IMG/VR virus record: IMGVR_UViG_3300009181_000080
Span: 1 to 62,025 of that record
Length of the DNA stretch: 62,025 nt
Strand: one strand, 5' to 3'
From: a virus
This document shows, one piece after another, positions 1-62,025 of the stretch. A model generated the notes under the pieces. It worked only from the letters and a program-made list of their open reading frames with translations, did not search any database and had not been told where the DNA came from. Both the position numbers and the translations under genes were made by a program. How positions within the stretch are numbered: position 1 is the first letter of the stretch; every line of letters starts with the position of its first letter.

Positions 1-556
1 AATCTAATATAAGAGGGATATGCCATTCACTAGTATATCTGTGAGTGTTATATTCTTCTTTCCATTTCAAGACTTACTGCGTAAGTCTATTGATATCGCT
101 ATCGCTCATCAATGTATTGTTTTTTTTAATTGTTTTTGTTTTTAGATAGTATCATCCAGATTAATTGGTCACACTTTGCCCGCACTGGGCAAAGATAAGA
201 TCTGTAGCATCATCCGAGTAGCACAGTCACTTAGCGTTACAACATTACAGAGGCGGTTGTCCGGTACCTCGAGTTGTGTCTTTATACAACGGCGGTCCAC
301 AATATATACGCTAACATACTTGTGAACGTGTAGCATCACTGCTACGTCTTTTAGCCTTTAATTTTATTCAAACAATCAAACCGCGGCGATTAGCGATCTT
401 CGTCCTGTTAAGGATAGTGATTGAGTGCTCTTTACAGCAAAGAGTCTTCCGTCCCTGTGACCCGAGGTCCAGTTTTTATGGGCATCCGTGATTAGCTGAT
501 GCTAGCCTGTATACTGTATTTGTGTTACGAGCCGGACTTTGTGTCGGAAGTGATTG
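1..556. other. Gene-free region with many perfect inverted repeats
   Basis: No open reading frame of credible length or composition is seen on either strand, unlike the rest of the window, which is almost fully coding. The stretch has several perfect inverted repeats: 70-77 with 81-88 (8 bp, 3-nt loop), 174-181 with 187-194 (8 bp, 5-nt loop), 330-335 with 340-345 (6 bp, 4-nt loop) and 428-433 with 439-444 (6 bp, 5-nt loop). A longer-range 7-bp pairing joins 231-237 to 308-314 and encloses two smaller stems (240-243/256-259 and 274-278/286-290). None is followed by a clean T-run as in a rho-independent terminator. It may encode structured RNA, or be a control or replication region; the function is unknown. 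Confidence 0.55.
231..314. ncRNA. Candidate structured RNA element (closed multi-stem fold)
   Basis: An 84-nt segment is closed by a perfect 7-bp stem (231-237 with 308-314). It contains two internal stem-loops, CAAC/GTTG at 240-243/256-259 and GTTGT/ACAAC at 274-278/286-290. The outline recalls a tRNA-like multi-stem fold, but no anticodon stem, T-loop motif or CCA-proximal T-arm could be found on either strand, so it is not called a tRNA. Strand and function are undetermined. Confidence 0.2.
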
Positions 557-985
557 TTAAAACTTATTTATAATGTGGGAGCCATGGACACGGACAGAGA
601 TCTGACCGTTATAATAATCTGTAGTTTCCAATACCTTACGGTTAAATTGTTCTCTTGCTTCTACATAACTGCATTCTGCTTTGCTTTTGCAGTAGTATAG
701 TATTTCTCTTGTAAACTTGTCAACACCCAATGTTTCCACGTCTTTGTTTAATTCTACGTTAGATCCATAATATGTTTGCCAATCCGAATCTACTTTGCTT
801 TTAATTCTCTTGCGTTTTTTCTTACCGTTTTTTAACTTTACTACCTTATACGACGTTTTACTAAATTTCGATAATTTTTTTCCAACATATTTCCTACCAG
901 ATATTGTATTTGTGATCAAATATACAAAACCAATACAGTTTTCGGGCAGAGATTCTACTGGGATATTTTCGTGTAGCCATGTCAT
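557..985 (-). CDS. GIY-YIG-like nuclease (homing-endonuclease-like, phage conserved type)
   Basis: This 142-residue protein has the outline of a GIY-YIG nuclease. A FVY strand (about residues 20-22) is followed by YVG (33-35), a basic linker (about 48-64), an arginine in FTREIL (93), a glutamate in YVEA (109) and an asparagine in YYNG (126). These match the tyrosines, arginine, glutamate and asparagine expected of the family. Similar short proteins are common in T4-like phages and are usually labelled Seg-like or putative homing endonucleases. No DNA-binding domain beyond the lysine-rich linker is visible, so it may be a domesticated nuclease. It is the last gene of the minus-strand block and lies about 30 bp after the preceding radical SAM gene. 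Fold assignment is fairly secure; the biological role is not. Confidence 0.65.
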   Translation of the reverse strand: MTWLHENIPVESLPENCIGFVYLITNTISGRKYVGKKLSKFSKTSYKVVKLKNGKKKRKRIKSKVDSDWQTYYGSNVELNKDVETLGVDKFTREILYYCKSKAECSYVEAREQFNRKVLETTDYYNGQISVRVHGSHIINKF

Positions 986-1016
986 CCATAGTAGTTATGC
1001 CTATTTACCACGGCGC

Positions 1017-1871
1017 CTAACATAATTGCACCTCACGTTGCCATTGGTTTGTAAAACTATTATTGCGTCCAGAACATGTTGCACGACACACAGGATGCGG
1101 ATCAGTGTTCCATGTCGCGGATACTTGTTCTAAAGTGACAAAGTTTGTTTGTGTACTGCCCAACCAACAGCATGGGCTAACACGGCCCTGTGCATCTATA
1201 TAGGTACTTTGTTCTTGTACTGCAATACATTGTATCGGACCCGTTTCCTGCCTGGGATCTTGCCACCCAACGGGAAACTCTAGTCCGTTAATATATGGGC
1301 GTTTACTAACTTTGGCACGGAACCAGGTAAATCCCAAGGAATGTGCAAATTCTGCACATTGGTCAACTTGATGTTGATTGTGTGCATACACTAGCATATC
1401 CCAGTGAGCATGGCCACCTGCATCAATAAATGCTGTTGCATTTTCAATTAATTTACCCCAATTACTGTTTTTACGGTATATGTGATTTGTGTCTTCTAGC
1501 CCATCTATACTGAACACAACATAGTCTCTAGGTTGATCGAGTAGTTTGCCAAGATGGGTCCACCATTTTTTTGTTTGTAATCCACCATTGGTATTCATTC
1601 CCAATGTAATCGTGGGATTAACACTTCTAAAGTATTTGTATATATCCACAGTATGTGCGCCTGCCGCCGGATCGCCATAATTGCCGCACATAAACATTTT
1701 ATCCAACTGTTGGATAAATCCTATATTAAACTTATCTTTAATTTGCTCAACAGTTAAGTGATGTTTAAGTGCTTTGTTGAAAGCAGGATCTGTTTCGCGG
1801 GCACACAGCGGACATGCCAATTGGCAAACATCCGTTGGTTCTACATGCAGTACCTTAGGTGATATCAACAT
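1017..1871 (-). CDS. Radical SAM protein with C-terminal SPASM-like cysteines
   Basis: This 284-residue protein has the radical SAM 4Fe-4S motif at C16-x3-C20-x2-C23, right at the N-terminus. A GNYGDP segment (about residue 65) stands where the usual GGEP strand would bind SAM. Towards the C-terminus a C...CC...C-x3-C series (about residues 210-266) looks like an auxiliary cluster of the SPASM/twitch kind, here in the conventional position after the core. That differs from the other seven radical SAM proteins of the window, which carry theirs in front. It begins inside the 3' end of gp46 (17-bp overlap), so the two are probably translated together. The substrate is unknown. SPASM proteins modify peptides, sugars or other small molecules by radical chemistry. 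Confidence 0.85.
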   Translation of the reverse strand: MLISPKVLHVEPTDVCQLACPLCARETDPAFNKALKHHLTVEQIKDKFNIGFIQQLDKMFMCGNYGDPAAGAHTVDIYKYFRSVNPTITLGMNTNGGLQTKKWWTHLGKLLDQPRDYVVFSIDGLEDTNHIYRKNSNWGKLIENATAFIDAGGHAHWDMLVYAHNQHQVDQCAEFAHSLGFTWFRAKVSKRPYINGLEFPVGWQDPRQETGPIQCIAVQEQSTYIDAQGRVSPCCWLGSTQTNFVTLEQVSATWNTDPHPVCRATCSGRNNSFTNQWQREVQLC

Positions 1872-3624
1872 CGGTACTATACGAAGTAAATCCGTTTTCT
1901 TTTACAACGTGTAAGGTATTATTTACACGACCGATTAATTCATCCTTGTGCGACACTAGCCAAATTGATTTGTTGGACTCCCTTGACATCTTCTTGAGTA
2001 TGGCCAACGAACTTTCAACACCCGAGCTATCTAATCCCGAATCAATCAACTCGTCGATAAACAATAAGTTGATAGGTTGGTACAGACTTTCCCACACATC
2101 ACGGAAACTCCAACTTAGCGAAAGGATCAATCTGTTGCGTTCACCTCTGCTTAAATTGTCAAAGTCTAAATCTCTGCCTAGCTCAGTGATGCTAACAGTC
2201 AGGTCATTATTAAACTTAATAGTATGTGGCAAACCAATGCGGTCTAAGTATTGTCCAAGTCGTGCATTTAGATAGCTTAGGTTTTGATCGATAATACGTT
2301 TACGTATAAATGAATCTTTGTTTGTTAACAGTTTAAGCAAGAACTCTTGATGTTCTTTAACATTTGTAAGGTCGTTGATAGTGTCGTATGTGATCTCCTC
2401 GACACCTTGCTCTTGCATTTCTACAATCTGCTCGGCATACGGATCTTGCTCTGCTATCTTTAAGGTCAACTGTTCCACTAAGTTATCAACGCTTGCTTGA
2501 TGGTGAATAGCATCGGATTCTTTTGTATAAAACGTTTCGGGCTTGGCACCTAATTTACCGAGCGAAGTGGTGGCATTTATTAATTCTGCAACTAACTCCG
2601 AATGGGTGCCGGCTGCTGTCCTGGCAGTATCTAATTCTTTTTTCTTGTCATCTAATACTTGTTCATGTTTAGTATCGTGGAACGATTGTCCGCAGGTGTG
2701 ACACTGATGATTTTCTAGGGTAGTAATTTCTTTGATCAATCTAGTGATCGTTTTTTCTTCCCTTTGTAGATCTAATTTTGCTCGACTAGTGGCACTAGAA
2801 AGATCGTTTAAGTCTTTGCGTAATTGTTCCCACACAGCAAGATCTTTATGCAAGTGGATCTCCTGCACGATATCAATTTTTTGTAATTCCGCCGTGGCAT
2901 TTTCAATCTTTGTTATCTCTTCGGCATGCTTGGTAGTCCACAGTGTTTGCCTGCGTTTTAAGGCGTCAATTTGCTCTTGAATACGCACATTTGCGTCGGT
3001 AACTGCCTTGATACGGAACTCTTCTTGTGTTATAGAGTCCCGGGTTACCTTGGTCTGTTCTTTAAGTTTATCGGCTTTTTCGCTTAGTAATGTGATACCA
3101 AGCAATTGCTCAATGATAGTACGTTGATCATTTGCCCTCAATGCCAGGAATGGTTCTGTATAGGTGTTTAGTGCCACAACGTGCTTGAACATATCGTGGC
3201 TCATGCCTAACATGCGTTCTATGTCACCTTGTGTTTCCCTGCTATCGCCTTGGGCATCATCTGTGATTTCTTTTTCTTGATCACCCACCCAAAATTTCAT
3301 TATGTTAGGTTTACGTCCACGTTCAATACGATAGCTTTGTCCGTCTTTTTCAAAATCAATAGTGACCATCATACTTTTAGTATTGGTTTTATTAATTAAG
3401 TTATCTTTTTTGATGTTGGTTAACGCATTACCATATAACGCATAGCTTAATGCATTAATGATAGTAGTTTTACCTGTACCATTACGGGCACCGGAGTCGT
3501 CTCCTCCAAGGTCTAAGTTTTCACCTAGCACAAGTGTTAAGTCCTGTCGATCAAAATTGACCGCTTGGGTAGTATTACCCACACTCATAAAATTACGTAC
3601 AGTTAAGTCTTTTATTTTAAACAT
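1855..3624 (-). CDS. gp46: Recombination endonuclease large subunit gp46 (Rad50/SbcC-like ATPase)
   Basis: This is the Rad50-type SMC ATPase of T4-like phages. With gp47 it forms the Mre11-Rad50-like nuclease that resects DNA ends for recombination-dependent replication and host DNA breakdown. In the 589 residues one sees Walker A (GARNGTGKTT, 45-54) and long coiled-coil stretches with a zinc-hook C308-x2-C311. They are followed by the ABC signature LSRGERNRLI (491-500) and Walker B with catalytic acid (LLFIDELID, about 520-528). Length is normal for the family. In T4 relatives gp46 and gp47 are neighbours; here an SGNH-like gene and a radical SAM gene separate them. The first 68 bp are imperfectly repeated upstream at 4376-4443. 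The start overlaps the SGNH gene by 8 bp. Confidence 0.95.
   Translation of the reverse strand: MFKIKDLTVRNFMSVGNTTQAVNFDRQDLTLVLGENLDLGGDDSGARNGTGKTTIINALSYALYGNALTNIKKDNLINKTNTKSMMVTIDFEKDGQSYRIERGRKPNIMKFWVGDQEKEITDDAQGDSRETQGDIERMLGMSHDMFKHVVALNTYTEPFLALRANDQRTIIEQLLGITLLSEKADKLKEQTKVTRDSITQEEFRIKAVTDANVRIQEQIDALKRRQTLWTTKHAEEITKIENATAELQKIDIVQEIHLHKDLAVWEQLRKDLNDLSSATSRAKLDLQREEKTITRLIKEITTLENHQCHTCGQSFHDTKHEQVLDDKKKELDTARTAAGTHSELVAELINATTSLGKLGAKPETFYTKESDAIHHQASVDNLVEQLTLKIAEQDPYAEQIVEMQEQGVEEITYDTINDLTNVKEHQEFLLKLLTNKDSFIRKRIIDQNLSYLNARLGQYLDRIGLPHTIKFNNDLTVSITELGRDLDFDNLSRGERNRLILSLSWSFRDVWESLYQPINLLFIDELIDSGLDSSGVESSLAILKKMSRESNKSIWLVSHKDELIGRVNNTLHVVKENGFTSYSTDVDIT
3557..3624 (-). 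repeat. Direct repeat copy A: true 5' end of gp46
   Basis: The first 68 bp of gp46 match positions 4376-4443 at 58 of 68 positions by eye, in the same orientation. The two copies bracket the SGNH-like gene. At protein level both read MFKIK-x-LTV-[RK]-NFMSVGNTTQAV. This copy leads into the full gp46 reading frame. Confidence 0.9.
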
Positions 3625-4363
3625 TTAAGTATTGTACTATTAAGTAGGTGGCAAAGTCAATGTGTGCTTGTTCATTCGGATGACCGTGTTTGCCAAACAG
3701 ATGAACATCCTTGGGTATATAATTTTTGGTAAGCGCATACGTGCCAAAACTAAAATTAAGTAAATCAAGGACATTAGGATCATTGTTAATATCTGAATAC
3801 AACGATGACAAAAACGGCGCGGTATAATCAATAAGCGGAGCTCCTGGCAGTACATCAACATTAGAAAATATTAGATATCTAATATTTCTACTTTTAAGTA
3901 ATCCGGTTAATGATATTAAGTCTGTTATTAAATTAGTTACTTCAGCTTCAGGAGAATAATGGTCAAGCCATTGTTTATAGTAGTTTTGAACAGATGAGTG
4001 TGCAAATTTATGTATATCTGGAATTATAGTATCTATTAACCCATTTGTAAAATCTAAATTAGACCAGTTAATAGCAATGGGATGAAAGTCCCCGTCAGTT
4101 TCTGTTGGTGGCAAAGAAGGTTGCCACAGCTCGGTTCTTGAAATAAAACTTAACCCTACTAGTGCTAATATATCTTCGTCAGCATGTTGATGTTGCAATG
4201 TAAGTAAGTCTCTAATAGATGATCTTATAATACGTCTATTACAACTTCCTGGAATTCCTGAATTTATTAACGTTGCATTAAAATATTCTGCAATTTTATC
4301 AGCGTAAACAGTATGTCCTTGTTTTGGTGCACCAAAACTACAAGAATTAGAATATACTATCAT
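3617..4363 (-). CDS. SGNH/GDSL-like hydrolase or acyltransferase, inserted before gp46
   Basis: This 248-residue protein opens with a SGNH-type block I (SNSCSFG, residues 5-11, serine 7 or 9 as nucleophile candidate). It has a glycine/asparagine-rich segment SGIPGSCNRR (about 35-44) as in block II-III, and a C-terminal HPNEQAHIDFA resembling the catalytic DxxH block with an asparagine in place of the aspartate. SGNH proteins hydrolyse or transfer acyl groups on lipids and sugars; three further members occur at 56620-60297. It lies between degenerate and true copies of the gp46 5' end. Its ATG overlaps the stop of the 27-codon gp46 remnant (ATGA) and its end overlaps gp46 by 8 bp, so translation may be coupled along the chain. 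The enzymatic activity is inferred. Confidence 0.6.
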   Translation of the reverse strand: MIVYSNSCSFGAPKQGHTVYADKIAEYFNATLINSGIPGSCNRRIIRSSIRDLLTLQHQHADEDILALVGLSFISRTELWQPSLPPTETDGDFHPIAINWSNLDFTNGLIDTIIPDIHKFAHSSVQNYYKQWLDHYSPEAEVTNLITDLISLTGLLKSRNIRYLIFSNVDVLPGAPLIDYTAPFLSSLYSDINNDPNVLDLLNFSFGTYALTKNYIPKDVHLFGKHGHPNEQAHIDFATYLIVQYLNV

Positions 4364-4443
4364 ATATAATCTCTTTTGACTGCTTGGGTAGTATTACCCA
4401 CGCTCATAAAGTTTTTTACGGTTAACGTTTTTATTTTAAACAT
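4360..4443 (-). pseudogene. Degenerate 5' fragment of gp46 (27-codon leader ORF)
   Basis: Read on the minus strand, this 27-codon ORF starts with 22 residues almost identical to the gp46 N-terminus (only D/T and R/K differences), then five unrelated residues and TGA. The stop overlaps the ATG of the SGNH-like gene as ATGA, so ribosomes that start here could re-initiate on the cargo gene. It looks like the original or duplicated start of gp46 left behind when the cargo entered. No Rad50 function is possible from this fragment. Confidence 0.8.
4376..4443 (-). repeat. Direct repeat copy B: duplicated 5' end of gp46
   Basis: This is the second copy of the 68-bp repeat described at 3557-3624. Differences concentrate in the middle of the unit (positions equivalent to codons 5-11), while the first 15 and the next 30 bp are nearly intact. 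It is followed at once by the SGNH-like gene. Confidence 0.9.
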
Positions 4444-4476
4444 ATCTGTCTACTATACACGATTATTTGGAAAAGA

Positions 4477-6060
4477 TTAATAGCCCATTGCCTGGGCGAC
4501 CTCTGGGTATAACTTAGCAAAACTTTCATTCCTGGCACTGTCAAGTTTTTTCATATACCTACAAAATTCAACGCCAGTTGACAGTGATGCATCGTTTAAA
4601 ATACCGATAGTGTTATCTATAAAACTTTGTAAGTGATCATTTGGCGCCTTGTATGCGATTAAACGGTGCAAAAGTAGATCTCTGGCCTCTTTGGTAACCG
4701 CGGATATGTTTAAATATTCTGGATAATATAATGTGCCACAATGCACAGATGTAAAATCTTGTGACCCAATCCAATTAAAAATCTCCGGCAAATAGTATAC
4801 GTTCTGTATATTGATAGCCAGGTGCAATGCTATTTCAACGGTACCGCCCTGCATGGCTAAGTATTTCTTAACATTTTCTTTAACCTCGGACCAATCTGCT
4901 CCCGACCGTTCATAATCAAATCTGCTATCTATGTTATCAATACTTATTGCTATTTCCATCCGTTTAAATTTAGAAAATAACTGTACATACTTCTCGGGAA
5001 ATATCGTACCATTTGTATTATAGTGTATAGAAATATCTTTTGATCGTCCCGATCTTACCAATTTGGCAATAAATTCAAAGTGCCGTTTGGACAGCATTGG
5101 CTCACCGCCCGCTAGATCAAAATATAAAATTCCAGACTCTGGATCTTCTAGTTCGTCCCATAATATAGGATTATCATTGTTTACCCATTTTCCCTGCTGG
5201 ATGGCTTTATACGCTGGGTGCGATTTTTTATCAATCATGCCTTTATTAAATCTGATTGCTTCCTCTGCGATCCGACTACTATTTCCAGAACTACAAATCC
5301 TACACTTCAGATTACATACATTGCCAAATGCCAGACTGACAAATTTTATATTTTTAAAATCTTCAATTTCCCAATCTGCATCATATGACTCTGGCATCCT
5401 GTGTTTTAATAATTGTCTTTTGCTAACAGTTTTATCTGCTTCTTCCTTCCAACAACGGGCACACCCGGGAGGTTTTTGTCCGCTTAAAAAATCTTGCCGT
5501 AACGTCCTCATGGCATTACTATAATATACTTCTTTGAGAGTATTTCTCTCAACATGAAACGGGACTCCGTCATTGGCAAATACGCCTCTATAGAAACAAC
5601 ACGGTTTAAATTCCCCCCTGGTAGTAATATCTAAGCTAATCCACGGTTGAGCACAAATAGTTTCCGGTAGATTAAGAATAGCAGAATATGTAATATCCGG
5701 ATAGGAGTTAGCATCCTCGCAATAATAAAACCCAATTGGGGGTATGTTGACCGACTTATTGACCCTCGCTTGTTCCAACATATCGGGAATACTGTAGTCT
5801 GACCCGACTACTAGAACAAAAAAGTTACCAATGTCAATAAAATCGAGACACTCTTGGAGCTTATTAAAAAAATATATTAGTTGCTGTTTATCTATATTAT
5901 TTTGACAAAAGAAAATAAATCTTTGATTATCTGCAAATGTTTCTTGTTTAAGATTGTATAACGTACGATATAACGACGACGAAGGCAGACTAAAAAAGTC
6001 CGCCACGTTGTAAATTTTATCAAATTGATATAATTTTTTTAATTCACCTTCAAAAGTCAT
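4477..6060 (-). CDS. Radical SAM protein with N-terminal twitch-like cysteine cluster, between gp46 and gp47
   Basis: This is a 527-residue protein in three parts. Residues 1-130 form an unrecognised alpha/beta N-terminal domain. Residues 136-203 carry an auxiliary cluster pattern (C136, C154-C155, C200-x2-C203). The radical SAM core starts at C249-x3-C253-x2-C256, followed by a GGEP motif (about residue 325). The C-terminal half and the final PEVAQAMGY resemble the plus-strand protein at 52097-53314, so the two are paralogues. The ATG overlaps the gp47 stop as ATGA. It sits with the SGNH gene between gp47 and gp46, which are adjacent in T4. Substrate unknown; the auxiliary cluster suggests a peptide, sugar or small-molecule modifying enzyme. 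Confidence 0.85.
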   Translation of the reverse strand: MTFEGELKKLYQFDKIYNVADFFSLPSSSLYRTLYNLKQETFADNQRFIFFCQNNIDKQQLIYFFNKLQECLDFIDIGNFFVLVVGSDYSIPDMLEQARVNKSVNIPPIGFYYCEDANSYPDITYSAILNLPETICAQPWISLDITTRGEFKPCCFYRGVFANDGVPFHVERNTLKEVYYSNAMRTLRQDFLSGQKPPGCARCWKEEADKTVSKRQLLKHRMPESYDADWEIEDFKNIKFVSLAFGNVCNLKCRICSSGNSSRIAEEAIRFNKGMIDKKSHPAYKAIQQGKWVNNDNPILWDELEDPESGILYFDLAGGEPMLSKRHFEFIAKLVRSGRSKDISIHYNTNGTIFPEKYVQLFSKFKRMEIAISIDNIDSRFDYERSGADWSEVKENVKKYLAMQGGTVEIALHLAINIQNVYYLPEIFNWIGSQDFTSVHCGTLYYPEYLNISAVTKEARDLLLHRLIAYKAPNDHLQSFIDNTIGILNDASLSTGVEFCRYMKKLDSARNESFAKLYPEVAQAMGY

Positions 6061-7073
6061 AGGTTTCTGTAAATGTCCAGTAATAAGCTCTTATTAAACT
6101 GTTCACTATCTATTGTGCTTAATTGGCTAAACACGATCTGATCTACGCTCTTAAAATCTATGTTACCTTGTATCTCATAATCAGTTAGCTCTGTCGTCTT
6201 GGCGGGGATTAGAGTTATCTCTCGGAGTTTATAAGTATCGATGAATGTTTCTTTGACAAAGGTAGCTTCTTCGTAACTGATGTCGATATCCAGATTTACC
6301 CTGACATGCATATTAGGTTTAAGCATCACTTCGGTGTGTTTCAACACATCGCTTAATTGGAATACACGATACATCGGTTGATTGGGCCACGCATGATATA
6401 CCGGATCCTTGTCCCATTCTAAAATTGTAAGTCCACGGTCATCGTCACCTGCGTCTGCATAGTTATGTGGAAAACAATTACCAATGTATGTTACATTGCG
6501 TTGTGTTTGGCGTTTATGAAAGTGTCCTGTAAACACATGCTCGAATCCCTGCATATCGTTGCCAGTGATCTCACCATGATCTGGCATAGCAACCATGGCA
6601 TTCATTAAATACCCGGGCAATTCAAAGTGCCCAAACATATACTTACCAGTTAGTTTCTTTAACTTTTTGTGGTCGTCCCCGACCAACCAAGGAGCAATAA
6701 CCACATCGCCATGAGTAGTCCAATCGTTGCAAATATGGATATTAGATAAGTGCTTGGCCCACTCCACACTTTGTACATCACGCTTGTCGCGATAATACAA
6801 ATCGTGGTTACCCGGAATGAAGTATGTTTGATCAAAGTTCTCATTGAGATGCTCCAACGCCTGTAAGCTATAATTTAATGTGACAATATTAATGGACGCA
6901 CGATTGTTGTGCCAGTCGCCAAGGAACATCGCAGTTTCGCAACCCTCTTCTCGGGCTTTGGCTGTCGCCCACTTAACGAAGCTTAAACAATCTTCGTTGT
7001 GTAAGGTACTATTTGACTTCAGACCAAAATGTATGTCTGTGAAGATTGCAGCCTTCTTAAATAGATTTGTCAT
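6057..7073 (-). CDS. gp47: Recombination endonuclease small subunit gp47 (Mre11/SbcD-like)
   Basis: This is the metallophosphatase-fold nuclease that pairs with gp46 in end resection and recombination-dependent replication. The 338 residues carry the metal-binding blocks in order: DIH (13-15), GDWH (52-55), GNHD (88-91), a GHFE block (148-151) and GHFH (183-186). Length matches T4 gp47 (about 340). The start follows a short gap after gp55 in which no strong ribosome-binding site is visible on the minus strand; a TATACT box lies just upstream and could be part of a promoter. The stop overlaps the start of the radical SAM gene, so the cargo is transcriptionally tied to recombination genes. Confidence 0.93.
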   Translation of the reverse strand: MTNLFKKAAIFTDIHFGLKSNSTLHNEDCLSFVKWATAKAREEGCETAMFLGDWHNNRASINIVTLNYSLQALEHLNENFDQTYFIPGNHDLYYRDKRDVQSVEWAKHLSNIHICNDWTTHGDVVIAPWLVGDDHKKLKKLTGKYMFGHFELPGYLMNAMVAMPDHGEITGNDMQGFEHVFTGHFHKRQTQRNVTYIGNCFPHNYADAGDDDRGLTILEWDKDPVYHAWPNQPMYRVFQLSDVLKHTEVMLKPNMHVRVNLDIDISYEEATFVKETFIDTYKLREITLIPAKTTELTDYEIQGNIDFKSVDQIVFSQLSTIDSEQFNKSLLLDIYRNL

Positions 7074-7115
7074 CTAAGCAGTATAAACTAAACGTGGGAG
7101 GAAATCAAATTTTAT

Positions 7116-7994
7116 TTACTCATAGTTACCATCAGTACTACCAGATGATGTTTGTTGCCCTTGCCTTGTATAGCTCGGGGTTAAGTTATTCATTTCTAAA
7201 ATATCATCACGTAAATTCTGGTTGCGTTTTTCGATATTTAAGACACGAGTAAAACTGTTAGTGATAGCGGCGGTGTAATACGCAAACGGGTTCTGCGATT
7301 TAGATTCGTCAAACTGTAACCCAATTTGGCTTAACTGCAATAACGCTTGGCTACGCATTTCATCGTTATAAGTGTATCCACGCCAATTTGAACGAGTAGC
7401 ATATCGTTCACATAACTTAATAAACATATGGGCTAATTTATTGGTCATTTTTCCATGTTCTCTGGAAAACGCGCCGGTATCTAATCCGCCCTTCCAGTGA
7501 CTTTTGCCCACAACAATCAGTTCACCTGTAACGTTGACGCGATAATGAAAAAACGGAGGGAAATTACATTTAACATATTTGGTACTGCCGGAAATATCAA
7601 CATCTGCATCATCATCGTATTCGCTATGCGGGACACCTTCTTCCTCTAATAGCTTTACCGCGGCTTTTCGGGATTTAACATCATCAACAGGGATATGTTC
7701 CCAGGTCATGACTCTGAATACAACATCGCTGTCAGCGATGTCACGCAACTTGACTTCGAATTCATCTAGTTTACGTTTAACTCCATCGACGCTGGCTAAT
7801 TCGTGGGCTAATTTAGTTAAACGCTCTCCACGTGCTTTGCGACCAAGCATGATATTTTTTTTGTTAATTTTGCTTACATCCGGTAGTATCATATCATATT
7901 CTGAATCCACAGGATTTGGGTAACAGCAATATGTCGTTTTGCTTTTGTGAATTTCTTTTAATATGTCTTTGTTGTTTAAATAGTTATGGCGCAC
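7116..7994 (-). CDS. gp55: Late-transcription sigma factor gp55
   Basis: This is the sigma-70-like subunit that directs host RNA polymerase to late promoters of the TATAAATA type. The C-terminal third carries the sigma region 2-like segment (YTYNDEMRSQALLQLSQ, then NPFAYYTAAITNSFTRVL), which is typical of gp55. At 292 residues it is clearly longer than T4 gp55 (185). The extra about 150 N-terminal residues are charged, with a zone of short acidic runs, and have no motif I can name. The start is a GTG preceded by AAAGGA on the minus strand (8007-8002) with a 7-nt spacer. It is transcribed divergently from the structural block whose promoters it would recognise. Confidence 0.88.
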   Translation of the reverse strand: MRHNYLNNKDILKEIHKSKTTYCCYPNPVDSEYDMILPDVSKINKKNIMLGRKARGERLTKLAHELASVDGVKRKLDEFEVKLRDIADSDVVFRVMTWEHIPVDDVKSRKAAVKLLEEEGVPHSEYDDDADVDISGSTKYVKCNFPPFFHYRVNVTGELIVVGKSHWKGGLDTGAFSREHGKMTNKLAHMFIKLCERYATRSNWRGYTYNDEMRSQALLQLSQIGLQFDESKSQNPFAYYTAAITNSFTRVLNIEKRNQNLRDDILEMNNLTPSYTRQGQQTSSGSTDGNYE

Positions 7995-8001
7995 CTGTTA
8001 G

Positions 8002-8007
8002 TCCTTT
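8002..8007 (-). promoter_or_regulatory. Ribosome-binding site fixing the GTG start of gp55
   Basis: AAAGGA on the minus strand ends 7 nt before the GTG at 7994. This spacing supports GTG as the gp55 start despite the lack of an in-frame ATG nearby. Confidence 0.6.
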
Positions 8008-8085
8008 AAAGTTAGCACATACTAACATATTTAATTCCGTAAGGTCAACCTTTTTAAAAACATTATCTACGTCTATTATTCGTTC

Positions 8086-8093
8086 AATAAATA
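8086..8093 (+). promoter_or_regulatory. Late promoter-like box AATAAATA before the baseplate genes
   Basis: AATAAATA resembles the T4 late box TATAAATA recognised by gp55-containing polymerase. It lies 20 bp before the ATG of the first structural gene, with a TAGGA ribosome-binding site (8102-8106) between them. It is the best-placed of the late boxes in the window. Confidence 0.6.
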
Positions 8094-8113
8094 CTACATA
8101 ATAGGAAAATAAC

Positions 8114-9133
8114 ATGCCAGTGCTACCAAGTGGATATATGGGAAATACGTTGGGGTCGACCCTGCTAAGATCAGCATCCGAAGGTGCGTTTGGCAAAAAC
8201 GCTTTTGCCCGCACAAATTCTCAAAGTATGTTCCAATATTCAGGAGCATCGTCGACCTCGGGCGTAGCCGGCGCCTCTGTAACTTTTCCAAATGCATCAT
8301 CAGATTGGCGAGTACGGATAACACTACCCCCGAACGCTGACTATTTTGGACTTAAAGACGGTACAAACGCATTACTAAGCCCTCTGATAACTGAATCGTC
8401 GATCCCCAGCCAAGGGGGACTTGGCAGGATTATTGCTGATGGGATCGCCAAAGTCGGCGGTAATATCTTCGGGACAAACAGTACCTCCGGAAATAAAAGA
8501 GTTGGTGTAATATTTCCCTATACTCCGACTATATCAATGACCCATACTGCAAATTATGAACCACAAAAATTAGTGCATAATAATTATACACAGCATCATT
8601 ATACCAATTCCGACGTAGGGCCAATATCTATCACAGCTGAGTTCACAGTGCAAAATATCACAGAAGGGCAATACTTACTGGCCTGCATATACTTTTTTAG
8701 GACAGTGACCAAGATGTTTTTTGGACAGGATAAAAATGCAGGAAATCCTCCACCGATAGTATATCTAAACGGATACGGACAATATTACTTGCCCAATGTA
8801 CCGTGTGTGGTAACAAGTTTCCAACACACGATGCCTGCAGAGTGTGACTATATAGATATCCCCGAACCAACACTAACACAGCAAGGATACTATAACCCTA
8901 AGCTAGCAAACTATCGATTAAACAGCACTAGATTACCCACTACCAGTTCGATGGTAATATCAGTACAACCAATTTATAGCCGTTTGGCACAAAGCCAGGG
9001 CTTTAGTCTTGAAGATTTCTCAAGAGGCGCATTAATTAATCCAGTTGGATCTGCACTACCAAGTTGGGGTGGCGGAGCAAGTACTACTGCCAGCAAAAAT
9101 GTTAGTAATAGTAAAAACGGTGGATTCCTATAA
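8114..9133 (+). CDS. gp48: Baseplate tail-tube cap protein gp48-like
   Basis: This 339-residue protein has a central region (about 135-290) with VIFPYTPTISMTH, FTVQNITEGQYLLACIYFF and PNVPCVVTSFQHTMP segments. That pattern is found in the gp48 baseplate tube-cap proteins of T4-like phages of aquatic bacteria. gp48 sits on the hub and initiates tail tube polymerisation. The N-terminal 70 residues are low-complexity (glycine, serine, alanine) and the C-terminus ends KNGGFL. It is the first gene of the late block, preceded by TAGGA and a late box. The stop overlaps the ATG of the gp53-like gene (TAATG). The assignment is by remembered family pattern and gene order. Confidence 0.65.
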   Translation: MPVLPSGYMGNTLGSTLLRSASEGAFGKNAFARTNSQSMFQYSGASSTSGVAGASVTFPNASSDWRVRITLPPNADYFGLKDGTNALLSPLITESSIPSQGGLGRIIADGIAKVGGNIFGTNSTSGNKRVGVIFPYTPTISMTHTANYEPQKLVHNNYTQHHYTNSDVGPISITAEFTVQNITEGQYLLACIYFFRTVTKMFFGQDKNAGNPPPIVYLNGYGQYYLPNVPCVVTSFQHTMPAECDYIDIPEPTLTQQGYYNPKLANYRLNSTRLPTTSSMVISVQPIYSRLAQSQGFSLEDFSRGALINPVGSALPSWGGGASTTASKNVSNSKNGGFL

Positions 9134-9432
9134 TGGCGAACTATTCTCGTACGAGCCCGTATGCTAATACCCCAATTTGGGGAGAGTTCCTTGATCAGTG
9201 GCAAGGTATAGTGATACCCGCAGATCAGACCGACGCGGTTTATCAGATTGATAAACCATATAATTTTAGACCAGACAAGTTAGCATATGACATGTATCAA
9301 GATGCAGGGCTTTGGTGGGTGTTTGCTGTACGGAACCCCGATGTGATAATTGATCCAATATTAGATTTTACCACCGACAAGATCATATACGTGCCCACTA
9401 GAAAAGTAATACAACAAACTATCGGAACATAA
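9133..9432 (+). CDS. gp53: Baseplate wedge protein gp53-like
   Basis: This 99-residue protein has the order seen in gp53-type wedge proteins: an N-terminal YANTPIW segment, then IPADQTD, the RPDKLAYDMYQDAGLWWVFAVRNPD core (residues 47-70, quoted with gaps), and a closing IIYVPTRKV. Such proteins connect wedges to the hub in the baseplate. It is shorter than T4 gp53 (196 residues), as is usual for the aquatic T4-like phages, which keep only the LysM-like core. It overlaps the previous stop by one base and lies just before the large hub-type protein. Confidence 0.65.
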   Translation: MANYSRTSPYANTPIWGEFLDQWQGIVIPADQTDAVYQIDKPYNFRPDKLAYDMYQDAGLWWVFAVRNPDVIIDPILDFTTDKIIYVPTRKVIQQTIGT

Positions 9433-9435
9433 TCA

Positions 9436-11847
9436 GTGGCAGCTAAATCAACTATCGTAATACCTCCGGTTGAGGACAAGCCGGGAACTACTAAACAAGT
9501 GTATTCTGCAGAGAATCCACCGCCCGCCGGTACATTTGTGATGCCACCCGGTGCCAAGTTGGCCACTGAGGCTGAAGCCAAACAATACTTTAATACAAAT
9601 GATACATTGCCCGGGGTTTTCGCTACATCAAAGGCCACAGATGGTACAGAGGTAATAACTATAAATCCGGCACCGTCTCCTGCTGCCACTAGTAATACGC
9701 CCGCCATTGGCGCACAAGCCAGCAAAGGTGGTAATTCGCCGGGAATTTGGTCTGGAGTTTCTCTGAATCCCAATATTCAATGGGCCGGCAATGGATTAAC
9801 GACCCCGCTAGTTGAAAATTATCCAATCAACAATCCATTGCATCAGTTTGCTTCCTACACGTATGCCATTAGCCTATGGAAATTAAGCATAACAGATCTT
9901 AATATGTTGATGGAGGCCACCACAGTTGAAGCAGCATTAGCGTGGAACCCCACAAAAATTAGTAGCAATTATACTTCCAGCTATGTTGTAGCTGAAGATA
10001 GTGGTCTGTATCCAGATCAGCGTGTTCCAAATACACTTGGCATTAATTATAATATACAATCCTTGTCTTTTGATTGTATTATCGCCCCGGGTAAGTTAAA
10101 CAGAGCCACAAACATGATCACCGGAGAGATGGAGGTCGTGGAATCAATTGGGTGTACCTTCCTTGATTCCCTTATTGAAGCGTCGTGGGACGGGAAAAAA
10201 TATGTTAATTATACGCAACAACCGTATATGATACAGATAGACTTCAATGGATACGATGATAACGGGAAAGAAATCTCAAAGTCAGACATGGCAATTTATA
10301 GGAAACGATTTCCCATTAAAATACTTGGATTAGAAATCGCTGTTGATAAGTCTGGATCAAAATACAAAATATCTTTCTGTCCAACAGGCGCAGGCGCATT
10401 TTTACCGGATAAAGTATATCTTAAAGAACAGGTAACGATTGTGGCATCGACAGTGGGGGGATTTTTTAGAAACTTGGCCGTTGCGATAAACAATTCTAAT
10501 AGAAGTTTAATAAAAAAAGGCTCAATGAAATTTGCTGATTCGTTTGTATTTAAACTGGATCCAATGATAGAATCAAGTTCCATAGCCAATGATAAATTTG
10601 TTGAGTTTAAAGATGCTAGTCCCGGAGTTAAAGGCGTAAAATTTGATAAAAGAGCATTTTCAATACCGGCTAAAACAGATCTCAGAGATATAATAACCAG
10701 GGTTATAGTGCAATCGGACTATCTTACCAAGGATCAAGGTATAGGAGTTGACACAAAAAAAGTAACAGGACTAGCAGAAATATATAATTTATTTAAAGTG
10801 ACATCAAAAATAAAATACTCAGGAATGGCGTATGATGGGTCTATGCATGACATGATAGTTGATGATGCTAGAAATGATATTCCTATAATGACAACCATAA
10901 ATATCTCGCAATATTCAACATATCAAAATCCACACCCGTCGGTACCCAGCGCCGCTGTTGACCCGAGTCCCTATACAGTTAAAAAGTATGATTATATCTA
11001 TACCGGTCACAATAACGATATTGAAAATCTTAGTATAAAATTTGATACTACTTACTATACAGCTTTCATGGCGGATACTTTCCAAGATGCGGCAGCGGCC
11101 ATTGGTCCAGACACAGCCAACGCACAAAAAATCACGGGACTATATCTTCCATTGATAACATTGGCAACTCAAGCTGATCGTTTAGGTATAAGTGCTCGAC
11201 CAAATTTGACGCCAGCGCGATACGTGCCTGAATCGATAAATCAAAACGTATCATCTCTTGGGACAAAGCCTGACGCACAGGCAGCCGCTGGTATAATGAA
11301 TACAGTTTATAAAGGGCCCGGCGGCGATATGCTGGTAGTAAACCTAGACATCGTGGGAGATCCAACACTGATTAAACAAGATGATTGGCTTTATATACCG
11401 GATCCAACAACACCCAAGTCATCACTTAATCAGTCCGACTTTGCATTAAAGTGGAATCACATACAGCAAGATCAAGCGCAAGTGGTAGTGGAGTTAAATA
11501 TAAACACTCCACTAGACATAGATTTAGATGTACCCAACGGACTTGGTAACCAGGGATTATATTTCCCAGCCCCGGGAGTATATAGATCCTTATTCAGCGG
11601 GAGATATTCGATTAACATGATAAAAAATACATTTGCCAACGGAAAATTTTCACAGTCATTGGAGTTAGTACGTTATATAAACGATAGTCTAACGTCTAGG
11701 GCTAATGACGCGGTGCGACTATCCGCTGCACAGCAAGCAAACGGTGTTAATAACAATGGATATAATGTTACGATTACAAATTCAGATGGTAGCACCACTA
11801 ATCCAGAATCTGGAGTAACTACACCACGAGCTGCAGCCGTACGATAA
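9436..11847 (+). CDS. Large baseplate hub-type structural protein
   Basis: This 803-residue protein lies between gp53 and gp5, where the hub genes of related phages lie. It starts at a GTG 3 bp after the gp53-like stop. Residues 1-105 are proline- and alanine-rich. From about 125 there is a segment NPLHQFASYTYAISLW, seen as the opening of large hub or tail structural proteins. Near the C-terminus, a DDWLYIP motif (about 650) and GLYFPAPGVYRSLFSGRY (about 705-722) recall LysM/gp27-like endings. I infer that it shapes the central hub with gp5. I cannot assign a T4 gene number; gp27 is the likeliest functional counterpart. No enzymatic motif is visible. Confidence 0.5.
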   Translation: MAAKSTIVIPPVEDKPGTTKQVYSAENPPPAGTFVMPPGAKLATEAEAKQYFNTNDTLPGVFATSKATDGTEVITINPAPSPAATSNTPAIGAQASKGGNSPGIWSGVSLNPNIQWAGNGLTTPLVENYPINNPLHQFASYTYAISLWKLSITDLNMLMEATTVEAALAWNPTKISSNYTSSYVVAEDSGLYPDQRVPNTLGINYNIQSLSFDCIIAPGKLNRATNMITGEMEVVESIGCTFLDSLIEASWDGKKYVNYTQQPYMIQIDFNGYDDNGKEISKSDMAIYRKRFPIKILGLEIAVDKSGSKYKISFCPTGAGAFLPDKVYLKEQVTIVASTVGGFFRNLAVAINNSNRSLIKKGSMKFADSFVFKLDPMIESSSIANDKFVEFKDASPGVKGVKFDKRAFSIPAKTDLRDIITRVIVQSDYLTKDQGIGVDTKKVTGLAEIYNLFKVTSKIKYSGMAYDGSMHDMIVDDARNDIPIMTTINISQYSTYQNPHPSVPSAAVDPSPYTVKKYDYIYTGHNNDIENLSIKFDTTYYTAFMADTFQDAAAAIGPDTANAQKITGLYLPLITLATQADRLGISARPNLTPARYVPESINQNVSSLGTKPDAQAAAGIMNTVYKGPGGDMLVVNLDIVGDPTLIKQDDWLYIPDPTTPKSSLNQSDFALKWNHIQQDQAQVVVELNINTPLDIDLDVPNGLGNQGLYFPAPGVYRSLFSGRYSINMIKNTFANGKFSQSLELVRYINDSLTSRANDAVRLSAAQQANGVNNNGYNVTITNSDGSTTNPESGVTTPRAAAVR

Positions 11848-11867
11848 GAAAGTGATTAAATTTAAAT

Positions 11868-13271
11868 ATGTCAAGTGCTAGTAATACAAGAACTGGACCC
11901 GGACCGGGGGCAGTAACAGACCCAAAGATAACTGGTTATACTGTAACCCCGGGGCCATACGAAGCGACAGTAGTGGGCTACGGGGAAAATACCAGATCTG
12001 GACAATTGAAAGTTTATATAGCAGAACTGTGTGGACCCATGCCAACCGAAGAAGGTATCGCGGCACCGTATGAAACAGTATCTTATGCTAGTCCGTTCTT
12101 TGGAGTAACAGCCGACGCTAACACAGGCGAGCTACCACTGGATAAATCGATATTTGCCCCACAAAGTTACGGTATGTGGTTTGTACCACCGGACATTGGA
12201 AACACAGTATTAGTGATATTTTGCAACGGCGACAAGGGCAAAGGATATTGGTTTGCTTGCCCAGTGGTAACGCCTGACCATCATATGCTGCCGGGTATCG
12301 CCAGACATGTCGGGGGCAACGATAAGATTGTAATTGGCGACAGCCCTGCGGCAAAATATTTAACTAATACAAGTTATATTCCGGCTGCAGAATCAAGTAT
12401 CGGAAACCCACAAACTTTTGCACCCGACGGCCTGACGCAGGTACGTCGATATCTACATACTGCACAAGCAATGACGTTAGCGGCACAAGGATTAGATCGG
12501 GATCCAATACGTGGTGCTGTCAGTTCAAGCAGCCTTAGGGAAGCCCCGAGCAATGTGTATGGTATTAGCACGCCTGGCAGGAAATTAACACCCAGCGACC
12601 AAGACCCCACAAATCCAGAAATAGTATATGTCAGGAAAGGTGGTCATACATTTGTAATGGATGATGGAGACAAAGACGGAAACGATCAATTGATAAGATT
12701 ACGGACCACAGGTGGCCACCAGATCTTAATGAATGACAAAGAAAACGTATTGTATATCGCCAGTAATACTGGACAACAATGGTTAGAATTTAGTCCCGAC
12801 GGAGCAATTAACATATATGGGGCGGCTGGGATTAATATGCGTAGTAAGGGGCCGATGAATTTCCACAGCGATAGTGTAATTAATATGGATGCAAAAGCGG
12901 TTAATATAAGAGGATCGAATGGCATCAAACTTGATAGTTTAGCAGGCATCACGGTTGAGGCACTTGGTCTGGTTAAAGTATCTGCAGGCGCGTCATTGAG
13001 TTTGGTTGGATTGGGTATGGTAAATTTGCAGGCCGGTGGCATATTAAAGGTAGGCGCGCTGGGCGCGGTGACTATAGATGGGGCAACTGTTGGGCTAAAC
13101 TGCGGTGCCCCGCCAACACCTATCCCGGCTATCCCGGCTATACCAAAAGGACATCCCGATGCGGATCACGATGGACTGCATTGGGTCGCTGGCGCAAAAT
13201 CAGTACAGTCTATTTGTACAGTGGTACCGGGGCATGAACCCTGGGCCAGACCAGCACCAAAGAAAAAATAA
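11868..13271 (+). CDS. gp5: Baseplate hub spike gp5-like (OB-fold plus beta-helix)
   Basis: This 467-residue central spike protein would pierce the outer membrane. Residues about 28-145 look like the gp5/VgrG OB-fold (VVGYGENTRSGQLKVYI, GMWFVPPDIGNTVLVIF). Residues about 280-420 carry repeating short strands with valine, isoleucine and glycine at regular spacing (INIYG, INMRS, VNIRG, ITVEALG), as in the triple-stranded beta-helix. A proline-rich tail follows, ending in PKKK. T4 gp5 has a lysozyme domain between the OB-fold and helix; none is visible here. The next gene may supply that activity. The last base of its stop is the first base of the next ATG. Confidence 0.75.
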   Translation: MSSASNTRTGPGPGAVTDPKITGYTVTPGPYEATVVGYGENTRSGQLKVYIAELCGPMPTEEGIAAPYETVSYASPFFGVTADANTGELPLDKSIFAPQSYGMWFVPPDIGNTVLVIFCNGDKGKGYWFACPVVTPDHHMLPGIARHVGGNDKIVIGDSPAAKYLTNTSYIPAAESSIGNPQTFAPDGLTQVRRYLHTAQAMTLAAQGLDRDPIRGAVSSSSLREAPSNVYGISTPGRKLTPSDQDPTNPEIVYVRKGGHTFVMDDGDKDGNDQLIRLRTTGGHQILMNDKENVLYIASNTGQQWLEFSPDGAINIYGAAGINMRSKGPMNFHSDSVINMDAKAVNIRGSNGIKLDSLAGITVEALGLVKVSAGASLSLVGLGMVNLQAGGILKVGALGAVTIDGATVGLNCGAPPTPIPAIPAIPKGHPDADHDGLHWVAGAKSVQSICTVVPGHEPWARPAPKKK

Positions 13272-13936
13272 TGGATTACGGACAACAACAAGCCTCGCAG
13301 TATCCAATACCGGACCCAGTACCATTGAGTTGGCTTGGTCGTACTACAGTACCCCCGATCCCGCCATCGTGGATAACAATTGACACGCTTACCCCAACAC
13401 AAATTAGGAATCTAATGGCACAGATCGCATATGATGCCAGCGACTGGGATTATACAACAATTGGAGGCGATAACGAACTAGGTAGGTATCAACTTGGTAC
13501 GCAAACACTAGAAGATTACGGCTTGCTTGCAGCCGGATCAAATACAGCATACGGTACGAGTTGTGTAAACTATCAGCATTGCTGGAGACCCACGGCGATA
13601 CGTAAAAATACCAATTCCTATGCGAGTTATATTTCACATATTACATCGTTGCAACAGTTTTTGCTTAACACATTGTCCCAAGAGCAGTTGGCAGCACAGA
13701 TAATATATGATTTATACAACGATCTGTTAAAAAATGGTGGTATCGTTGATACCGACACCGCAGATGTAATCGCAGGAATGCTGTATGTAGCATGGACTAG
13801 CGGTGCCGGCTTAACCCCCGATACGATAAATCCAATTGGAACCGGCGCATATGCTTGGAGGTTTTCCGGTGCCGACACAGATAACTATAGCAAATATAAC
13901 AGCGGCCGCTATACAGTACTATACCTAAGTCAATAA
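13271..13936 (+). CDS. Tail-associated lysozyme/transglycosylase-like protein
   Basis: This 221-residue protein starts with a proline-rich lead (1-35). It has a segment IGGDNELGRYQLGTQTLEDYG (in part, about 62-82) followed by CWRP (about 106). The E-x-x-GRYQ-[FL]-G pattern is typical of lytic transglycosylase or lysozyme-like domains, with the glutamate as candidate catalytic acid. A late alpha-helical segment (about 148-175) follows. Placed right after a gp5 that lacks a lysozyme domain, it plausibly cuts peptidoglycan during injection. Its TAA stop lies inside the next late promoter box. Catalytic function is inferred from a short motif only. Confidence 0.45.
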   Translation: MDYGQQQASQYPIPDPVPLSWLGRTTVPPIPPSWITIDTLTPTQIRNLMAQIAYDASDWDYTTIGGDNELGRYQLGTQTLEDYGLLAAGSNTAYGTSCVNYQHCWRPTAIRKNTNSYASYISHITSLQQFLLNTLSQEQLAAQIIYDLYNDLLKNGGIVDTDTADVIAGMLYVAWTSGAGLTPDTINPIGTGAYAWRFSGADTDNYSKYNSGRYTVLYLSQ

Positions 13937-13939
13937 ATA
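13932..13939 (+). promoter_or_regulatory. Late promoter-like box AATAAATA before gp25
   Basis: The box contains the TAA stop of the upstream gene. The gp25 ATG begins only 7 bp after its last base. If late initiation occurs at the usual short distance downstream, the transcript would be leaderless or nearly so. Confidence 0.45.
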
Positions 13940-13945
13940 CATATT

Positions 13946-14320
13946 ATGTCTACATATAACGGCTTTAGCACATTGCAAAATACTAAAAAATACAAACTAA
14001 CAGATTTTGAATTAGTTAAGCAAGATTTAATTAATTATTTCAATATACGTAAGGGCGAAAAGCTGATGAAACCAGACTTTGGCACAATAATATGGGATAT
14101 GTTATTTGAGCCAATGGACGAAACTACACAACATATCATAACACAAGACATAAACAGGATAATTGGGTATGATCCTCGCCTGACAGTTAACCAGGTGGCC
14201 GTACTCGATAAAGACACTGGATATCTAATAGAGATCACGCTGACCTACATCCCCTCCAATCAAACTGAGTTAATGACTCTAAACTTTAATCGTACTACCA
14301 ACAAGTTATTTGTTAATTAA
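13946..14320 (+). CDS. gp25: Baseplate wedge protein gp25
   Basis: This 124-residue protein is of the gp25/GpW family of contractile-tail baseplates and injection machines. Diagnostic segments are the lead LTDFELVKQDLINYFNI, KPDFGTIIWDMLFEP (about 44-58) with the conserved F-G-x-x-I core, and DPRL (about 72). gp25 ties the wedge to the inner baseplate and helps start sheath assembly. Length matches T4 gp25 (132). A late box directly precedes the gene, and gp6 follows after 50 bp, the T4-like order. Confidence 0.9.
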   Translation: MSTYNGFSTLQNTKKYKLTDFELVKQDLINYFNIRKGEKLMKPDFGTIIWDMLFEPMDETTQHIITQDINRIIGYDPRLTVNQVAVLDKDTGYLIEITLTYIPSNQTELMTLNFNRTTNKLFVN

Positions 14321-14340
14321 CAGACCTTATTATTTTGCCT

Positions 14341-14348
14341 AATAAATA
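14341..14348 (+). promoter_or_regulatory. Late promoter-like box AATAAATA before gp6
   Basis: The box lies in the 50-bp gap between gp25 and gp6, 22 bp before the gp6 ATG. An AGG (14357-14359) could serve as a weak ribosome-binding site. The sequence CTAATAAATA recurs before the gene at 30122. Confidence 0.55.
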
Positions 14349-14370
14349 CATTATATAGGTAAAAATACAT

Positions 14371-17300
14371 ATGGCTCAAACAACGCGGCAAACAAACCTT
14401 TTAGTCCAGCAAGATTGGACTAAAATCTATCAGACGTTTACAAACGCAGATTTTACCAGTTACGATTTTGAAACTCTCCGTGGGGCGATGATTAATTATA
14501 TCAAGTCCTACTATCCGGAAACTTTTAACGACTTCATTGATAGCTCAGAATATCTGGCTCTGATAGATATGATCGCATTTTTGGGGCAAAGTTTAGCTTT
14601 CCGTACAGATTTAAATGCACGTGAAACGTTTATTGATACTGCCCAACGTCGCGACAGCATATTAAAATTAGCAAGGATGTTGAGCTATAATCCACACCGC
14701 ACTACAGCGGCCAGTGGTTTATTAAAATTTGATAGTGTAAGTACAACAGAAAAGCTAATAGACAGCAATGGCTTTGATTTATCTAATACTGTCGTACATT
14801 GGAATGATCTAAGCAACGATAGTTGGCTAGAACAATTTACTTCCATTATCAATGCTTCGTTGGTATCCAGTGAAACGATTGGTAAGCCGGGCAACAGCCA
14901 AAAAATTAATAATATACAAACTGATGAATATAGTATTTCATTGGATCCTAACACATTACCAGTAGCTGGATTTTCAACTAAGATACAAACAAATTCAGTT
15001 GAATTTGAAGCGGTTAGTGCAACTACCGTTGGTCAAAGTTACATTTACGCAGATGATCCTGCTAAAACTGGACAATTTAATATCTTGTATCGTAACGACA
15101 ATGCTGGTAACGGCAGTGGTAATACTGGATTCTTTGTTTATTTTAAACAGGGAAAACTAAACACCACAAGATTTACTATCACAAACACGATACCAAATAA
15201 TTATGTTACAGTCGCAACAAATAATATAACTAATTCTGACCATTGGTTATATTCGTTAAACGCTGCCAATGCGCCAGACACAAAATGGACACCTGTTCCT
15301 GCATTGCCCGGTATAAATGTAATTTTTAATAACCTGACAGAAAAAAACTTATATCAAGTTAACACAAAAAACAATGATCAAGTTGATTTAGTGTTTGGTG
15401 ACGGCAATTTTGCAAACATACCACGCGGACAATTTTTATTTTTCTATCGCACAAGCAACGGAGTAACATACAGCATCACTCCAGATGATATGACAGCCGT
15501 GACCATTGGATTTAGCTATGTTAGCAAAAATAATACTCTTGAAACTTTATCTGTCAGAGCTAGTTTAAAGTATACAGTAACCAATGCCAATGCGGCGCCG
15601 AGTGTATCTAGTATTAAAAGTTTAGCCCCCCAGCAATATTATACACAGAATCGTATGATAACTGGGGAAGATTATAATATTTTCCCACATACAAAATTTG
15701 ACAGCATACAAAAAGTTAAAGCAGTTAACCGTACTAGTTCAGGGGTCAGCATGTATCTTGATGCGATCGACCCAACTGGTAGTTATTCAAGCACAAATAT
15801 ATTTGGTGACGACGGAGTTATATCAAATGTTGTTACTACAGGAAGTAGTACATTTACTTTTGTAAACACAAATGATATTTACACTACAATTTATAATAAA
15901 GTTATTCCAATTATAAATTCTACAGAAACACAGAATTATTATTATGCAACATATCCACGTTATAATAGTACGTATGCAAACGTCATATTTACTCAAGTTG
16001 GCAATACTACCGTTAGCAGTACTGGTTACCTAACTTACAATGGCAATACATTAGTGATTGGCGAAACTGGCAATTTAAAATATGTTATGCCCGGCGCCAG
16101 CCTAAGATTTTCAGCAAACACAGGAAAATATTTTACCGCCCAACATGTACTGGCCACCGGAACTGCACTGAATGCAGGAGAGACTACTACATTCTGTGCG
16201 GCAGTCACTAAAACTATCGCGAATGTAAATTACGAAACTCCAAACTTAATAACATTAGGAACAAATGTGCCAACTGGCGCAGTATTAAGTGATACTGGGT
16301 TATTAGGTAACAACTGTATCATCCCTGTATACAAAAATGATTTAACCACTACATTAGTATCGGTGATGGTAAGCCAAATACAAGCTAAAGTTAACTTTGG
16401 TATAACATATGATCAAGTTAATCAAGTTTGGATCAACATACCTCCAAACAGCATTGGTAGTAGTACCAGCTGGATAATTAAATTTAGATTCGTACAAGGC
16501 GTATATCAAATTGAGTATAAATTGTTAAAGTATATATTTGGAAGCACATCAAGCACTAGTTTTTACTTTGATCCATCAACTCGTGTATATGATTCTATAA
16601 ACGGATCTAACATTACCGATTCTATCAAGATCTTAAAGATTAATCCTAAACCTAATTCTGCAAATGTTGCATTGGGTGCCGACATATCGTGGCAGGTGTA
16701 CAATAACATAACAGAATCGGACGGATATGTTGATACTGGTAACGTACTAGTTAAAAGTAAATCTACTCAGATGTTAAATGTTCCCGATGATCCCGATTTG
16801 TATACTACTGTAGCAGATGGCCTAGCTACCAGAACAGGATTGTATTTCCATTATAAACATAATGCCCCGGCGCGCAGTCGTATTGACCCTACCCCAATTA
16901 ATATTATAGATTTGTACATATTAACATCGGCATATGCATCGTCGTATATGTCGTGGTTACGCGACATAACTGGTAAAATCACTGAGCCCTTGCCACCTAC
17001 ATCTAGTGCGCTTGAGGTAGAGTATAGTGAGTTACATAACTATAAAGCAGTAAGCGATTCGATAGTTTATAACTCAGCTAAATTTAAACCGTTATTTGGA
17101 GAAAAAGCAGATCCAGCGGTGCAGGCAAGATTTCAAATTGTAAAAAATATATCGGTTGGTATGACAGACAATGAAATAAAAACACAAGTAATTTCTGCAA
17201 TTGACACGTATTTTGATGCAACTAACTGGGACTTTGGGGATACATTTTATTTTAGCGAATTGGCAGCATATTTACATTCGTCATTGGCTCCAAATATTTC

Positions 17301-17475
17301 CAGTGTATTGATTATTCCTGCAAACAACGAATTAGTGTTTGGTAACTTTTTTCAAATTAATGCGGAACCGTGGGAAATCATTGCGTCGGCTGCAACAGTC
17401 AATGACATTGATGTTGTATCGGCAATCACATCTGCACAATTAAATCTTGGTAATCCATTGCAAGGTACATTTTAA
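14371..17475 (+). CDS. gp6: Baseplate wedge protein gp6
   Basis: This 1034-residue protein's N-terminal 110 residues carry the strongly conserved gp6 signature: a QQDWTKIYQ lead, YYPETFNDF, ALIDMIAFLGQSLAFR and RRDSILKLARMLSYNP. gp6 dimers form the iris ring that holds the wedges and whose shift triggers sheath contraction. It is longer than T4 gp6 (660). The added middle part (about 180-650) is rich in threonine, serine and asparagine, as is common in aquatic T4-like phages. The C-terminal part (about 870-1030) returns to a J-like wedge domain. The stop TAA overlaps the ATG of the giant downstream gene by one base. Confidence 0.92.
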   Translation: MAQTTRQTNLLVQQDWTKIYQTFTNADFTSYDFETLRGAMINYIKSYYPETFNDFIDSSEYLALIDMIAFLGQSLAFRTDLNARETFIDTAQRRDSILKLARMLSYNPHRTTAASGLLKFDSVSTTEKLIDSNGFDLSNTVVHWNDLSNDSWLEQFTSIINASLVSSETIGKPGNSQKINNIQTDEYSISLDPNTLPVAGFSTKIQTNSVEFEAVSATTVGQSYIYADDPAKTGQFNILYRNDNAGNGSGNTGFFVYFKQGKLNTTRFTITNTIPNNYVTVATNNITNSDHWLYSLNAANAPDTKWTPVPALPGINVIFNNLTEKNLYQVNTKNNDQVDLVFGDGNFANIPRGQFLFFYRTSNGVTYSITPDDMTAVTIGFSYVSKNNTLETLSVRASLKYTVTNANAAPSVSSIKSLAPQQYYTQNRMITGEDYNIFPHTKFDSIQKVKAVNRTSSGVSMYLDAIDPTGSYSSTNIFGDDGVISNVVTTGSSTFTFVNTNDIYTTIYNKVIPIINSTETQNYYYATYPRYNSTYANVIFTQVGNTTVSSTGYLTYNGNTLVIGETGNLKYVMPGASLRFSANTGKYFTAQHVLATGTALNAGETTTFCAAVTKTIANVNYETPNLITLGTNVPTGAVLSDTGLLGNNCIIPVYKNDLTTTLVSVMVSQIQAKVNFGITYDQVNQVWINIPPNSIGSSTSWIIKFRFVQGVYQIEYKLLKYIFGSTSSTSFYFDPSTRVYDSINGSNITDSIKILKINPKPNSANVALGADISWQVYNNITESDGYVDTGNVLVKSKSTQMLNVPDDPDLYTTVADGLATRTGLYFHYKHNAPARSRIDPTPINIIDLYILTSAYASSYMSWLRDITGKITEPLPPTSSALEVEYSELHNYKAVSDSIVYNSAKFKPLFGEKADPAVQARFQIVKNISVGMTDNEIKTQVISAIDTYFDATNWDFGDTFYFSELAAYLHSSLAPNISSVLIIPANNELVFGNFFQINAEPWEIIASAATVNDIDVVSAITSAQLNLGNPLQGTF

Positions 17476-20400
17476 TGTCATTGATTAACACTATTAATTT
17501 TTTACCCGAAGTATTCAGATCGCCAACCAATCAACGATTCCTTGGTGCAACCTTAGACCACTTATATCAACCTGATGACAACCAGCCAATTAATGGATAT
17601 ATCGGTAGAACATTTAGCCCAACTTATAAGGTCGATGACAATTATCTAAGTGAGATAACAACTGAAAGAAAAAATTATCAACTTGAAGCAAGCGTTACTG
17701 TAACAGATAAAAACCGTAACGTACTTTTCAATTCAGGCTACGTTGATCTATTAAATGCTATTAGAAGTTATGGTGGAATAACAACGAACCAACAGCGATT
17801 ATTTTCATCGTCTAGCTACAGTTTTAACGGACATTTTAACTACGATAAATTTGTAAATTACTACGATTACTATTGGCTACCGGACGGTCCCGCTGCGGTC
17901 CCTGTGTCGGCCAATGGTGTGTCATATAGTGGTACATATAAAGTAACAAGAAACACGGCGATCAACGGATATATATTTTCAAATTCCGGCACACACCCCA
18001 ATACGCAGTTAACACTGGCACGTGGTGGAGTATATACATTCGAAGTAGATCAACCGGGATATAAATTTTGGATACAAAGTTTACCAGGAACAGCCGGAGT
18101 GAATCCGATCGTTCCTACGTTGACCACACGCCAAGTATTAGGAGTCACTAATAACGGGGTAGCTACTGGTAGTATACAGTTTAAGGTACCGTTATCATCC
18201 GCACAGAATTTTTACACCGGGATGGAAATAGCCGACACCGTTAATGCGGCAGTAAACATCCATTATACTGACATACAAAATCAATTATTAAGTACTTTTT
18301 TAGCAAGATTTCCAACTGGACTAGATGGTATAAGTAATCCTATTCTATTGCAGAATGCGACTTTTATCCTGACCAGCAATGATAAAGACGATTCATATTG
18401 GACAACACCCAACTTACCGATTGGTTTCACTGGCACAGATAGATCTGTTAATAAAGCAGGAGATATCATTGCTGACAACTTACGTCCCGGGGTATGGCAA
18501 ATTGATTTAGTGCCCACAGGTAATGACTACTTAATCCAAATTTCCAGTAAGATCGTAGTACCTAGTTTACAACGTGTATTAGTTGGGTCAGGCATTATTA
18601 ACGGATCAAAACAATTTTGGTTAGACACTAATCTAGATTATAAGTTGATGCCACCTATAACGGCCATTGAGGATTATCTATACTATCAAGATGAGAGCAA
18701 TCCTGATTTTACTGGATCGATTAAACTGGTAGACAACTCTACATCAACGATCGACATTGATACGGATATCATTGGTAAAAAATCATACGTAAGTCCAACT
18801 GGAGTAGTATTTACTAATGGATTAAAAGTTCAATTTGATACTACGGTGACTCCGGCTACATATGCAGGAAAAAGTTATTATGTTGAGGGAGTTGGTAGCG
18901 GTATTTCACTAATATCAGTCGATCACTTAGTGGTGCCGGAAGCATATGGCGCAAATATAGACACAACGGTTGATTATATTACTATTAGTCGCGCAAGCAT
19001 TGACAGGAATCCGTGGACTCGATTTAATCGTTGGTTCCACAAAGATGTGATTTTTGCAACAGCAGAATACAATGGCTCGGATATTGATCTAGGGCCTAAT
19101 TTGCCTGCCCGCAGACCAATCATTGAGTTTGATCCAAATCTACAATTATTCCAATTTGGAAAGGTAGCTAAATCACCAGTTGATTATATTACGTTTGAGG
19201 TAACTGATGCATTTAACAATGTTGAGGGCCAAGCTGCCGCAACTGTTGATGGCCGTACATTAGTGATTGGTGATAAAGTAATTTTTGCCAATGATTATAA
19301 TATTTCTGTCCGTGGCAACGTCTACGAAGTGGTACCCGTTGGTATCACCGGCATCGGAACGTATCTAACCTTAGTTAAAACAGCCGACGATCCAATCTTA
19401 GCCGGCGAACTAACATTGATAAAAAGCGGAAGCCATGCTGGAAATACGTATGCGTTCAATGGCACCACGTGGTACCAGTGCCAAGTTAAGACAGATGTTA
19501 ATCAAGAACCGTTATTTGATCTAGTAGACCTCAATGGATATAGTTTTAGCAATACTACTGTGTATCCTGATAGTGATTTTACTGGAACTCGATTTTTTGG
19601 ATATAATCGTAGCGGCACGGGCACTGATGATACAGTATTAGAGTTTCCGTTAACCTATAGAACTTTTAACAACATTGGCGATATTGTTTTTAAAAATTAC
19701 TACGACTCCGACACTTTTACCTACACCTTGGATAGAACATCTACTACCGTTAATTGTAACACCGGCTACCTAGTAGAGACGCAAAATAATAAAACACTGA
19801 ATAATTGGGTAACATGTTTAGAACCCACAACACAATCACAGCTCTTTACTAAATTCTTTGACAATACCGTTGTAACAATAAATGATGTAGAGAAAGCATT
19901 TGTACAAATTGATATACTACCCACGGATGAGACAGTAATACCTCATCTGAAAGTGTATATAAACAATAAGCTATTAACACAATATATTGATTACGAAATT
20001 ACAAAATACGGTATCTATGATATTGTGTTATTTACAACTATGCCGGTTGTCAACGATAAAATTGACGTTGAAATTATTAGCGATAGTGTCAGTGCGCTTG
20101 GCAATTATACAGTACCATCTAATTTAGATATTAATCCGCTAAATGAAAATTTTAATACTATCACGCTGGGGCAACTCAGAACGCATTATAATAAACTAAT
20201 TGAAAATACAACTATTAGTAGAACCGGCACTATTCCACTAAGAGATAATTATTTAAAAGATCGTGCCGGCACTCTATTACAGCATAATTCGCCGTTAATA
20301 TATGCGATGACCTTTTTAAATGATCCAGTGGTTAATTTTAACAACGGATTAGACCTAGCGAGAAAAGAATATGCAAAATTTAAAAATAAGTTTTTAAGTC

Positions 20401-23400
20401 TGTGTTCTACTCTTCCGGGAATTAATTATAACGATCCAGCGGCCGGAGTTGACATGATATTATTAAATATCAATTCGGTCAAGAATATTAGTTTTCCTTG
20501 GTATTATAGTGATATGGTACCACAAGGTGGCAATTATCAAACTATTACCTATAACGTATTAAACGCCCGGCAAACACAATATGAAATAACTTCAATTTTT
20601 GATGCCACTGTATTGAGCAATCGTGCAATATTAGTATATGCCAATGGAGTACAACAGCAAGTTAATGTAGATTATATATTCAGCACACAAACACCATCTA
20701 TTTTATTCACAGAGCCGTATCCAGTTGGAACAGAATTAGTTATACGTGATTATGTAAATACTGATGGTAATTTTATTCCCGAAACTCCGTCAAAATTGGG
20801 ATTATACCCAAAGTTTGTCCCGGAAATTTATTTTGACGATACGTATATCACCCCAACTGATATGATACGGGGTCACGACGGATCATTGACACCAATATTT
20901 GGAGATTTTAGAGATCAGTTTTTAATTGAATTAGAAAATAGGATTTATAATAATATTAAAGTTGATTATACAAAAAATCAAATTAATCAATACAATATTA
21001 TTCCGGGAAAATTTAGAAATTCAGAATACTCACTGACAGAATATAATAGGATATTAGGTAGAAATTTCTTAGCCTGGTGTGGTAATAATCACATTGACTA
21101 TAGAACTAATCGATCATACAATATCAATGATTCGTGGACATGGAATTATATTAATTCGATGGACATAATCGATGGGTCGAGATTACAGGGAAGTTGGAGA
21201 GCTACATACTACCATTGGTTTGATACCGATAGCCCACACCTGAGACCGTGGGAAATGCTTGGCATATCATCAAAACCAAGTTGGTGGGAAACAAGATACG
21301 GTCCGGCTCCCTACACTAAAGGTAATACTTTATTATGGTCGGACCTTGAAGCTGGCTATGTATGGAACGATAATGCCCCGTATTACGACGACAAGTTTGC
21401 AAGACCGAATCTTACAAAATTTATACCAGTGGATACTTCGGGAAATTTAGTTTCCCCAGCAAGTATTCCACTAGTTAAACAAATAAATGGGGCCGGCTCC
21501 GGAATCGCCTTTGCAGTTGGACAACAAGGTCCAGCTGAAGTGGCGTGGCGCCACAGTAGCGATTATCCATACGCAATACAATCGTTATTATCGTTGACAA
21601 CCACCGCAGAGTATTTTAGTACGCAGATAGATACAAATAAATTTAAACCAAGTCTGTTAACAGGTCAATTTACTACAAGCGGCAATCAAAAAATTAATCC
21701 TTTGTTACTAGTATCCAATGGACAGACAGTAGATGGCGAAATACAAAGGACAAGCGGTTATCTAAATTGGATTGGCGATTATATTAGAAATTTAGGTATA
21801 GATCCTACGGAAAAATTAAAAGATTATTTTTCCATGGTCGATGTTCAATTAAATTATAAAGTTGGCGGATTCACTGATAATAAGATGCTAACAGTTATTG
21901 CCGAGCAAACAAGTCCGACGTCAAGAAGTCCCGGCGTGATTATACCGGAATCAAATTATAAAATTTATTTAAACAAATCATCACCTGTTGCCAGGCTTTC
22001 GTATAGTGCTGTTATAGTAGAAAAAACAGACAATGGATATTCTGTGTCTGGATACGACTTATTGAGCCCGTTTTTCGTGGTTGATCCAAGTATTGCAAAC
22101 AACAAATACGAGATTCTATCACTTGTTGGCACAGATGTAAAAATTTATCAGGATGGCCACAATAGACCTATTACTATGCCGTATGGCACGGAATTTACGT
22201 CTAAACAACAAGTAGTTGATTTTTTAATTAGCTATGAAAGATCTCTAGTCAAACTAGGATTTATTTTTAAAGAATTTAATACAGATTTACAAGAAGAGCA
22301 GAATTGGAAATTAAGCGCCAAGGAGTTTTTATACTGGAGCCAACAAGGGTGGGAAACTAATAGCATTATTGTGCTGAATCCAATATCTACAAAACTAACA
22401 CTAGTATCTAATAGATCTATCGTAGACGAAATTACTAATCTGTCAAATGGTAACAGGATACTTGATCAAAATTTCTTACCAATTAAAAGTAATACATTTA
22501 ACATGGTCAGGGTAGATTCGCCAGCGGGCAATACTTGCGAAATTGCTACACTCGACGGGTCATTTATTTGCCATGCTAAATTAAATCTAATACAGCACGA
22601 GCATGTATTGATATTTGACAACCAAAGCGATTTTGGGGATATCATTTATATTCCTTCTCAGGGAACACGTCAATTCCGATTAAAACTAACTGGATATAAA
22701 ACCGGCGGCTGGACAGGTGCATTGGATGCACCTGGATACATATATAATGACCCAATATTAGATAAGTGGCAGGCCGGTAAAGATTATCGTACAGGTGATC
22801 TAGTTACATACAATGGATTATATTATACTGCAACCTATAATATTCCAGCCGCTGACACATTCTCAACAAAACTATGGTCAAACATCAGTAAATCAAGTAT
22901 ACAAACAGGGTTGCTACAGAACTTTTCTCTTAATGCCCAACAATTTGAAAATATCTACGACGTAGATCGGCCACCATCAAACGAAACGTTCCAGGCCTTT
23001 AGTTCCGGCTTATTAGGATTCAGACAGCGACAGTACTTAACAGATTTAGGTATTAGTATACCAACACAAACAAAATTTTATCAGGGATACATTAAAGAAA
23101 AAGGTTCCTTGAACGCTATCACTGCACTCACTTCTGGTAACTTTAATAATGTAAGTGGTAATTTAAGTATCTATGAAGAATGGGCATTTAGGACTGGTAC
23201 TTACGGCGGCATACACAGTAACACGTTTTCAGAATATATACTCAATCAGTCTGATTTTAAGGATAGACCGGTTGTTGCCCTACAAATAACAGATAATTAC
23301 AACACAGGTAATGTGATAGCAAACCTGATGTTGGCAAATGTATATAACTCGAGCAATTTATCGTCCACGAGCAATTCTTTATATTCTAATAGAACAGTTA

Positions 23401-26400
23401 ATTTTTATCCAGACGATGTCCCAACAGTTGGGTATGTTAATTTAGATGATGTTGATAGCAGTATTTTTGACCTATCTCTATACACCGGGGATACCTCTTC
23501 GTACACAGACGGCACAAAAATTTGGACCGCTAAAAAACCCAACGGTAACTGGGACATACTACGCGCAACAGATACTGGATTAACAGCAACAAAATTAACT
23601 TATTCGTTGGATTACAACGGAGTATTTAAATTTGATGATGTACATACGTTCTCAATTGGCGATACTTTTATATTAAATAATTTCCACCCAAAATACAATG
23701 GTTTATACACCGTTATTAATAGCCCCACAAGCTCTTCAGTCACAGTCACTGTCAGTGACATAAAGTTAATAGCGACGCAACCAAGTCCAATACAATACTT
23801 AATACGATCCAGTCCGTTGTCGGGCGCTGGCAACGTATATTCGTTGCCAACGGCCAGGGTAACAACAGCAAATGTCTTAATTGAAAAATTACGATCACAA
23901 GATCAAAATATTACTTGGCAAGAAAACGAAAAAGTATGGGTCGATAACGCAACAACAACTGGATGGGGAGTATATGCTCACTCTACATCGGATGCGATAT
24001 GGGTAGCACAAACCCCCGACGCACAGTATCATGGAGCAACGGCAAATACTTTCTTAGGTAGATCATTGCGTATTAGTAGTGATACAAAATACGCATACAT
24101 TGGTGATCCAATAAACAATAAAGTTTATGCTGATGTAATCGTCCCGGGTACAGCAGTAAGTGCAAACATTACCAAGAGTGAAACAGGATTTGGCTCTGTC
24201 ATTGAATCTCAGGGTAATTTATTGGCCATTGGATCAAGAGCAAATATTACACTGTATAGACATCAATCTAATACTGTAACACTTATACAAACATTAGCAT
24301 CGTCAAATGTGTCCAGTAATGTATCTAGCATCTCAATGCCCGCCGATGGAAGTAGGATTTATGTAGGCGGGAATAATATTGTTGAAACTTGGCGGCCAAT
24401 AGTAGTTACCGTTTTAAATACTTCTGCATCTGCGGCAGTATGGGCCGGCAACATAATTACACAAACAGCATCGGGCGCATCCGGCAAAGTACTCAGTACA
24501 TCCAGCGGCAACGTAATCACGTTATATAATGTTTCGGGTACATTTGTTAATAGTGGATCAAATCGTAACATAGTACGAGATGCATCAAATCTATCAATGA
24601 ATGTAACTTCAATTTCTTCGAGACTAGCTGACCCGGCCTGGGCCAATGTACAATACGAGTGGACTGCAAAAATTACAAGCGTGGCCAGTGGCGGCGCTGT
24701 TGATTTTGGTAACGTAGTTAAAGTCACAAATAACGGAACAACTCTTTTTGTATCGGCACCTGGTGCTACTGCAAGTGCGACGGCGTTAGCCGGTCAGGTA
24801 TATGTTTATACAATATCCGGGAATACTGCCACAGCAAATACTACTTTATCATCGTCATATACGAGGTCCATGGGTTACTTTGGGCGTTCGCTAGCAACGG
24901 ATCATAATGGTAATATATTCATTGGGGCGCCAGGCAATCTACCGGGGGTAACTACCGGGTACGGTACAGTTGAACGTTTTATATCCAATCGTACAACCGG
25001 TGCGTGGGATCATGGACAAACTATATTCCATCCAAACGGAACTCAATACTATGGTAATTTTGGTGTTAGCATTGGACTTGGCAATAATTCTAAGTCACTA
25101 ATAATAGGTAGTGCAAATATTGCACCACTAAGTGTAGTTCCTGGCTTTTCCGCAGTATATGTTTATGAACCAATTGTTAATTCTACTATCGCAAATGATC
25201 TTAGTACATACATATATGTTGATCAAATTGGAGCTGACCGTGGAACTACTAGCGATCAGTATGGTAGATATTTAGATATAGTTGGTAATACACTTGTTAT
25301 TGGAGCACCGTACTATAGCGAACTATACGCAAACGCCGCAGTAAAAACATCTTACGCTGGCACATTTTATGCATTTAATAAACCCACAAATAACACAGTG
25401 TGGAATAGAATTAGAGAACAACAACCCAAGGTTGATATTGATACCATTGGCAGAACACTCATTTATAACAAAATGACAAATAATGTATTAGCGGCACTTG
25501 ATTATATTGATCCTGCTAAAGGGAAAATATTAGATTTTGCGGCTGCAGATATTGATTATCGACAAATAGTAGATCCTGCCACTTATAATGTGGGCGGTAC
25601 TGCGAGTGCAGCCGACTTACATTGGGGACCAAAAGAAGTAGGTAAGATTTGGTGGAATCTGAAAAATACTCGTTATATAGATTACGAACAAGATTCTTTA
25701 ATATACAGATTAGCCAATTGGGGAAGGTTATTTCCGGGGGCCAGTGTTGACGTGTACCAATGGGTAGAAAGTAATGTTCTGCCAAGTTTATATATAGAAC
25801 GTGGCGGCGAAGGAACTCCATTATACGAAGATGATAGTAATTATAGCACGTATGGATATGTTACCGCCTCGGGTGCTGTGAATGTAAAGTATTACTTTTG
25901 GGTAATCAACATAAACACCGTTAATACCCGCGCCGGCAAACAGAATAGTATTGCTGGATTAACAGTGGCAATAAAAGATCCAAAAACACAAGGTGTACCA
26001 TACGCCGCAGTATTAAAAGACAATTCCGTTGCACTATATAATGTGTCCGATACGTTAGTTGGACAAAATAGTGTGGCAAATTTTACTAAAGTAAAAGCGG
26101 AAGGAAATTTAATACACAACGAGTATGCGCTGGTACAAGAAGAAAACCCGCAGAGCAATATACCAATTAGTATACTAGAAAAATTAATAGACAGTTTAGC
26201 GGGAGTTGACCAAACCGGTAATATAGTGCCAGATCCTGCGTTAAAAATTAGCCAACGGTATGGATTGGCTATACGTCCACGCCAAACGATGATAGTCAAT
26301 AACGGAGTAGCACTATCAAATTATCTAACATTGGTAAATTTGTATCTTAAAGAATATCCGGTAACAGACCGTAAAGTATTAACAACATTAAAATTACAAG

Positions 26401-28880
26401 AAATAGCACCAACAGCAGATTCTGGTGAGTGGGATGAAACGATATCATACTACTATGAGTTGGATTATCTTGACACTACTGCATTATCGGTTGGCTATAA
26501 TGTATTAGTATTATTTGACATTAATAATCAAAATAAATGGGCGATATATACGCTAGGTAGTAATGGAGTTTTTGTATTATCTAGTGTACAGGCTTATAAG
26601 ACAGATTTGTACTGGTCATATGTTAATTGGTATAACAGCTCTTATGACCCAACGTCGATCCCGGATGTAACCGTTGACACCATCCTCGACCTTGGAAAAT
26701 TAGTACTACAATCGGATACTTATATTTTAGTTTTAGATTCTGGTAATGGCAAATTTGCAGTTTACTATGTTGACGCCACTTTAAATCTCCAATTGGTTGG
26801 GGTTGAAGATGGAACATTACAAATTAGTACCGACACAATACCAGGTGTTGAATTGCGTAATATATTACATGCGATCCAGCAAGACATTTTAATCGATGAT
26901 TTAGCGGATAAATTTAATAAAGTATTTTTTACTATGATTAAGTATATCCTGTCAGAACAAAAAAATATTGATTGGGCCTTCAAGACTAGCTTTATCACGG
27001 CAATACAACGTATACGCAAGTTAGAACAATTCCCAACTTACATTCCCGATAATCAAGATTTCTATCTAAAGTATATGGAAGAAGTTAAACCATATCGAAC
27101 AGTTATACGAGAATTTGTTGTTGACTATGTCGGCACCGACGTATATGGAAGTGACATAACTGACTTTGATTTACCTCCATATTATGATAGAGCGATGCAA
27201 GTATATCGTAGTCCCAGTGGGGAACAATCATATGATGGCGCTTTATTAACATCTGGTCTTTATTCCCAATGGAGTAATAACTACAAATACAAAGTAGTAG
27301 ATATTATCATAGAAGATAGTGGACAGGGCTATATTATTCCGCCACAAGTAGTTATCCAAGGCGCCGCAGCAAGTCATGCCAACGCTTATGCAATACTTGA
27401 TTCTTCTGGCGGCGTATCTCGCATCGTTGTTGTTGATGGCGGCAAGGACTATGTAACTACACCAAACGTAACTATAAATGGTGCAGGGACCGGTGCAAAA
27501 GCCCACGCAATTTTACGTAACATCTACACCGGTAATAATAACGGCCACAATGTGGTCAGAAGTATCAAAACTAGTATTAAACTTGACCGTACTACTTACA
27601 CCAATCCTAACACATTTGTGTTTTGGGAGACATTAACTAGTGCCAATGTTGGACAAACAATCGCCGCAAATTGCTTTATCGTATTAAAAGATAGTATATA
27701 TAAACTATCTAATACTCATACAATATCTGCTAATATAACGTTCCCGATATCGTTTGTGTCAAACATAAACGCAAATAGTTTTACAAATTCAAGCGATCGT
27801 ATTGTTGCATATAGTGGCGCCAATGTAGATTTATCATTGACAACATCTGGTATTGACTATCCCGGGGTAACAGTAGATGGTAACACGTTCATTGGCGGCA
27901 GCATTGATTCATATATCACAAGTTTATATCAAGATAATTTGGGAATCAATCCTGATACTATCATAGTTGATGGTGGTCGATATGTATCAACTTTTAGTAG
28001 CCATGCACCAGAAGAACTTGTACCAAGCGTAACATTTGACAGCTTAAACATGGTTGTAACCACTAAAATAAAAAGTAATACAACCACAATGAGTTATCGT
28101 ATCCTGCACGACATGAATACTGATGCAACAGCCGGATTAATTTTAAATTTATCCGGAAATGTGTCATCGGTATATACTACCGATGACATAGTACAATATA
28201 ATGTTCTTGGAAATATACGGTCAAGTTCAGTGGCAAATATTACAAGTTCAACCACCCAAATAGTTGTAAAATACACAGGATCTGCAGACACATTATTCGG
28301 CGCTTCGTCGGAATATGGAAATATATTCATTGCCGGCGTTGACTCGGGGTTATACGTAACCAGCGTCCGCAAAATTAAAAGCCCAAAATATTACGGTATC
28401 AGCGCGGCCCATACTACGACTTTGGCAAGCAATTTAAGTATCACGGACAGTAATATCCGTGTTGTAGATGCATCTAAATTAACCTCGCCGAATCCAGCAT
28501 TACAGAAACCTGGGGTTGTGTTTATCAATGGTGAAAAAGTTCATTTTTACACTGTTGATTTAACAAATAATATCCTAGGTCGGATACGAAGAGCAGTTGA
28601 CGGCACCGGCACACCACAAGTACATATCGCTGGTAGTTCTGTTGTGGACACCAATGAAATTGAAACTATCCCCGGTGGTATGACAGTACACGCCACTACT
28701 TGGTTGGATCTCGTGCCATTTCCTGAACAGCAAATTGTTACAAACACAGGTGTAACCATTGCGGATAATTTTGGTAATATAATTAGCACTACTGGACCAT
28801 TCCAGGGTGCAGTAACAAGCGGAATTGGGCTAGAAAATAGCTCAACTATACAGTCAATTTTCATTAAAAATTTGCAATAA
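17475..28880 (+). CDS. Giant baseplate wedge/virion protein at the gp7 position
   Basis: At 3801 residues in one uninterrupted frame, this is the largest gene of the window. It directly follows gp6 and occupies the place of T4 gp7 (1032 residues), the wedge initiator. The opening NTINFLPEVFRSPTNQRFLG and the following segment with YDYYWLPDGP are typical of oversized gp7-like proteins in aquatic T4-like phages. Residues about 2190-2620 contain repeats like SLRISSDTKYAYIGDP, LATDHNGNIFIGAPG and LDIVGNTLVIGAP. These resemble FG-GAP/beta-propeller blades. Residues about 3270-3350 have two IxxxGxGYxxPPxV-type repeats. The end lies inside a late promoter box. It probably forms a peripheral baseplate arm or a fibre platform. 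The assignment to gp7 rests on position. Confidence 0.7.
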   Translation: MSLINTINFLPEVFRSPTNQRFLGATLDHLYQPDDNQPINGYIGRTFSPTYKVDDNYLSEITTERKNYQLEASVTVTDKNRNVLFNSGYVDLLNAIRSYGGITTNQQRLFSSSSYSFNGHFNYDKFVNYYDYYWLPDGPAAVPVSANGVSYSGTYKVTRNTAINGYIFSNSGTHPNTQLTLARGGVYTFEVDQPGYKFWIQSLPGTAGVNPIVPTLTTRQVLGVTNNGVATGSIQFKVPLSSAQNFYTGMEIADTVNAAVNIHYTDIQNQLLSTFLARFPTGLDGISNPILLQNATFILTSNDKDDSYWTTPNLPIGFTGTDRSVNKAGDIIADNLRPGVWQIDLVPTGNDYLIQISSKIVVPSLQRVLVGSGIINGSKQFWLDTNLDYKLMPPITAIEDYLYYQDESNPDFTGSIKLVDNSTSTIDIDTDIIGKKSYVSPTGVVFTNGLKVQFDTTVTPATYAGKSYYVEGVGSGISLISVDHLVVPEAYGANIDTTVDYITISRASIDRNPWTRFNRWFHKDVIFATAEYNGSDIDLGPNLPARRPIIEFDPNLQLFQFGKVAKSPVDYITFEVTDAFNNVEGQAAATVDGRTLVIGDKVIFANDYNISVRGNVYEVVPVGITGIGTYLTLVKTADDPILAGELTLIKSGSHAGNTYAFNGTTWYQCQVKTDVNQEPLFDLVDLNGYSFSNTTVYPDSDFTGTRFFGYNRSGTGTDDTVLEFPLTYRTFNNIGDIVFKNYYDSDTFTYTLDRTSTTVNCNTGYLVETQNNKTLNNWVTCLEPTTQSQLFTKFFDNTVVTINDVEKAFVQIDILPTDETVIPHLKVYINNKLLTQYIDYEITKYGIYDIVLFTTMPVVNDKIDVEIISDSVSALGNYTVPSNLDINPLNENFNTITLGQLRTHYNKLIENTTISRTGTIPLRDNYLKDRAGTLLQHNSPLIYAMTFLNDPVVNFNNGLDLARKEYAKFKNKFLSLCSTLPGINYNDPAAGVDMILLNINSVKNISFPWYYSDMVPQGGNYQTITYNVLNARQTQYEITSIFDATVLSNRAILVYANGVQQQVNVDYIFSTQTPSILFTEPYPVGTELVIRDYVNTDGNFIPETPSKLGLYPKFVPEIYFDDTYITPTDMIRGHDGSLTPIFGDFRDQFLIELENRIYNNIKVDYTKNQINQYNIIPGKFRNSEYSLTEYNRILGRNFLAWCGNNHIDYRTNRSYNINDSWTWNYINSMDIIDGSRLQGSWRATYYHWFDTDSPHLRPWEMLGISSKPSWWETRYGPAPYTKGNTLLWSDLEAGYVWNDNAPYYDDKFARPNLTKFIPVDTSGNLVSPASIPLVKQINGAGSGIAFAVGQQGPAEVAWRHSSDYPYAIQSLLSLTTTAEYFSTQIDTNKFKPSLLTGQFTTSGNQKINPLLLVSNGQTVDGEIQRTSGYLNWIGDYIRNLGIDPTEKLKDYFSMVDVQLNYKVGGFTDNKMLTVIAEQTSPTSRSPGVIIPESNYKIYLNKSSPVARLSYSAVIVEKTDNGYSVSGYDLLSPFFVVDPSIANNKYEILSLVGTDVKIYQDGHNRPITMPYGTEFTSKQQVVDFLISYERSLVKLGFIFKEFNTDLQEEQNWKLSAKEFLYWSQQGWETNSIIVLNPISTKLTLVSNRSIVDEITNLSNGNRILDQNFLPIKSNTFNMVRVDSPAGNTCEIATLDGSFICHAKLNLIQHEHVLIFDNQSDFGDIIYIPSQGTRQFRLKLTGYKTGGWTGALDAPGYIYNDPILDKWQAGKDYRTGDLVTYNGLYYTATYNIPAADTFSTKLWSNISKSSIQTGLLQNFSLNAQQFENIYDVDRPPSNETFQAFSSGLLGFRQRQYLTDLGISIPTQTKFYQGYIKEKGSLNAITALTSGNFNNVSGNLSIYEEWAFRTGTYGGIHSNTFSEYILNQSDFKDRPVVALQITDNYNTGNVIANLMLANVYNSSNLSSTSNSLYSNRTVNFYPDDVPTVGYVNLDDVDSSIFDLSLYTGDTSSYTDGTKIWTAKKPNGNWDILRATDTGLTATKLTYSLDYNGVFKFDDVHTFSIGDTFILNNFHPKYNGLYTVINSPTSSSVTVTVSDIKLIATQPSPIQYLIRSSPLSGAGNVYSLPTARVTTANVLIEKLRSQDQNITWQENEKVWVDNATTTGWGVYAHSTSDAIWVAQTPDAQYHGATANTFLGRSLRISSDTKYAYIGDPINNKVYADVIVPGTAVSANITKSETGFGSVIESQGNLLAIGSRANITLYRHQSNTVTLIQTLASSNVSSNVSSISMPADGSRIYVGGNNIVETWRPIVVTVLNTSASAAVWAGNIITQTASGASGKVLSTSSGNVITLYNVSGTFVNSGSNRNIVRDASNLSMNVTSISSRLADPAWANVQYEWTAKITSVASGGAVDFGNVVKVTNNGTTLFVSAPGATASATALAGQVYVYTISGNTATANTTLSSSYTRSMGYFGRSLATDHNGNIFIGAPGNLPGVTTGYGTVERFISNRTTGAWDHGQTIFHPNGTQYYGNFGVSIGLGNNSKSLIIGSANIAPLSVVPGFSAVYVYEPIVNSTIANDLSTYIYVDQIGADRGTTSDQYGRYLDIVGNTLVIGAPYYSELYANAAVKTSYAGTFYAFNKPTNNTVWNRIREQQPKVDIDTIGRTLIYNKMTNNVLAALDYIDPAKGKILDFAAADIDYRQIVDPATYNVGGTASAADLHWGPKEVGKIWWNLKNTRYIDYEQDSLIYRLANWGRLFPGASVDVYQWVESNVLPSLYIERGGEGTPLYEDDSNYSTYGYVTASGAVNVKYYFWVININTVNTRAGKQNSIAGLTVAIKDPKTQGVPYAAVLKDNSVALYNVSDTLVGQNSVANFTKVKAEGNLIHNEYALVQEENPQSNIPISILEKLIDSLAGVDQTGNIVPDPALKISQRYGLAIRPRQTMIVNNGVALSNYLTLVNLYLKEYPVTDRKVLTTLKLQEIAPTADSGEWDETISYYYELDYLDTTALSVGYNVLVLFDINNQNKWAIYTLGSNGVFVLSSVQAYKTDLYWSYVNWYNSSYDPTSIPDVTVDTILDLGKLVLQSDTYILVLDSGNGKFAVYYVDATLNLQLVGVEDGTLQISTDTIPGVELRNILHAIQQDILIDDLADKFNKVFFTMIKYILSEQKNIDWAFKTSFITAIQRIRKLEQFPTYIPDNQDFYLKYMEEVKPYRTVIREFVVDYVGTDVYGSDITDFDLPPYYDRAMQVYRSPSGEQSYDGALLTSGLYSQWSNNYKYKVVDIIIEDSGQGYIIPPQVVIQGAAASHANAYAILDSSGGVSRIVVVDGGKDYVTTPNVTINGAGTGAKAHAILRNIYTGNNNGHNVVRSIKTSIKLDRTTYTNPNTFVFWETLTSANVGQTIAANCFIVLKDSIYKLSNTHTISANITFPISFVSNINANSFTNSSDRIVAYSGANVDLSLTTSGIDYPGVTVDGNTFIGGSIDSYITSLYQDNLGINPDTIIVDGGRYVSTFSSHAPEELVPSVTFDSLNMVVTTKIKSNTTTMSYRILHDMNTDATAGLILNLSGNVSSVYTTDDIVQYNVLGNIRSSSVANITSSTTQIVVKYTGSADTLFGASSEYGNIFIAGVDSGLYVTSVRKIKSPKYYGISAAHTTTLASNLSITDSNIRVVDASKLTSPNPALQKPGVVFINGEKVHFYTVDLTNNILGRIRRAVDGTGTPQVHIAGSSVVDTNEIETIPGGMTVHATTWLDLVPFPEQQIVTNTGVTIADNFGNIISTTGPFQGAVTSGIGLENSSTIQSIFIKNLQ

Positions 28881-28883
28881 ATA
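28876..28883 (+). promoter_or_regulatory. Late promoter-like box AATAAATA before the first fibre gene
   Basis: The box embeds the TAA stop of the giant gene. A ribosome-binding site (AGGTAGAGG, 28891-28899) and ATG at 28904 follow at a good distance. Confidence 0.6.
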
Positions 28884-28903
28884 TATAAAAAGGTAGAGGC
28901 ACA

Positions 28904-30109
28904 ATGACAATACAAATTACCGGGTTACCACTCCAACCAAGTTTACTGGATAGTACATTTATCCCAGTGGAAATATCTAATGTGACTGGGCGTGTCGCTG
29001 CCACTGCTATTAAATCATATGTCGGCACAATTTTTAGCTCGCTTACATCCACGGGAACAATTACAGCCGGCGCTGACGTTACGATCACTGGAAATTTGAT
29101 ACAAAGTAGCACAGGATATCATACGATACCATCAGGGAGTACAGCCCAGCGACCGGTAAGCCCAGCCGCAGGGATGATACGTTATAATTCAACGATCTCC
29201 AGCTATGAGGGATATGGTGCAGGTAGCCAATGGTCAAGTTTAGGCGGTGTTAAATCAGTTGATGGTAAAGCATACATTATAGCAGAAACAAGTCCCGGGG
29301 CAGGCGATGATGTCGTTCGTGTTTATGCAGGTAACTCTGGGACGAGTACGCAAGTATTATGGGCGAGCACATCAAATGTCAAGATTATTCCAACAACCGC
29401 ATCAACTAATGCCACAAGTGGCGCATTACAAGTAGCCGGCGGCACTGGTATAAGTGGTAACTTATACGTTAGTGGTATAGTCGGTATTACCGGAACGTCA
29501 TCATACACAGGAGCGGCAACCTTTTCGTCGACGATCGGCGTTACCGGTGCGGCAACTTTAAGTTCAACACTTGGCGTCACTGGGGCAACTACCCTGGCGG
29601 CACTGACAGCGACATCGATAACAATACCATCTATCACTAAAAATGGAACAAACAATAGCGGGGATATCGGACAGAGCAACAATGTTTTTAATACAGTTTA
29701 TGCCACAACATTCAATGGCGTATCGACTACAGCCAAATATGCGGACTTGGCAGAAAATTATACATCAGATAATCTTTATCCAGCTGGGACGGTTGTGATA
29801 TTTGGAACAGATGCTGAAGTAACAATAAGTACCCAAGAAAACGATATTAAGGTTGCGGGTGTTATATCAACTAATCCTGCACATTTAATGAATGGAGATA
29901 CCCCGGGCGTGCCAGTGGCATTAACTGGTAGGGTTCCGTGTCGTGTAACCGGTGATGTAAGACGCGGAGATCTTATGGTAACTAGTTCAATTCCCGGTAC
30001 AGCGAAATCTAACAATAATCCTCCAATTGGTGCGGTAATAGGTAAAGCCCTGGGCAATCATACCGGTTCCGACATTGGGATAATTGAAGTTGTAGTCGGT
30101 AGGGTTTAG
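28904..30109 (+). CDS. Tail fibre/spike protein with conserved C-terminal domain
   Basis: This 401-residue protein begins with a short conserved lead (TIQITGLPLQPSLLDSTFIPV). It has a serine/threonine/glycine repeat zone (about 165-245) in which GVTGAATLSSTLGVTGATTL-like units recur. The C-terminal domain (about 268-401) is well formed: ADLAENYTSD, then VAGVISTNPAHLMN and a glycine-rich GAVIGKALGN end. This C-terminal type recurs on fibres of T4-like aquatic phages and may be a trimerisation or chaperone-like module; I do not see S74 residues here. It has its own late promoter and ribosome-binding site. It is likely a short fibre or decoration of the baseplate. Confidence 0.6.
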   Translation: MTIQITGLPLQPSLLDSTFIPVEISNVTGRVAATAIKSYVGTIFSSLTSTGTITAGADVTITGNLIQSSTGYHTIPSGSTAQRPVSPAAGMIRYNSTISSYEGYGAGSQWSSLGGVKSVDGKAYIIAETSPGAGDDVVRVYAGNSGTSTQVLWASTSNVKIIPTTASTNATSGALQVAGGTGISGNLYVSGIVGITGTSSYTGAATFSSTIGVTGAATLSSTLGVTGATTLAALTATSITIPSITKNGTNNSGDIGQSNNVFNTVYATTFNGVSTTAKYADLAENYTSDNLYPAGTVVIFGTDAEVTISTQENDIKVAGVISTNPAHLMNGDTPGVPVALTGRVPCRVTGDVRRGDLMVTSSIPGTAKSNNNPPIGAVIGKALGNHTGSDIGIIEVVVGRV

Positions 30110-30112
30110 ACT

Positions 30113-30120
30113 AATAAATA
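30113..30120 (+). promoter_or_regulatory. Late promoter-like box AATAAATA abutting the next start codon
   Basis: The box ends one base before the ATG at 30122. Initiation at the usual distance would start the message inside the first codons. Either the real start is the in-frame ATG at 30146, or the box is not used here. Confidence 0.4.
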
Positions 30121-30121
30121 T

Positions 30122-30817
30122 ATGAATAATCAGAGCGACCAAAATATGAATAATGATATACAAAGCAAATCTACCGAAACTAATAAAGATACGCAGAGTA
30201 AACCCAATGAATCATCGGGGATTTATCTCAGGGGTCACATTAAAATATATGATCCAGAATCTGGGGAAATTTATATCGATAAAAGCAATGCGATCCATTA
30301 TGAGAATTTCTCGATCGCGTTGGCTAATTCCATTGGAAATAAAAGCCAAAACTTTATATACGAAATGAATTTTGGAAATGGCGGGACATCCGTTGATCCA
30401 ACTGGTATTATCACATATCTTCCAACCAACACGGTGGGACAAAACACAAATTTGTATAATCCAACTTATAGTAAAATAGTCGACAATACAGCGATCGCTA
30501 ATCCAGATCCAGTTAATAATAAGATAGCAGTGACACATATTCCGGGTACTGTTTATTCGGATATTTTAGTTAGTTGCCTTTTAGATTACGGTGAGCCAAG
30601 CGGGCAGTCTGCATTTGATAATAGCCAGACTATTAACGGAGACTACGTATTTGACGAATTAGGTTTGCGAGGGAAAAGCACAGATAATACAACAGGATTA
30701 TCATCCACTGGTTTGTTACTAACACATGTTGTGTTCCACCCAGTACAGAAAGCACTTAATAGACTTATTCAAATTGACTATACTGTGCGTATACAAACAT
30801 TAACTAACCTAAGTTAA
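30122..30817 (+). CDS. Structural protein of unknown function in fibre region
   Basis: The frame is 231 residues from the first ATG; an in-frame ATG at 30146 (residue 9) fits better with the late box that abuts the first one. The N-terminal 35 residues are polar (asparagine, lysine, serine) and probably flexible. From residue 40 a beta-rich domain starts with GIYLRGHIKIYDPESGEIY and continues with NFIYEMNFGNGG and a YDYVF-like strand to the end. I know similar proteins among baseplate-proximal structural proteins of aquatic T4-like phages, without an assigned function. It sits between the first fibre gene and the three paralogous fibres, suggesting a connector or fibre-base role. Confidence 0.5.
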   Translation: MNNQSDQNMNNDIQSKSTETNKDTQSKPNESSGIYLRGHIKIYDPESGEIYIDKSNAIHYENFSIALANSIGNKSQNFIYEMNFGNGGTSVDPTGIITYLPTNTVGQNTNLYNPTYSKIVDNTAIANPDPVNNKIAVTHIPGTVYSDILVSCLLDYGEPSGQSAFDNSQTINGDYVFDELGLRGKSTDNTTGLSSTGLLLTHVVFHPVQKALNRLIQIDYTVRIQTLTNLS

Positions 30818-30829
30818 ATTGGATAAAAT

Positions 30830-32467
30830 ATGAGCTATATAATTAATAAATCCGACGGTAGTACTTTAGTAACCCCAACAATGCCCTCTGGAGTATTATT
30901 AGATGGTACAGCAGATACCAGCACCGGATTGACATTAATCGGACGTAATTATACTGGATTTGGTGAAGTACAAAATGAAAATTTCGTTAAATTATTGGAA
31001 AACTTTTCAGCTGACACCCCACCGACTACCAGTGTAAATGCCGCCTTACCGTTGATCGGAACATTATGGTGGGATAGCGGAAATAATCTTTTAAAAGCCT
31101 ATGACGGTTATACCTTTATACAAGTAAATGGTCGCCTTGTGGCCAATACGGCTCCAATCGCAAAGAACATCGGTGACGAGTGGTGGGACACTATAAATGC
31201 ACAAATAAAAATATGGAATGGAACCAGTTGGTTTGTAATAGGACCATCAACCACCGCGGCACAGGGTAGAAGTGGCACTATCGTTGAGAGTATCATAGAT
31301 ACGTCGTCGGTACCGCAACTGGTGGTAAGTCATTATTCCAACGGTAATTTAATATCGATTTCCAGTAACGTTTCGTTTACCCCAAACGTGGCTATCACTG
31401 GATTTAGTACTATTAATAAAGGTGTTAATATACCTAGTAATAGTAAATTTAGTGGAACAGCGACTAATAGTGAAACAGTCGGGGATTTATCGCCTACTGT
31501 GTTTGCACGGCAAGACAGAAATCAAACGTTTGCTGGCGATGTTGGTGTAACTGGTAATTTAGCATTTAGTAATGCTAATATCAGTGTTGCAAATAGTTCT
31601 CTAGTTGCACAAAACAAAAACTTATCCGGCAATATTGAAATATACTCTAATTTACCAACTGTTGGTAATACTAAAACATTTACGATTGTCGGATCAAGTG
31701 GATTGGGATATGTATATGGAGATCCGATCTCAGCAAAAGGTATTTCAACAAAAGGGTATGTTGATACGACTCTGGCCGCCGCCATCGCAACAATCGGAGC
31801 AACATCATCGGCACAAACAGCCCTTGTTACACAATTACGATTAGATACTTTTTCTAATATAGCAAATGTTATAGTTTTAACAAATGCCAATTTAGTATCG
31901 GTGCGTACCGGTATTAATTCTAATGTTGCAAATTTATCCACGAACTTAACAACGATTAGTGCAAGTCTAACAGCAAATATGGCCAGCGTGATACAGCAAG
32001 TTGGCTACGTAAATACCGCCTTGACGTTGTTGGCACCAGTCACAGATCCAACTTTTATCGGAACTGTACAAGTCCCGCTTGCAAACCCATCTTCAAATAA
32101 TTCTATAGCCGCATCAACACAATATGTAGATACTCGTGCATTTATAATGCAAAGAGATTATACTACACAAATTACTAATCTAACAAATTCTACAGCAACA
32201 AATTTATATAATGCCACGGTAATAAAAGCTAATATTATTGCGCCAGCATTCCAAATCTCAGGAAACACATATCCAACATCAGTCACGCCACCAGCCGGCG
32301 ACAATAGCAGTAAAATAGCAACCACTGCCTTTATAAGCTCAGCTATCACCTCAAATAAATTTAACTATACTGTGGCAAATGGTACGCCGGGACAAACATC
32401 AAGCATAATTTTTAGTACAAATAATAACGCCTCTAACGATGGTGACTTTTGGTTTACAATAGGATAA
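30830..32467 (+). CDS. Tail fibre protein 1 of a paralogous set
   Basis: This 545-residue protein's N-terminal 150 residues form a module shared with the genes at 34783 and 36719. It opens with INKSDGSTL, followed by a GFGEVQNENFVKLLENF segment and two L-W-x-[DN]-[ST]-type strands (TLWWDSGNNLLKAYDG; EWWDTINAQIKIWNG). The shared module is probably what attaches these fibres to the virion. The rest is serine/threonine/asparagine-rich with predicted helical coiled stretches (about 320-420), as in trimeric shafts. No collar or S74 domain is seen. The C-terminus ends DFWFTIG, 3 bp before the glycine-rich adhesin gene. Confidence 0.65.
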   Translation: MSYIINKSDGSTLVTPTMPSGVLLDGTADTSTGLTLIGRNYTGFGEVQNENFVKLLENFSADTPPTTSVNAALPLIGTLWWDSGNNLLKAYDGYTFIQVNGRLVANTAPIAKNIGDEWWDTINAQIKIWNGTSWFVIGPSTTAAQGRSGTIVESIIDTSSVPQLVVSHYSNGNLISISSNVSFTPNVAITGFSTINKGVNIPSNSKFSGTATNSETVGDLSPTVFARQDRNQTFAGDVGVTGNLAFSNANISVANSSLVAQNKNLSGNIEIYSNLPTVGNTKTFTIVGSSGLGYVYGDPISAKGISTKGYVDTTLAAAIATIGATSSAQTALVTQLRLDTFSNIANVIVLTNANLVSVRTGINSNVANLSTNLTTISASLTANMASVIQQVGYVNTALTLLAPVTDPTFIGTVQVPLANPSSNNSIAASTQYVDTRAFIMQRDYTTQITNLTNSTATNLYNATVIKANIIAPAFQISGNTYPTSVTPPAGDNSSKIATTAFISSAITSNKFNYTVANGTPGQTSSIIFSTNNNASNDGDFWFTIG

Positions 32468-32470
32468 ATT

Positions 32471-33559
32471 ATGTCAACTGATGAACGTGGCATATTCTTT
32501 AAAAGAAACGGCGTATGGCAACAGGTAATTGATCCAAAATTTAATAGAGGTTTAATTTGGAGAGATCTTAAATCCGGATATGTCAAGGTCAATGGAGCGT
32601 GGCAGCAATTTTATCCAAGTGCCGGAGTCCATGTAGTAATATGCCCCGGAGAATCTGAATTTCAAGTACCCCCTGGAATAAATCAAGTCACTGTTAATGT
32701 AACCGGCGGAGGCGGAGGCGGTGGTGGCGGCACAGCGGTTGGAGATCCGCCTAGTGCCGGCGGTGGAGGCGGATCGGCTGGTGGAGTTTTAGGTCAAGTA
32801 ATTGATGTAGTACCAAATACAACGCTTCGTTTAATAGTTGGCGCCGGCGGCGCAGGTGCAGCTGATATAGGTGAAACGTCAGACGCTCCCGACGGCGCCG
32901 ATGGCGGCGACAGTCGTATAACAGGATATTACAAGAAAGATAATGTAACTATTCCTGTTTATGTCACAAAGGTTGAAGGCAAAGGCGGTAAAGGCGGCGT
33001 AGGTGGATTTAGTGTAAAACATGTAACCGGCCCCAGCGGCGGAGGTGGTGGTAAGATTATTTGCACTAAATTATTTGAGCTTGGTTTGATGAGCGAAGAG
33101 ATATATTTAGCGGACCAAGCATTTGGATCAGAACTAGTTAAATCTCGACCAGACATCTATAATGGATACCGTGCCTGGGCAGAGATAGTAGTAGATTGGA
33201 TGGACGGACACGGTCCTAAGATGATGCCTTGGATGACCGACGAACAATTTAGTATAGCGGCAATGAATTGGTCCAGACACTGGGCCGTGGATATTGCAAC
33301 TCCGTGGGCAGAAGAAATGGCCCGAGAAATGGGAATTAAAGATGTTGGTAGTTTAACTGGTAAGATGATTATGGCTGCAGGAATACCAGTATGTAAATTT
33401 GTGGGTGTGTGGCAACGAAAATTTGGACCCAGTAAAAAACCAACTGGATTTGTTAAAGGTGCGATGCTTATAGCAATATTTGTTATGTTTAAACTTGTTG
33501 CTGAATTTGGCAGATTAATTGAACCGGGAGTAAAAATGTATCACGGGAGACACATATAA
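32471..33559 (+). CDS. N-terminal half of a glycine-rich adhesin fused to a membrane-anchored C-terminal domain
   Basis: This is a 362-residue two-part protein. Residues 1-194 begin with a FFKRNGVWQQV-type lead and the beta strand FQVPPGINQVTVNVTGGGG that opens many glycine-rich phage adhesins, followed by poly-glycine loops. At residue 195 the poly-glycine run gives way abruptly to an unrelated domain. That domain starts KIICTKLFELG and is tryptophan-rich and helical (EIVVDWMDGHG, MNWSRHWAVDIATPWAEEMA). It ends with a hydrophobic segment at about 331-346 and a basic tail. The closing half of the glycine-rich domain is found 0.9 kb downstream, in the gene at 33991. The adhesin therefore looks split by an insertion. 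Function of the C-terminal domain is unknown. Confidence 0.65.
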   Translation: MSTDERGIFFKRNGVWQQVIDPKFNRGLIWRDLKSGYVKVNGAWQQFYPSAGVHVVICPGESEFQVPPGINQVTVNVTGGGGGGGGGTAVGDPPSAGGGGGSAGGVLGQVIDVVPNTTLRLIVGAGGAGAADIGETSDAPDGADGGDSRITGYYKKDNVTIPVYVTKVEGKGGKGGVGGFSVKHVTGPSGGGGGKIICTKLFELGLMSEEIYLADQAFGSELVKSRPDIYNGYRAWAEIVVDWMDGHGPKMMPWMTDEQFSIAAMNWSRHWAVDIATPWAEEMAREMGIKDVGSLTGKMIMAAGIPVCKFVGVWQRKFGPSKKPTGFVKGAMLIAIFVMFKLVAEFGRLIEPGVKMYHGRHI

Positions 33560-33981
33560 TGGGAATATCACTTCAAGAGTATCTAAGAAATAGAGAAGCA
33601 TGTAGTATCTGCTTAGAAGATGGTCATGCAGAACACTGTATCACCACTTTACTGAGCAGATTAGATACTTGCTTAATCTATAATGCTATAGAACATAATA
33701 ATGATCCATGGGACAACGCCGATGGTTTGTTACTACGCAGACTTCGTGTAACAATGAGCGAAGAACAAGTAGTTGATTATTATATACGATCCGAAGCATT
33801 AGTCAGAAAAATTAAAGATATACACGGAAATAGCGTACCTTATTGGACAGCATTTTATAAAAAATATGTCTATGATATTGTTGTTGCATTACGAGGCAAC
33901 GATATATTAACAGCGGTTAATAAAATATACACTATGTTAATTAAGCTAGAAAATACAGAAATAGTTATAGAAGTATTATAA
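33559..33981 (+). CDS. Hypothetical protein inside the split adhesin cassette
   Basis: This 140-residue protein I do not recognise. It overlaps the preceding stop by one base (TAATG) and ends just before the ribosome-binding site of the next gene (AAGGA, 33980-33984). The N-terminal part has CSICLEDGHAEHC (about 16-28), a cysteine/histidine group that could bind a metal. The rest is predicted mostly helical, with charged and aromatic residues and no signal peptide or membrane segment. Its position between the two halves of a glycine-rich adhesin suggests it arrived together with the C-terminal domain of the upstream gene and may work with it. Confidence 0.55.
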   Translation: MGISLQEYLRNREACSICLEDGHAEHCITTLLSRLDTCLIYNAIEHNNDPWDNADGLLLRRLRVTMSEEQVVDYYIRSEALVRKIKDIHGNSVPYWTAFYKKYVYDIVVALRGNDILTAVNKIYTMLIKLENTEIVIEVL

Positions 33982-33990
33982 GGAATAATT

Positions 33991-34737
33991 ATGGCTACAG
34001 GAGATGGCGGAGTAGGTGGATTACCGGGTGGATTGCCCGGCGGGTCAACTACTACTGATATTGGCGGCGCCGGCGGCGACTCCCCATTTGGATACGGAGG
34101 AACTACGTCCCTTACAGAACCCAATGGTACCGATGGACAGGGATCCGGCGCAGGTGGGGCTGGCGGGAGCGCACCTGCTGCCCCGGCGTTAAACCGCTCC
34201 ACCGGTGGTAGTGGATCCGATGGAGCGATCGAAATAGCCTGGGGGTATCCGACTATACCCTCAATGATAGCATACCCAGAAAGTACAGCACCCGGACATA
34301 CAAGCACAATTGCCGGCGGTGGACTGGTAATAATTACAGATCCCGGCGGTGGCGGAGACGGTGGATGTTGTGTTATTTCATCTGCACTAGCAGAAAAACA
34401 AATATGGTCCAACCGTGATAAATTTGAGCTGATTGATTGGTGTGAAAAATATCTACATAACACCTGGTGGGGAGAAACTTTTAGACGTGGTTATCAAGTT
34501 TTAGGCTCTAAGATCGTCGTCCCAAATATGAAACGTAATGATTCTTTGTGGTCAAAATACATTACTTGGGCATTTAATAATGGTACTAAATTAGTCCGAG
34601 GCAAGAATTTTGAATTGATTTCTCTTCCAAGCAGTATTATCTGGATTTCCGCATTTATGATTGTTGGGGCTATAGTTACTAAAACTTATGCAACAAAATG
34701 TTGGGTTAATTTATATAAAAGAAAAGCGGGCAAATAA
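33991..34737 (+). CDS. C-terminal half of a glycine-rich adhesin fused to a second membrane-anchored domain
   Basis: In this 248-residue protein, residues 1-90 are glycine-rich and close with GSGSDGAIEIAWGYP. That is the way glycine-rich phage adhesin domains normally end, while the opening strand of such a domain is missing here and present in the gene at 32471. After a second glycine run a new domain starts at C126-C127 (CCVISSALAEKQIW). It is tryptophan-rich and helical and has a hydrophobic segment at about 214-230 followed by a basic tail. Its layout (glycine run, cysteine, Trp-rich helices, one membrane-like segment) parallels the C-terminal domain at 32471, but the sequences differ. 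A good ribosome-binding site (AAGGA) precedes the ATG. Confidence 0.6.
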   Translation: MATGDGGVGGLPGGLPGGSTTTDIGGAGGDSPFGYGGTTSLTEPNGTDGQGSGAGGAGGSAPAAPALNRSTGGSGSDGAIEIAWGYPTIPSMIAYPESTAPGHTSTIAGGGLVIITDPGGGGDGGCCVISSALAEKQIWSNRDKFELIDWCEKYLHNTWWGETFRRGYQVLGSKIVVPNMKRNDSLWSKYITWAFNNGTKLVRGKNFELISLPSSIIWISAFMIVGAIVTKTYATKCWVNLYKRKAGK

Positions 34738-34782
34738 CAAATGAACAGTTTTAGCTAAGTATACTATAAAGAGAAGAAAAAT

Positions 34783-36705
34783 ATGCCGTATACCGTTATA
34801 AAATCAGATGGATCACTATTACCTACTATTAATGATGGTCTAGTAGACATAACCAGCACAAGTCTAAGCCTGCCGGGCCCACAATTTGTGGGGTATGGTA
34901 ATTATCTCAATCAAAATTTAGTTTATTTGTTGGAGAATTTTGCATCAGCAGGTCGTGCTCCAAATAATAGTACAGTGGGACAATTATGGTACAACAAAAC
35001 TAGCCAAACGTTACAGGTATATACAGGTAGCACTTTAGGATATCTACCAGTGGCAGGTGTCACTAATTCCGGTACGGCACCGGGATCATCTAAAACTGGA
35101 GATATTTGGTTTAATACCACAACAGATCAAACTTTTTTATATGACAATGGTACATTCAAACTGGTGGGGCCTCAATATACAAAACAGCAAGGGGCCACTG
35201 GCGCAGTTGGTGTTACATTAAACGACGGAGTAACGCTTGGGCAAACACACGATGTAATACAAATACGGTTTGGCGATGTAATTTTAGCGATACTTAATAA
35301 AGATGCCTCCTTCCAACCAACGCCAGCGATCGCAGGATTTTCGACGATTAATTCAGGGCTAACATTAAACAGCACCATAGTCAATAGATCAATGAACACT
35401 GGTATCACTGGGAATGTGTCCGGGAACTTAACTGGTGATGTAGTGGGAAACACAGCAGGTATACACACCGGCAATGTAATTGGTAGTGTAACCGGCAATG
35501 TTGTGGCAACTATAGTAACAACTGATACACTAACTGGAAATTTAACTGGCAATGTTGTGGCAACCACCACGTCGTCAACAAACCTCAGTTCAAGTAATGC
35601 TCAGCTAACCGGCGGCAGTATGACTGGTGCTAGCAATGGATCATTTACTACCTTGCAGGGAACAAATTTTAGTACGGGCAACGCCCAAATTACCGGCGGC
35701 ACAGTCGTGGGTATAACAAATTTATCCTCTACAACATTGGAAGCCACTAATTTTAGTTCAGGCAACGCCGTTATAACAGGTGGCAGTGCCACTGGATTAG
35801 CAAGTATCGGGACCACAGCGTTGACAGTAACTAGATCAACTGCCACCACAGCCGTAGTGACCAATTTTAGTTCGGGAAATGCCCAAATTACTAGCGGTAA
35901 TATCACAGGCTTAATAAACCTAACATCTACAAACGGTACTTTTACGAATTTAAGCGTGGCTAATTTGGCTATATCAAGTGGTACCACTATTAATACGTTG
36001 GGAAGTTTCATTGATTTAATTGGAACAAACCTTACATCTGGTAATGTCTTGATAAGTGGCGGAGCAGTTAATAATGTCACGATGAGCAACCTCACTGCAA
36101 GCTCGGTATCATTATCATCCGCAACGGCCACCACACAAGCGGTAACTACTAATAACACTACTTTAGCAACTACAGCATTTGTGCATTCTGTATTACCCGC
36201 GAGGGCAATCGTTATGTGGGGTGGAATAGTAGCGGATATTCCAACCAATTGGCAATTATGCAATGGACAAAACGGAACCCCGGATCTGCGCGATAGATTT
36301 GTAGTTGGTGCCGGTAACCAATATACTCCTAGACAGATTGGCGGCAACGCAAGTATAACCCTCACGGAAACGCAAATACCGGCACACGTTCATACATTTA
36401 CGATCGCCGGCAATACCGCCGCAGCCGGTGCCCATAACCATATATTACACGACCCGGGTCACGTACATACCACTGGACAAATCATTGATACGTCAATAGC
36501 CGGGATATACACACAGCAAACCGGTGGCACCACCGGAGTTTCATACAGAACAGGAAATGTCATAGCTGGAGTAACAATGGATAGCGTAAGTAACCATATA
36601 CACAGTGTAACTTTAAATGATGTGTCAAACACAACGGGTGGCGATCAACCTCACGAAAATCGCCCACCATATTATGCACTATGTTACATACAGAAGATGA
36701 CTTAA
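34783..36705 (+). CDS. Tail fibre protein 2 with phage tail-collar domain
   Basis: The 640 residues fall into three parts. Residues 1-140 are the shared attachment module (IKSDGSLLP, GYGNYLNQNLVYLLENF, LWYNKTSQTLQVYTG). Residues about 205-450 form a repetitive shaft with NFSSGNAQITGG-like units and GNVTGNV-type runs. Residues about 475-640 carry a tail-collar domain (MWGGIVADIPTNWQLCNG, PDLRDRFVVGAG) followed by histidine pairs HVHTF, HNHI, HVHT and HIHS. In T4 gp12 and gp37, such HxH sites bind a metal ion on the trimer axis. The protein is probably a receptor-binding fibre. Its TAA stop is part of the late box for fibre 3. No late box was seen in front of it. Confidence 0.75.
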   Translation: MPYTVIKSDGSLLPTINDGLVDITSTSLSLPGPQFVGYGNYLNQNLVYLLENFASAGRAPNNSTVGQLWYNKTSQTLQVYTGSTLGYLPVAGVTNSGTAPGSSKTGDIWFNTTTDQTFLYDNGTFKLVGPQYTKQQGATGAVGVTLNDGVTLGQTHDVIQIRFGDVILAILNKDASFQPTPAIAGFSTINSGLTLNSTIVNRSMNTGITGNVSGNLTGDVVGNTAGIHTGNVIGSVTGNVVATIVTTDTLTGNLTGNVVATTTSSTNLSSSNAQLTGGSMTGASNGSFTTLQGTNFSTGNAQITGGTVVGITNLSSTTLEATNFSSGNAVITGGSATGLASIGTTALTVTRSTATTAVVTNFSSGNAQITSGNITGLINLTSTNGTFTNLSVANLAISSGTTINTLGSFIDLIGTNLTSGNVLISGGAVNNVTMSNLTASSVSLSSATATTQAVTTNNTTLATTAFVHSVLPARAIVMWGGIVADIPTNWQLCNGQNGTPDLRDRFVVGAGNQYTPRQIGGNASITLTETQIPAHVHTFTIAGNTAAAGAHNHILHDPGHVHTTGQIIDTSIAGIYTQQTGGTTGVSYRTGNVIAGVTMDSVSNHIHSVTLNDVSNTTGGDQPHENRPPYYALCYIQKMT

Positions 36706-36712
36706 ATAAATA
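36705..36712 (+). promoter_or_regulatory. Late promoter-like box AATAAATA before fibre 3
   Basis: The box starts within the TAA of fibre 2 and ends 6 bp before the ATG of fibre 3, the same tight spacing as before gp25. A leaderless late transcript is possible. Confidence 0.45.
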
Positions 36713-36718
36713 TAAAAT

Positions 36719-38776
36719 ATGGCTTACTCAATACAACTATCCAACGGAACAACACTAGTACCAGGCGGTTTATCTGATGGTACGGTTGATACTACACATT
36801 CTAGCTTAATACTGGTCGGAGCAAATTATGCTGGGTACGGACAATTTATTAATGAAAATTTTATTAGGTTATTAGAAAATTTTTCATTTTCGTCGAGTCC
36901 CGCAAACCCACTTAGAGGGCAATTATGGTGGGATACTGTAAACAATATATTAAAAGTATATTCTGGTACGAGCTGGAAGATTTCAACAGGAGCCACAGCC
37001 GCCCCTTTTGTAAGTCCGCCCGGCGACTTAAGTACAACAGGTGGTGATCTTTGGTTTGATAGTACTAATTCGCAACTTAAAGTATATACCGGAAATAACT
37101 GGGTCACAGTTGGGCCAACAGCAACCCCTGCAACAGGCGATACTGGAGCATTTCCGGCTTTAATGGCAGACAGTTCATCAAGTGAACAAAACGCAAGCCA
37201 CATCGTTATACAATTCAGATTTAGTGGTAAAATTTATGCGATACTCGCAAAAGAAACATTTGCATGTAATTTGGCAGGTTTTAGTACAATTAAGGCAGGT
37301 TTAAATTTTAGTACAATCGAAGCTCCGCGGTGGGTATTAAATACCCAAGATGTTGAGGCAAATCCAAGTACCTTAGTCCAGCGCGACACTGGCGGCGGCA
37401 TAAAAGCAGTAACCGTTAATGCCACAACAATAGTCGCTTCAAGTTCGGTAAGTGCTCCTTCTTTTATCGGACCGGTGCAAGGCGATGTAACTGGCAACGT
37501 ATCGGCAACAAATATGTCAGTATCCGGTACTATCAATGCCGGGGAAGTAAAGGTTGGTAGCACAACGGTAGGTACATCTGGTTTTAGCGGTACTATATTA
37601 TCTGCATCACAACCAAACATTACCACCATTGGTACACTAACGTCGTTAAACGTAACTGGTGCGACACAAGTTGCGGCAATCACCTCTAGTGGCACGGTGA
37701 TAGCGTCGACCGTTAATGCCGGTACTATTGGTAACACAAGTACCACACTAACTGGAACATTAAGCACAGCGGCACAACCAAACATTACATCTATTGGTAC
37801 ACTGACCAATTTAACTGTTACCAACCCTATTGTTGGAACATTAAGCACAGCGGCACAAACTAATATCACATCAATTGGTACACTAACAGATTTAATAGTT
37901 AGCGGAACAATAAGCGGCACATTAAGTACAGCGGCACAACCAAATATCACATCGGCCACTGGATTAATTACAGTTGGGGCTATCACCACAGGTGAATGGC
38001 GATCTACGCCAATTGCCCCGGGATTCGGCGGAACCGGTATCAATAATGGGTCAAATACATTAATACTACAAGGTGGTTCCTATACACTAAATCAAACGGT
38101 AACAGCCAATGCATCTCCGACATTTTTTGGAACTAACTTTAGCCAAATTCCAACAACGGCATTAATTAACCGTGACGTCACAGTTACAGCTGGTACTGGC
38201 ATGAGTGGTGGGGGCTCGATGAACTTAGGCGGTTCTGTTACATTGACCAACGCAGGTGTAACAAGTGTAGTATCGGGCACAGGTGTTGGGGTAAGTGGAG
38301 CGACCGGTAACGTTACGGTCAGTATTGGACAAGCGGTTGCTACTTCAAGTAGTCCAACATTTGCCGCGATGACATTAACTGGCGGATTAACTGCAGGCGG
38401 CAACATCGGTGTAACAGGTACATTAACAGTAACCGGAGCGATCCGTGCCACGGACAATGTTACAGCATATTACTCAGATGATAGATTAAAAAATCGTTTG
38501 GGAACGATTGAAAATGCCCTTGATAAGGTGGATCAGCTAACAGGATTCTACTACGAAGCAAATCAAACAGCACAAGATTTAGGATACACAGTCAAACGAG
38601 AAGTTGGTATATCGGCGCAGGACGTACAAAAAGTATTACCAGAAATTGTGACTGCCGCACCGATTGACGACAAGTATTTAACCGTGTATTATGATAGACT
38701 AGCACCCTTATTAATTGAAGCGATCAAAGAGTTAAGGGCGGAAGTAAATGACATCAAGCGTAAGCTGGGGTCATAA
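36719..38776 (+). CDS. Tail fibre protein 3 with S74 intramolecular chaperone
   Basis: In this 685-residue protein, residues 1-140 are the third copy of the shared attachment module (IQLSNGTTLVPG, YGQFINENFIRLLENF, LWWDTVNNILKVYSG). The middle (about 230-460) is a shaft built of GTLSTAAQPNITSIGTLT-like units. The last 100 residues are a peptidase S74 chaperone of the endosialidase type: S586-DDRL-K591 gives the serine/lysine pair that cuts the chaperone off after trimer folding. It is followed by VGISAQDVQKVLPE and a coiled-coil tail. The mature fibre probably ends near residue 585. It is the last of the three paralogous fibres; a short gap separates it from the tandem structural pair. Confidence 0.8.
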   Translation: MAYSIQLSNGTTLVPGGLSDGTVDTTHSSLILVGANYAGYGQFINENFIRLLENFSFSSSPANPLRGQLWWDTVNNILKVYSGTSWKISTGATAAPFVSPPGDLSTTGGDLWFDSTNSQLKVYTGNNWVTVGPTATPATGDTGAFPALMADSSSSEQNASHIVIQFRFSGKIYAILAKETFACNLAGFSTIKAGLNFSTIEAPRWVLNTQDVEANPSTLVQRDTGGGIKAVTVNATTIVASSSVSAPSFIGPVQGDVTGNVSATNMSVSGTINAGEVKVGSTTVGTSGFSGTILSASQPNITTIGTLTSLNVTGATQVAAITSSGTVIASTVNAGTIGNTSTTLTGTLSTAAQPNITSIGTLTNLTVTNPIVGTLSTAAQTNITSIGTLTDLIVSGTISGTLSTAAQPNITSATGLITVGAITTGEWRSTPIAPGFGGTGINNGSNTLILQGGSYTLNQTVTANASPTFFGTNFSQIPTTALINRDVTVTAGTGMSGGGSMNLGGSVTLTNAGVTSVVSGTGVGVSGATGNVTVSIGQAVATSSSPTFAAMTLTGGLTAGGNIGVTGTLTVTGAIRATDNVTAYYSDDRLKNRLGTIENALDKVDQLTGFYYEANQTAQDLGYTVKREVGISAQDVQKVLPEIVTAAPIDDKYLTVYYDRLAPLLIEAIKELRAEVNDIKRKLGS
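37590..37970 (+). repeat. In-frame shaft repeats of fibre 3
   Basis: A unit around TTAAGCACAGCGGCACAA recurs with an 81-bp period (27 residues) at about 37760, 37841 and 37922. A more diverged copy lies about 165 bp further upstream. Each encodes a GTLSTAAQxNITS turn of the fibre shaft. The similarity at DNA level suggests fairly recent duplication, and such arrays can change fibre length by recombination. Confidence 0.75.
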
Positions 38777-38808
38777 GTATTGCAATAACTTATTAGGATA
38801 TACATACT

Positions 38809-39786
38809 ATGGCATATGCCGCCACCGGTTTAATTGAAGCCACAGACTATAACAACTTTTTAAACGGATCAAACCAACTCAATGCGGTTTGGAGCACCGG
38901 GACAGGAAATGCCGGGTATGGCCAAACCGCATTGAGCACAGTATCTGCCGCTGGCACAGTGACTGCCGCGCAGTGGGCTTCATTGATCAATACGCTAAAC
39001 AGTACGCTAACCCATCAATCTGGATCTGGATCTGGCATTAGCGCAACCACAGTTGGCACCACGATCAACTATCTATCAACACTTGGTACTAATATCAATA
39101 CATCATATACTAACAGATTAAACAAAGCAACAAACGGAACTACATTAACTGGGACTGTATATAGCCCTGGGTTCTCACAAGCCAACTCAACCAGCGCATA
39201 CCAAGGTACATTTACTAGGACGATCGCATTTGCATCCGGCAACGCCGCAAGGTATTTCTTTAATGCCGGCGGCTATATTAATTTTATCACAACCTCTGCG
39301 GTTAATAATGATGCCACAAGTCGCTCAGCGGATATGGTCACGCTAATTGGTACAAATCTAGGAAATTTTACAGGATTTGGCGCAGCGGGAAATAGTGGTC
39401 GATCGGGCACCGGTGGCACACTAACTAGTAACGTGACTGGTACAGGTTATTATGGCTTAACTGCATCTGAGGTCAGCTTATCGTATATCAACGCAACAAG
39501 TGTTACATATTCGGGAGATTGGGTCGCATTGAACTATTGGACTAGTGCCCAAAACGCCAGTGGCAATGGAGACAAAGGTAGCACGATATATATTAAAGGA
39601 TACTTCAACTCTGGGGCACAGTCTACATATGCGGCACCACCATCCAATGTTGTGGGTACTGGCACAAGGACTGTCAATACTACAACAGAAGATAGTGTTA
39701 ACGTGACATGGAATCATAGGATTGATGTAGTGTATCCTGAATCTACAAATTTAACTAATACGTGGGGAACGGTTACAATAACATGA
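38809..39786 (+). CDS. Structural protein, first of a tandem paralogous pair
   Basis: This 325-residue protein is rich in serine, threonine, asparagine and glycine, as virion surface proteins are. The start ATGLIEATDYNNFLNG and the end TRTVNTTTEDSVNVTWNHRIDV (in part) are shared with the next protein, along with an ARYFFNAGGYINF block (about 146-158). A TTAGGA-type ribosome-binding site lies before the ATG. No catalytic motif is visible. It is probably a fibre-tip or decoration protein. The gene ends in an ATGA overlap with its paralogue. Confidence 0.55.
   Translation: MAYAATGLIEATDYNNFLNGSNQLNAVWSTGTGNAGYGQTALSTVSAAGTVTAAQWASLINTLNSTLTHQSGSGSGISATTVGTTINYLSTLGTNINTSYTNRLNKATNGTTLTGTVYSPGFSQANSTSAYQGTFTRTIAFASGNAARYFFNAGGYINFITTSAVNNDATSRSADMVTLIGTNLGNFTGFGAAGNSGRSGTGGTLTSNVTGTGYYGLTASEVSLSYINATSVTYSGDWVALNYWTSAQNASGNGDKGSTIYIKGYFNSGAQSTYAAPPSNVVGTGTRTVNTTTEDSVNVTWNHRIDVVYPESTNLTNTWGTVTIT
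39658..39708 (+). repeat. 51-bp identical repeat, copy 1 of 2
   Basis: This 51-bp tract near the 3' end of the first paralogue is identical to 40695-40745 in the second, while the surrounding DNA is clearly diverged. Such an island fits gene conversion or strong purifying selection on the shared C-terminal domain. Confidence 0.9.
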
Positions 39787-40862
39787 GCTATCAAAGTGGT
39801 GGATTAATCGAAGCAGCTGACTATAATCTAATCATCAACGGCGCCAACGGCGACGGTGGATTTACTGGTGTTAATACTTTATGGAGCACTGGTGATACAG
39901 GGTATGGCTATGGACAAACAGCGATATCCACCGTTAGTAGTGGCACCACTGTCACCGCCTCACAGTGGGCGACATTAATAAACGCAATAAATGCCATGAA
40001 CGCACACAACTACCAAACATCGTATAGCAGTAATGGTATACCTGTGCCTGTAACCGGTAATGTTATTACCTATTTAAGCACGGTGCGCGACGCGCTGGCG
40101 CAGGCCGATATCTACCGCGACAACCCGCGACTCATTACGTCCACAGTAGTTGGCACGACTATCACAAAAACTTTTACCCTGGCTAATACCACCAATAGTG
40201 CCACCATTCCTATGTATGTAAGGATTAAATTTGAAACCACTCAGAAAGCGAGGTACTTTTTTAATTGCGGCGGATTTTTTAATCTTCGTATTGTTGATGC
40301 CGTTAATAACGATGGGTCTCTTCGTAGTGCAGATATATGTACAGTAATGAAAACAAACTTTGCTGGTGTTAACTACTTCAGATCAAGGACAAATGGTGGT
40401 TACACTGGCGCAGGGCCAGTGACGTTAGCATCACGTACAGACTATGGATACTATAATCTATCCCCTACCAATGGCTACACTAGGCTAGTTAAGATAGGAA
40501 CTAGCAGTAGTCCCTATTCAACTGATGCGGTCACACTGTGGGGGAGGACACTAATGCCGCCGGGACAAACAGGCGGCACCGGCGCTGGAAACAACAATGC
40601 CAATGGCAGTAACGGGTCTGCAATATTACTTTACATGCAGTTAAGCGTAGGCTCACAGCCGGCATATCCGGAACCACCATCCAATGATCCGGAGACTGGC
40701 ACAAGGACTGTCAATACTACAACAGAAGATAGTGTTAACGTGACAATAAAATATAGGATAGATACTGTGTATCCTGAAGCTACAAATTTAACTAATTCTT
40801 GGGGAACTGTAACCATTGATAATCCCAATGGAGCCGTAACCGACGATACTACTGTACTATAG
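39783..40862 (+). CDS. Structural protein, second of a tandem paralogous pair
   Basis: This is a 359-residue paralogue of the preceding protein. It shares GGLIEAADYNLIINGANG, a VTASQWATLINAINAM-like helix, ARYFFNCGGFFNL and the C-terminal block TRTVNTTTEDSVNVT. A glycine/asparagine loop (GGTGAGNNNANGSNG) and a different middle part set it apart. I place the start at the ATG overlapping the previous TGA (ATGA at 39783) because the alignment with the paralogue begins there. An ATG 21 bp upstream would add only seven unmatched residues. It is probably a virion surface protein. Confidence 0.55.
   Translation: MSYQSGGLIEAADYNLIINGANGDGGFTGVNTLWSTGDTGYGYGQTAISTVSSGTTVTASQWATLINAINAMNAHNYQTSYSSNGIPVPVTGNVITYLSTVRDALAQADIYRDNPRLITSTVVGTTITKTFTLANTTNSATIPMYVRIKFETTQKARYFFNCGGFFNLRIVDAVNNDGSLRSADICTVMKTNFAGVNYFRSRTNGGYTGAGPVTLASRTDYGYYNLSPTNGYTRLVKIGTSSSPYSTDAVTLWGRTLMPPGQTGGTGAGNNNANGSNGSAILLYMQLSVGSQPAYPEPPSNDPETGTRTVNTTTEDSVNVTIKYRIDTVYPEATNLTNSWGTVTIDNPNGAVTDDTTVL
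40695..40745 (+). repeat. 51-bp identical repeat, copy 2 of 2
   Basis: This is the second copy of the tract at 39658-39708, in the same reading frame of the tandem paralogue. Confidence 0.9.
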
Positions 40863-40867
40863 TAATT

Positions 40868-41182
40868 ATGAGTGAACTTGAAACCTTATCCGACGAAATT
40901 AAGCAGGCCACTGACTACCAAGTTAATAAACGTATCCTGCGGGAAAAGATACAAACGGATCTACACTTTACCCACAACGGTGGATTATTTAAAGTGACTC
41001 CGGAACTATTGGCATTCGTGTCAACTTGGTCCGCAGATGAATTGTGCATTGAGGATACTTATCACAATCCAATACAAATTGCTAGAAATGAATTTTTAAT
41101 CCAAGCACAACAGCATTATCAACAAGTAATGAATACATGGCATCAACAACATGCTGAACTTAGAAAAATGCGAAAAGTCTAA
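40868..41182 (+). CDS. Conserved phage protein, small and helical
   Basis: This 104-residue protein is of a kind I recall directly downstream of fibre genes in aquatic T4-like phages, without known function. It is mostly helical. The N-terminal helix contains EIKQATDYQVNKRILREKI, the middle GGLFKVTPELLAFV, and the C-terminal helix is glutamine/histidine-rich (AQQHYQQVMNTWHQQHAEL). No membrane segment. The end overlaps the start of the next gene by 32 bp, beginning the long chain of overlapping genes. It could be a fibre-assembly helper, by position only. Confidence 0.55.
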   Translation: MSELETLSDEIKQATDYQVNKRILREKIQTDLHFTHNGGLFKVTPELLAFVSTWSADELCIEDTYHNPIQIARNEFLIQAQQHYQQVMNTWHQQHAELRKMRKV

Positions 41183-41972
41183 GGGTATCGTTTTATTTGC
41201 ATTTAACACCGATGTCGATTATGTCGCGATTGCTGATCGTGCCAGTAGATTAATCGCACATAACTTAAAACTGCCCATAACACTGATCACAGATATTACC
41301 AGCGATCCAAAATTTAAGTACGATCAAATCGTGCGTATTGAGAACGATACTGAAAATTTTAGATACGATCAAACCCACGAGACTTTACCTTGGAAAAATT
41401 TTGGTAGATACCTAGCGTATGAGTTAAGCCCGTACGATGAAACTATTTTAGTTGATACTGATTATTTGATACTAACCGATAGTTTATTGAAACTACTTGA
41501 TACAGGATTTGACTATAAATTAATGCACCATAGCGTAACGCCCGTTGGTCCCAGCTACGAAATGATGGGGGAAACTAGCCTTCCGTATGTTTGGGCAACC
41601 GTGGTACTATTCAGGAAAACCAAACGGGCTAGATTATTCTTTAATCTCATTGGACGTATACAACGAAACTATCGCTACTACAGAGCATTATATAATATAA
41701 GAGAACCCAACTATCGCAATGACTATGCATTTGCCATCGCAAATATTATTTTATCCGGATATAGCATAAACGAAGATCAAGGTATTCCATGGAGATTATT
41801 TACTATAGAAGAAAAAATTAAATCTATAGTGTTGGATGACCATTTTTTACGTATTCGACATACCGATAATGCGATCGTGATGCCCTATCAAGATATACAT
41901 ATAATGGATAAAGAGTATTTACAAAGCAAAGATTTTGGACAAGTAGTTGAGGCGATCTGTGGACCAATTTAA
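41151..41972 (+). CDS. GT-A-type glycosyltransferase-like protein
   Basis: This 273-residue protein starts KGIVLFAFNTDVDYVAIADR (from residue 11), like nucleotide-sugar-binding Rossmann-type folds. It has a DxD motif at D102-T-D104 (ETILVDTDYLI), the usual metal/nucleotide-sugar site of GT-A enzymes. LPITLITD (41-48) supports the same fold. Family assignment beyond GT-A-like is not possible by eye. The next protein has the same kind of opening (GFVTFALNSDQTNYLELA), suggesting related proteins. The ATG lies inside the 3' end of the previous gene. The sugar donor and acceptor are unknown; virion or host-surface glycans are plausible. Confidence 0.5.
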   Translation: MLNLEKCEKSKGIVLFAFNTDVDYVAIADRASRLIAHNLKLPITLITDITSDPKFKYDQIVRIENDTENFRYDQTHETLPWKNFGRYLAYELSPYDETILVDTDYLILTDSLLKLLDTGFDYKLMHHSVTPVGPSYEMMGETSLPYVWATVVLFRKTKRARLFFNLIGRIQRNYRYYRALYNIREPNYRNDYAFAIANIILSGYSINEDQGIPWRLFTIEEKIKSIVLDDHFLRIRHTDNAIVMPYQDIHIMDKEYLQSKDFGQVVEAICGPI

Positions 41973-42792
41973 AGAACAACAGGGTTTTGTGACATTCGCA
42001 TTAAATTCGGACCAAACAAATTATCTTGAATTAGCATACCTACAAGCACTAAACATCAAAGCAACCCAACAGCTGAATAGCTACGCAGTTATTGTTGATA
42101 GTAATACCAACAAGCTGATGACTGCTAAACACCGCAAGGTATTTGACTATATAATCGTATGTCCGCCCACTGATAAACCATTTGGTATAGAACCATATGT
42201 GGGAAACCTAACACCGTTCAAAGAAACTATAAAACTTGAAAGCGATCTATTATTCACACGGAGCATAGATCATTGGTGGACAGCATTTAGGTTAAAGAAT
42301 ATTTGTTTAAGTAGTGGGGCAAAAAATTATCGTCAACAGGCATCACGTGTACGAAAGTATAGGAAATTATTTGATGATAACAATTTACCAGACATATACA
42401 ATGGACTGATGTATTTTCGTTATACGCAAGAGTCGGTGAACTTTTTTAATACAGCAAAGCAAGTATTCAATAATTGGGATACTATCAAAGATACTTTAAA
42501 AAATTGCAGGGAAGATACGCCAAGTACCGACGTGTTATATGCTATCACAGCATTATTGATTGGCGAAGAAACATGCACTGCACCTAGCTTGGATTTTATA
42601 AATTTTGTACATATGAAATCCGGTATGCAAGGGTGGAGTGATGCAAGGAGTTGGATTGAAACGGTATTAAATGAACGAGACTGTGACGTCATGCGGATCA
42701 ATAATTTAAATCAGTATGACCCAGTCCATTATTACGATAAAACGTATGCCACAGAGGAATTGATCAAATATTATGAGTCCCGAAGAGCTTAA
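41959..42792 (+). CDS. GT-A-like protein, relative of the preceding gene
   Basis: This is a 277-residue protein counted from the GTG at 41959, which gives a short overlap with the previous gene; a TTG 12 bp upstream is an alternative. The opening FVTFALNSDQTNYLELAYLQ parallels the preceding protein. The central acidic motif ESDLLF stands where a DxD would be, and a later PDIYNGLMYFR segment with a conserved asparagine-glycine is common in GT-A transferases. Cysteines are scattered, with no cluster. Likely a sugar transferase or an inactive homologue. The end overlaps the next gene by 20 bp. Confidence 0.45.
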   Translation: MDQFKEQQGFVTFALNSDQTNYLELAYLQALNIKATQQLNSYAVIVDSNTNKLMTAKHRKVFDYIIVCPPTDKPFGIEPYVGNLTPFKETIKLESDLLFTRSIDHWWTAFRLKNICLSSGAKNYRQQASRVRKYRKLFDDNNLPDIYNGLMYFRYTQESVNFFNTAKQVFNNWDTIKDTLKNCREDTPSTDVLYAITALLIGEETCTAPSLDFINFVHMKSGMQGWSDARSWIETVLNERDCDVMRINNLNQYDPVHYYDKTYATEELIKYYESRRA

Positions 42793-43123
42793 GGAATTTT
42801 GTGCCGGCATAAAAGAAATAATACCACCGGTCATTGAGTATAGATTCCACTACGATGATAACGGTGCAATTACTATGTGCTCAATGGTTGGCCATCCCAA
42901 CTCCACTCAGTACATCGTAGTTACTAGAGAAGAGTATGATCGATATTTTGATTATACTATCGTCAATAATCGATTGAAAAAGATAGACAGGGATGCTGGA
43001 TATCGTGTACAATTAGAACGCAGCACTAGAGGATATCCAGTAGTAAGAAACCATGCCGGACTCTTGCTTGAACCAACCGAACCATTTAATGATATAGAAT
43101 ACTATGCCCGTAGAAATAATTGA
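42773..43123 (+). CDS. Conserved hypothetical phage protein
   Basis: This 116-residue protein I recognise only as a recurrent companion of this gene type in phages. It has a short helix (PEELKEFCAGIKEII), then a beta-rich part with IEYRFHYDDNGAITMC, QYIVVTREEYDRYFDY and a basic stretch LKKIDR. There is no catalytic motif, signal or membrane segment. It overlaps both neighbours by 20 bp, so it is embedded between the second and third GT-A-like genes and may be a partner protein. Confidence 0.5.
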   Translation: MSPEELKEFCAGIKEIIPPVIEYRFHYDDNGAITMCSMVGHPNSTQYIVVTREEYDRYFDYTIVNNRLKKIDRDAGYRVQLERSTRGYPVVRNHAGLLLEPTEPFNDIEYYARRNN

Positions 43124-43994
43124 TGTAGCAGACCTAGATTGCATATACTTAACATATGATGAACCTAAAAAAGAAGAATTTTGGATAAAAATCCAAAATA
43201 TGGTGCCGTGGGCAAAAAGAGTTGACGGAGTTAAAGGAAGCGATGCAGCACATAAGGCAGCAGCAGCCGCAAGCGATACCAAACGTTTTATTCTTATCGA
43301 CGGCGATAATATTCCCGATCCTAGTTTTTTTAATCTGCAATTAGCTTTAACTGATAGTAATAAAGATTGTGTATTCCGGTGGAAGGCACGCAATATCATC
43401 AATGGTCTTATGTATGGGAATGGCGGGATGAGTTCGTGGACTAAAGATTTTGTTGATAATATGAAAACACACGAAGCTAGCGACGGCAGTGCGGAAAACG
43501 ATGTAGAGTTTTGTTTTTATCCTAACTACTGGGCAATGAACGATTGTTATAGCACTACCTATCCCAATGGTTCGGCTTTCCAGGCATGGCGAGCTGGATT
43601 CCGTGAAGGCGTAAAAATGTGTTTGGATCGTGGTGCTAAACCTACCCTACAAGAATTTGAAAGCCGGGTGCATAGTCGTAACTACGATCATCTATGTATC
43701 TGGCAAAGTATAGGTGCCGATGTAGAGCATGGTCAAGAAGCGATAGATGGAGCCAGGGCTGGTACTTATTATACTATGCTGACTGGGTGGGATTACAAGC
43801 TAGTCCAGAACTTTGATGAGCTTAAAAAGATGTGGGAAATCATTACACAAGAAAATGCCAATGGAACTATATCACGTGCATTGTGTAGTAGATTAGGGTT
43901 ACCAATTGTCGACATGGATGCAGACGAAAGCCGATTCTTTAAACATCATTATAAGAGTCAGTTTAAAAATCAAGGGCCAATGGTGCGAGAATAA
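43104..43994 (+). CDS. GT-A-type glycosyltransferase-like protein
   Basis: In this 296-residue protein, after an N-terminal Rossmann-like strand set (DCIYLTYDEPKKEEFW, about 12-27), it has the DxD motif D66-G-D68 in FILIDGDNIPD. This is preceded by a helix AAHKAAAAASDTKRF, a layout typical of GT-A transferases in which DxD binds the metal and nucleotide-sugar. A NDVEFCFYPNYWAMND segment (about 133-148) and a HLCIWQSIGADVEHG segment (about 196-210) may line the acceptor site. It ends 2 bp before the 2OG-oxygenase-like gene. Donor and acceptor unknown. Confidence 0.5.
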   Translation: MPVEIIDVADLDCIYLTYDEPKKEEFWIKIQNMVPWAKRVDGVKGSDAAHKAAAAASDTKRFILIDGDNIPDPSFFNLQLALTDSNKDCVFRWKARNIINGLMYGNGGMSSWTKDFVDNMKTHEASDGSAENDVEFCFYPNYWAMNDCYSTTYPNGSAFQAWRAGFREGVKMCLDRGAKPTLQEFESRVHSRNYDHLCIWQSIGADVEHGQEAIDGARAGTYYTMLTGWDYKLVQNFDELKKMWEIITQENANGTISRALCSRLGLPIVDMDADESRFFKHHYKSQFKNQGPMVRE

Positions 43995-43996
43995 TC

Positions 43997-44521
43997 ATGA
44001 TAAACAAAATTAAATTAGATTACGATATTTCTAAGTTCCTAACAGCTGATTACACCCATCATGAGGGTAGCTGTATTAGCCATCAAGTCCACGAACTAAC
44101 AGACATACATGAGAAATATGGTGGTTTCCCAAAGACTTACATATACGAAAATACATTGATACATCAGCTCTGGTGGGATAAATCTCAAATTAACTTTGGG
44201 GAACTTGGTAAGCAATTAGGTATGGAAGTAATCACTGTTAGTACTATTCTACAGCCGCCTGGCTGTATAATCCCACTTCATAGAGATACATTTTTTCAAA
44301 TTAATAAACAGTATCCCAATAAGACAGAAACTAAAGTTCGCGCTAATATTTTTTTAGAAGATTGGAAACTTGGACAGTTCCTTCAATACAACGATGAAGT
44401 ATGTAGTCACTGGCAAGCCGGAGAAGGATTTTTGTGGGATTCGTCTGTTTTACATTTAAGTGCTAATGCTGGCATGCAAGACAAATATACATTACAAGTG
44501 TCGGGATTCCTTGGTGTTTAA
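43997..44521 (+). CDS. 2-oxoglutarate/Fe(II) oxygenase-like protein (Asp/Asn hydroxylase type)
   Basis: This 174-residue protein has the double-stranded beta-helix order: LQPPGCIIPLHRD (85-97) gives the H95-R-D97 metal pair. RANIFLEDWKLGQFLQ (115-130) and GEGFLWDSSVLHLSAN (142-157) follow, giving the third metal histidine H153. KYTLQVSG (163-170) closes it. This matches the aspartyl/asparaginyl hydroxylase-like group of 2OG oxygenases. The role may be hydroxylating a sugar or peptide made by the cluster. It overlaps the next gene by 8 bp if that gene starts at GTG 44514. Confidence 0.6.
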   Translation: MINKIKLDYDISKFLTADYTHHEGSCISHQVHELTDIHEKYGGFPKTYIYENTLIHQLWWDKSQINFGELGKQLGMEVITVSTILQPPGCIIPLHRDTFFQINKQYPNKTETKVRANIFLEDWKLGQFLQYNDEVCSHWQAGEGFLWDSSVLHLSANAGMQDKYTLQVSGFLGV

Positions 44522-45464
44522 AGTTATTCCTGCAGACCGTGCTATATGGAATCAAAATGAATTAATTGATTTTCTAATAGAGCACCAACATACCGATATC
44601 GTATTGTCCACTAATAATGAAGGCCCTGATTGCGCTATACTTGGATTGTATACACTACTAGATAAATTTAATTTTAAATCAGTTAGTATACACACAGCCA
44701 ATCCATTGGAAAAAAGCAATAAGTATAATATTATATCTAAAAGTTTACTATGGGCCCAGGTAAGAAAACCAATTGATGCAAAGTATCATATATGGACACA
44801 GGACCGAGTATTTTCTGCTTATTATGGCAGGCCATTATGGCATCGGATGGGTTTAGCCTCACATTTAAAAACACAACACAATGATATTTCGTATATTAAT
44901 CTTAGGGGAGATTATCATCTTGACGAATCTCGCCGCACCTTCGAATTAACTGATCTATTTTTTAATGCACCAGACCAACTATTAAATTTTTCTAACATAT
45001 CCAGCCAATTGCCGTTAATGGTCGAAACAATAGATGGATACACACCGGGTGTGACTGATACGTCGGGATTCACTGATCAACTAGTAGAGTTTTATACTAA
45101 GGTATTAATTGATATAGTAGCAGAAACATTTACGTCGGGTAATACATTTTTCCCAACAGAAAAAACATTTAGACCGATACTAATGAAAAAACCTTTTATT
45201 GTCATGGGACCTATTAATTATCTGATATACCTGAGACAAATGGGGTTTAAAACATTTTTTGAATATTGGGATGAAGAGTACGATGGGTACGGTCCCAGGA
45301 TTAAATTTCAAAAAATTATAAAATTAATTGATGACCTGTCGAACAAACCTAAAAGCGAGTTATACAGTATGTATCAAAGTATGCAACCTATATTAGAACA
45401 TAACTACAATCTACTGGTATCAAAAACTTACAATAGAAATATAAAATTAGTCAATGACAAATAA
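44514..45464 (+). CDS. TEK-motif family protein, putative glycosyltransferase (member 1)
   Basis: This is a protein of about 317 residues, taking the GTG at 44514 as start (it overlaps the previous stop by 8 bp; an upstream ATG at 44460 would force a long overlap). The C-terminal part has FFPTEKTFRPILMKKPFIVMG, GFKTFFEYWDEEYD and MQPILEHN. The same blocks occur in the genes at 53304 and 61282 and in a divergent form at 46829. The [TS]-E-K-x-[FM]-[KR]-P-[IF] stretch before a hydrophobic strand resembles the donor site of GT-B/exostosin or fucosyltransferase-like enzymes. That link is my inference; phage homologues are mostly unnamed. Confidence 0.5.
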   Translation: MFKVIPADRAIWNQNELIDFLIEHQHTDIVLSTNNEGPDCAILGLYTLLDKFNFKSVSIHTANPLEKSNKYNIISKSLLWAQVRKPIDAKYHIWTQDRVFSAYYGRPLWHRMGLASHLKTQHNDISYINLRGDYHLDESRRTFELTDLFFNAPDQLLNFSNISSQLPLMVETIDGYTPGVTDTSGFTDQLVEFYTKVLIDIVAETFTSGNTFFPTEKTFRPILMKKPFIVMGPINYLIYLRQMGFKTFFEYWDEEYDGYGPRIKFQKIIKLIDDLSNKPKSELYSMYQSMQPILEHNYNLLVSKTYNRNIKLVNDK

Positions 45465-46842
45465 ATCAGACTTTATGGCAAGCGCAGAGTTTATGAAGGA
45501 CAATCTGGGTCCTGCACTTTGTCTTGCTAAATGGAAACAAGTAAGTTTGCATCTTCCCACAGGTCTTAACAATTCATGTTACCATCCACCTTTACATCAG
45601 ATTGATGCTACTGCTTTAAAGGACAACCCCGGTGCATTACATAATACGGAACATAAAAAGAAACAACGTGTTATGATGCTTAAACAAGAAAAACCCAGCG
45701 AGTGTAGCTATTGCTGGAATATGGAATCAACCGGTAATCTAAGCGATCGCCACTATCGGTCGGGTGAGCCATGGGCCGCTATTGACTATGAAGCAATTAA
45801 AAATTCAACAGGAAATGAAGATGATGTTATTCCGTCGTACGTCGAAGTTAACTTTAATCACAATTGTAATCTTAAATGTAGTTATTGCAGTCCACAGTTT
45901 AGTTCGAGCTGGATGCAAGAAGTTGACAAACTTGGAGGGTATCCCACTACTACTATTCATAATGACCCTAGTCATTTTGTTGGAAGGAATCGTCCTATAC
46001 CACATTCCCACGATAACCCATATGTCGAAGCCTTTTGGGAATGGTGGCCTAAGTTATATTCCTCTCTAAAACACTTCCGCATGACCGGTGGCGAACCACT
46101 AATGGATAAAAATACCTATAAGGTATTTGACTATGTATTATCATTTCCCAATCCCGAACTACATCTAGATGTGACTAGTAACTTCAGTGTTGAACCACAA
46201 TTGTGGAACAAATATATTGATTATGTTAAACGATTGTGTAACACACAAATTGAACATTTTATGCAGTATGTTAGTTTAGATTCAGGTATTCCTGCCCATG
46301 CTGAATACATACGTAACGGGTTAAGTTTTGCAAGAGTTCAAAACAGAGTGAATCATTTTTTGTTTGATATCCCTTATCGTAATAGCCTAACATTCATTAT
46401 TACCATGAATAATTTAAGCGTATTAGGGTTACAGCAACAGCTAGAGTGGATATTGAGATTGCGTAAGCAATACAGCACAACATATCAGCGTGTGTGGTTT
46501 GATACACCAGTATTACGTAAACCGGAATGGCAAAGTTTACAGATACTTCCCCCTATATATGTGGGAGTGTTAGAACGGGTAGCAGATTGGATGGAACTTA
46601 ATCTAGAAACGCCCGATATCCCATTCCAGGGGTTTAAGGACTATGAAGTACAACGGTTACGCAGAGATATAGCCTGGATGAAGGACGGTTGCAATCTAGA
46701 TCCAGTATATGTTAAACTACATAGAGGAAACTTTTATCGTTTCTTTAATGAACACGACAAACGTCGTAATACTAACTTTTTAGAAACTTTTCCCGAAATG
46801 TTTGAATTTTGGAACGAATGCAAGTATCATGCCAAACAATAA
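45454..46842 (+). CDS. Radical SAM protein with N-terminal cysteine/histidine auxiliary cluster
   Basis: In this 462-residue protein, the N-terminal 90 residues carry C23, C42-Y-H44, C84-x2-C87, a twitch-like cluster in which a histidine stands where other members have a second cysteine. The radical SAM motif is C138-x3-C142-x2-C145 (NCNLKCSYC), followed by a TGGEP block (about residue 211). It is most like the protein at 49448, with the same cluster spacing and an F-x-x-x-F-P-E-[ML] end. It overlaps the TEK-motif gene before and after it. Substrate unknown. The paired placement with TEK-motif proteins recurs at 52097-54284. Confidence 0.85.
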   Translation: MTNKSDFMASAEFMKDNLGPALCLAKWKQVSLHLPTGLNNSCYHPPLHQIDATALKDNPGALHNTEHKKKQRVMMLKQEKPSECSYCWNMESTGNLSDRHYRSGEPWAAIDYEAIKNSTGNEDDVIPSYVEVNFNHNCNLKCSYCSPQFSSSWMQEVDKLGGYPTTTIHNDPSHFVGRNRPIPHSHDNPYVEAFWEWWPKLYSSLKHFRMTGGEPLMDKNTYKVFDYVLSFPNPELHLDVTSNFSVEPQLWNKYIDYVKRLCNTQIEHFMQYVSLDSGIPAHAEYIRNGLSFARVQNRVNHFLFDIPYRNSLTFIITMNNLSVLGLQQQLEWILRLRKQYSTTYQRVWFDTPVLRKPEWQSLQILPPIYVGVLERVADWMELNLETPDIPFQGFKDYEVQRLRRDIAWMKDGCNLDPVYVKLHRGNFYRFFNEHDKRRNTNFLETFPEMFEFWNECKYHAKQ

Positions 46843-47869
46843 AATAGGGTACCTGGATTATAAAGATTTATTAAACATATTACCAGGGCATAAAAAAAGA
46901 TTGTTAGATATTAGCTGTCTATCAATTGATCAAATCCTTAAATCAATTGATCAATTAAACAGTAATTTTGATACAGTAGTATTAGCTAATGTTGACCCTT
47001 GGTTTCATAATGACACTGAAGAACAAATATTTGATCATCCAAAATTATCAAACAAATTTGTGTTCTTACAAACACAGCAATATGATAATAGTTATTTAGG
47101 AAATCACAAATGGCATATTAGTTTTCCTGCATGGTATATTAATAGAATACTACCCAAAAATAATCAGTTTAAGGCAAAGCCCAAAAATTTAAATTATGGA
47201 TTTGGCTCACTGAATAACAGGCCGGCATTGCATAGGTTATTACTTGGCATAGAATTAAACAACAGAAATTTATTAAAAAATATTGTATTTACGCAAAACA
47301 ACTCTCATATATTAAGTGGAGAGACAGCAGTAGAATATACGCCAGGAAAAATTGATCCTAGATTTTATCAAGATGAAGCATGGTTAAACAGTCAACCGGG
47401 GTTCCAAGCGTATAAAAAATTGTTACCAATATTGTGGCAAAATCAACCAATTGAAAATCGGCAAGATGTTTATCATTATGCCGAAACTGATACATATTGT
47501 AATATAACAACAGAAGCCGCTACTGAACATATTCCTTATAACTGTAGTATCAATTTGCCAGAAATTAGTGAAAAAAGCCATAAACCTTTTATTAGTGGAC
47601 AAATTCCTGTATACTTAGCAGCACAAGGGCATAACACATATCTTAAAGATTTAGGCTACGACCTCTTTGATGAATTGTTACCTGCTAATTTTGATAATTA
47701 TAATACACTTAGTAAAATTAATTCTATAGTTAATTTAATTGAGCAAGGGAAAGAGTTCATTGAACAAATTTATTTTGATAATATTAACAGAATTAAACAC
47801 AATTATAAATTAATATCTGAGCAAACAACGGATAAGATTATTTTAAAAAGAATCCAGGATTTATTATGA
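46829..47869 (+). CDS. TEK-motif family protein, divergent (member 2)
   Basis: This protein has 346 residues from the ATG at 46829, chosen because it gives a short overlap (14 bp) with the previous gene. The family resemblance is seen in YGFGSLNNRPALHRLLLGIEL (about 125-145, in part), the region before the donor-type block. It is also seen in ISEKSHKPFISGQIPVYLA, a degenerate form of the TEK-motif stretch, followed by YLKDLGYDLFDEL. The motif changes (S-E-K-S-H-K-P-F) could mean a changed or lost activity. It is strongly AT-rich, with few stops in other frames. It ends before the only real gap in the accessory operon. Confidence 0.45.
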   Translation: MPNNKIGYLDYKDLLNILPGHKKRLLDISCLSIDQILKSIDQLNSNFDTVVLANVDPWFHNDTEEQIFDHPKLSNKFVFLQTQQYDNSYLGNHKWHISFPAWYINRILPKNNQFKAKPKNLNYGFGSLNNRPALHRLLLGIELNNRNLLKNIVFTQNNSHILSGETAVEYTPGKIDPRFYQDEAWLNSQPGFQAYKKLLPILWQNQPIENRQDVYHYAETDTYCNITTEAATEHIPYNCSINLPEISEKSHKPFISGQIPVYLAAQGHNTYLKDLGYDLFDELLPANFDNYNTLSKINSIVNLIEQGKEFIEQIYFDNINRIKHNYKLISEQTTDKIILKRIQDLL

Positions 47870-47897
47870 TGACCAAGTATCTTATACATTGTGCTAA

Positions 47898-47911
47898 ATG
47901 AATATATTCAT
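47898..47911. promoter_or_regulatory. 14-bp perfect palindrome in the operon gap
   Basis: ATGAATATATTCAT is a perfect palindrome in the 88-bp gap before the radical SAM gene at 47958, the only sizeable gap between 40868 and 61289. It could be an operator or an RNA stem. No convincing -35/-10 pair or late box is seen beside it. Confidence 0.35.
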
Positions 47912-47957
47912 CAACACGTATTGCATTACCAAAGATTAAATAATACACTATACTTAA

Positions 47958-48005
47958 ATGCCTAGACAACAAAACGAAACAGATTCGGAATACAAACGCA
48001 GGGTA
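47958..48005 (+). repeat. Leader repeat, copy 1 of 2
   Basis: This 48-bp leader matches 49448-49495 at 38 of 48 positions by eye, both starting at an ATG and coding for 13 of 16 identical residues. The two copies bracket the bulk of the radical SAM gene at 47958. Confidence 0.8.
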
Positions 48006-49478
48006 GTTTGTATTGGCGATGGCTCGGCACTAGCAGAAGAACGGTCAAAAATCCAAGCAATAAAGCATAATCTTGTTTACCGAGGTATATTAGATAATTC
48101 AACACTCTTAGATGATGGATGTTATCATACTAGTATATACGATATTACTCTAATAGAATTACAAAATAAAATTAACGATGATGTTAAAATCATCGTTCTT
48201 GACATTGATGAGACATATTATAAATCCGTAACAGAATACTACAATACTATTAACATGGGGCAGGCACTACAAAACACGGCAGAAGTAGAATTTATAAATC
48301 AAAAAATGCAAAATCCGTTTGTGCAATTGGTTGATGAAAATAAAACTTTTTGTATTATGCCGTTTGTGGCATTATATAAAGATGGAAGTAAATCTAGAGT
48401 TTGTTGTTATATGTCATCCCCGGTTACCACTACTTACACAGACTTTAATACAGATCCCGCTCTTAATAAAATTAGAACCGATTTGTTATTGCCTAATCGA
48501 CCAATTGAACAATGTAAGTATTGTTATAATCTTGAAAATAATAATGTAATAAGTCCCAGGCAAACATATACAATTAATTGGACATATAAATTAAATTTAA
48601 AATCCTTTGATGATGTAGTACGCCGTACTACATTGTTAGATTATGATATCCGATTAACTAATAAATGTAATTTACTTTGTCGTTCGTGTGCGCCGGGTGC
48701 AAGCCATTTAATAGGTAAAGAATATTTTAAAATAGGATTAACTAATACTAATATAGGATTAAAGACGGTCGAATCATACGATATCATTGATTTAACAACG
48801 GTTCGTCGTGTATATGTTGCTGGCGGTGAACCTACGATTGATACTGAATTTTTTAAATTTTTACAAAAATGCATCGACTTAAATAAACTTGATTTTGAAT
48901 TTATTATTAATACAAATGCCGTAGTTACTAGCCAAAAATTTCTTAATCTAATTAAACATTTTACAAATTTAAAATTTGAAATTAGTTTAGACGGATTTGA
49001 CGAGATTAATCATTATGTTCGATGGCCGAGTAATTGGGAAAAAATAAAAACAAATATAATAAAATTAAATCAAGTTAGCGACGGAAGAATTTCGACAAAT
49101 ACTGTAGTATCAATTTACAATATAGGTAGACTTTACAAATTATTTGAATTTTTAGAAAATACATATCCTATTGCTCAACGGCATTTATCTATTTTAGTGA
49201 ATCCGGACGTACAGCAAGCATATAATTTTCCAGATAAAAAATTTGCGTTAGATGATTTAGAAAAAATGAAATTGTTAAGAACATATCAAATTGATGCAAC
49301 GTTTAAAAGTAAAGTAGATTACTTAATTACAGAAATAACTAACTCGGACATAAATTTTGATCTCTTAGAGAAATTTTTTAAATTCAATGATAAATTAGAT
49401 ACATCAAGGGGTGTTAAACTATACGACTATATACCGGAGCTAGAAGCATGCCGAGAATCAATAACGAAACAGATTTAG
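47958..49478 (+). CDS. Radical SAM protein with extra N-terminal domain and duplicated leader
   Basis: In this 506-residue protein, residues 1-16 (MPR-x2-NETD-x-EYKRRV) are nearly the same as the start of the next radical SAM protein at 49448. Residues 17-125 form an unrecognised alpha/beta domain. Residues 132-189 hold an auxiliary pattern C132, C149-C150, C186-x2-C189. The core motif is C237-x3-C241-x2-C244, followed by an AGGEP block (about 279). The closing residues come from a different frame of the repeated leader. A cargo gene with a copy of the following gene's start in front is the same arrangement as at gp46. Substrate unknown. Confidence 0.8.
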   Translation: MPRQQNETDSEYKRRVVCIGDGSALAEERSKIQAIKHNLVYRGILDNSTLLDDGCYHTSIYDITLIELQNKINDDVKIIVLDIDETYYKSVTEYYNTINMGQALQNTAEVEFINQKMQNPFVQLVDENKTFCIMPFVALYKDGSKSRVCCYMSSPVTTTYTDFNTDPALNKIRTDLLLPNRPIEQCKYCYNLENNNVISPRQTYTINWTYKLNLKSFDDVVRRTTLLDYDIRLTNKCNLLCRSCAPGASHLIGKEYFKIGLTNTNIGLKTVESYDIIDLTTVRRVYVAGGEPTIDTEFFKFLQKCIDLNKLDFEFIINTNAVVTSQKFLNLIKHFTNLKFEISLDGFDEINHYVRWPSNWEKIKTNIIKLNQVSDGRISTNTVVSIYNIGRLYKLFEFLENTYPIAQRHLSILVNPDVQQAYNFPDKKFALDDLEKMKLLRTYQIDATFKSKVDYLITEITNSDINFDLLEKFFKFNDKLDTSRGVKLYDYIPELEACRESITKQI

Positions 49479-49495
49479 AATATAAACGCAGAGTA
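49448..49495 (+). repeat. Leader repeat, copy 2 of 2
   Basis: This is the second copy of the leader. Its first 31 bp double as the 3' end of the upstream gene in another frame, so the upstream gene runs into the copy. Confidence 0.8.
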
Positions 49496-50797
49496 ATCGA
49501 TATAAAGTCGGAGTCTTTCTGCGGAGCCAAATGGTACAATGCCACTATATGGTTGGGTAGCGGTATGACCACAAGTTGCCATCACCCCTTGCCACATAAG
49601 GTCCCGGTAGAGGATGTGCTGGCCAATCCCAAGGCATTGCATAATACACAAAAGAAAAAGATGGAACGCGAGCAGATGCAAAAAGGCGAACGGCCATCTG
49701 GGTGCGAATATTGTTGGAAGATAGAAGATATCGGACGAGACAATATAAGTGATAGAGTATATAAGACAGTTATATACTCTGATGAGGATTTAGATTATGC
49801 ATATACTACACCGCCAGGCACGGACATAGATTTACAGACCCTTGAAATCGCTTTTGACCGTACTTGCCAATTTGCTTGTAGCTATTGTAACCCTGCGTTC
49901 TCAACTACATGGGTCAAAGATATCAAACAAAATGGCCCGTATACTAATCTAGTATCTGATGGCAGGAACCACTTCACACACCCACACACCAGTAGCCAAT
50001 TGTATAAAGTAAACGAAGTCAATCCATATATAGAAGCGTTCTTTAAATGGTGGGAATCGGATCTCCATAGGACGTTGCAGGAACTACGGATAACTGGCGG
50101 TGAGCCATTGATGTCGGGTCATACATGGAAATTATTAGATTGGTTTAAAACCAATAAAGGTCGTAGTAATACACGTCTGGCAATTAACAGCAATCTTGGG
50201 ACCGATGTTGATATAGATAGGCTACTTGAAAACACACGAGATGTAGTATTTGATCTATATACCAGTAACGAAGCAGTTGGGCTACAAGCTGAATATATAC
50301 GCGATGGGCTAGTATGGCAAGATTGGGCGGATAACATGGAGAAGCTAATGCAAAGTAATCAATTGCGCGGCCTACATGTTATGTGTACCATCAACGCATT
50401 ATGTTTGGATAGCTTACCTACATTACTCGACATCATCGTCCAATGGAAACAAGAGAATGGCGATGACTTCCCTAACTTCTCGCTAAATATATTACGCTTC
50501 CCTAGTTTCCAAAGTCCCTTGGTATTACCCGACGATATACGCACGGAATACAAAGATAATTTACAAATTTGGTTTGACAACAATAAAGATAACGAGTTCC
50601 TCCATCAGATGGAACTTAATCAAGTCCAACGATTAATAGATTATCTTGATGTAGTTAAAACTCCACACACTGGATCGGCGGAACGATCAGTATTACAGCA
50701 AGACTTTAAACAATTTTATGTACAATACGATCAACGTCGAAATAAAAGCTTCACAACAACATTTCCTAAATTAGCAGATTGGTTTAACTCATTATGA
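49448..50797 (+). CDS. Radical SAM protein with N-terminal cysteine/histidine auxiliary cluster
   Basis: In this 449-residue protein, after the leader (1-16) come C25, C44-H-H46 and C86-x2-C89, the same auxiliary pattern as the protein at 45454. The core motif is C140-x3-C144-x2-C147 and an ITGGEP block follows (about 217). The closing FVQYDQRRNKSF-type segment, in various forms, ends several of these proteins. Similarity to 45454 suggests a duplication before the other radical SAM gene entered between them. It overlaps the next gene by 4 bp (ATGA). Substrate unknown. Confidence 0.85.
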   Translation: MPRINNETDLEYKRRVIDIKSESFCGAKWYNATIWLGSGMTTSCHHPLPHKVPVEDVLANPKALHNTQKKKMEREQMQKGERPSGCEYCWKIEDIGRDNISDRVYKTVIYSDEDLDYAYTTPPGTDIDLQTLEIAFDRTCQFACSYCNPAFSTTWVKDIKQNGPYTNLVSDGRNHFTHPHTSSQLYKVNEVNPYIEAFFKWWESDLHRTLQELRITGGEPLMSGHTWKLLDWFKTNKGRSNTRLAINSNLGTDVDIDRLLENTRDVVFDLYTSNEAVGLQAEYIRDGLVWQDWADNMEKLMQSNQLRGLHVMCTINALCLDSLPTLLDIIVQWKQENGDDFPNFSLNILRFPSFQSPLVLPDDIRTEYKDNLQIWFDNNKDNEFLHQMELNQVQRLIDYLDVVKTPHTGSAERSVLQQDFKQFYVQYDQRRNKSFTTTFPKLADWFNSL

Positions 50798-52110
50798 CAG
50801 ATAATATAGATAATTACTACAAAAACTACAACTACGGTGCCCGCAAGCCCATATACATTAAAGAGGAAGAACTACGCACAGACCAACTTGATCGACTAAT
50901 TAAAAGCGATCAGTTCTGCATGATCCCGTGGATACATATGCATGGCTTTCCTGATGGTCGCGCATATCCTTGTTGTTTAAGTGAACCACAGCATCCGATT
51001 GGTGACTTGAAAAAGAATACCATGCGGGAGATTTGGAATCAAGATCCCCTGAAACAAATGCGTGTTAATATGCTTAACAATAAACCTTGCAAAGAATGTA
51101 CAAAATGTTATGAGCAAGAAAAGAGTAATTTGTTTAGTATGCGGGAAAGCAGTAATAAAAACTTTGGTCATCTAGTAAAGCTAGTCGACGATACCAAACC
51201 CGACGGCACACAAGAAGATTTTAAATTACGTTACTATGATATTCGATTTAGCAATCTATGTAATTTTGCATGTCGTACTTGTGGCAGCATCTTCAGTAGC
51301 AATTGGTTTAAAGATGAAAAAGCCGCAGGGTGGGATCCACAACACCCAATGGTGATGTATGCCGGCAAAGATGAGCATGATATGTGGGAACAGATGCAAG
51401 AACATATTCCGCATCTTGAACAGATATATTGGGCCGGCGGCGAACCATTGATCATGAAGGAACATTGGAAAGTATTAGATGAACTAGTTAAACGGAAAAT
51501 GTTCCATGTTCGTTTGATCTATAATACAAACTTCAGCGAACTTAAATTTAAAGGGCGCGATGTCCTTGAAATGTGGAAACTGTTTGATTGTGTTAGTGTT
51601 GGTGCCAGTTTAGATGGAAACTATGAACGCGGTGAATATATTCGTAAGGGCCAGAACTGGAAAGAAACTGTGGAAAACAGAGAACGTATGTTACAGATAT
51701 GTCCCAACGTTGATTTCTATGTCAGTAGCACCGTTAGTATGATGAATGTACTGCATATCACAGACTTTCATAAAGAGTGGGTTGAACTTGGCTTACTACG
51801 TCCAATGGATTGGAACATCAACATACTACAGCATCCATTCCGTTATCGTGTGGATGTGCTACCACAGCATTTAAAAGAGCAGGCAAAAGCAAAACTAGAA
51901 GAACATATCAAATGGCTAGAGCCTTTAGATACGTTATCGAGAGCCACAAGCGGGTACAAAGGTATTATTAATTTTATGATGCAACAAGATGGCACAAATC
52001 AATTATCGGAATTTTTTAGAAATAATAATACTATAGACAGAGTGCGTAACGAAGATTTCTTTAAAGTATTCCCTGAACTCATTGACCTGAAAAACTATGC
52101 CCCTACCTAA
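50794..52110 (+). CDS. Radical SAM protein with N-terminal twitch-like cysteine cluster
   Basis: In this 438-residue protein, an N-terminal polar stretch (1-38) precedes CMIPW at C42, then C60-C61 and a C99-x2-C102-x2-C105 group, the auxiliary cluster. The core motif is C156-x3-C160-x2-C163, and a AGGEP block is near residue 215. The order and spacing (C-x17-CC, then C-x2-C) is that of the twitch-radical SAM proteins in bacterial surface-polysaccharide loci. It starts at an ATGA overlap and ends overlapping the next radical SAM gene by 14 bp. Substrate unknown. Confidence 0.87.
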   Translation: MTDNIDNYYKNYNYGARKPIYIKEEELRTDQLDRLIKSDQFCMIPWIHMHGFPDGRAYPCCLSEPQHPIGDLKKNTMREIWNQDPLKQMRVNMLNNKPCKECTKCYEQEKSNLFSMRESSNKNFGHLVKLVDDTKPDGTQEDFKLRYYDIRFSNLCNFACRTCGSIFSSNWFKDEKAAGWDPQHPMVMYAGKDEHDMWEQMQEHIPHLEQIYWAGGEPLIMKEHWKVLDELVKRKMFHVRLIYNTNFSELKFKGRDVLEMWKLFDCVSVGASLDGNYERGEYIRKGQNWKETVENRERMLQICPNVDFYVSSTVSMMNVLHITDFHKEWVELGLLRPMDWNINILQHPFRYRVDVLPQHLKEQAKAKLEEHIKWLEPLDTLSRATSGYKGIINFMMQQDGTNQLSEFFRNNNTIDRVRNEDFFKVFPELIDLKNYAPT

Positions 52111-53314
52111 AACAATTTGTATGTTACCTTGGATCAGCATCGAAACCAGTCCAATTGGATCTGTGCGTCCTTGCTGTTTAGCCACAGACGAAATCACTAA
52201 ACCCAATGGTGAAAAGTTTGATCTGAACGTAGATACGTTAAGCACTATATATCGCAGTGAGTATATGCAAGATCTACGTAAACGATTCCGTGCTGGGGAA
52301 AAGCCCGAAACTTGTAAAAGATGTTGGGAAGAGGAAGATGCGGGCCGCACAAGTAAGCGTATGCATACACGGGTTAGGTTCAAACACGAAGTAGATAAAG
52401 TAGATTTCGCCAACGATAACCCGGATCAGCTTTGGTTTGTTGATTTAAAGTTAGGTAATATCTGCAATTTAAAATGTCGTATATGCGGCTCGTGGTCCAG
52501 TAGTTCGTGGGCACAAGAAGAAATGGGTTATATAAAACATGTTCCTGATCGCAAGCAACACATAGCCTATACTTGGTTACAGCAAGGGCAATGGCCACGT
52601 AATAAAAATAGCGATACTTTTTGGAATGACATGAAAGAGATGCTACCCCAAGTTCGTTATTTTGAGTTTACTGGTGGCGAACCATTTATGATCCCCGAGC
52701 ACTTTGAGCTACTACAATATGCCGTGGATCAAGGATACAGTAAAAATATTGAAATCCACTACAATACCAACGGCACACAATGGCCTGAAAAGTACATACA
52801 CTTATGGCAAGAGTTTAAGTATGTTGAAATAGCATTCAGTATCGACAATATAGGCGCACGATTTGAATACGAAAGATTTGGTGCCAAATGGCATGAAGTA
52901 GAAGAAAACATCGCAAAGTTCCAAGCATTGCGTGATAGATCAAATAACATAACTACCCAAGTATGCATGACGATTAACACACAGAACGTTTACTATCTAG
53001 AAGAATTATGCCACTGGGTATCACGACAAAATTTTAACTACGATTACTTTAATATGTTACATGATCCTAAACATCAAAACATTGGATCAATGACACAGGC
53101 CGCTAAGGACTTAGTCATTGCAAAATTAGAGTCTGGAAGTTTTAAAACAAAACATAAAGTAGAAATTGATCGGATCATACAGTTTATTAAAAATGGTAAT
53201 ACTGGAGACGGGAATAAGTTTTTATTTGATATGAAGCGTGCCGACGAATTTAGAAAACAAAGTTTCATGACCACACATCCAGAAATAGCAAGAGCCATGG
53301 GTTATGAAGATTAG
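52097..53314 (+). CDS. Radical SAM protein with N-terminal twitch-like cysteine cluster
   Basis: In this 405-residue protein, the auxiliary pattern begins right at the N-terminus (C8, C26-C27, C73-x2-C76). The core motif is C123-x3-C127-x2-C130, with a TGGEP block near residue 195. From the first cysteine to the final HPEIARAMGY it parallels the minus-strand protein at 4477-6060, which has 130 extra residues in front. The two are the closest pair among the eight. It overlaps the following TEK-motif gene by 11 bp. Substrate unknown. Confidence 0.87.
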   Translation: MPLPKTICMLPWISIETSPIGSVRPCCLATDEITKPNGEKFDLNVDTLSTIYRSEYMQDLRKRFRAGEKPETCKRCWEEEDAGRTSKRMHTRVRFKHEVDKVDFANDNPDQLWFVDLKLGNICNLKCRICGSWSSSSWAQEEMGYIKHVPDRKQHIAYTWLQQGQWPRNKNSDTFWNDMKEMLPQVRYFEFTGGEPFMIPEHFELLQYAVDQGYSKNIEIHYNTNGTQWPEKYIHLWQEFKYVEIAFSIDNIGARFEYERFGAKWHEVEENIAKFQALRDRSNNITTQVCMTINTQNVYYLEELCHWVSRQNFNYDYFNMLHDPKHQNIGSMTQAAKDLVIAKLESGSFKTKHKVEIDRIIQFIKNGNTGDGNKFLFDMKRADEFRKQSFMTTHPEIARAMGYED

Positions 53315-54284
53315 ATTGGTTAATTTTTACGGGAATAATAACTTAACAGTGCCAGCACACGAAGGTAACATAAAGGACTGGTTTGATATAGAATTTTTTG
53401 ATAGACAAACTACGTACGATAAAGCCAATACGGTCTTTATAATGAATAATTATCAATATTTAGAAAATAAACCATATATTGATAAGTTGATAGAAAACGG
53501 ACACAAATTCGTATCGGAGAATTTATGTGAATCAAGTTTGATCGAAGAACAATTTAGAAATCATCCCAACGTTTTACATTTTTATTGTGCTAATGAGGAA
53601 GCAGAGCACAATACAAATATACATCCAATACCGATGTTTTTTTGGTATCGAGAAAGTAGAAGCTTCCGGGATTACAAACAATTAATCAGGCTTGTTAATA
53701 TCGATAAAAAATTCGTTAATAAAAAATTTTTATTATTAATGAATCTTGCTAAACCCTTTAGAGATAACATATACAATAAATTTCTTCCTATTCTTGATGA
53801 TGCGATTTATAGTTACGTAGGCAAAAATAAACACCCACCCGGTGACATACCGCGAGATACGTTTGAATGGGATCGATTTATAAATATAGATTGGTACAAT
53901 CATACAGAGTTTAGTGTGGTGGTAGAAACTAATATATCGATGTCAAACGACCGTATTTTTATCACAGAAAAAACAATGAAGCCAATAGCATTGCGTCATC
54001 CGTTTGTATCTTTAAGTTGCCCCGGGACACTACGGTTACTTAAAAAATCTGGATTTGAAACCTTTGAGAATTTATTTGATGAATCGTATGACTTATCTGT
54101 TTACCCAAATGCAAATATAGATTCAATATACACACAAGTAAAAGATTACAATCACGTTGGATACGATTTCCTTACACAACAAAAGTTAGAACACAATCAT
54201 AATTGGTTCTATAACGAGCAAGAAATAACTCGTAGATTCACCAACGATATCGTTAATCCGATATTAGAGTTTGTAAATGGATAA
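53304..54284 (+). CDS. TEK-motif family protein, putative glycosyltransferase (member 3)
   Basis: In this 326-residue protein, the C-terminal block reads FITEKTMKPIALRHPFVSLS, then LKKSGFETFENLFDESYD and LEHNHNWFYNEQE, matching the proteins at 44514 and 61282. The N-terminal half (KIRLVNFYGNN...) has a Rossmann-like pattern with VFIMNNYQYL and KFVSENLCES. A two-domain, GT-B-like or fucosyltransferase-like layout is my best guess. It is sandwiched between two radical SAM genes with short overlaps on both sides, so the products are probably made in similar amounts. Confidence 0.5.
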   Translation: MKIRLVNFYGNNNLTVPAHEGNIKDWFDIEFFDRQTTYDKANTVFIMNNYQYLENKPYIDKLIENGHKFVSENLCESSLIEEQFRNHPNVLHFYCANEEAEHNTNIHPIPMFFWYRESRSFRDYKQLIRLVNIDKKFVNKKFLLLMNLAKPFRDNIYNKFLPILDDAIYSYVGKNKHPPGDIPRDTFEWDRFINIDWYNHTEFSVVVETNISMSNDRIFITEKTMKPIALRHPFVSLSCPGTLRLLKKSGFETFENLFDESYDLSVYPNANIDSIYTQVKDYNHVGYDFLTQQKLEHNHNWFYNEQEITRRFTNDIVNPILEFVNG

Positions 54285-55566
54285 ACCGGATACACTATGC
54301 ATGGCTCCGTGGACACATACCTATCTAAGTCCACAAACTGAACGACGCATGTGTTGTGCGTCACGGGAGCCCGCACAAAATTTCCAACAGTATATAGATA
54401 CCAGTGCAGGGACTGGCAAGTATATACCTATCACACTGGACGAACATTGGAACAGTGATCATATGCGCTCAGTGAGAAAACGTATGATGTCCGGTGAAAC
54501 ACTACCTGAGTGCGAAGTATGCAATGATAAGCTATTAAACACTGATGTTTACCGAAGTTATTTTAATCAATTGTTTGGACATAAATATTTAGACGCGATG
54601 GCAAATACCGATAATGATGGTTCCACAACTGTCAGACCCGTATCATGGGATTATCGTTTTAGCAATCTCTGTAATTTTAAATGCCGTATGTGCGGTGATA
54701 TGCTGTCCAGTGCGTGGGAAAGCGAACAACGCCAACACGATATGATCGATTACTCCAATCCAAAAAACAACTGGATGATCCCTGCAGTAAAACAACAAAT
54801 TGAAAAGTTTCAAGACACCCAAATTGAAGCAGAATTTTCCCAAGCAGTAGAAGAACACAGAGTAGAAGAAGTATATTGGGTAGGTGGCGAACCGTTGATG
54901 TATGAACAACATTGGCGATATATGAAACGCATCATTGAACTTGGAGACGGAAAAAATGTTTACGCTAGATATAATACAAATCTCAGTAGGATTGATTATC
55001 GTGGTATTAATTTGTATAGGGACATACTATCTGGGATTCGTGACTGGCAAATCTGTGCGAGTATTGACGGAACGGGAAGAATTGGCGAGTATATTAGATC
55101 AGGTCTTGATTTTGATCAGTGGCTTAAAAACTTCCGTCAAGGAGTTGAACACAGCCGTAACCGCCGCCAGATGCGTATGGACTTCACTCTTACTACACCG
55201 GGACTCTTTGAAGTACAAAAAATACAATCGCTTGCCCAAGAGCTAGGCGTCGAGGTTCTGGCAAAAGTAGTGTTTAGTTTTAGTCCGGATATCATTATGT
55301 CACCGCTAGCACTACCCCGGGAAATATTACATCCTTGGGTAGACGAAATTAAGCACTCCATTGATAAAGGAGCTCTACATGACATACTGGTACAACTTAA
55401 AACTAGACCTACTTTTGCTGAACAATGGCCCAATGAATATCAAGATGGGTTGATACGTGGCAAAGAACGTATTTTAAAACTTGAACAAATACGTAAAGAT
55501 GTATATACTATGAGTGATATACTAGCCAAAAGGCCGCAAGTACTAGAATGGTGGAACTCAATTTGA
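54277..55566 (+). CDS. Radical SAM protein with N-terminal twitch-like cysteine cluster
   Basis: In this 429-residue protein, the auxiliary pattern is C8, C26-C27 and C79-x2-C82. The core motif is C132-x3-C136-x2-C139, and the VGGEP block is near residue 209. A SIDGTGRIGEYIRSG segment (about 265) matches the SxD strand of SPASM-type enzymes. It overlaps the TEK-motif gene before it by 8 bp and the next gene by 19 bp. It is the last of the six radical SAM genes in this operon. Substrate unknown. Confidence 0.87.
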   Translation: MDKPDTLCMAPWTHTYLSPQTERRMCCASREPAQNFQQYIDTSAGTGKYIPITLDEHWNSDHMRSVRKRMMSGETLPECEVCNDKLLNTDVYRSYFNQLFGHKYLDAMANTDNDGSTTVRPVSWDYRFSNLCNFKCRMCGDMLSSAWESEQRQHDMIDYSNPKNNWMIPAVKQQIEKFQDTQIEAEFSQAVEEHRVEEVYWVGGEPLMYEQHWRYMKRIIELGDGKNVYARYNTNLSRIDYRGINLYRDILSGIRDWQICASIDGTGRIGEYIRSGLDFDQWLKNFRQGVEHSRNRRQMRMDFTLTTPGLFEVQKIQSLAQELGVEVLAKVVFSFSPDIIMSPLALPREILHPWVDEIKHSIDKGALHDILVQLKTRPTFAEQWPNEYQDGLIRGKERILKLEQIRKDVYTMSDILAKRPQVLEWWNSI

Positions 55567-56645
55567 AACAAGTTAATGTTGTACTACGTAACCCCCTGGA
55601 CAAGCAAGATCAGATCACATATATAATTGATGTCAATGATACACCAATGGCCAATAATTGGTATACCGCACTACAAGACATACTTAGACAAAATAAGTAT
55701 CTAGAGAAGAACTTTTGCTTTTTAGGATTTCCAGATAGTGCCCGTAACCTTGATTTTATATGCGACGAATTAAACTGGGCCCGCGATCAAATTAATAGTT
55801 TTTTTGATAAAGACGATTATTACATTGATGAAGTATATACTCCATACTTTATGCGTAATAGTAAAACCCTAGCACCAAATCAATCTGCTATGAATTTGTT
55901 ACATAATAGGTTTGAACATTTACAGGGAACCGTAGAGAATTTAAGTGACTGGTATAAACGTGCAGACTACCAAACAAAATTTGCCATACGTCAATTAAAC
56001 AATCTATGCCACGAAGCAGAGAGTTTAATGTTGAGTCAACGTAAGCAACAAGAATTGCCTGAATGGGTTCGCCCAAGCCAAATCACAACATTTTTAAATG
56101 TACAGAGACTAGAATTTCCTACAGAACTTAAAACAACGTTTGATGAAACTAGATTTGATAGGAAGTTCGGCGAAGTGTATTTGCATTGGTCACAGATTGG
56201 CAAGACATTATACGAAGTATATCGCGATGAACAAGGTGTAGATATTGATGATGCTACGTGCGACGCTATTACCCATCTACATTTATATAGCGGGGAATTT
56301 GATATAGAATGGGCACAGGATGTTGTATTCAATGGTCCGCATCCGTGGCACACTAAAGAAATGTCTGGCTTTCGTGATTGGCTAGTACGCAATGGATTTG
56401 ATCCGCTAGATACAAAATATAACTATGGATATCACCCAGTTGGGCAAGTTGATTTACAGACTAGTTTTGGAACAAGCGATTTTAAAATGGTATGGCCTAT
56501 ACTGAGTAAATATCTTGACATATATCAAATTACAGCCGGTGCTGCAACAGCAACATTTGACTACACCTGGTCCGACCCAGACTACTATGAACAACAAATT
56601 AACAGGATGATACCAGGATATGATTATAGTAGCGGCCGGCGATAG
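55548..56645 (+). CDS. Conserved hypothetical protein linked to radical SAM genes
   Basis: This 365-residue protein I cannot place in a family. The N-terminal part is beta-rich (VNVVLRNPLDKQDQITYIIDV). A helical middle (about 115-185) contains NQSAMNLLHNRFEHLQGTVE. The C-terminal half is rich in aspartate, histidine and aromatic residues (DAITHLHLYSGEFDIEWAQ, GPHPWHTKEMSGFRDWL, YGYHPVGQVDL). The clustered histidines and acids could form a metal site, but I see no known motif. It starts inside the last radical SAM gene and runs into the first of the SGNH-like genes. A partner or acceptor protein for the cluster is possible. Confidence 0.55.
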   Translation: MVELNLKQVNVVLRNPLDKQDQITYIIDVNDTPMANNWYTALQDILRQNKYLEKNFCFLGFPDSARNLDFICDELNWARDQINSFFDKDDYYIDEVYTPYFMRNSKTLAPNQSAMNLLHNRFEHLQGTVENLSDWYKRADYQTKFAIRQLNNLCHEAESLMLSQRKQQELPEWVRPSQITTFLNVQRLEFPTELKTTFDETRFDRKFGEVYLHWSQIGKTLYEVYRDEQGVDIDDATCDAITHLHLYSGEFDIEWAQDVVFNGPHPWHTKEMSGFRDWLVRNGFDPLDTKYNYGYHPVGQVDLQTSFGTSDFKMVWPILSKYLDIYQITAGAATATFDYTWSDPDYYEQQINRMIPGYDYSSGRR

Positions 56646-57444
56646 TTTTATATTTGGAGCCGAGTTAGCCGATCAAATTGCCGGACGTAATAGTAATTCA
56701 ACTATACCGGCATTATTGGCTAACACTAAAAACGCTGAGTATTCGTGTGTTGCAGAATCCGGCAACGCAAACAATGCGATATCCAGACAGGTAATGAACT
56801 ATTGCGAATCAAATAAACATAAACAGTTATTTGTATTTGTTATGTGGACATTTACAAATCGATATGAGTTTAGATTTAATTATAATACGGGTAGGCGCAG
56901 TAGTCCGTGGTACAGTATGAATTTGTGGGATATAGTTGACGATGTCGCTAGTATTAAAAAAGAATTTGTAAATTTCAATTCTAACGTGCTTGAATCACAT
57001 ATTAATAATAAACGATTATTACATAGAACCGGGTTAACTGAGTTTGTAAAAACTTTTTATAAACATGTTGGTAACAATGAATATTATGAAATATATTCAA
57101 CACTTAAAGAGATTTTGTTTTTACAACAATACCTTGAATTAAATAACATTCCTTTTATATTTTGTCCTGCAGATTTCTATTTAGAGAATAATGAAGTTTA
57201 TCAACGTCATAGTGGAGATGAAACCATTTTTTCGATATACAAACAAATTAAATGGGACAAATGGTATACTTTCCCTGCAGGAACTAGTTCTAACGAAACG
57301 TGTGGCCCAAGAGGTTTTTACCAGTGGGCAGTAGAGAATAAGTATAGTATGGGTACTACGCATCCTCTAGAAGAAGCCCACCAAGACGCCGCAAAATTAA
57401 TCCAAGGAAAATTCAATGAAATGGTTGAAAAATTGGTACAATAG
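56620..57444 (+). CDS. SGNH/GDSL-like hydrolase or acyltransferase
   Basis: In this 274-residue protein, block I is AAGDSFIFG (nucleophile serine 9). A CVAESGNANNAISRQ segment (about 43-57) gives the glycine and asparagine of blocks II-III, and a late HPLEEAHQDAAKLI supplies the catalytic histidine (second H). In the last block the usual DxxH aspartate is replaced by glutamate. It is the first of three neighbouring SGNH-like proteins. It overlaps the previous gene by 26 bp and contains the start of the micro-ORF. The likely chemistry is esterase or O-acyl transfer on sugars. Confidence 0.6.
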   Translation: MIIVAAGDSFIFGAELADQIAGRNSNSTIPALLANTKNAEYSCVAESGNANNAISRQVMNYCESNKHKQLFVFVMWTFTNRYEFRFNYNTGRRSSPWYSMNLWDIVDDVASIKKEFVNFNSNVLESHINNKRLLHRTGLTEFVKTFYKHVGNNEYYEIYSTLKEILFLQQYLELNNIPFIFCPADFYLENNEVYQRHSGDETIFSIYKQIKWDKWYTFPAGTSSNETCGPRGFYQWAVENKYSMGTTHPLEEAHQDAAKLIQGKFNEMVEKLVQ

Positions 57445-57517
57445 GATTGTACTAGAAATTCGTTATCGCAAGAAGCTTAAAGAATTACGTAAAAGAGATC
57501 CGTTTATCTACAAATGA
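57416..57517 (+). CDS. 33-residue basic micro-protein, coupled to both neighbours
   Basis: The frame from ATG 57416 to TGA 57517 codes for 33 residues. It starts MKWLKNWYNRIVLEIRYR, is followed by a lysine/arginine/glutamate helix and ends DPFIYK. It begins inside the upstream SGNH gene, and its TGA overlaps the ATG of the next SGNH gene (ATGA). The sequence is a plausible amphipathic basic helix and resembles short proteins I have seen in other aquatic phages. It could be a small regulator, chaperone-like or membrane-associated peptide, or merely translational coupling. It fills the gap of about 70 bp between two genes, which supports it being real. Confidence 0.6.
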   Translation: MKWLKNWYNRIVLEIRYRKKLKELRKRDPFIYK

Positions 57518-58170
57518 TTAAACATATATTGGCAGTTGGTGATAGTTTTACCTATGGGGAAGAACTTGATAATAGAGATAATGCTTATCCATACTATCTG
57601 GCTAAAGGACTAAAGGCCAATGTAGTTAATTTGGCGATTCCGGCTGGCGGCAACGACCAAATGGTAAGAAAAGTGATTAACTATGTAGTCAGTGGGGATC
57701 CAATTGATTTAGCTATTATCGGGTGGACAAGTCCCGGGCGTATGGAGTTTGCAGATGCCGCGGGAACATATGATATATGGCCTGGATATTCGGGACCAAA
57801 GTACAATGACATGGAATGGCGTCTAGAACTACTACAAAATATTAATAAGCATCATGATCCAAGGTACTTATATGAAAAATATATAGTTAATGTGATACTA
57901 CTACAGAGTTTTCTCAAAGAACGTAATATAAAATATTGCATGATTACTACAGCCGCTAATGAATACTATCATAAAACGATGTATAACGATGATCAGGCAC
58001 TACCAAAATTAATAGATCAGCAATACTATTTGGGATGGCCAAACGAAGGCATGGCAGAGTGGACGAATGGATGTAAGCGTGGCCCCAGTGGTCATTTTCT
58101 CGAAGAAGGTCACAGGAAGGTGACAGCAAAACTTTATGAACATATTAGGAATCTCGGCTGGCTTTCATGA
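57514..58170 (+). CDS. SGNH/GDSL-like hydrolase or acyltransferase
   Basis: In this 218-residue protein, block I is VGDSFTYGEEL (serine 11 as nucleophile). VVNLAIPAGGNDQMVRK (about 37-53) has the glycine and asparagine of blocks II-III. The closing GHFLEEGHRKV gives the catalytic histidine with glutamate/leucine in place of the usual aspartate. It is close in layout to the 56620 protein but shorter. It starts in an ATGA overlap with the micro-ORF and overlaps the carbamoyltransferase start by 35 bp. The substrate is unknown; deacylation or acyl transfer on a sugar is plausible. Confidence 0.62.
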   Translation: MIKHILAVGDSFTYGEELDNRDNAYPYYLAKGLKANVVNLAIPAGGNDQMVRKVINYVVSGDPIDLAIIGWTSPGRMEFADAAGTYDIWPGYSGPKYNDMEWRLELLQNINKHHDPRYLYEKYIVNVILLQSFLKERNIKYCMITTAANEYYHKTMYNDDQALPKLIDQQYYLGWPNEGMAEWTNGCKRGPSGHFLEEGHRKVTAKLYEHIRNLGWLS

Positions 58171-59611
58171 CGCAGCCGCAACAGTAATAAACACCTCGGG
58201 TAAAATCTTATTTGCTGGACATAGCGAACGCTACAGCAAAACTAAGAATGATCCCAACTTCTGCCAGGGGTTGCTCGACGATATCTCGATTTATGGACCG
58301 GAGATAGTCGCGTATTATGAACGCCCGTGGGCCAAACAATTACGTAGACTGTATAGTGGAGAAGGGATAGAATGGAACAAATTTACTGTACAGCAAATAT
58401 TAAAAAAACAGCTTGGTGGACAAATTGTCCCGGATCATGTCTATACATTTAATCATCATCTGAGCCATGCCGCAGGCGGCTTCCAAACGAGCACATTTGA
58501 TAAGGCCACAGTGGTGGTCATTGATGCGATAGGTGAATGGGACACTATTAGTATTTGGGCCGCCCAATATATAGATGGCACAGCAGAATATAAAAAATTA
58601 TGGGGACAAAAATATCCCCATAGCATTGGGTTATTTTATAGTGCAATGACGCAACGAGTAGGATTAAAGCCCAACGAAGACGAATATATATTAATGGGAA
58701 TGTCTGCGTATGGAAAGTCAAAATATTCCAGCCGAATGAAAGACCGGCTTATAGAGCATGAAGGGGATATTACCTTTAAACAAAATTTACATATAGGTGC
58801 GGATATGCCATATTTAGATGGTGTACATCTGATGGACATCGCGTCTTCGGCACAAAAGCTATGTGAAAACTTAATATATAATGTAATGCGTAGGGCTAAA
58901 GACTTTAATTGGAGTAGTAATTTAGTATACAGTGGCGGTGTAGCATTGAATTGCTTAGCCAATAAAAATCTTGGAGACTACTTTGATAAAATTTGGATCA
59001 TGCCTTGCCCTGGTGATGCAGGCAGTAGCCTTGGTGCGGCCGCACTACATTATGGCAAGCGACTTACTTGGGACGATGCTTTTCTGGGGCATAACATTCC
59101 TGGTCCGTATCCAGTTAATGCTTTGCTTGACAGTTTACTTGTGGACAAGATTGTTGGTGTGGCAAGTGGCCGCGCAGAGTTCGGACCACGGGCATTGGGC
59201 AATCGTAGTTTGTTAGCAGATCCGCGGGGACAAGATATTAAGGATAAAGTAAATGAAATTAAACGAAGACAAAAATTCAGACCGTTTGCTCCGGCGATAC
59301 TTGCCGAGCAAGTTCACGAGTATTTTGATATGCCACGTGGTTTTATGGATAGTCCTTATATGCAGTCCGTTGGAGTATGTAAATATCCGCTTTTATTCCC
59401 TGCTATCACTCATCATGATAATACTAGTAGGGTGCAAACTGTTGCTAAAGATGGATCGGGACTCCGGGAACTATTGGAAAAATGGTTTGTTGTAACAGGA
59501 TGTCCTATGTTACTCAACACAAGTCTTAACATCCGCGGCGAACCCATGGTAAATGATCGCAATGACGCAGATCGATTTGAACAACTATACAGTATAAAGG
59601 TTTGGTCATGA
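58136..59611 (+). CDS. NodU/TobZ-type carbamoyltransferase
   Basis: In this 491-residue protein, the N-terminal ASKHA-type (Kae1-like) domain opens with NILGISAGFHDAAATVI. It has the metal-binding NHHLSHAAG (106-114), and the phosphate loop segment LVYSGGVALNCLANKNL (about 263-279). The C-terminal domain starts near GPRALGNRSLLADPR (about 351-365) and RRQKFRPFAPAIL. Enzymes of this family transfer carbamoyl from carbamoyl phosphate through carbamoyl-AMP to sugar or other hydroxyls (NodU, TobZ, CmcH). Homologues occur in aquatic T4-like phages. Beside SGNH-like and sugar-transfer-like genes, carbamoylation of a glycan is likely. The stop overlaps the next gene (ATGA). Confidence 0.88.
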   Translation: MNILGISAGFHDAAATVINTSGKILFAGHSERYSKTKNDPNFCQGLLDDISIYGPEIVAYYERPWAKQLRRLYSGEGIEWNKFTVQQILKKQLGGQIVPDHVYTFNHHLSHAAGGFQTSTFDKATVVVIDAIGEWDTISIWAAQYIDGTAEYKKLWGQKYPHSIGLFYSAMTQRVGLKPNEDEYILMGMSAYGKSKYSSRMKDRLIEHEGDITFKQNLHIGADMPYLDGVHLMDIASSAQKLCENLIYNVMRRAKDFNWSSNLVYSGGVALNCLANKNLGDYFDKIWIMPCPGDAGSSLGAAALHYGKRLTWDDAFLGHNIPGPYPVNALLDSLLVDKIVGVASGRAEFGPRALGNRSLLADPRGQDIKDKVNEIKRRQKFRPFAPAILAEQVHEYFDMPRGFMDSPYMQSVGVCKYPLLFPAITHHDNTSRVQTVAKDGSGLRELLEKWFVVTGCPMLLNTSLNIRGEPMVNDRNDADRFEQLYSIKVWS

Positions 59612-60297
59612 AAATTATTGTAGGTAGCAGCTGGGGGGTTGGCACATTCGAGCGTGGCGGAAAATTGTCCGGACCGGGTATAGCACAATATTTAAATTTA
59701 CATGATGGGGTGATTAATTTATCAATTGGAGCTCATAGCAACTACTACTTACTGAGATCATTAGATAAATTTTTACAGCGGTTTACCCCAAATAACGACG
59801 ATACATTTTTTTGGATAGTAAATAGTCCGCTCATCAACGATGATCGGCACGGACTTGATGGGATTTGTAATGCTACCACAACAAACTTATACGATGCGAT
59901 ATTGGATAAATTATATGCACAGTTTGATCTTGCTAATCAATTGGCCAAACGGTCTAATATTATCATACACTTAATTGGCGGACTATGTGATTTAGACACA
60001 GTTGATATTGAGAAATTTTCTAATTTAAAAATTAAAGTGCCGAGCTGGGGTAAATTATGCGATGATTCCTATGCCGGTTGTATTTTTTCCTTTGGTGGAT
60101 TTGATAAACTACAGATACAAGTAGAAAAACATAATCAAAATTTATTGCCCGAGTTCACTAAATTACAAACAACAGCATATAAAAAGCGTCGTAGCATGGC
60201 ATTACTACATACTTTTTTTGAAGCAAATCATCCAACACAGGCTGCACACATAAAATTAAGAGATTTTTTGTATCCAGAACAGTCACACCTATTATAA
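59608..60297 (+). CDS. SGNH/GDSL-like protein
   Basis: This protein has 229 residues from the ATG at 59608, which overlaps the carbamoyltransferase TGA; a TTG six bases earlier is possible but less likely. The opening KIIVGSSWGVGTFE fits block I with serine in GSSWG, and INLSIGAHSNYYLLRS (about 37-52) fits blocks II-III. The late ANHPTQAAHIKLRDFL carries the catalytic-type histidine. The missing aspartate in the block I GDS makes activity uncertain. It follows the carbamoyltransferase and precedes the kinase/nucleotidyltransferase. Confidence 0.5.
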   Translation: MKIIVGSSWGVGTFERGGKLSGPGIAQYLNLHDGVINLSIGAHSNYYLLRSLDKFLQRFTPNNDDTFFWIVNSPLINDDRHGLDGICNATTTNLYDAILDKLYAQFDLANQLAKRSNIIIHLIGGLCDLDTVDIEKFSNLKIKVPSWGKLCDDSYAGCIFSFGGFDKLQIQVEKHNQNLLPEFTKLQTTAYKKRRSMALLHTFFEANHPTQAAHIKLRDFLYPEQSHLL

Positions 60298-60309
60298 CGG
60301 AGAACTACA

Positions 60310-61170
60310 ATGACACAACGTATTTTAATTATGGGATTACCCGGAGCGGGCAAAACGACCTTGGCCAAGGAGCTTAAACAGTATTTAGAAGTACACGGCG
60401 ATTTAGCAAAAATCAATCCCGGGCGAATGCTAAATTATGAAGGAATCCCGGGCCCTAAATTTATGACGGTCGGTGTAGATTGGTTCAATGCCGATGATAT
60501 TCGTAGAAAATTCAATGACTGGGACTTTAGCAAAGAAGGTCGTATACGTCAAAGTTTACGTATGTTGCAATTTGCATTAGAGTGCTCGGGAGAATTTGTA
60601 ATTTGTGACTTTGTTGCTCCACTAGTTGAAATGCGTAATAACTTTAAAGCAGATTGGACTATATGGGTAGACACTATCCGAGAAGGTCGCTATGCTGATA
60701 CTAATGCTGCCTTTATTGAGCCTGAAGTATACGACTTCCGTGTAATAGAACAAGATGCTAAGAAGTGGGCTGAGTTTATTGGTAACCATATCATTGAGAA
60801 TCAACGTCGTCCTGTATTTGATTGGAAAAAAGAAACTGTGCAGATGTTGGGTCGCTGGCAACCCTGGCACGAAGGGCATCGCGCCTTGTTTGATCGTTTA
60901 ATAGCACGTACAGGGCAGGTAGTCATCCAAATAAGAGATGTACAGGGATGGCAAGGCAGTAACCCATTTGAAGTAGAAAAAGTCAAAGCATTTATTAAGC
61001 GTGACCTAGATCCAATCTACCAAGGGAAGTACGAAATACAAGTAGTGCCCAACATTATACATATTGGTTGGGGTCGTGGGGTGGGGTATACAAGCGGTGA
61101 AGAAACGTTTGATGAGAAAGTAACGGACATCAGTGCCACAAAGATTCGTAGGCAATTAGGTCTAAAATGA
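60310..61170 (+). CDS. Fused P-loop kinase (APS-kinase-like) and nucleotidyltransferase
   Basis: This is a 286-residue two-domain protein. Residues 1-165 form a P-loop kinase: Walker A GLPGAGKT (9-16). WFNADDIRRKF (58-68) and DFSKEGRIRQS (72-82) resemble APS kinase substrate and lid segments. Residues about 175-286 form a nucleotidyltransferase of the cytidylyltransferase/PAPS-type superfamily, with the H-x-G-H motif at 187-190 (WHEGH) and an ISATKIR motif (274-280). Phage copies are often labelled adenylylsulfate kinase. The fusion suggests phosphorylation then nucleotidylation of one substrate, for example activating a polyol or sugar phosphate for the cluster. The stop overlaps the micro-ORF below. 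Confidence 0.8.
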   Translation: MTQRILIMGLPGAGKTTLAKELKQYLEVHGDLAKINPGRMLNYEGIPGPKFMTVGVDWFNADDIRRKFNDWDFSKEGRIRQSLRMLQFALECSGEFVICDFVAPLVEMRNNFKADWTIWVDTIREGRYADTNAAFIEPEVYDFRVIEQDAKKWAEFIGNHIIENQRRPVFDWKKETVQMLGRWQPWHEGHRALFDRLIARTGQVVIQIRDVQGWQGSNPFEVEKVKAFIKRDLDPIYQGKYEIQVVPNIIHIGWGRGVGYTSGEETFDEKVTDISATKIRRQLGLK

Positions 61171-61289
61171 TATACCAATTGGTCACTGGATTATTGTTAG
61201 CCACGGTATTATTTTTTTGTATTATAGGATTGTGCATTGGCCTTGGAAAACTAGCCGGCTATTTTAGTCCATATAAAAATATTAAATAG
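61167..61289 (+). CDS. 40-residue single-pass membrane micro-protein
   Basis: The frame from ATG 61167 to TAG 61289 codes for 40 residues: a short lead, one long hydrophobic segment (about residues 5-26) and a basic, aromatic tail (YFSPYKNIK). It starts in an ATGA overlap with the kinase/nucleotidyltransferase, which favours real translation. It ends 8 bp into the convergent gene. It may anchor a partner enzyme to the membrane, or act as a small lysis-related or toxin-like peptide; the sequence does not decide. Confidence 0.55.
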   Translation: MIYQLVTGLLLATVLFFCIIGLCIGLGKLAGYFSPYKNIK

Positions 61290-62025
61290 GAACCGCTTGC
61301 CGTAATCTAAGATCAAATTTATACGGTGCGATAAATTGATAACGGTTACACATTAGTTGCAATTGATCTTTAAGATTCTCCCATTCTTTTTTAACAAAAT
61401 TGGGATCGTTAAAAGTATAGTAGTTATGCTCTAGTATAGGTTGCATTGCCAGTAGCATAGATTTTTGTTCATCGGATGTTAGTTTGGAAATGTTTTTAAG
61501 TATTTTGGTGATAGCTTGTAAACGTTTGATAGGATCTTCTATGGTGTCATAGCTTTCATCCCAGAAGTCACCAAACGTTTTAAATCCGTAACTGCGTAAA
61601 TATTCTAAGTTATATGCACAGCCAACAAGTATAAATGGCATACGTAATACGATAGGTTTAAATATCTTTTCTGTTAGATGTGTTTTACTTTGAAAGAAAC
61701 AAGTTTCTGTTACTAAAAATATAAAACTTTCCATTAGCTTACTAACGGGACTTAGCAACATACTTTGGTTGGGAATATAGGTTTCATCTTCAAAGTCGAT
61801 CCGTAACTCCGGTAACTGCGTGATGTTTGCGATAGCCTCATGTACTAGTTCCTTGGGTAGATTGTAGTCATCGATCGCATTTAGTAAATTACTTTCAAAC
61901 CTACCACCATCGGGGCAATTTTTACTGTAACTAACATGCCCATGGTTAAGTAAGTTATGTTTGTATAGTTCATTGACCAGTAAACTCCTATACACCCGCC
62001 GGTTACTGGTCAAACGATTAAAGGT
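61282..62025 (-). CDS. TEK-motif family protein (member 4), 5'-truncated by the window edge
   Basis: The frame stays open to the window's last base, so the start lies beyond it; the TTG at 62013 is not a convincing start. The visible 247 or so residues begin FNRLTSNRRVYRSLLVNELY and continue with HGHVSYSKN. The C-terminal block reads HLTEKIFKPIVLRMPFILVG, GFKTFGDFWDESYD and MQPILEHNYY. It is closest to the protein at 44514 (shared Q-P-I-L-E-H-N). It is encoded on the opposite strand, converging on the accessory operon, which suggests another accessory segment beyond this window. Confidence 0.6.
   Translation of the reverse strand, partial: TFNRLTSNRRVYRSLLVNELYKHNLLNHGHVSYSKNCPDGGRFESNLLNAIDDYNLPKELVHEAIANITQLPELRIDFEDETYIPNQSMLLSPVSKLMESFIFLVTETCFFQSKTHLTEKIFKPIVLRMPFILVGCAYNLEYLRSYGFKTFGDFWDESYDTIEDPIKRLQAITKILKNISKLTSDEQKSMLLAMQPILEHNYYTFNDPNFVKKEWENLKDQLQLMCNRYQFIAPYKFDLRLRQAVPI

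Follow-up and report, generated by a model that had tools for sequence, protein, structure and literature searches.

Why does one virus carry six radical SAM genes in a single operon, all with auxiliary cysteines in front of the core, when enzymes of this kind usually work alone or in pairs? The question is posed by the window analysed here, a stretch of 62,025 nucleotides of IMG/VR virus record IMGVR_UViG_3300009181_000080, for which the initial annotation had suggested distinct subtypes working together rather than simple copies. The radical SAM genes are listed below with their bit scores against the NCBIfam model NF033640 (N_Twi_rSAM).

1017..1871, minus strand: contrast case, core-first radical SAM protein with a C-terminal cysteine stretch
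4477..6060, minus strand: seventh predicted N-terminal-twitch radical SAM protein, outside the array, about 130 extra N-terminal residues; 311.8 bits
45454..46842, plus strand: rS1, predicted N-terminal-twitch radical SAM, class C-x18-S-C-Y-H ("AKW" class); 298.8 bits
47958..49478, plus strand: rS2, predicted N-terminal-twitch radical SAM, C-x16-CC, about 127 extra N-terminal residues, optional cassette member; 228.5 bits
49448..50797, plus strand: rS3, predicted N-terminal-twitch radical SAM, class C-x18-S-C-H-H; 296.8 bits
50794..52110, plus strand: rS4, predicted N-terminal-twitch radical SAM, class C-x17-CC; 413.8 bits
52097..53314, plus strand: rS5, predicted N-terminal-twitch radical SAM, class C-x17-CC; 353.1 bits
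54277..55566, plus strand: rS6, predicted N-terminal-twitch radical SAM, class C-x17-CC (CCASREP); 299.3 bits

The claim that seven proteins (six at 45454-55566 and one at 4477-6060) carry the front cysteine pattern ahead of the core was borne out by motif order, since all of them have C-x16..18-C..., C-x2-C and then C-x3-C-x2-C, and by the NF033640 scores, which exceed the curated cut-off of 170 bits in 7/7 cases (228.5-413.8 bits, covering positions 1-3 to 385-397 of the model length of 398). The architecture of a front twitch followed by the core is already catalogued as this family, and the seven proteins can be assigned to it as radical SAM enzymes with two predicted cluster sites. The model is silent on arrays, subtypes and function; proteins with S-C-[Y/H]-H, the AKW class, form a sub-branch of the family. 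Each of the five main groups was represented by 112-135 orthologues, all of which retain the four front cysteines and the three of the core (100% conservation), and so the cysteine pattern is not due to chance; in the rS1 group, for example, C23, C42, C84 and C87 together with C138, C142 and C145 are conserved in all 135 sequences. Membership of the radical SAM superfamily is seen in C140/C144/C147 and the GGE-type SAM motif G217-G218-E219-P220, invariant in 67 sequences. Pfam places a SPASM match N-terminal to Radical_SAM in rS4 (SPASM 3.7e-12, residues 42-105; Radical_SAM, residues 151-324), rS5 (8-77 and 119-307), rS6 (slightly under the SPASM cut-off) and the 4477-6060 protein; the front domains of rS1, rS2 and rS3 are undetected by Pfam and visible by motif and profile alignment. 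The 1017-1871 protein was said to keep a C-terminal cluster, and indeed its core comes first, followed at the C terminus by C-x18-CC ... C-x3-C, with its NF033640 match confined to core positions 110-308 and under the cut-off; the twitch-like reading of the C-terminal stretch fared less well, as the profile match by hhalign was weak (E 0.013, but probability 3%).

The front pattern had been called the reverse of the usual SPASM order, which is apt as a description, but that order was already known and the motif is only half a SPASM. The seven-cysteine, two-cluster SPASM motif reads Cx9-15Gx4C-gap-Cx2Cx5Cx3C-gap-C (PMC6231123), and no further Cys lies between Cx2C and the core in the array proteins, which do not contain this motif; theirs is a twitch with four ligands, without AuxII cysteines. 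The SPASM peptide maturases (anSME, CteB, SuiB, PqqE) share with the array enzymes the radical SAM core, a further domain whose fold belongs to the same family, and the Cx12-13Gx4C half-motif, whereas the array enzymes have the domain on the opposite side of the core. The sole PDB match of the front domain among 177,635 sequences was residues 169-238 of BtrN, its C-terminal twitch, with modest significance (E 0.005), and all four ligand cysteines align with BtrN C169, C187, C232 and C235. Because this is the only solved relative by sequence and the four cysteines are aligned, the auxiliary-cluster domain is probably a BtrN-like twitch relocated to the N terminus, not a SPASM domain. BtrN (PDB 4M7S/4M7T), a radical SAM dehydrogenase with a twitch that takes part in making butirosin, differs in carrying the twitch at the C terminus and in having Phe after the second ligand, where the array enzymes have Cys (or Y/H). 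AlphaFold models of rS3 (pLDDT 92.8, pTM 0.92) and rS4 (pLDDT 94.6), judged by secondary structure and homology only, contain the twitch elements, in rS3 as two strands (31-35, 40-42) with a helix at 84-94, and in rS4 as two strands (48-51, 56-58) with a helix at 100-110; there is a hairpin between ligand cysteines 1 and 2, a helix to the last two cysteines and homology to a solved twitch. By homology, the four front cysteines would be grouped and bind a [4Fe-4S] cluster. In BtrN, such a cluster on four cysteines is thought to accept the substrate electron in dehydrogenation (PMC6231123, PMC9012708).

It had also been noted that the second Cys of the CC pair is replaced by His in rS1 and rS3. 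This is correct for rS3 (CHH), but rS1 has Tyr (CYH), and a Cys-to-His swap in both was rejected. What the sequences do show is a division into two fixed classes, one with C-x17-CC and one with C-x18-S-C-[Y/H]-H, which differ in spacing too: C-x18-S-C in rS1 and rS3 against C-x17-C-C elsewhere, with x16 in rS2. The residues are fixed within groups, as CYHPPLH in that of rS1, CHHP..H in that of rS3 (129 sequences) and CCASRE[PDS]A in 109 of the 112 sequences of rS6. The lone Cys of the S-C class corresponds to the first Cys of the CC pair if the G-x4-C motif, the predicted strands and BtrN are followed, whereas an ungapped alignment matches it with the second. On the whole, the observation made from the sequence was partly confirmed.

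The genes around and within the operon, all on the plus strand, are these:

40868..41182, plus strand: small gene that follows the tail-fibre genes, conserved in this position in most contigs
41151..42792, plus strand: two paralogous glycosyltransferase-like proteins (41151-41972, 41947-42792), weak profile matches, DxD-like motif read from sequence
43104..43994, plus strand: GTc, perhaps a glycosyltransferase (DGDN motif), highly conserved, immediately before the array
44460..45464, plus strand: F1, uncharacterised F family, whose members occupy variable slots both inside the array and around it
46802..47869, plus strand: F2, F family, variable slot between rS1 and rS3
53304..54284, plus strand: F3, F family, variable slot between rS5 and rS6
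55548..56645, plus strand: conserved protein directly after the array, in most contigs, median 53%
57514..59611, plus strand: two conserved genes following the array, for an SGNH/DUF6071-type protein (57514-58170) and a carbamoyltransferase (58136-59611)

With rS2 left aside, the operon enzymes form an invariant five-member array of overlapping genes adjoining tail-fibre genes. Of 143 dereplicated viral contigs, 108 contain all of rS1, rS3, rS4, rS5 and rS6, and 103 have them in the same order, with the rS3|rS4 and rS4|rS5 junctions tight in about 85%. The presence of F-family proteins and of the sixth enzyme varies between contigs; they are inserted in two slots, between rS1 and rS3 (an insert in 58 of the 108 complete arrays) and between rS5 and rS6 (65 of 108). 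The relatives of rS2 occur in few contigs only and are divergent every time; it is an optional extra outside the fixed set. rS1, rS3 and rS4 seem more conserved than the tail proteins, a comparison biased by the locus collection; rS6, GTc (median identity 70% in loci not selected for GTc) and the carbamoyltransferase were taken as fair evidence of conservation because they were not used as baits. T4-type late promoters (TATAAATA) are rarer than chance (2 observed against 12.75 expected).

Bacterial genomes were scanned with single proteins and a one-group alignment as queries; the first scan with rS4 gave no match, and the scan with the rS3 group gave 14 loci. Four of these (L230, L231, L232 and L235) were rejected as bacterial because their tail-gene context marks them as apparent phage contigs binned into bacterial genomes. 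Relatives of all five subtypes exist in predatory-type bacteria, the Bdellovibrionota, some amid ordinary chromosomal genes, and these bacteria carry the same set without phage genes. A plasmid search with rS3 gave no match.

The five phage groups are mutually only about 20-30% identical. In phylogenies of the core and of the N-terminal part separately, the check proposed with the initial annotation, they form separate clades in the core-only trees and are less sharply separated in the N-terminal-part-only trees; the 4477-6060 protein is closest to rS5 and clusters with it in core trees. The two sets of trees are concordant, and twitch and core appear to have been inherited together. The concordant half-protein trees and the Bdellovibrionota relatives of all five therefore indicate an ancient set of distinct subtypes, not recent copies. 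Simple gene amplification, with recent copies of overlapping function kept for dosage, might be read from large local family expansions in Bdellovibrionota (up to 37 matches per genome) and from the two rS3-like copies in some arrays. However, it is rejected for the five core members by their low identity, separate clades and fixed order, though it could still hold for extras such as rS2, and as an account of the locus it is highly improbable. The idea of distinct subtypes is thus strongly supported by the five groups, their order, their clades and the co-occurrence of related subtypes in Bdellovibrionota chromosomes, though in the ground first given for it the Cys-to-His pair was half misread, and the reversed order alone is a catalogued family trait. 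That the enzymes work together is a reasonable inference from invariant gene order and overlapping genes, and the early interpretation as a whole is partly supported.

What would such a set do? Our best explanation, put forward tentatively and at slightly less than an even chance, is that the N-terminal-twitch enzymes of the five-subtype array carry out successive two-electron oxidations on a shared glycan-type substrate. The core cluster of each enzyme would cleave SAM and abstract a substrate hydrogen, and the fully Cys-ligated auxiliary cluster would accept the second electron, by analogy with BtrN, with dehydrogenation or epimerisation/cross-linking as the net outcome. The five enzymes may act in succession on one substrate, for which a sugar or glycan destined for the tail fibre or the host/cell surface is the likeliest candidate, and the products of neighbouring genes may further carbamoylate and acylate or deacylate this substrate. 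The glycan reading is drawn from the carbamoyltransferase and SGNH/DUF6071 genes adjoining the phage array (Pfam Carbam_trans_C 1e-46, Carbam_trans_N 2e-36, DUF6071 4.9e-7; found in 116-144 loci) and from bacterial relatives near glycan genes: rS1-like genes adjoin GT1, GT2, GH26 and YdjC genes, and one cluster lies near UDP-glucose pyrophosphorylase. On the other hand, chromosome L234/L261 has the array amid housekeeping genes without a recognisable adjoining glycan gene, and the upstream glycosyltransferase calls are weak. The 41151..42792 paralogues gave no Pfam match, with glycogenin at E 0.87 and Mannosyl_trans3 in 1 of 23 members (E 0.03), and GTc matched neither a known family nor a solved relative in profile searches; since these searches gave nothing or marginal matches, "glycosyltransferase" serves here only as a tentative name. 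Profile searches also gave no Pfam or PDB match for the F family (motif TEKTxRPI...PFIVxG...GFxTFxxxWDExYD), and neither a match nor a solved relative for the 55548 protein.

The main rival to a glycan is a peptide or protein substrate, with cross-links, epimers or oxidations made on a virion protein (tail fibre, adhesin) or on a small encoded peptide in RiPP-like manner. Peptides are the substrates of most characterised SPASM/twitch enzymes, the peptide-modifying anSME, CteB and SuiB are among the best Foldseek matches, and tail-fibre genes lie immediately upstream in conserved order. Nevertheless, we consider this rather unlikely: unlike in the SPASM maturases, no peptide-binding (RRE) domain was found in the array proteins with Pfam and NCBIfam, the overlapping or abutting genes leave scant room for a precursor gene within the array, and the genes alongside encode carbamoyltransferase and SGNH proteins instead of peptidases or exporters; a precursor gene farther away or a binding domain of highly diverged sequence may still exist. 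Nucleic acids are known targets of radical SAM enzymes in phages, and the closest folds and the solved relatives both include viperin-like enzymes, so a nucleotide or DNA base was also considered as the substrate, in hypermodification or a viperin-like chain-terminator pathway. This is improbable, as the proteins score 15-35 bits (maximum 34.5) with the model of the viperin family NF038283, whose cut-off is 180, the array sits among tail/surface-type genes and not those of DNA metabolism, and the Bdellovibrionota set lacks a phage setting.

With regard to known phages, a 183-kb T4-like environmental viral genome has 12 radical SAM genes (PMC5332604), and pelagimyophages carry radical SAM cassettes in a host-recognition region (PMC7029224). 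The multiplicity of such genes in uncultured T4-like phages is common to these genomes and our array, and the available parts of both papers do not describe an N-terminal twitch, five orthologous subtypes, a fixed order or a bacterial counterpart. No description of the conserved five-enzyme set was found in the literature searched; within that literature, the enzyme family is already known and the conserved multi-enzyme set is the new part. The array would otherwise go unseen because it is absent from 50,697 isolated phage records, as searched with three array proteins.

Finally, a conserved five-enzyme unit in many environmental phages, with a parallel in Bdellovibrionota, points to unfamiliar chemistry. 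It is possible, though doubtful, that T4-like phages and Bdellovibrionota share a five-enzyme radical pathway for a chemically new glycan or amino-acid decoration on the fibres of the phages and the surfaces of the bacteria, in which the two front classes reflect two uses of the auxiliary cluster. The array is a natural experiment on the role of the auxiliary cluster when its domain lies N-terminal instead of C-terminal to the core, and offers two classes of ligand neighbourhood to compare.

The initial annotation had placed an auxiliary cysteine cluster in front of the core in seven radical SAM proteins, namely rS1 (45454-46842), rS2 (47958-49478), rS3 (49448-50797), rS4 (50794-52110), rS5 (52097-53314), rS6 (54277-55566) and the protein at 4477-6060. 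All seven matched the NCBIfam model NF033640, 'twitch domain-containing radical SAM protein' (cut-off 170 bits), from model start to end with 229-414 bits. Pfam found SPASM ahead of Radical_SAM in four of them, and the SPASM match of rS6 was slightly under the cut-off. Moreover, the four front and three core cysteines were 100% conserved in five groups of viral-contig orthologues (n = 135, 129, 129, 120 and 112), and the proposed order of the cysteine motifs is borne out. The protein at 1017-1871, for which a C-terminal cluster had been claimed, matched NF033640 only in core positions 110-308 with a score under the cut-off, which is expected if the usual order occurs there. The twitch-before-core order itself is already catalogued as NF033640. 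The 4477-6060 protein and rS2 each carry about 130 uncharacterised residues before the twitch domain.

The front motif falls into two classes. One is C-x17-C-C, with x16 in rS2, and the other is C-x-A-K-W...S-C-[Y/H]-H-P...H with a spacing of x18 (the AKW class, rS1 and rS3). Essentially all orthologues carry CYHPPLH in rS1 and CHHP..H in rS3, so that replacement of the second cysteine of the CC pair by histidine, suggested for both, holds for rS3 and fails for rS1, where the residue is Tyr. His occupies the next position in both proteins, and Leu is found there in two bacterial members. Among 177,635 solved-protein sequences, the front-domain profile had one match, to residues 169-238 of BtrN, its twitch domain (E 0.005). 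C169, C187, C232 and C235 of BtrN align to the front cysteines; C187 pairs with the first cysteine of the CC pair, and Phe stands at the place of the second. The auxiliary cluster of BtrN is a C-terminal [4Fe-4S] on four Cys (PMC6231123, PMC9012708), and the twitch is C-terminal in BtrN whereas it is N-terminal in the array proteins. Given this alignment and the four-Cys cluster of BtrN, the front domain is, as read from sequence, a twitch that has changed its place, and its ligand set is predicted to be closed; the residue after the second ligand (Cys, Tyr or His) is probably a conserved neighbour and not a ligand. AlphaFold2 models, for which proteins of the window and of the loci were aligned, were of high confidence (pLDDT 92.8 for rS3 and 94.6 for rS4), and both contain a hairpin between cysteines 1 and 2 and a helix running into C-x2-C. 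By strand positions, C44 of rS3 occupies the place of C60 of rS4 in these models, in agreement with the BtrN alignment. It is through homology that the front cysteines are predicted to converge on a cluster site, the point on which the initial annotation had made its proposal depend. The best Foldseek matches in the PDB had low TM-scores and comprised anSME, CteB, SuiB, viperins and BlsE.

Among the genes of the 62-kb virus record are T4-like ones for the baseplate wedge and hub, the late sigma factor and an SbcC/SbcD-like pair. The genes rS1 to rS6 lie 3' of the tail-fibre region on a single strand, neighbours mostly overlapping or abutting. In the window, TATAAATA, the core of the T4 late promoter, occurs less often than expected by chance (2 found, at 565-572 and 53879-53886, vs 12.75 expected), despite the late sigma factor encoded there. 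Other features of the record are as follows.

3617-4363, 56620-57444, 57514-58170 and 59602-60297: four SGNH-like proteins within a single phage; two of them match DUF6071 in Pfam
60310-61170: N-terminal half resembling P-loop kinases (APS_kinase/AAA match), followed by a C-terminal half whose sequence shows nucleotidyltransferase motifs of the HxGH type by our reading
44460-45464, 46802-47869, 53304-54284 and 61282-62013: members of the uncharacterised F family, in variable slots around the array

The F family shares the motif TEKTxRPIxxxxPFIVxG...GFxTFxxxWDExYD, and no relatives were found in Pfam or PDB.

Three of the proteins served as queries in scans that found 221 loci, and dereplication left 143 contigs. 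rS1, rS3, rS4, rS5 and rS6 were all present in 108 of these, and 103 contigs had the exact order rS1-rS3-rS4-rS5-rS6; many of the contigs outside this set are truncated. Tight gaps prevailed between rS3 and rS4 (92/108) and between rS4 and rS5 (91/108), and inserts were found between rS1 and rS3 (58/108) and between rS5 and rS6 (65/108); rS2 and two F-family genes of the window are inserts of this kind. The N-termini of rS2 (47958-48020) and rS3 (49448-49510) are nearly alike (MPRxxNETDxEYKRRV), suggesting that rS2 may have been inserted or recombined at the rS3 start. Tail-fibre and GT-like genes lie upstream of the array, and the gene for the 55548-56645 protein, SGNH-type genes and a carbamoyltransferase gene lie downstream. 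Median identity was 77% for rS6, 70% for GTc (the protein at 43104-43994 before the array) and 67% for the carbamoyltransferase, none of them used as bait; it was 41-45% for the tail-fibre proteins 36719 and 38809. Among 50,697 phage records, the array proteins that were searched matched only Vibrio phages, and distantly (21-24% identity), with a small cluster of such relatives in Vibrio phage K566, and GTc was absent from all these records. Earlier papers reported that uncultured T4-like genomes carry numerous radical SAM genes, with 12 in a single one (PMC5332604), and noted radical SAM cassettes in pelagimyophages (PMC7029224). Titles and abstracts of open-licence papers on N-terminal twitch or Bdellovibrionota radical SAM proteins yielded no description of the array.

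When 84,980 species genomes were scanned with the rS3 group, 14 loci were found, four on phage-like contigs and ten in MAGs, mostly of Bdellovibrionota. Above-cut-off matches occurred in 41 of 144 genomes of this phylum vs none of 14 control genomes, and up to 37 family matches (E <= 0.001, not all above the cut-off) in one genome. One island (L234/L261) of rS3-, rS6-, rS5-, rS4-, rS5-, rS1- and rS3-type genes is flanked by what we take to be rplU-rpmA-obg and lgt, and seven family genes at another locus (L257) follow what we read as the ATP synthase operon. Both loci are chromosomal and are not misbinned phage. A four-gene array elsewhere (L236/L258) adjoins a tyrosine-recombinase-like gene, and this gene and more distant conjugative-type genes, both by our own reading of the sequences, hint that the set may be mobile. 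In Bdellovibrionota, radical SAM genes of the N-terminal-twitch type also crowd together very densely (L254-L255, L257 and L259-L260; roughly 15 within some 30 kb of genome G006), interspersed with Asp/Asn-hydroxylase, 2OG-oxygenase and uncharacterised genes. Another Bdellovibrionota region with N-terminal-twitch genes encodes a carbamoyltransferase (L264, 11157-12875), like the phage array.

Separate trees of the core and of the N-terminal part agree with the first supposition that the proteins are distinct subtypes and not simple copies: a single branch splits off the AKW class in both (100/99 for the core, 100/100 for the N-terminal part), and both group rS6 with its relatives from bacteria (again 100/99 and 100/100). 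The core trees also recover rS1, rS3, rS4 with close relatives from marine phages, and rS5 with its close relative at 4477-6060; these four groups are all less sharp in the short N-terminal tree. Comparison of the two trees gave no sign of front-domain swapping between subtypes. Bdellovibrionota members stand near every phage group, from which placement the subtypes are judged to be older than the split of phage and bacterial sets.

Finally, the architecture and the homology to BtrN suggest that these enzymes would perform two-electron oxidations by radical chemistry, in which the auxiliary cluster would serve as electron acceptor. The invariant order, the gene overlap and the five non-redundant subtypes suggest that the five enzymes may act in succession on one substrate. 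This substrate may be a protein or peptide, in view of the relatives with solved structures and of the position beside the tail-fibre genes. On the other side, the phage array neighbours carbamoyltransferase, SGNH and GT-like (weak match) proteins, and GT1, GT2, GH26, YdjC, AsnB-type and UDP-glucose pyrophosphorylase genes lie near bacterial rS1-like genes or clusters. On these phage and bacterial contexts, we favour a glycan as the substrate that the five enzymes would modify.
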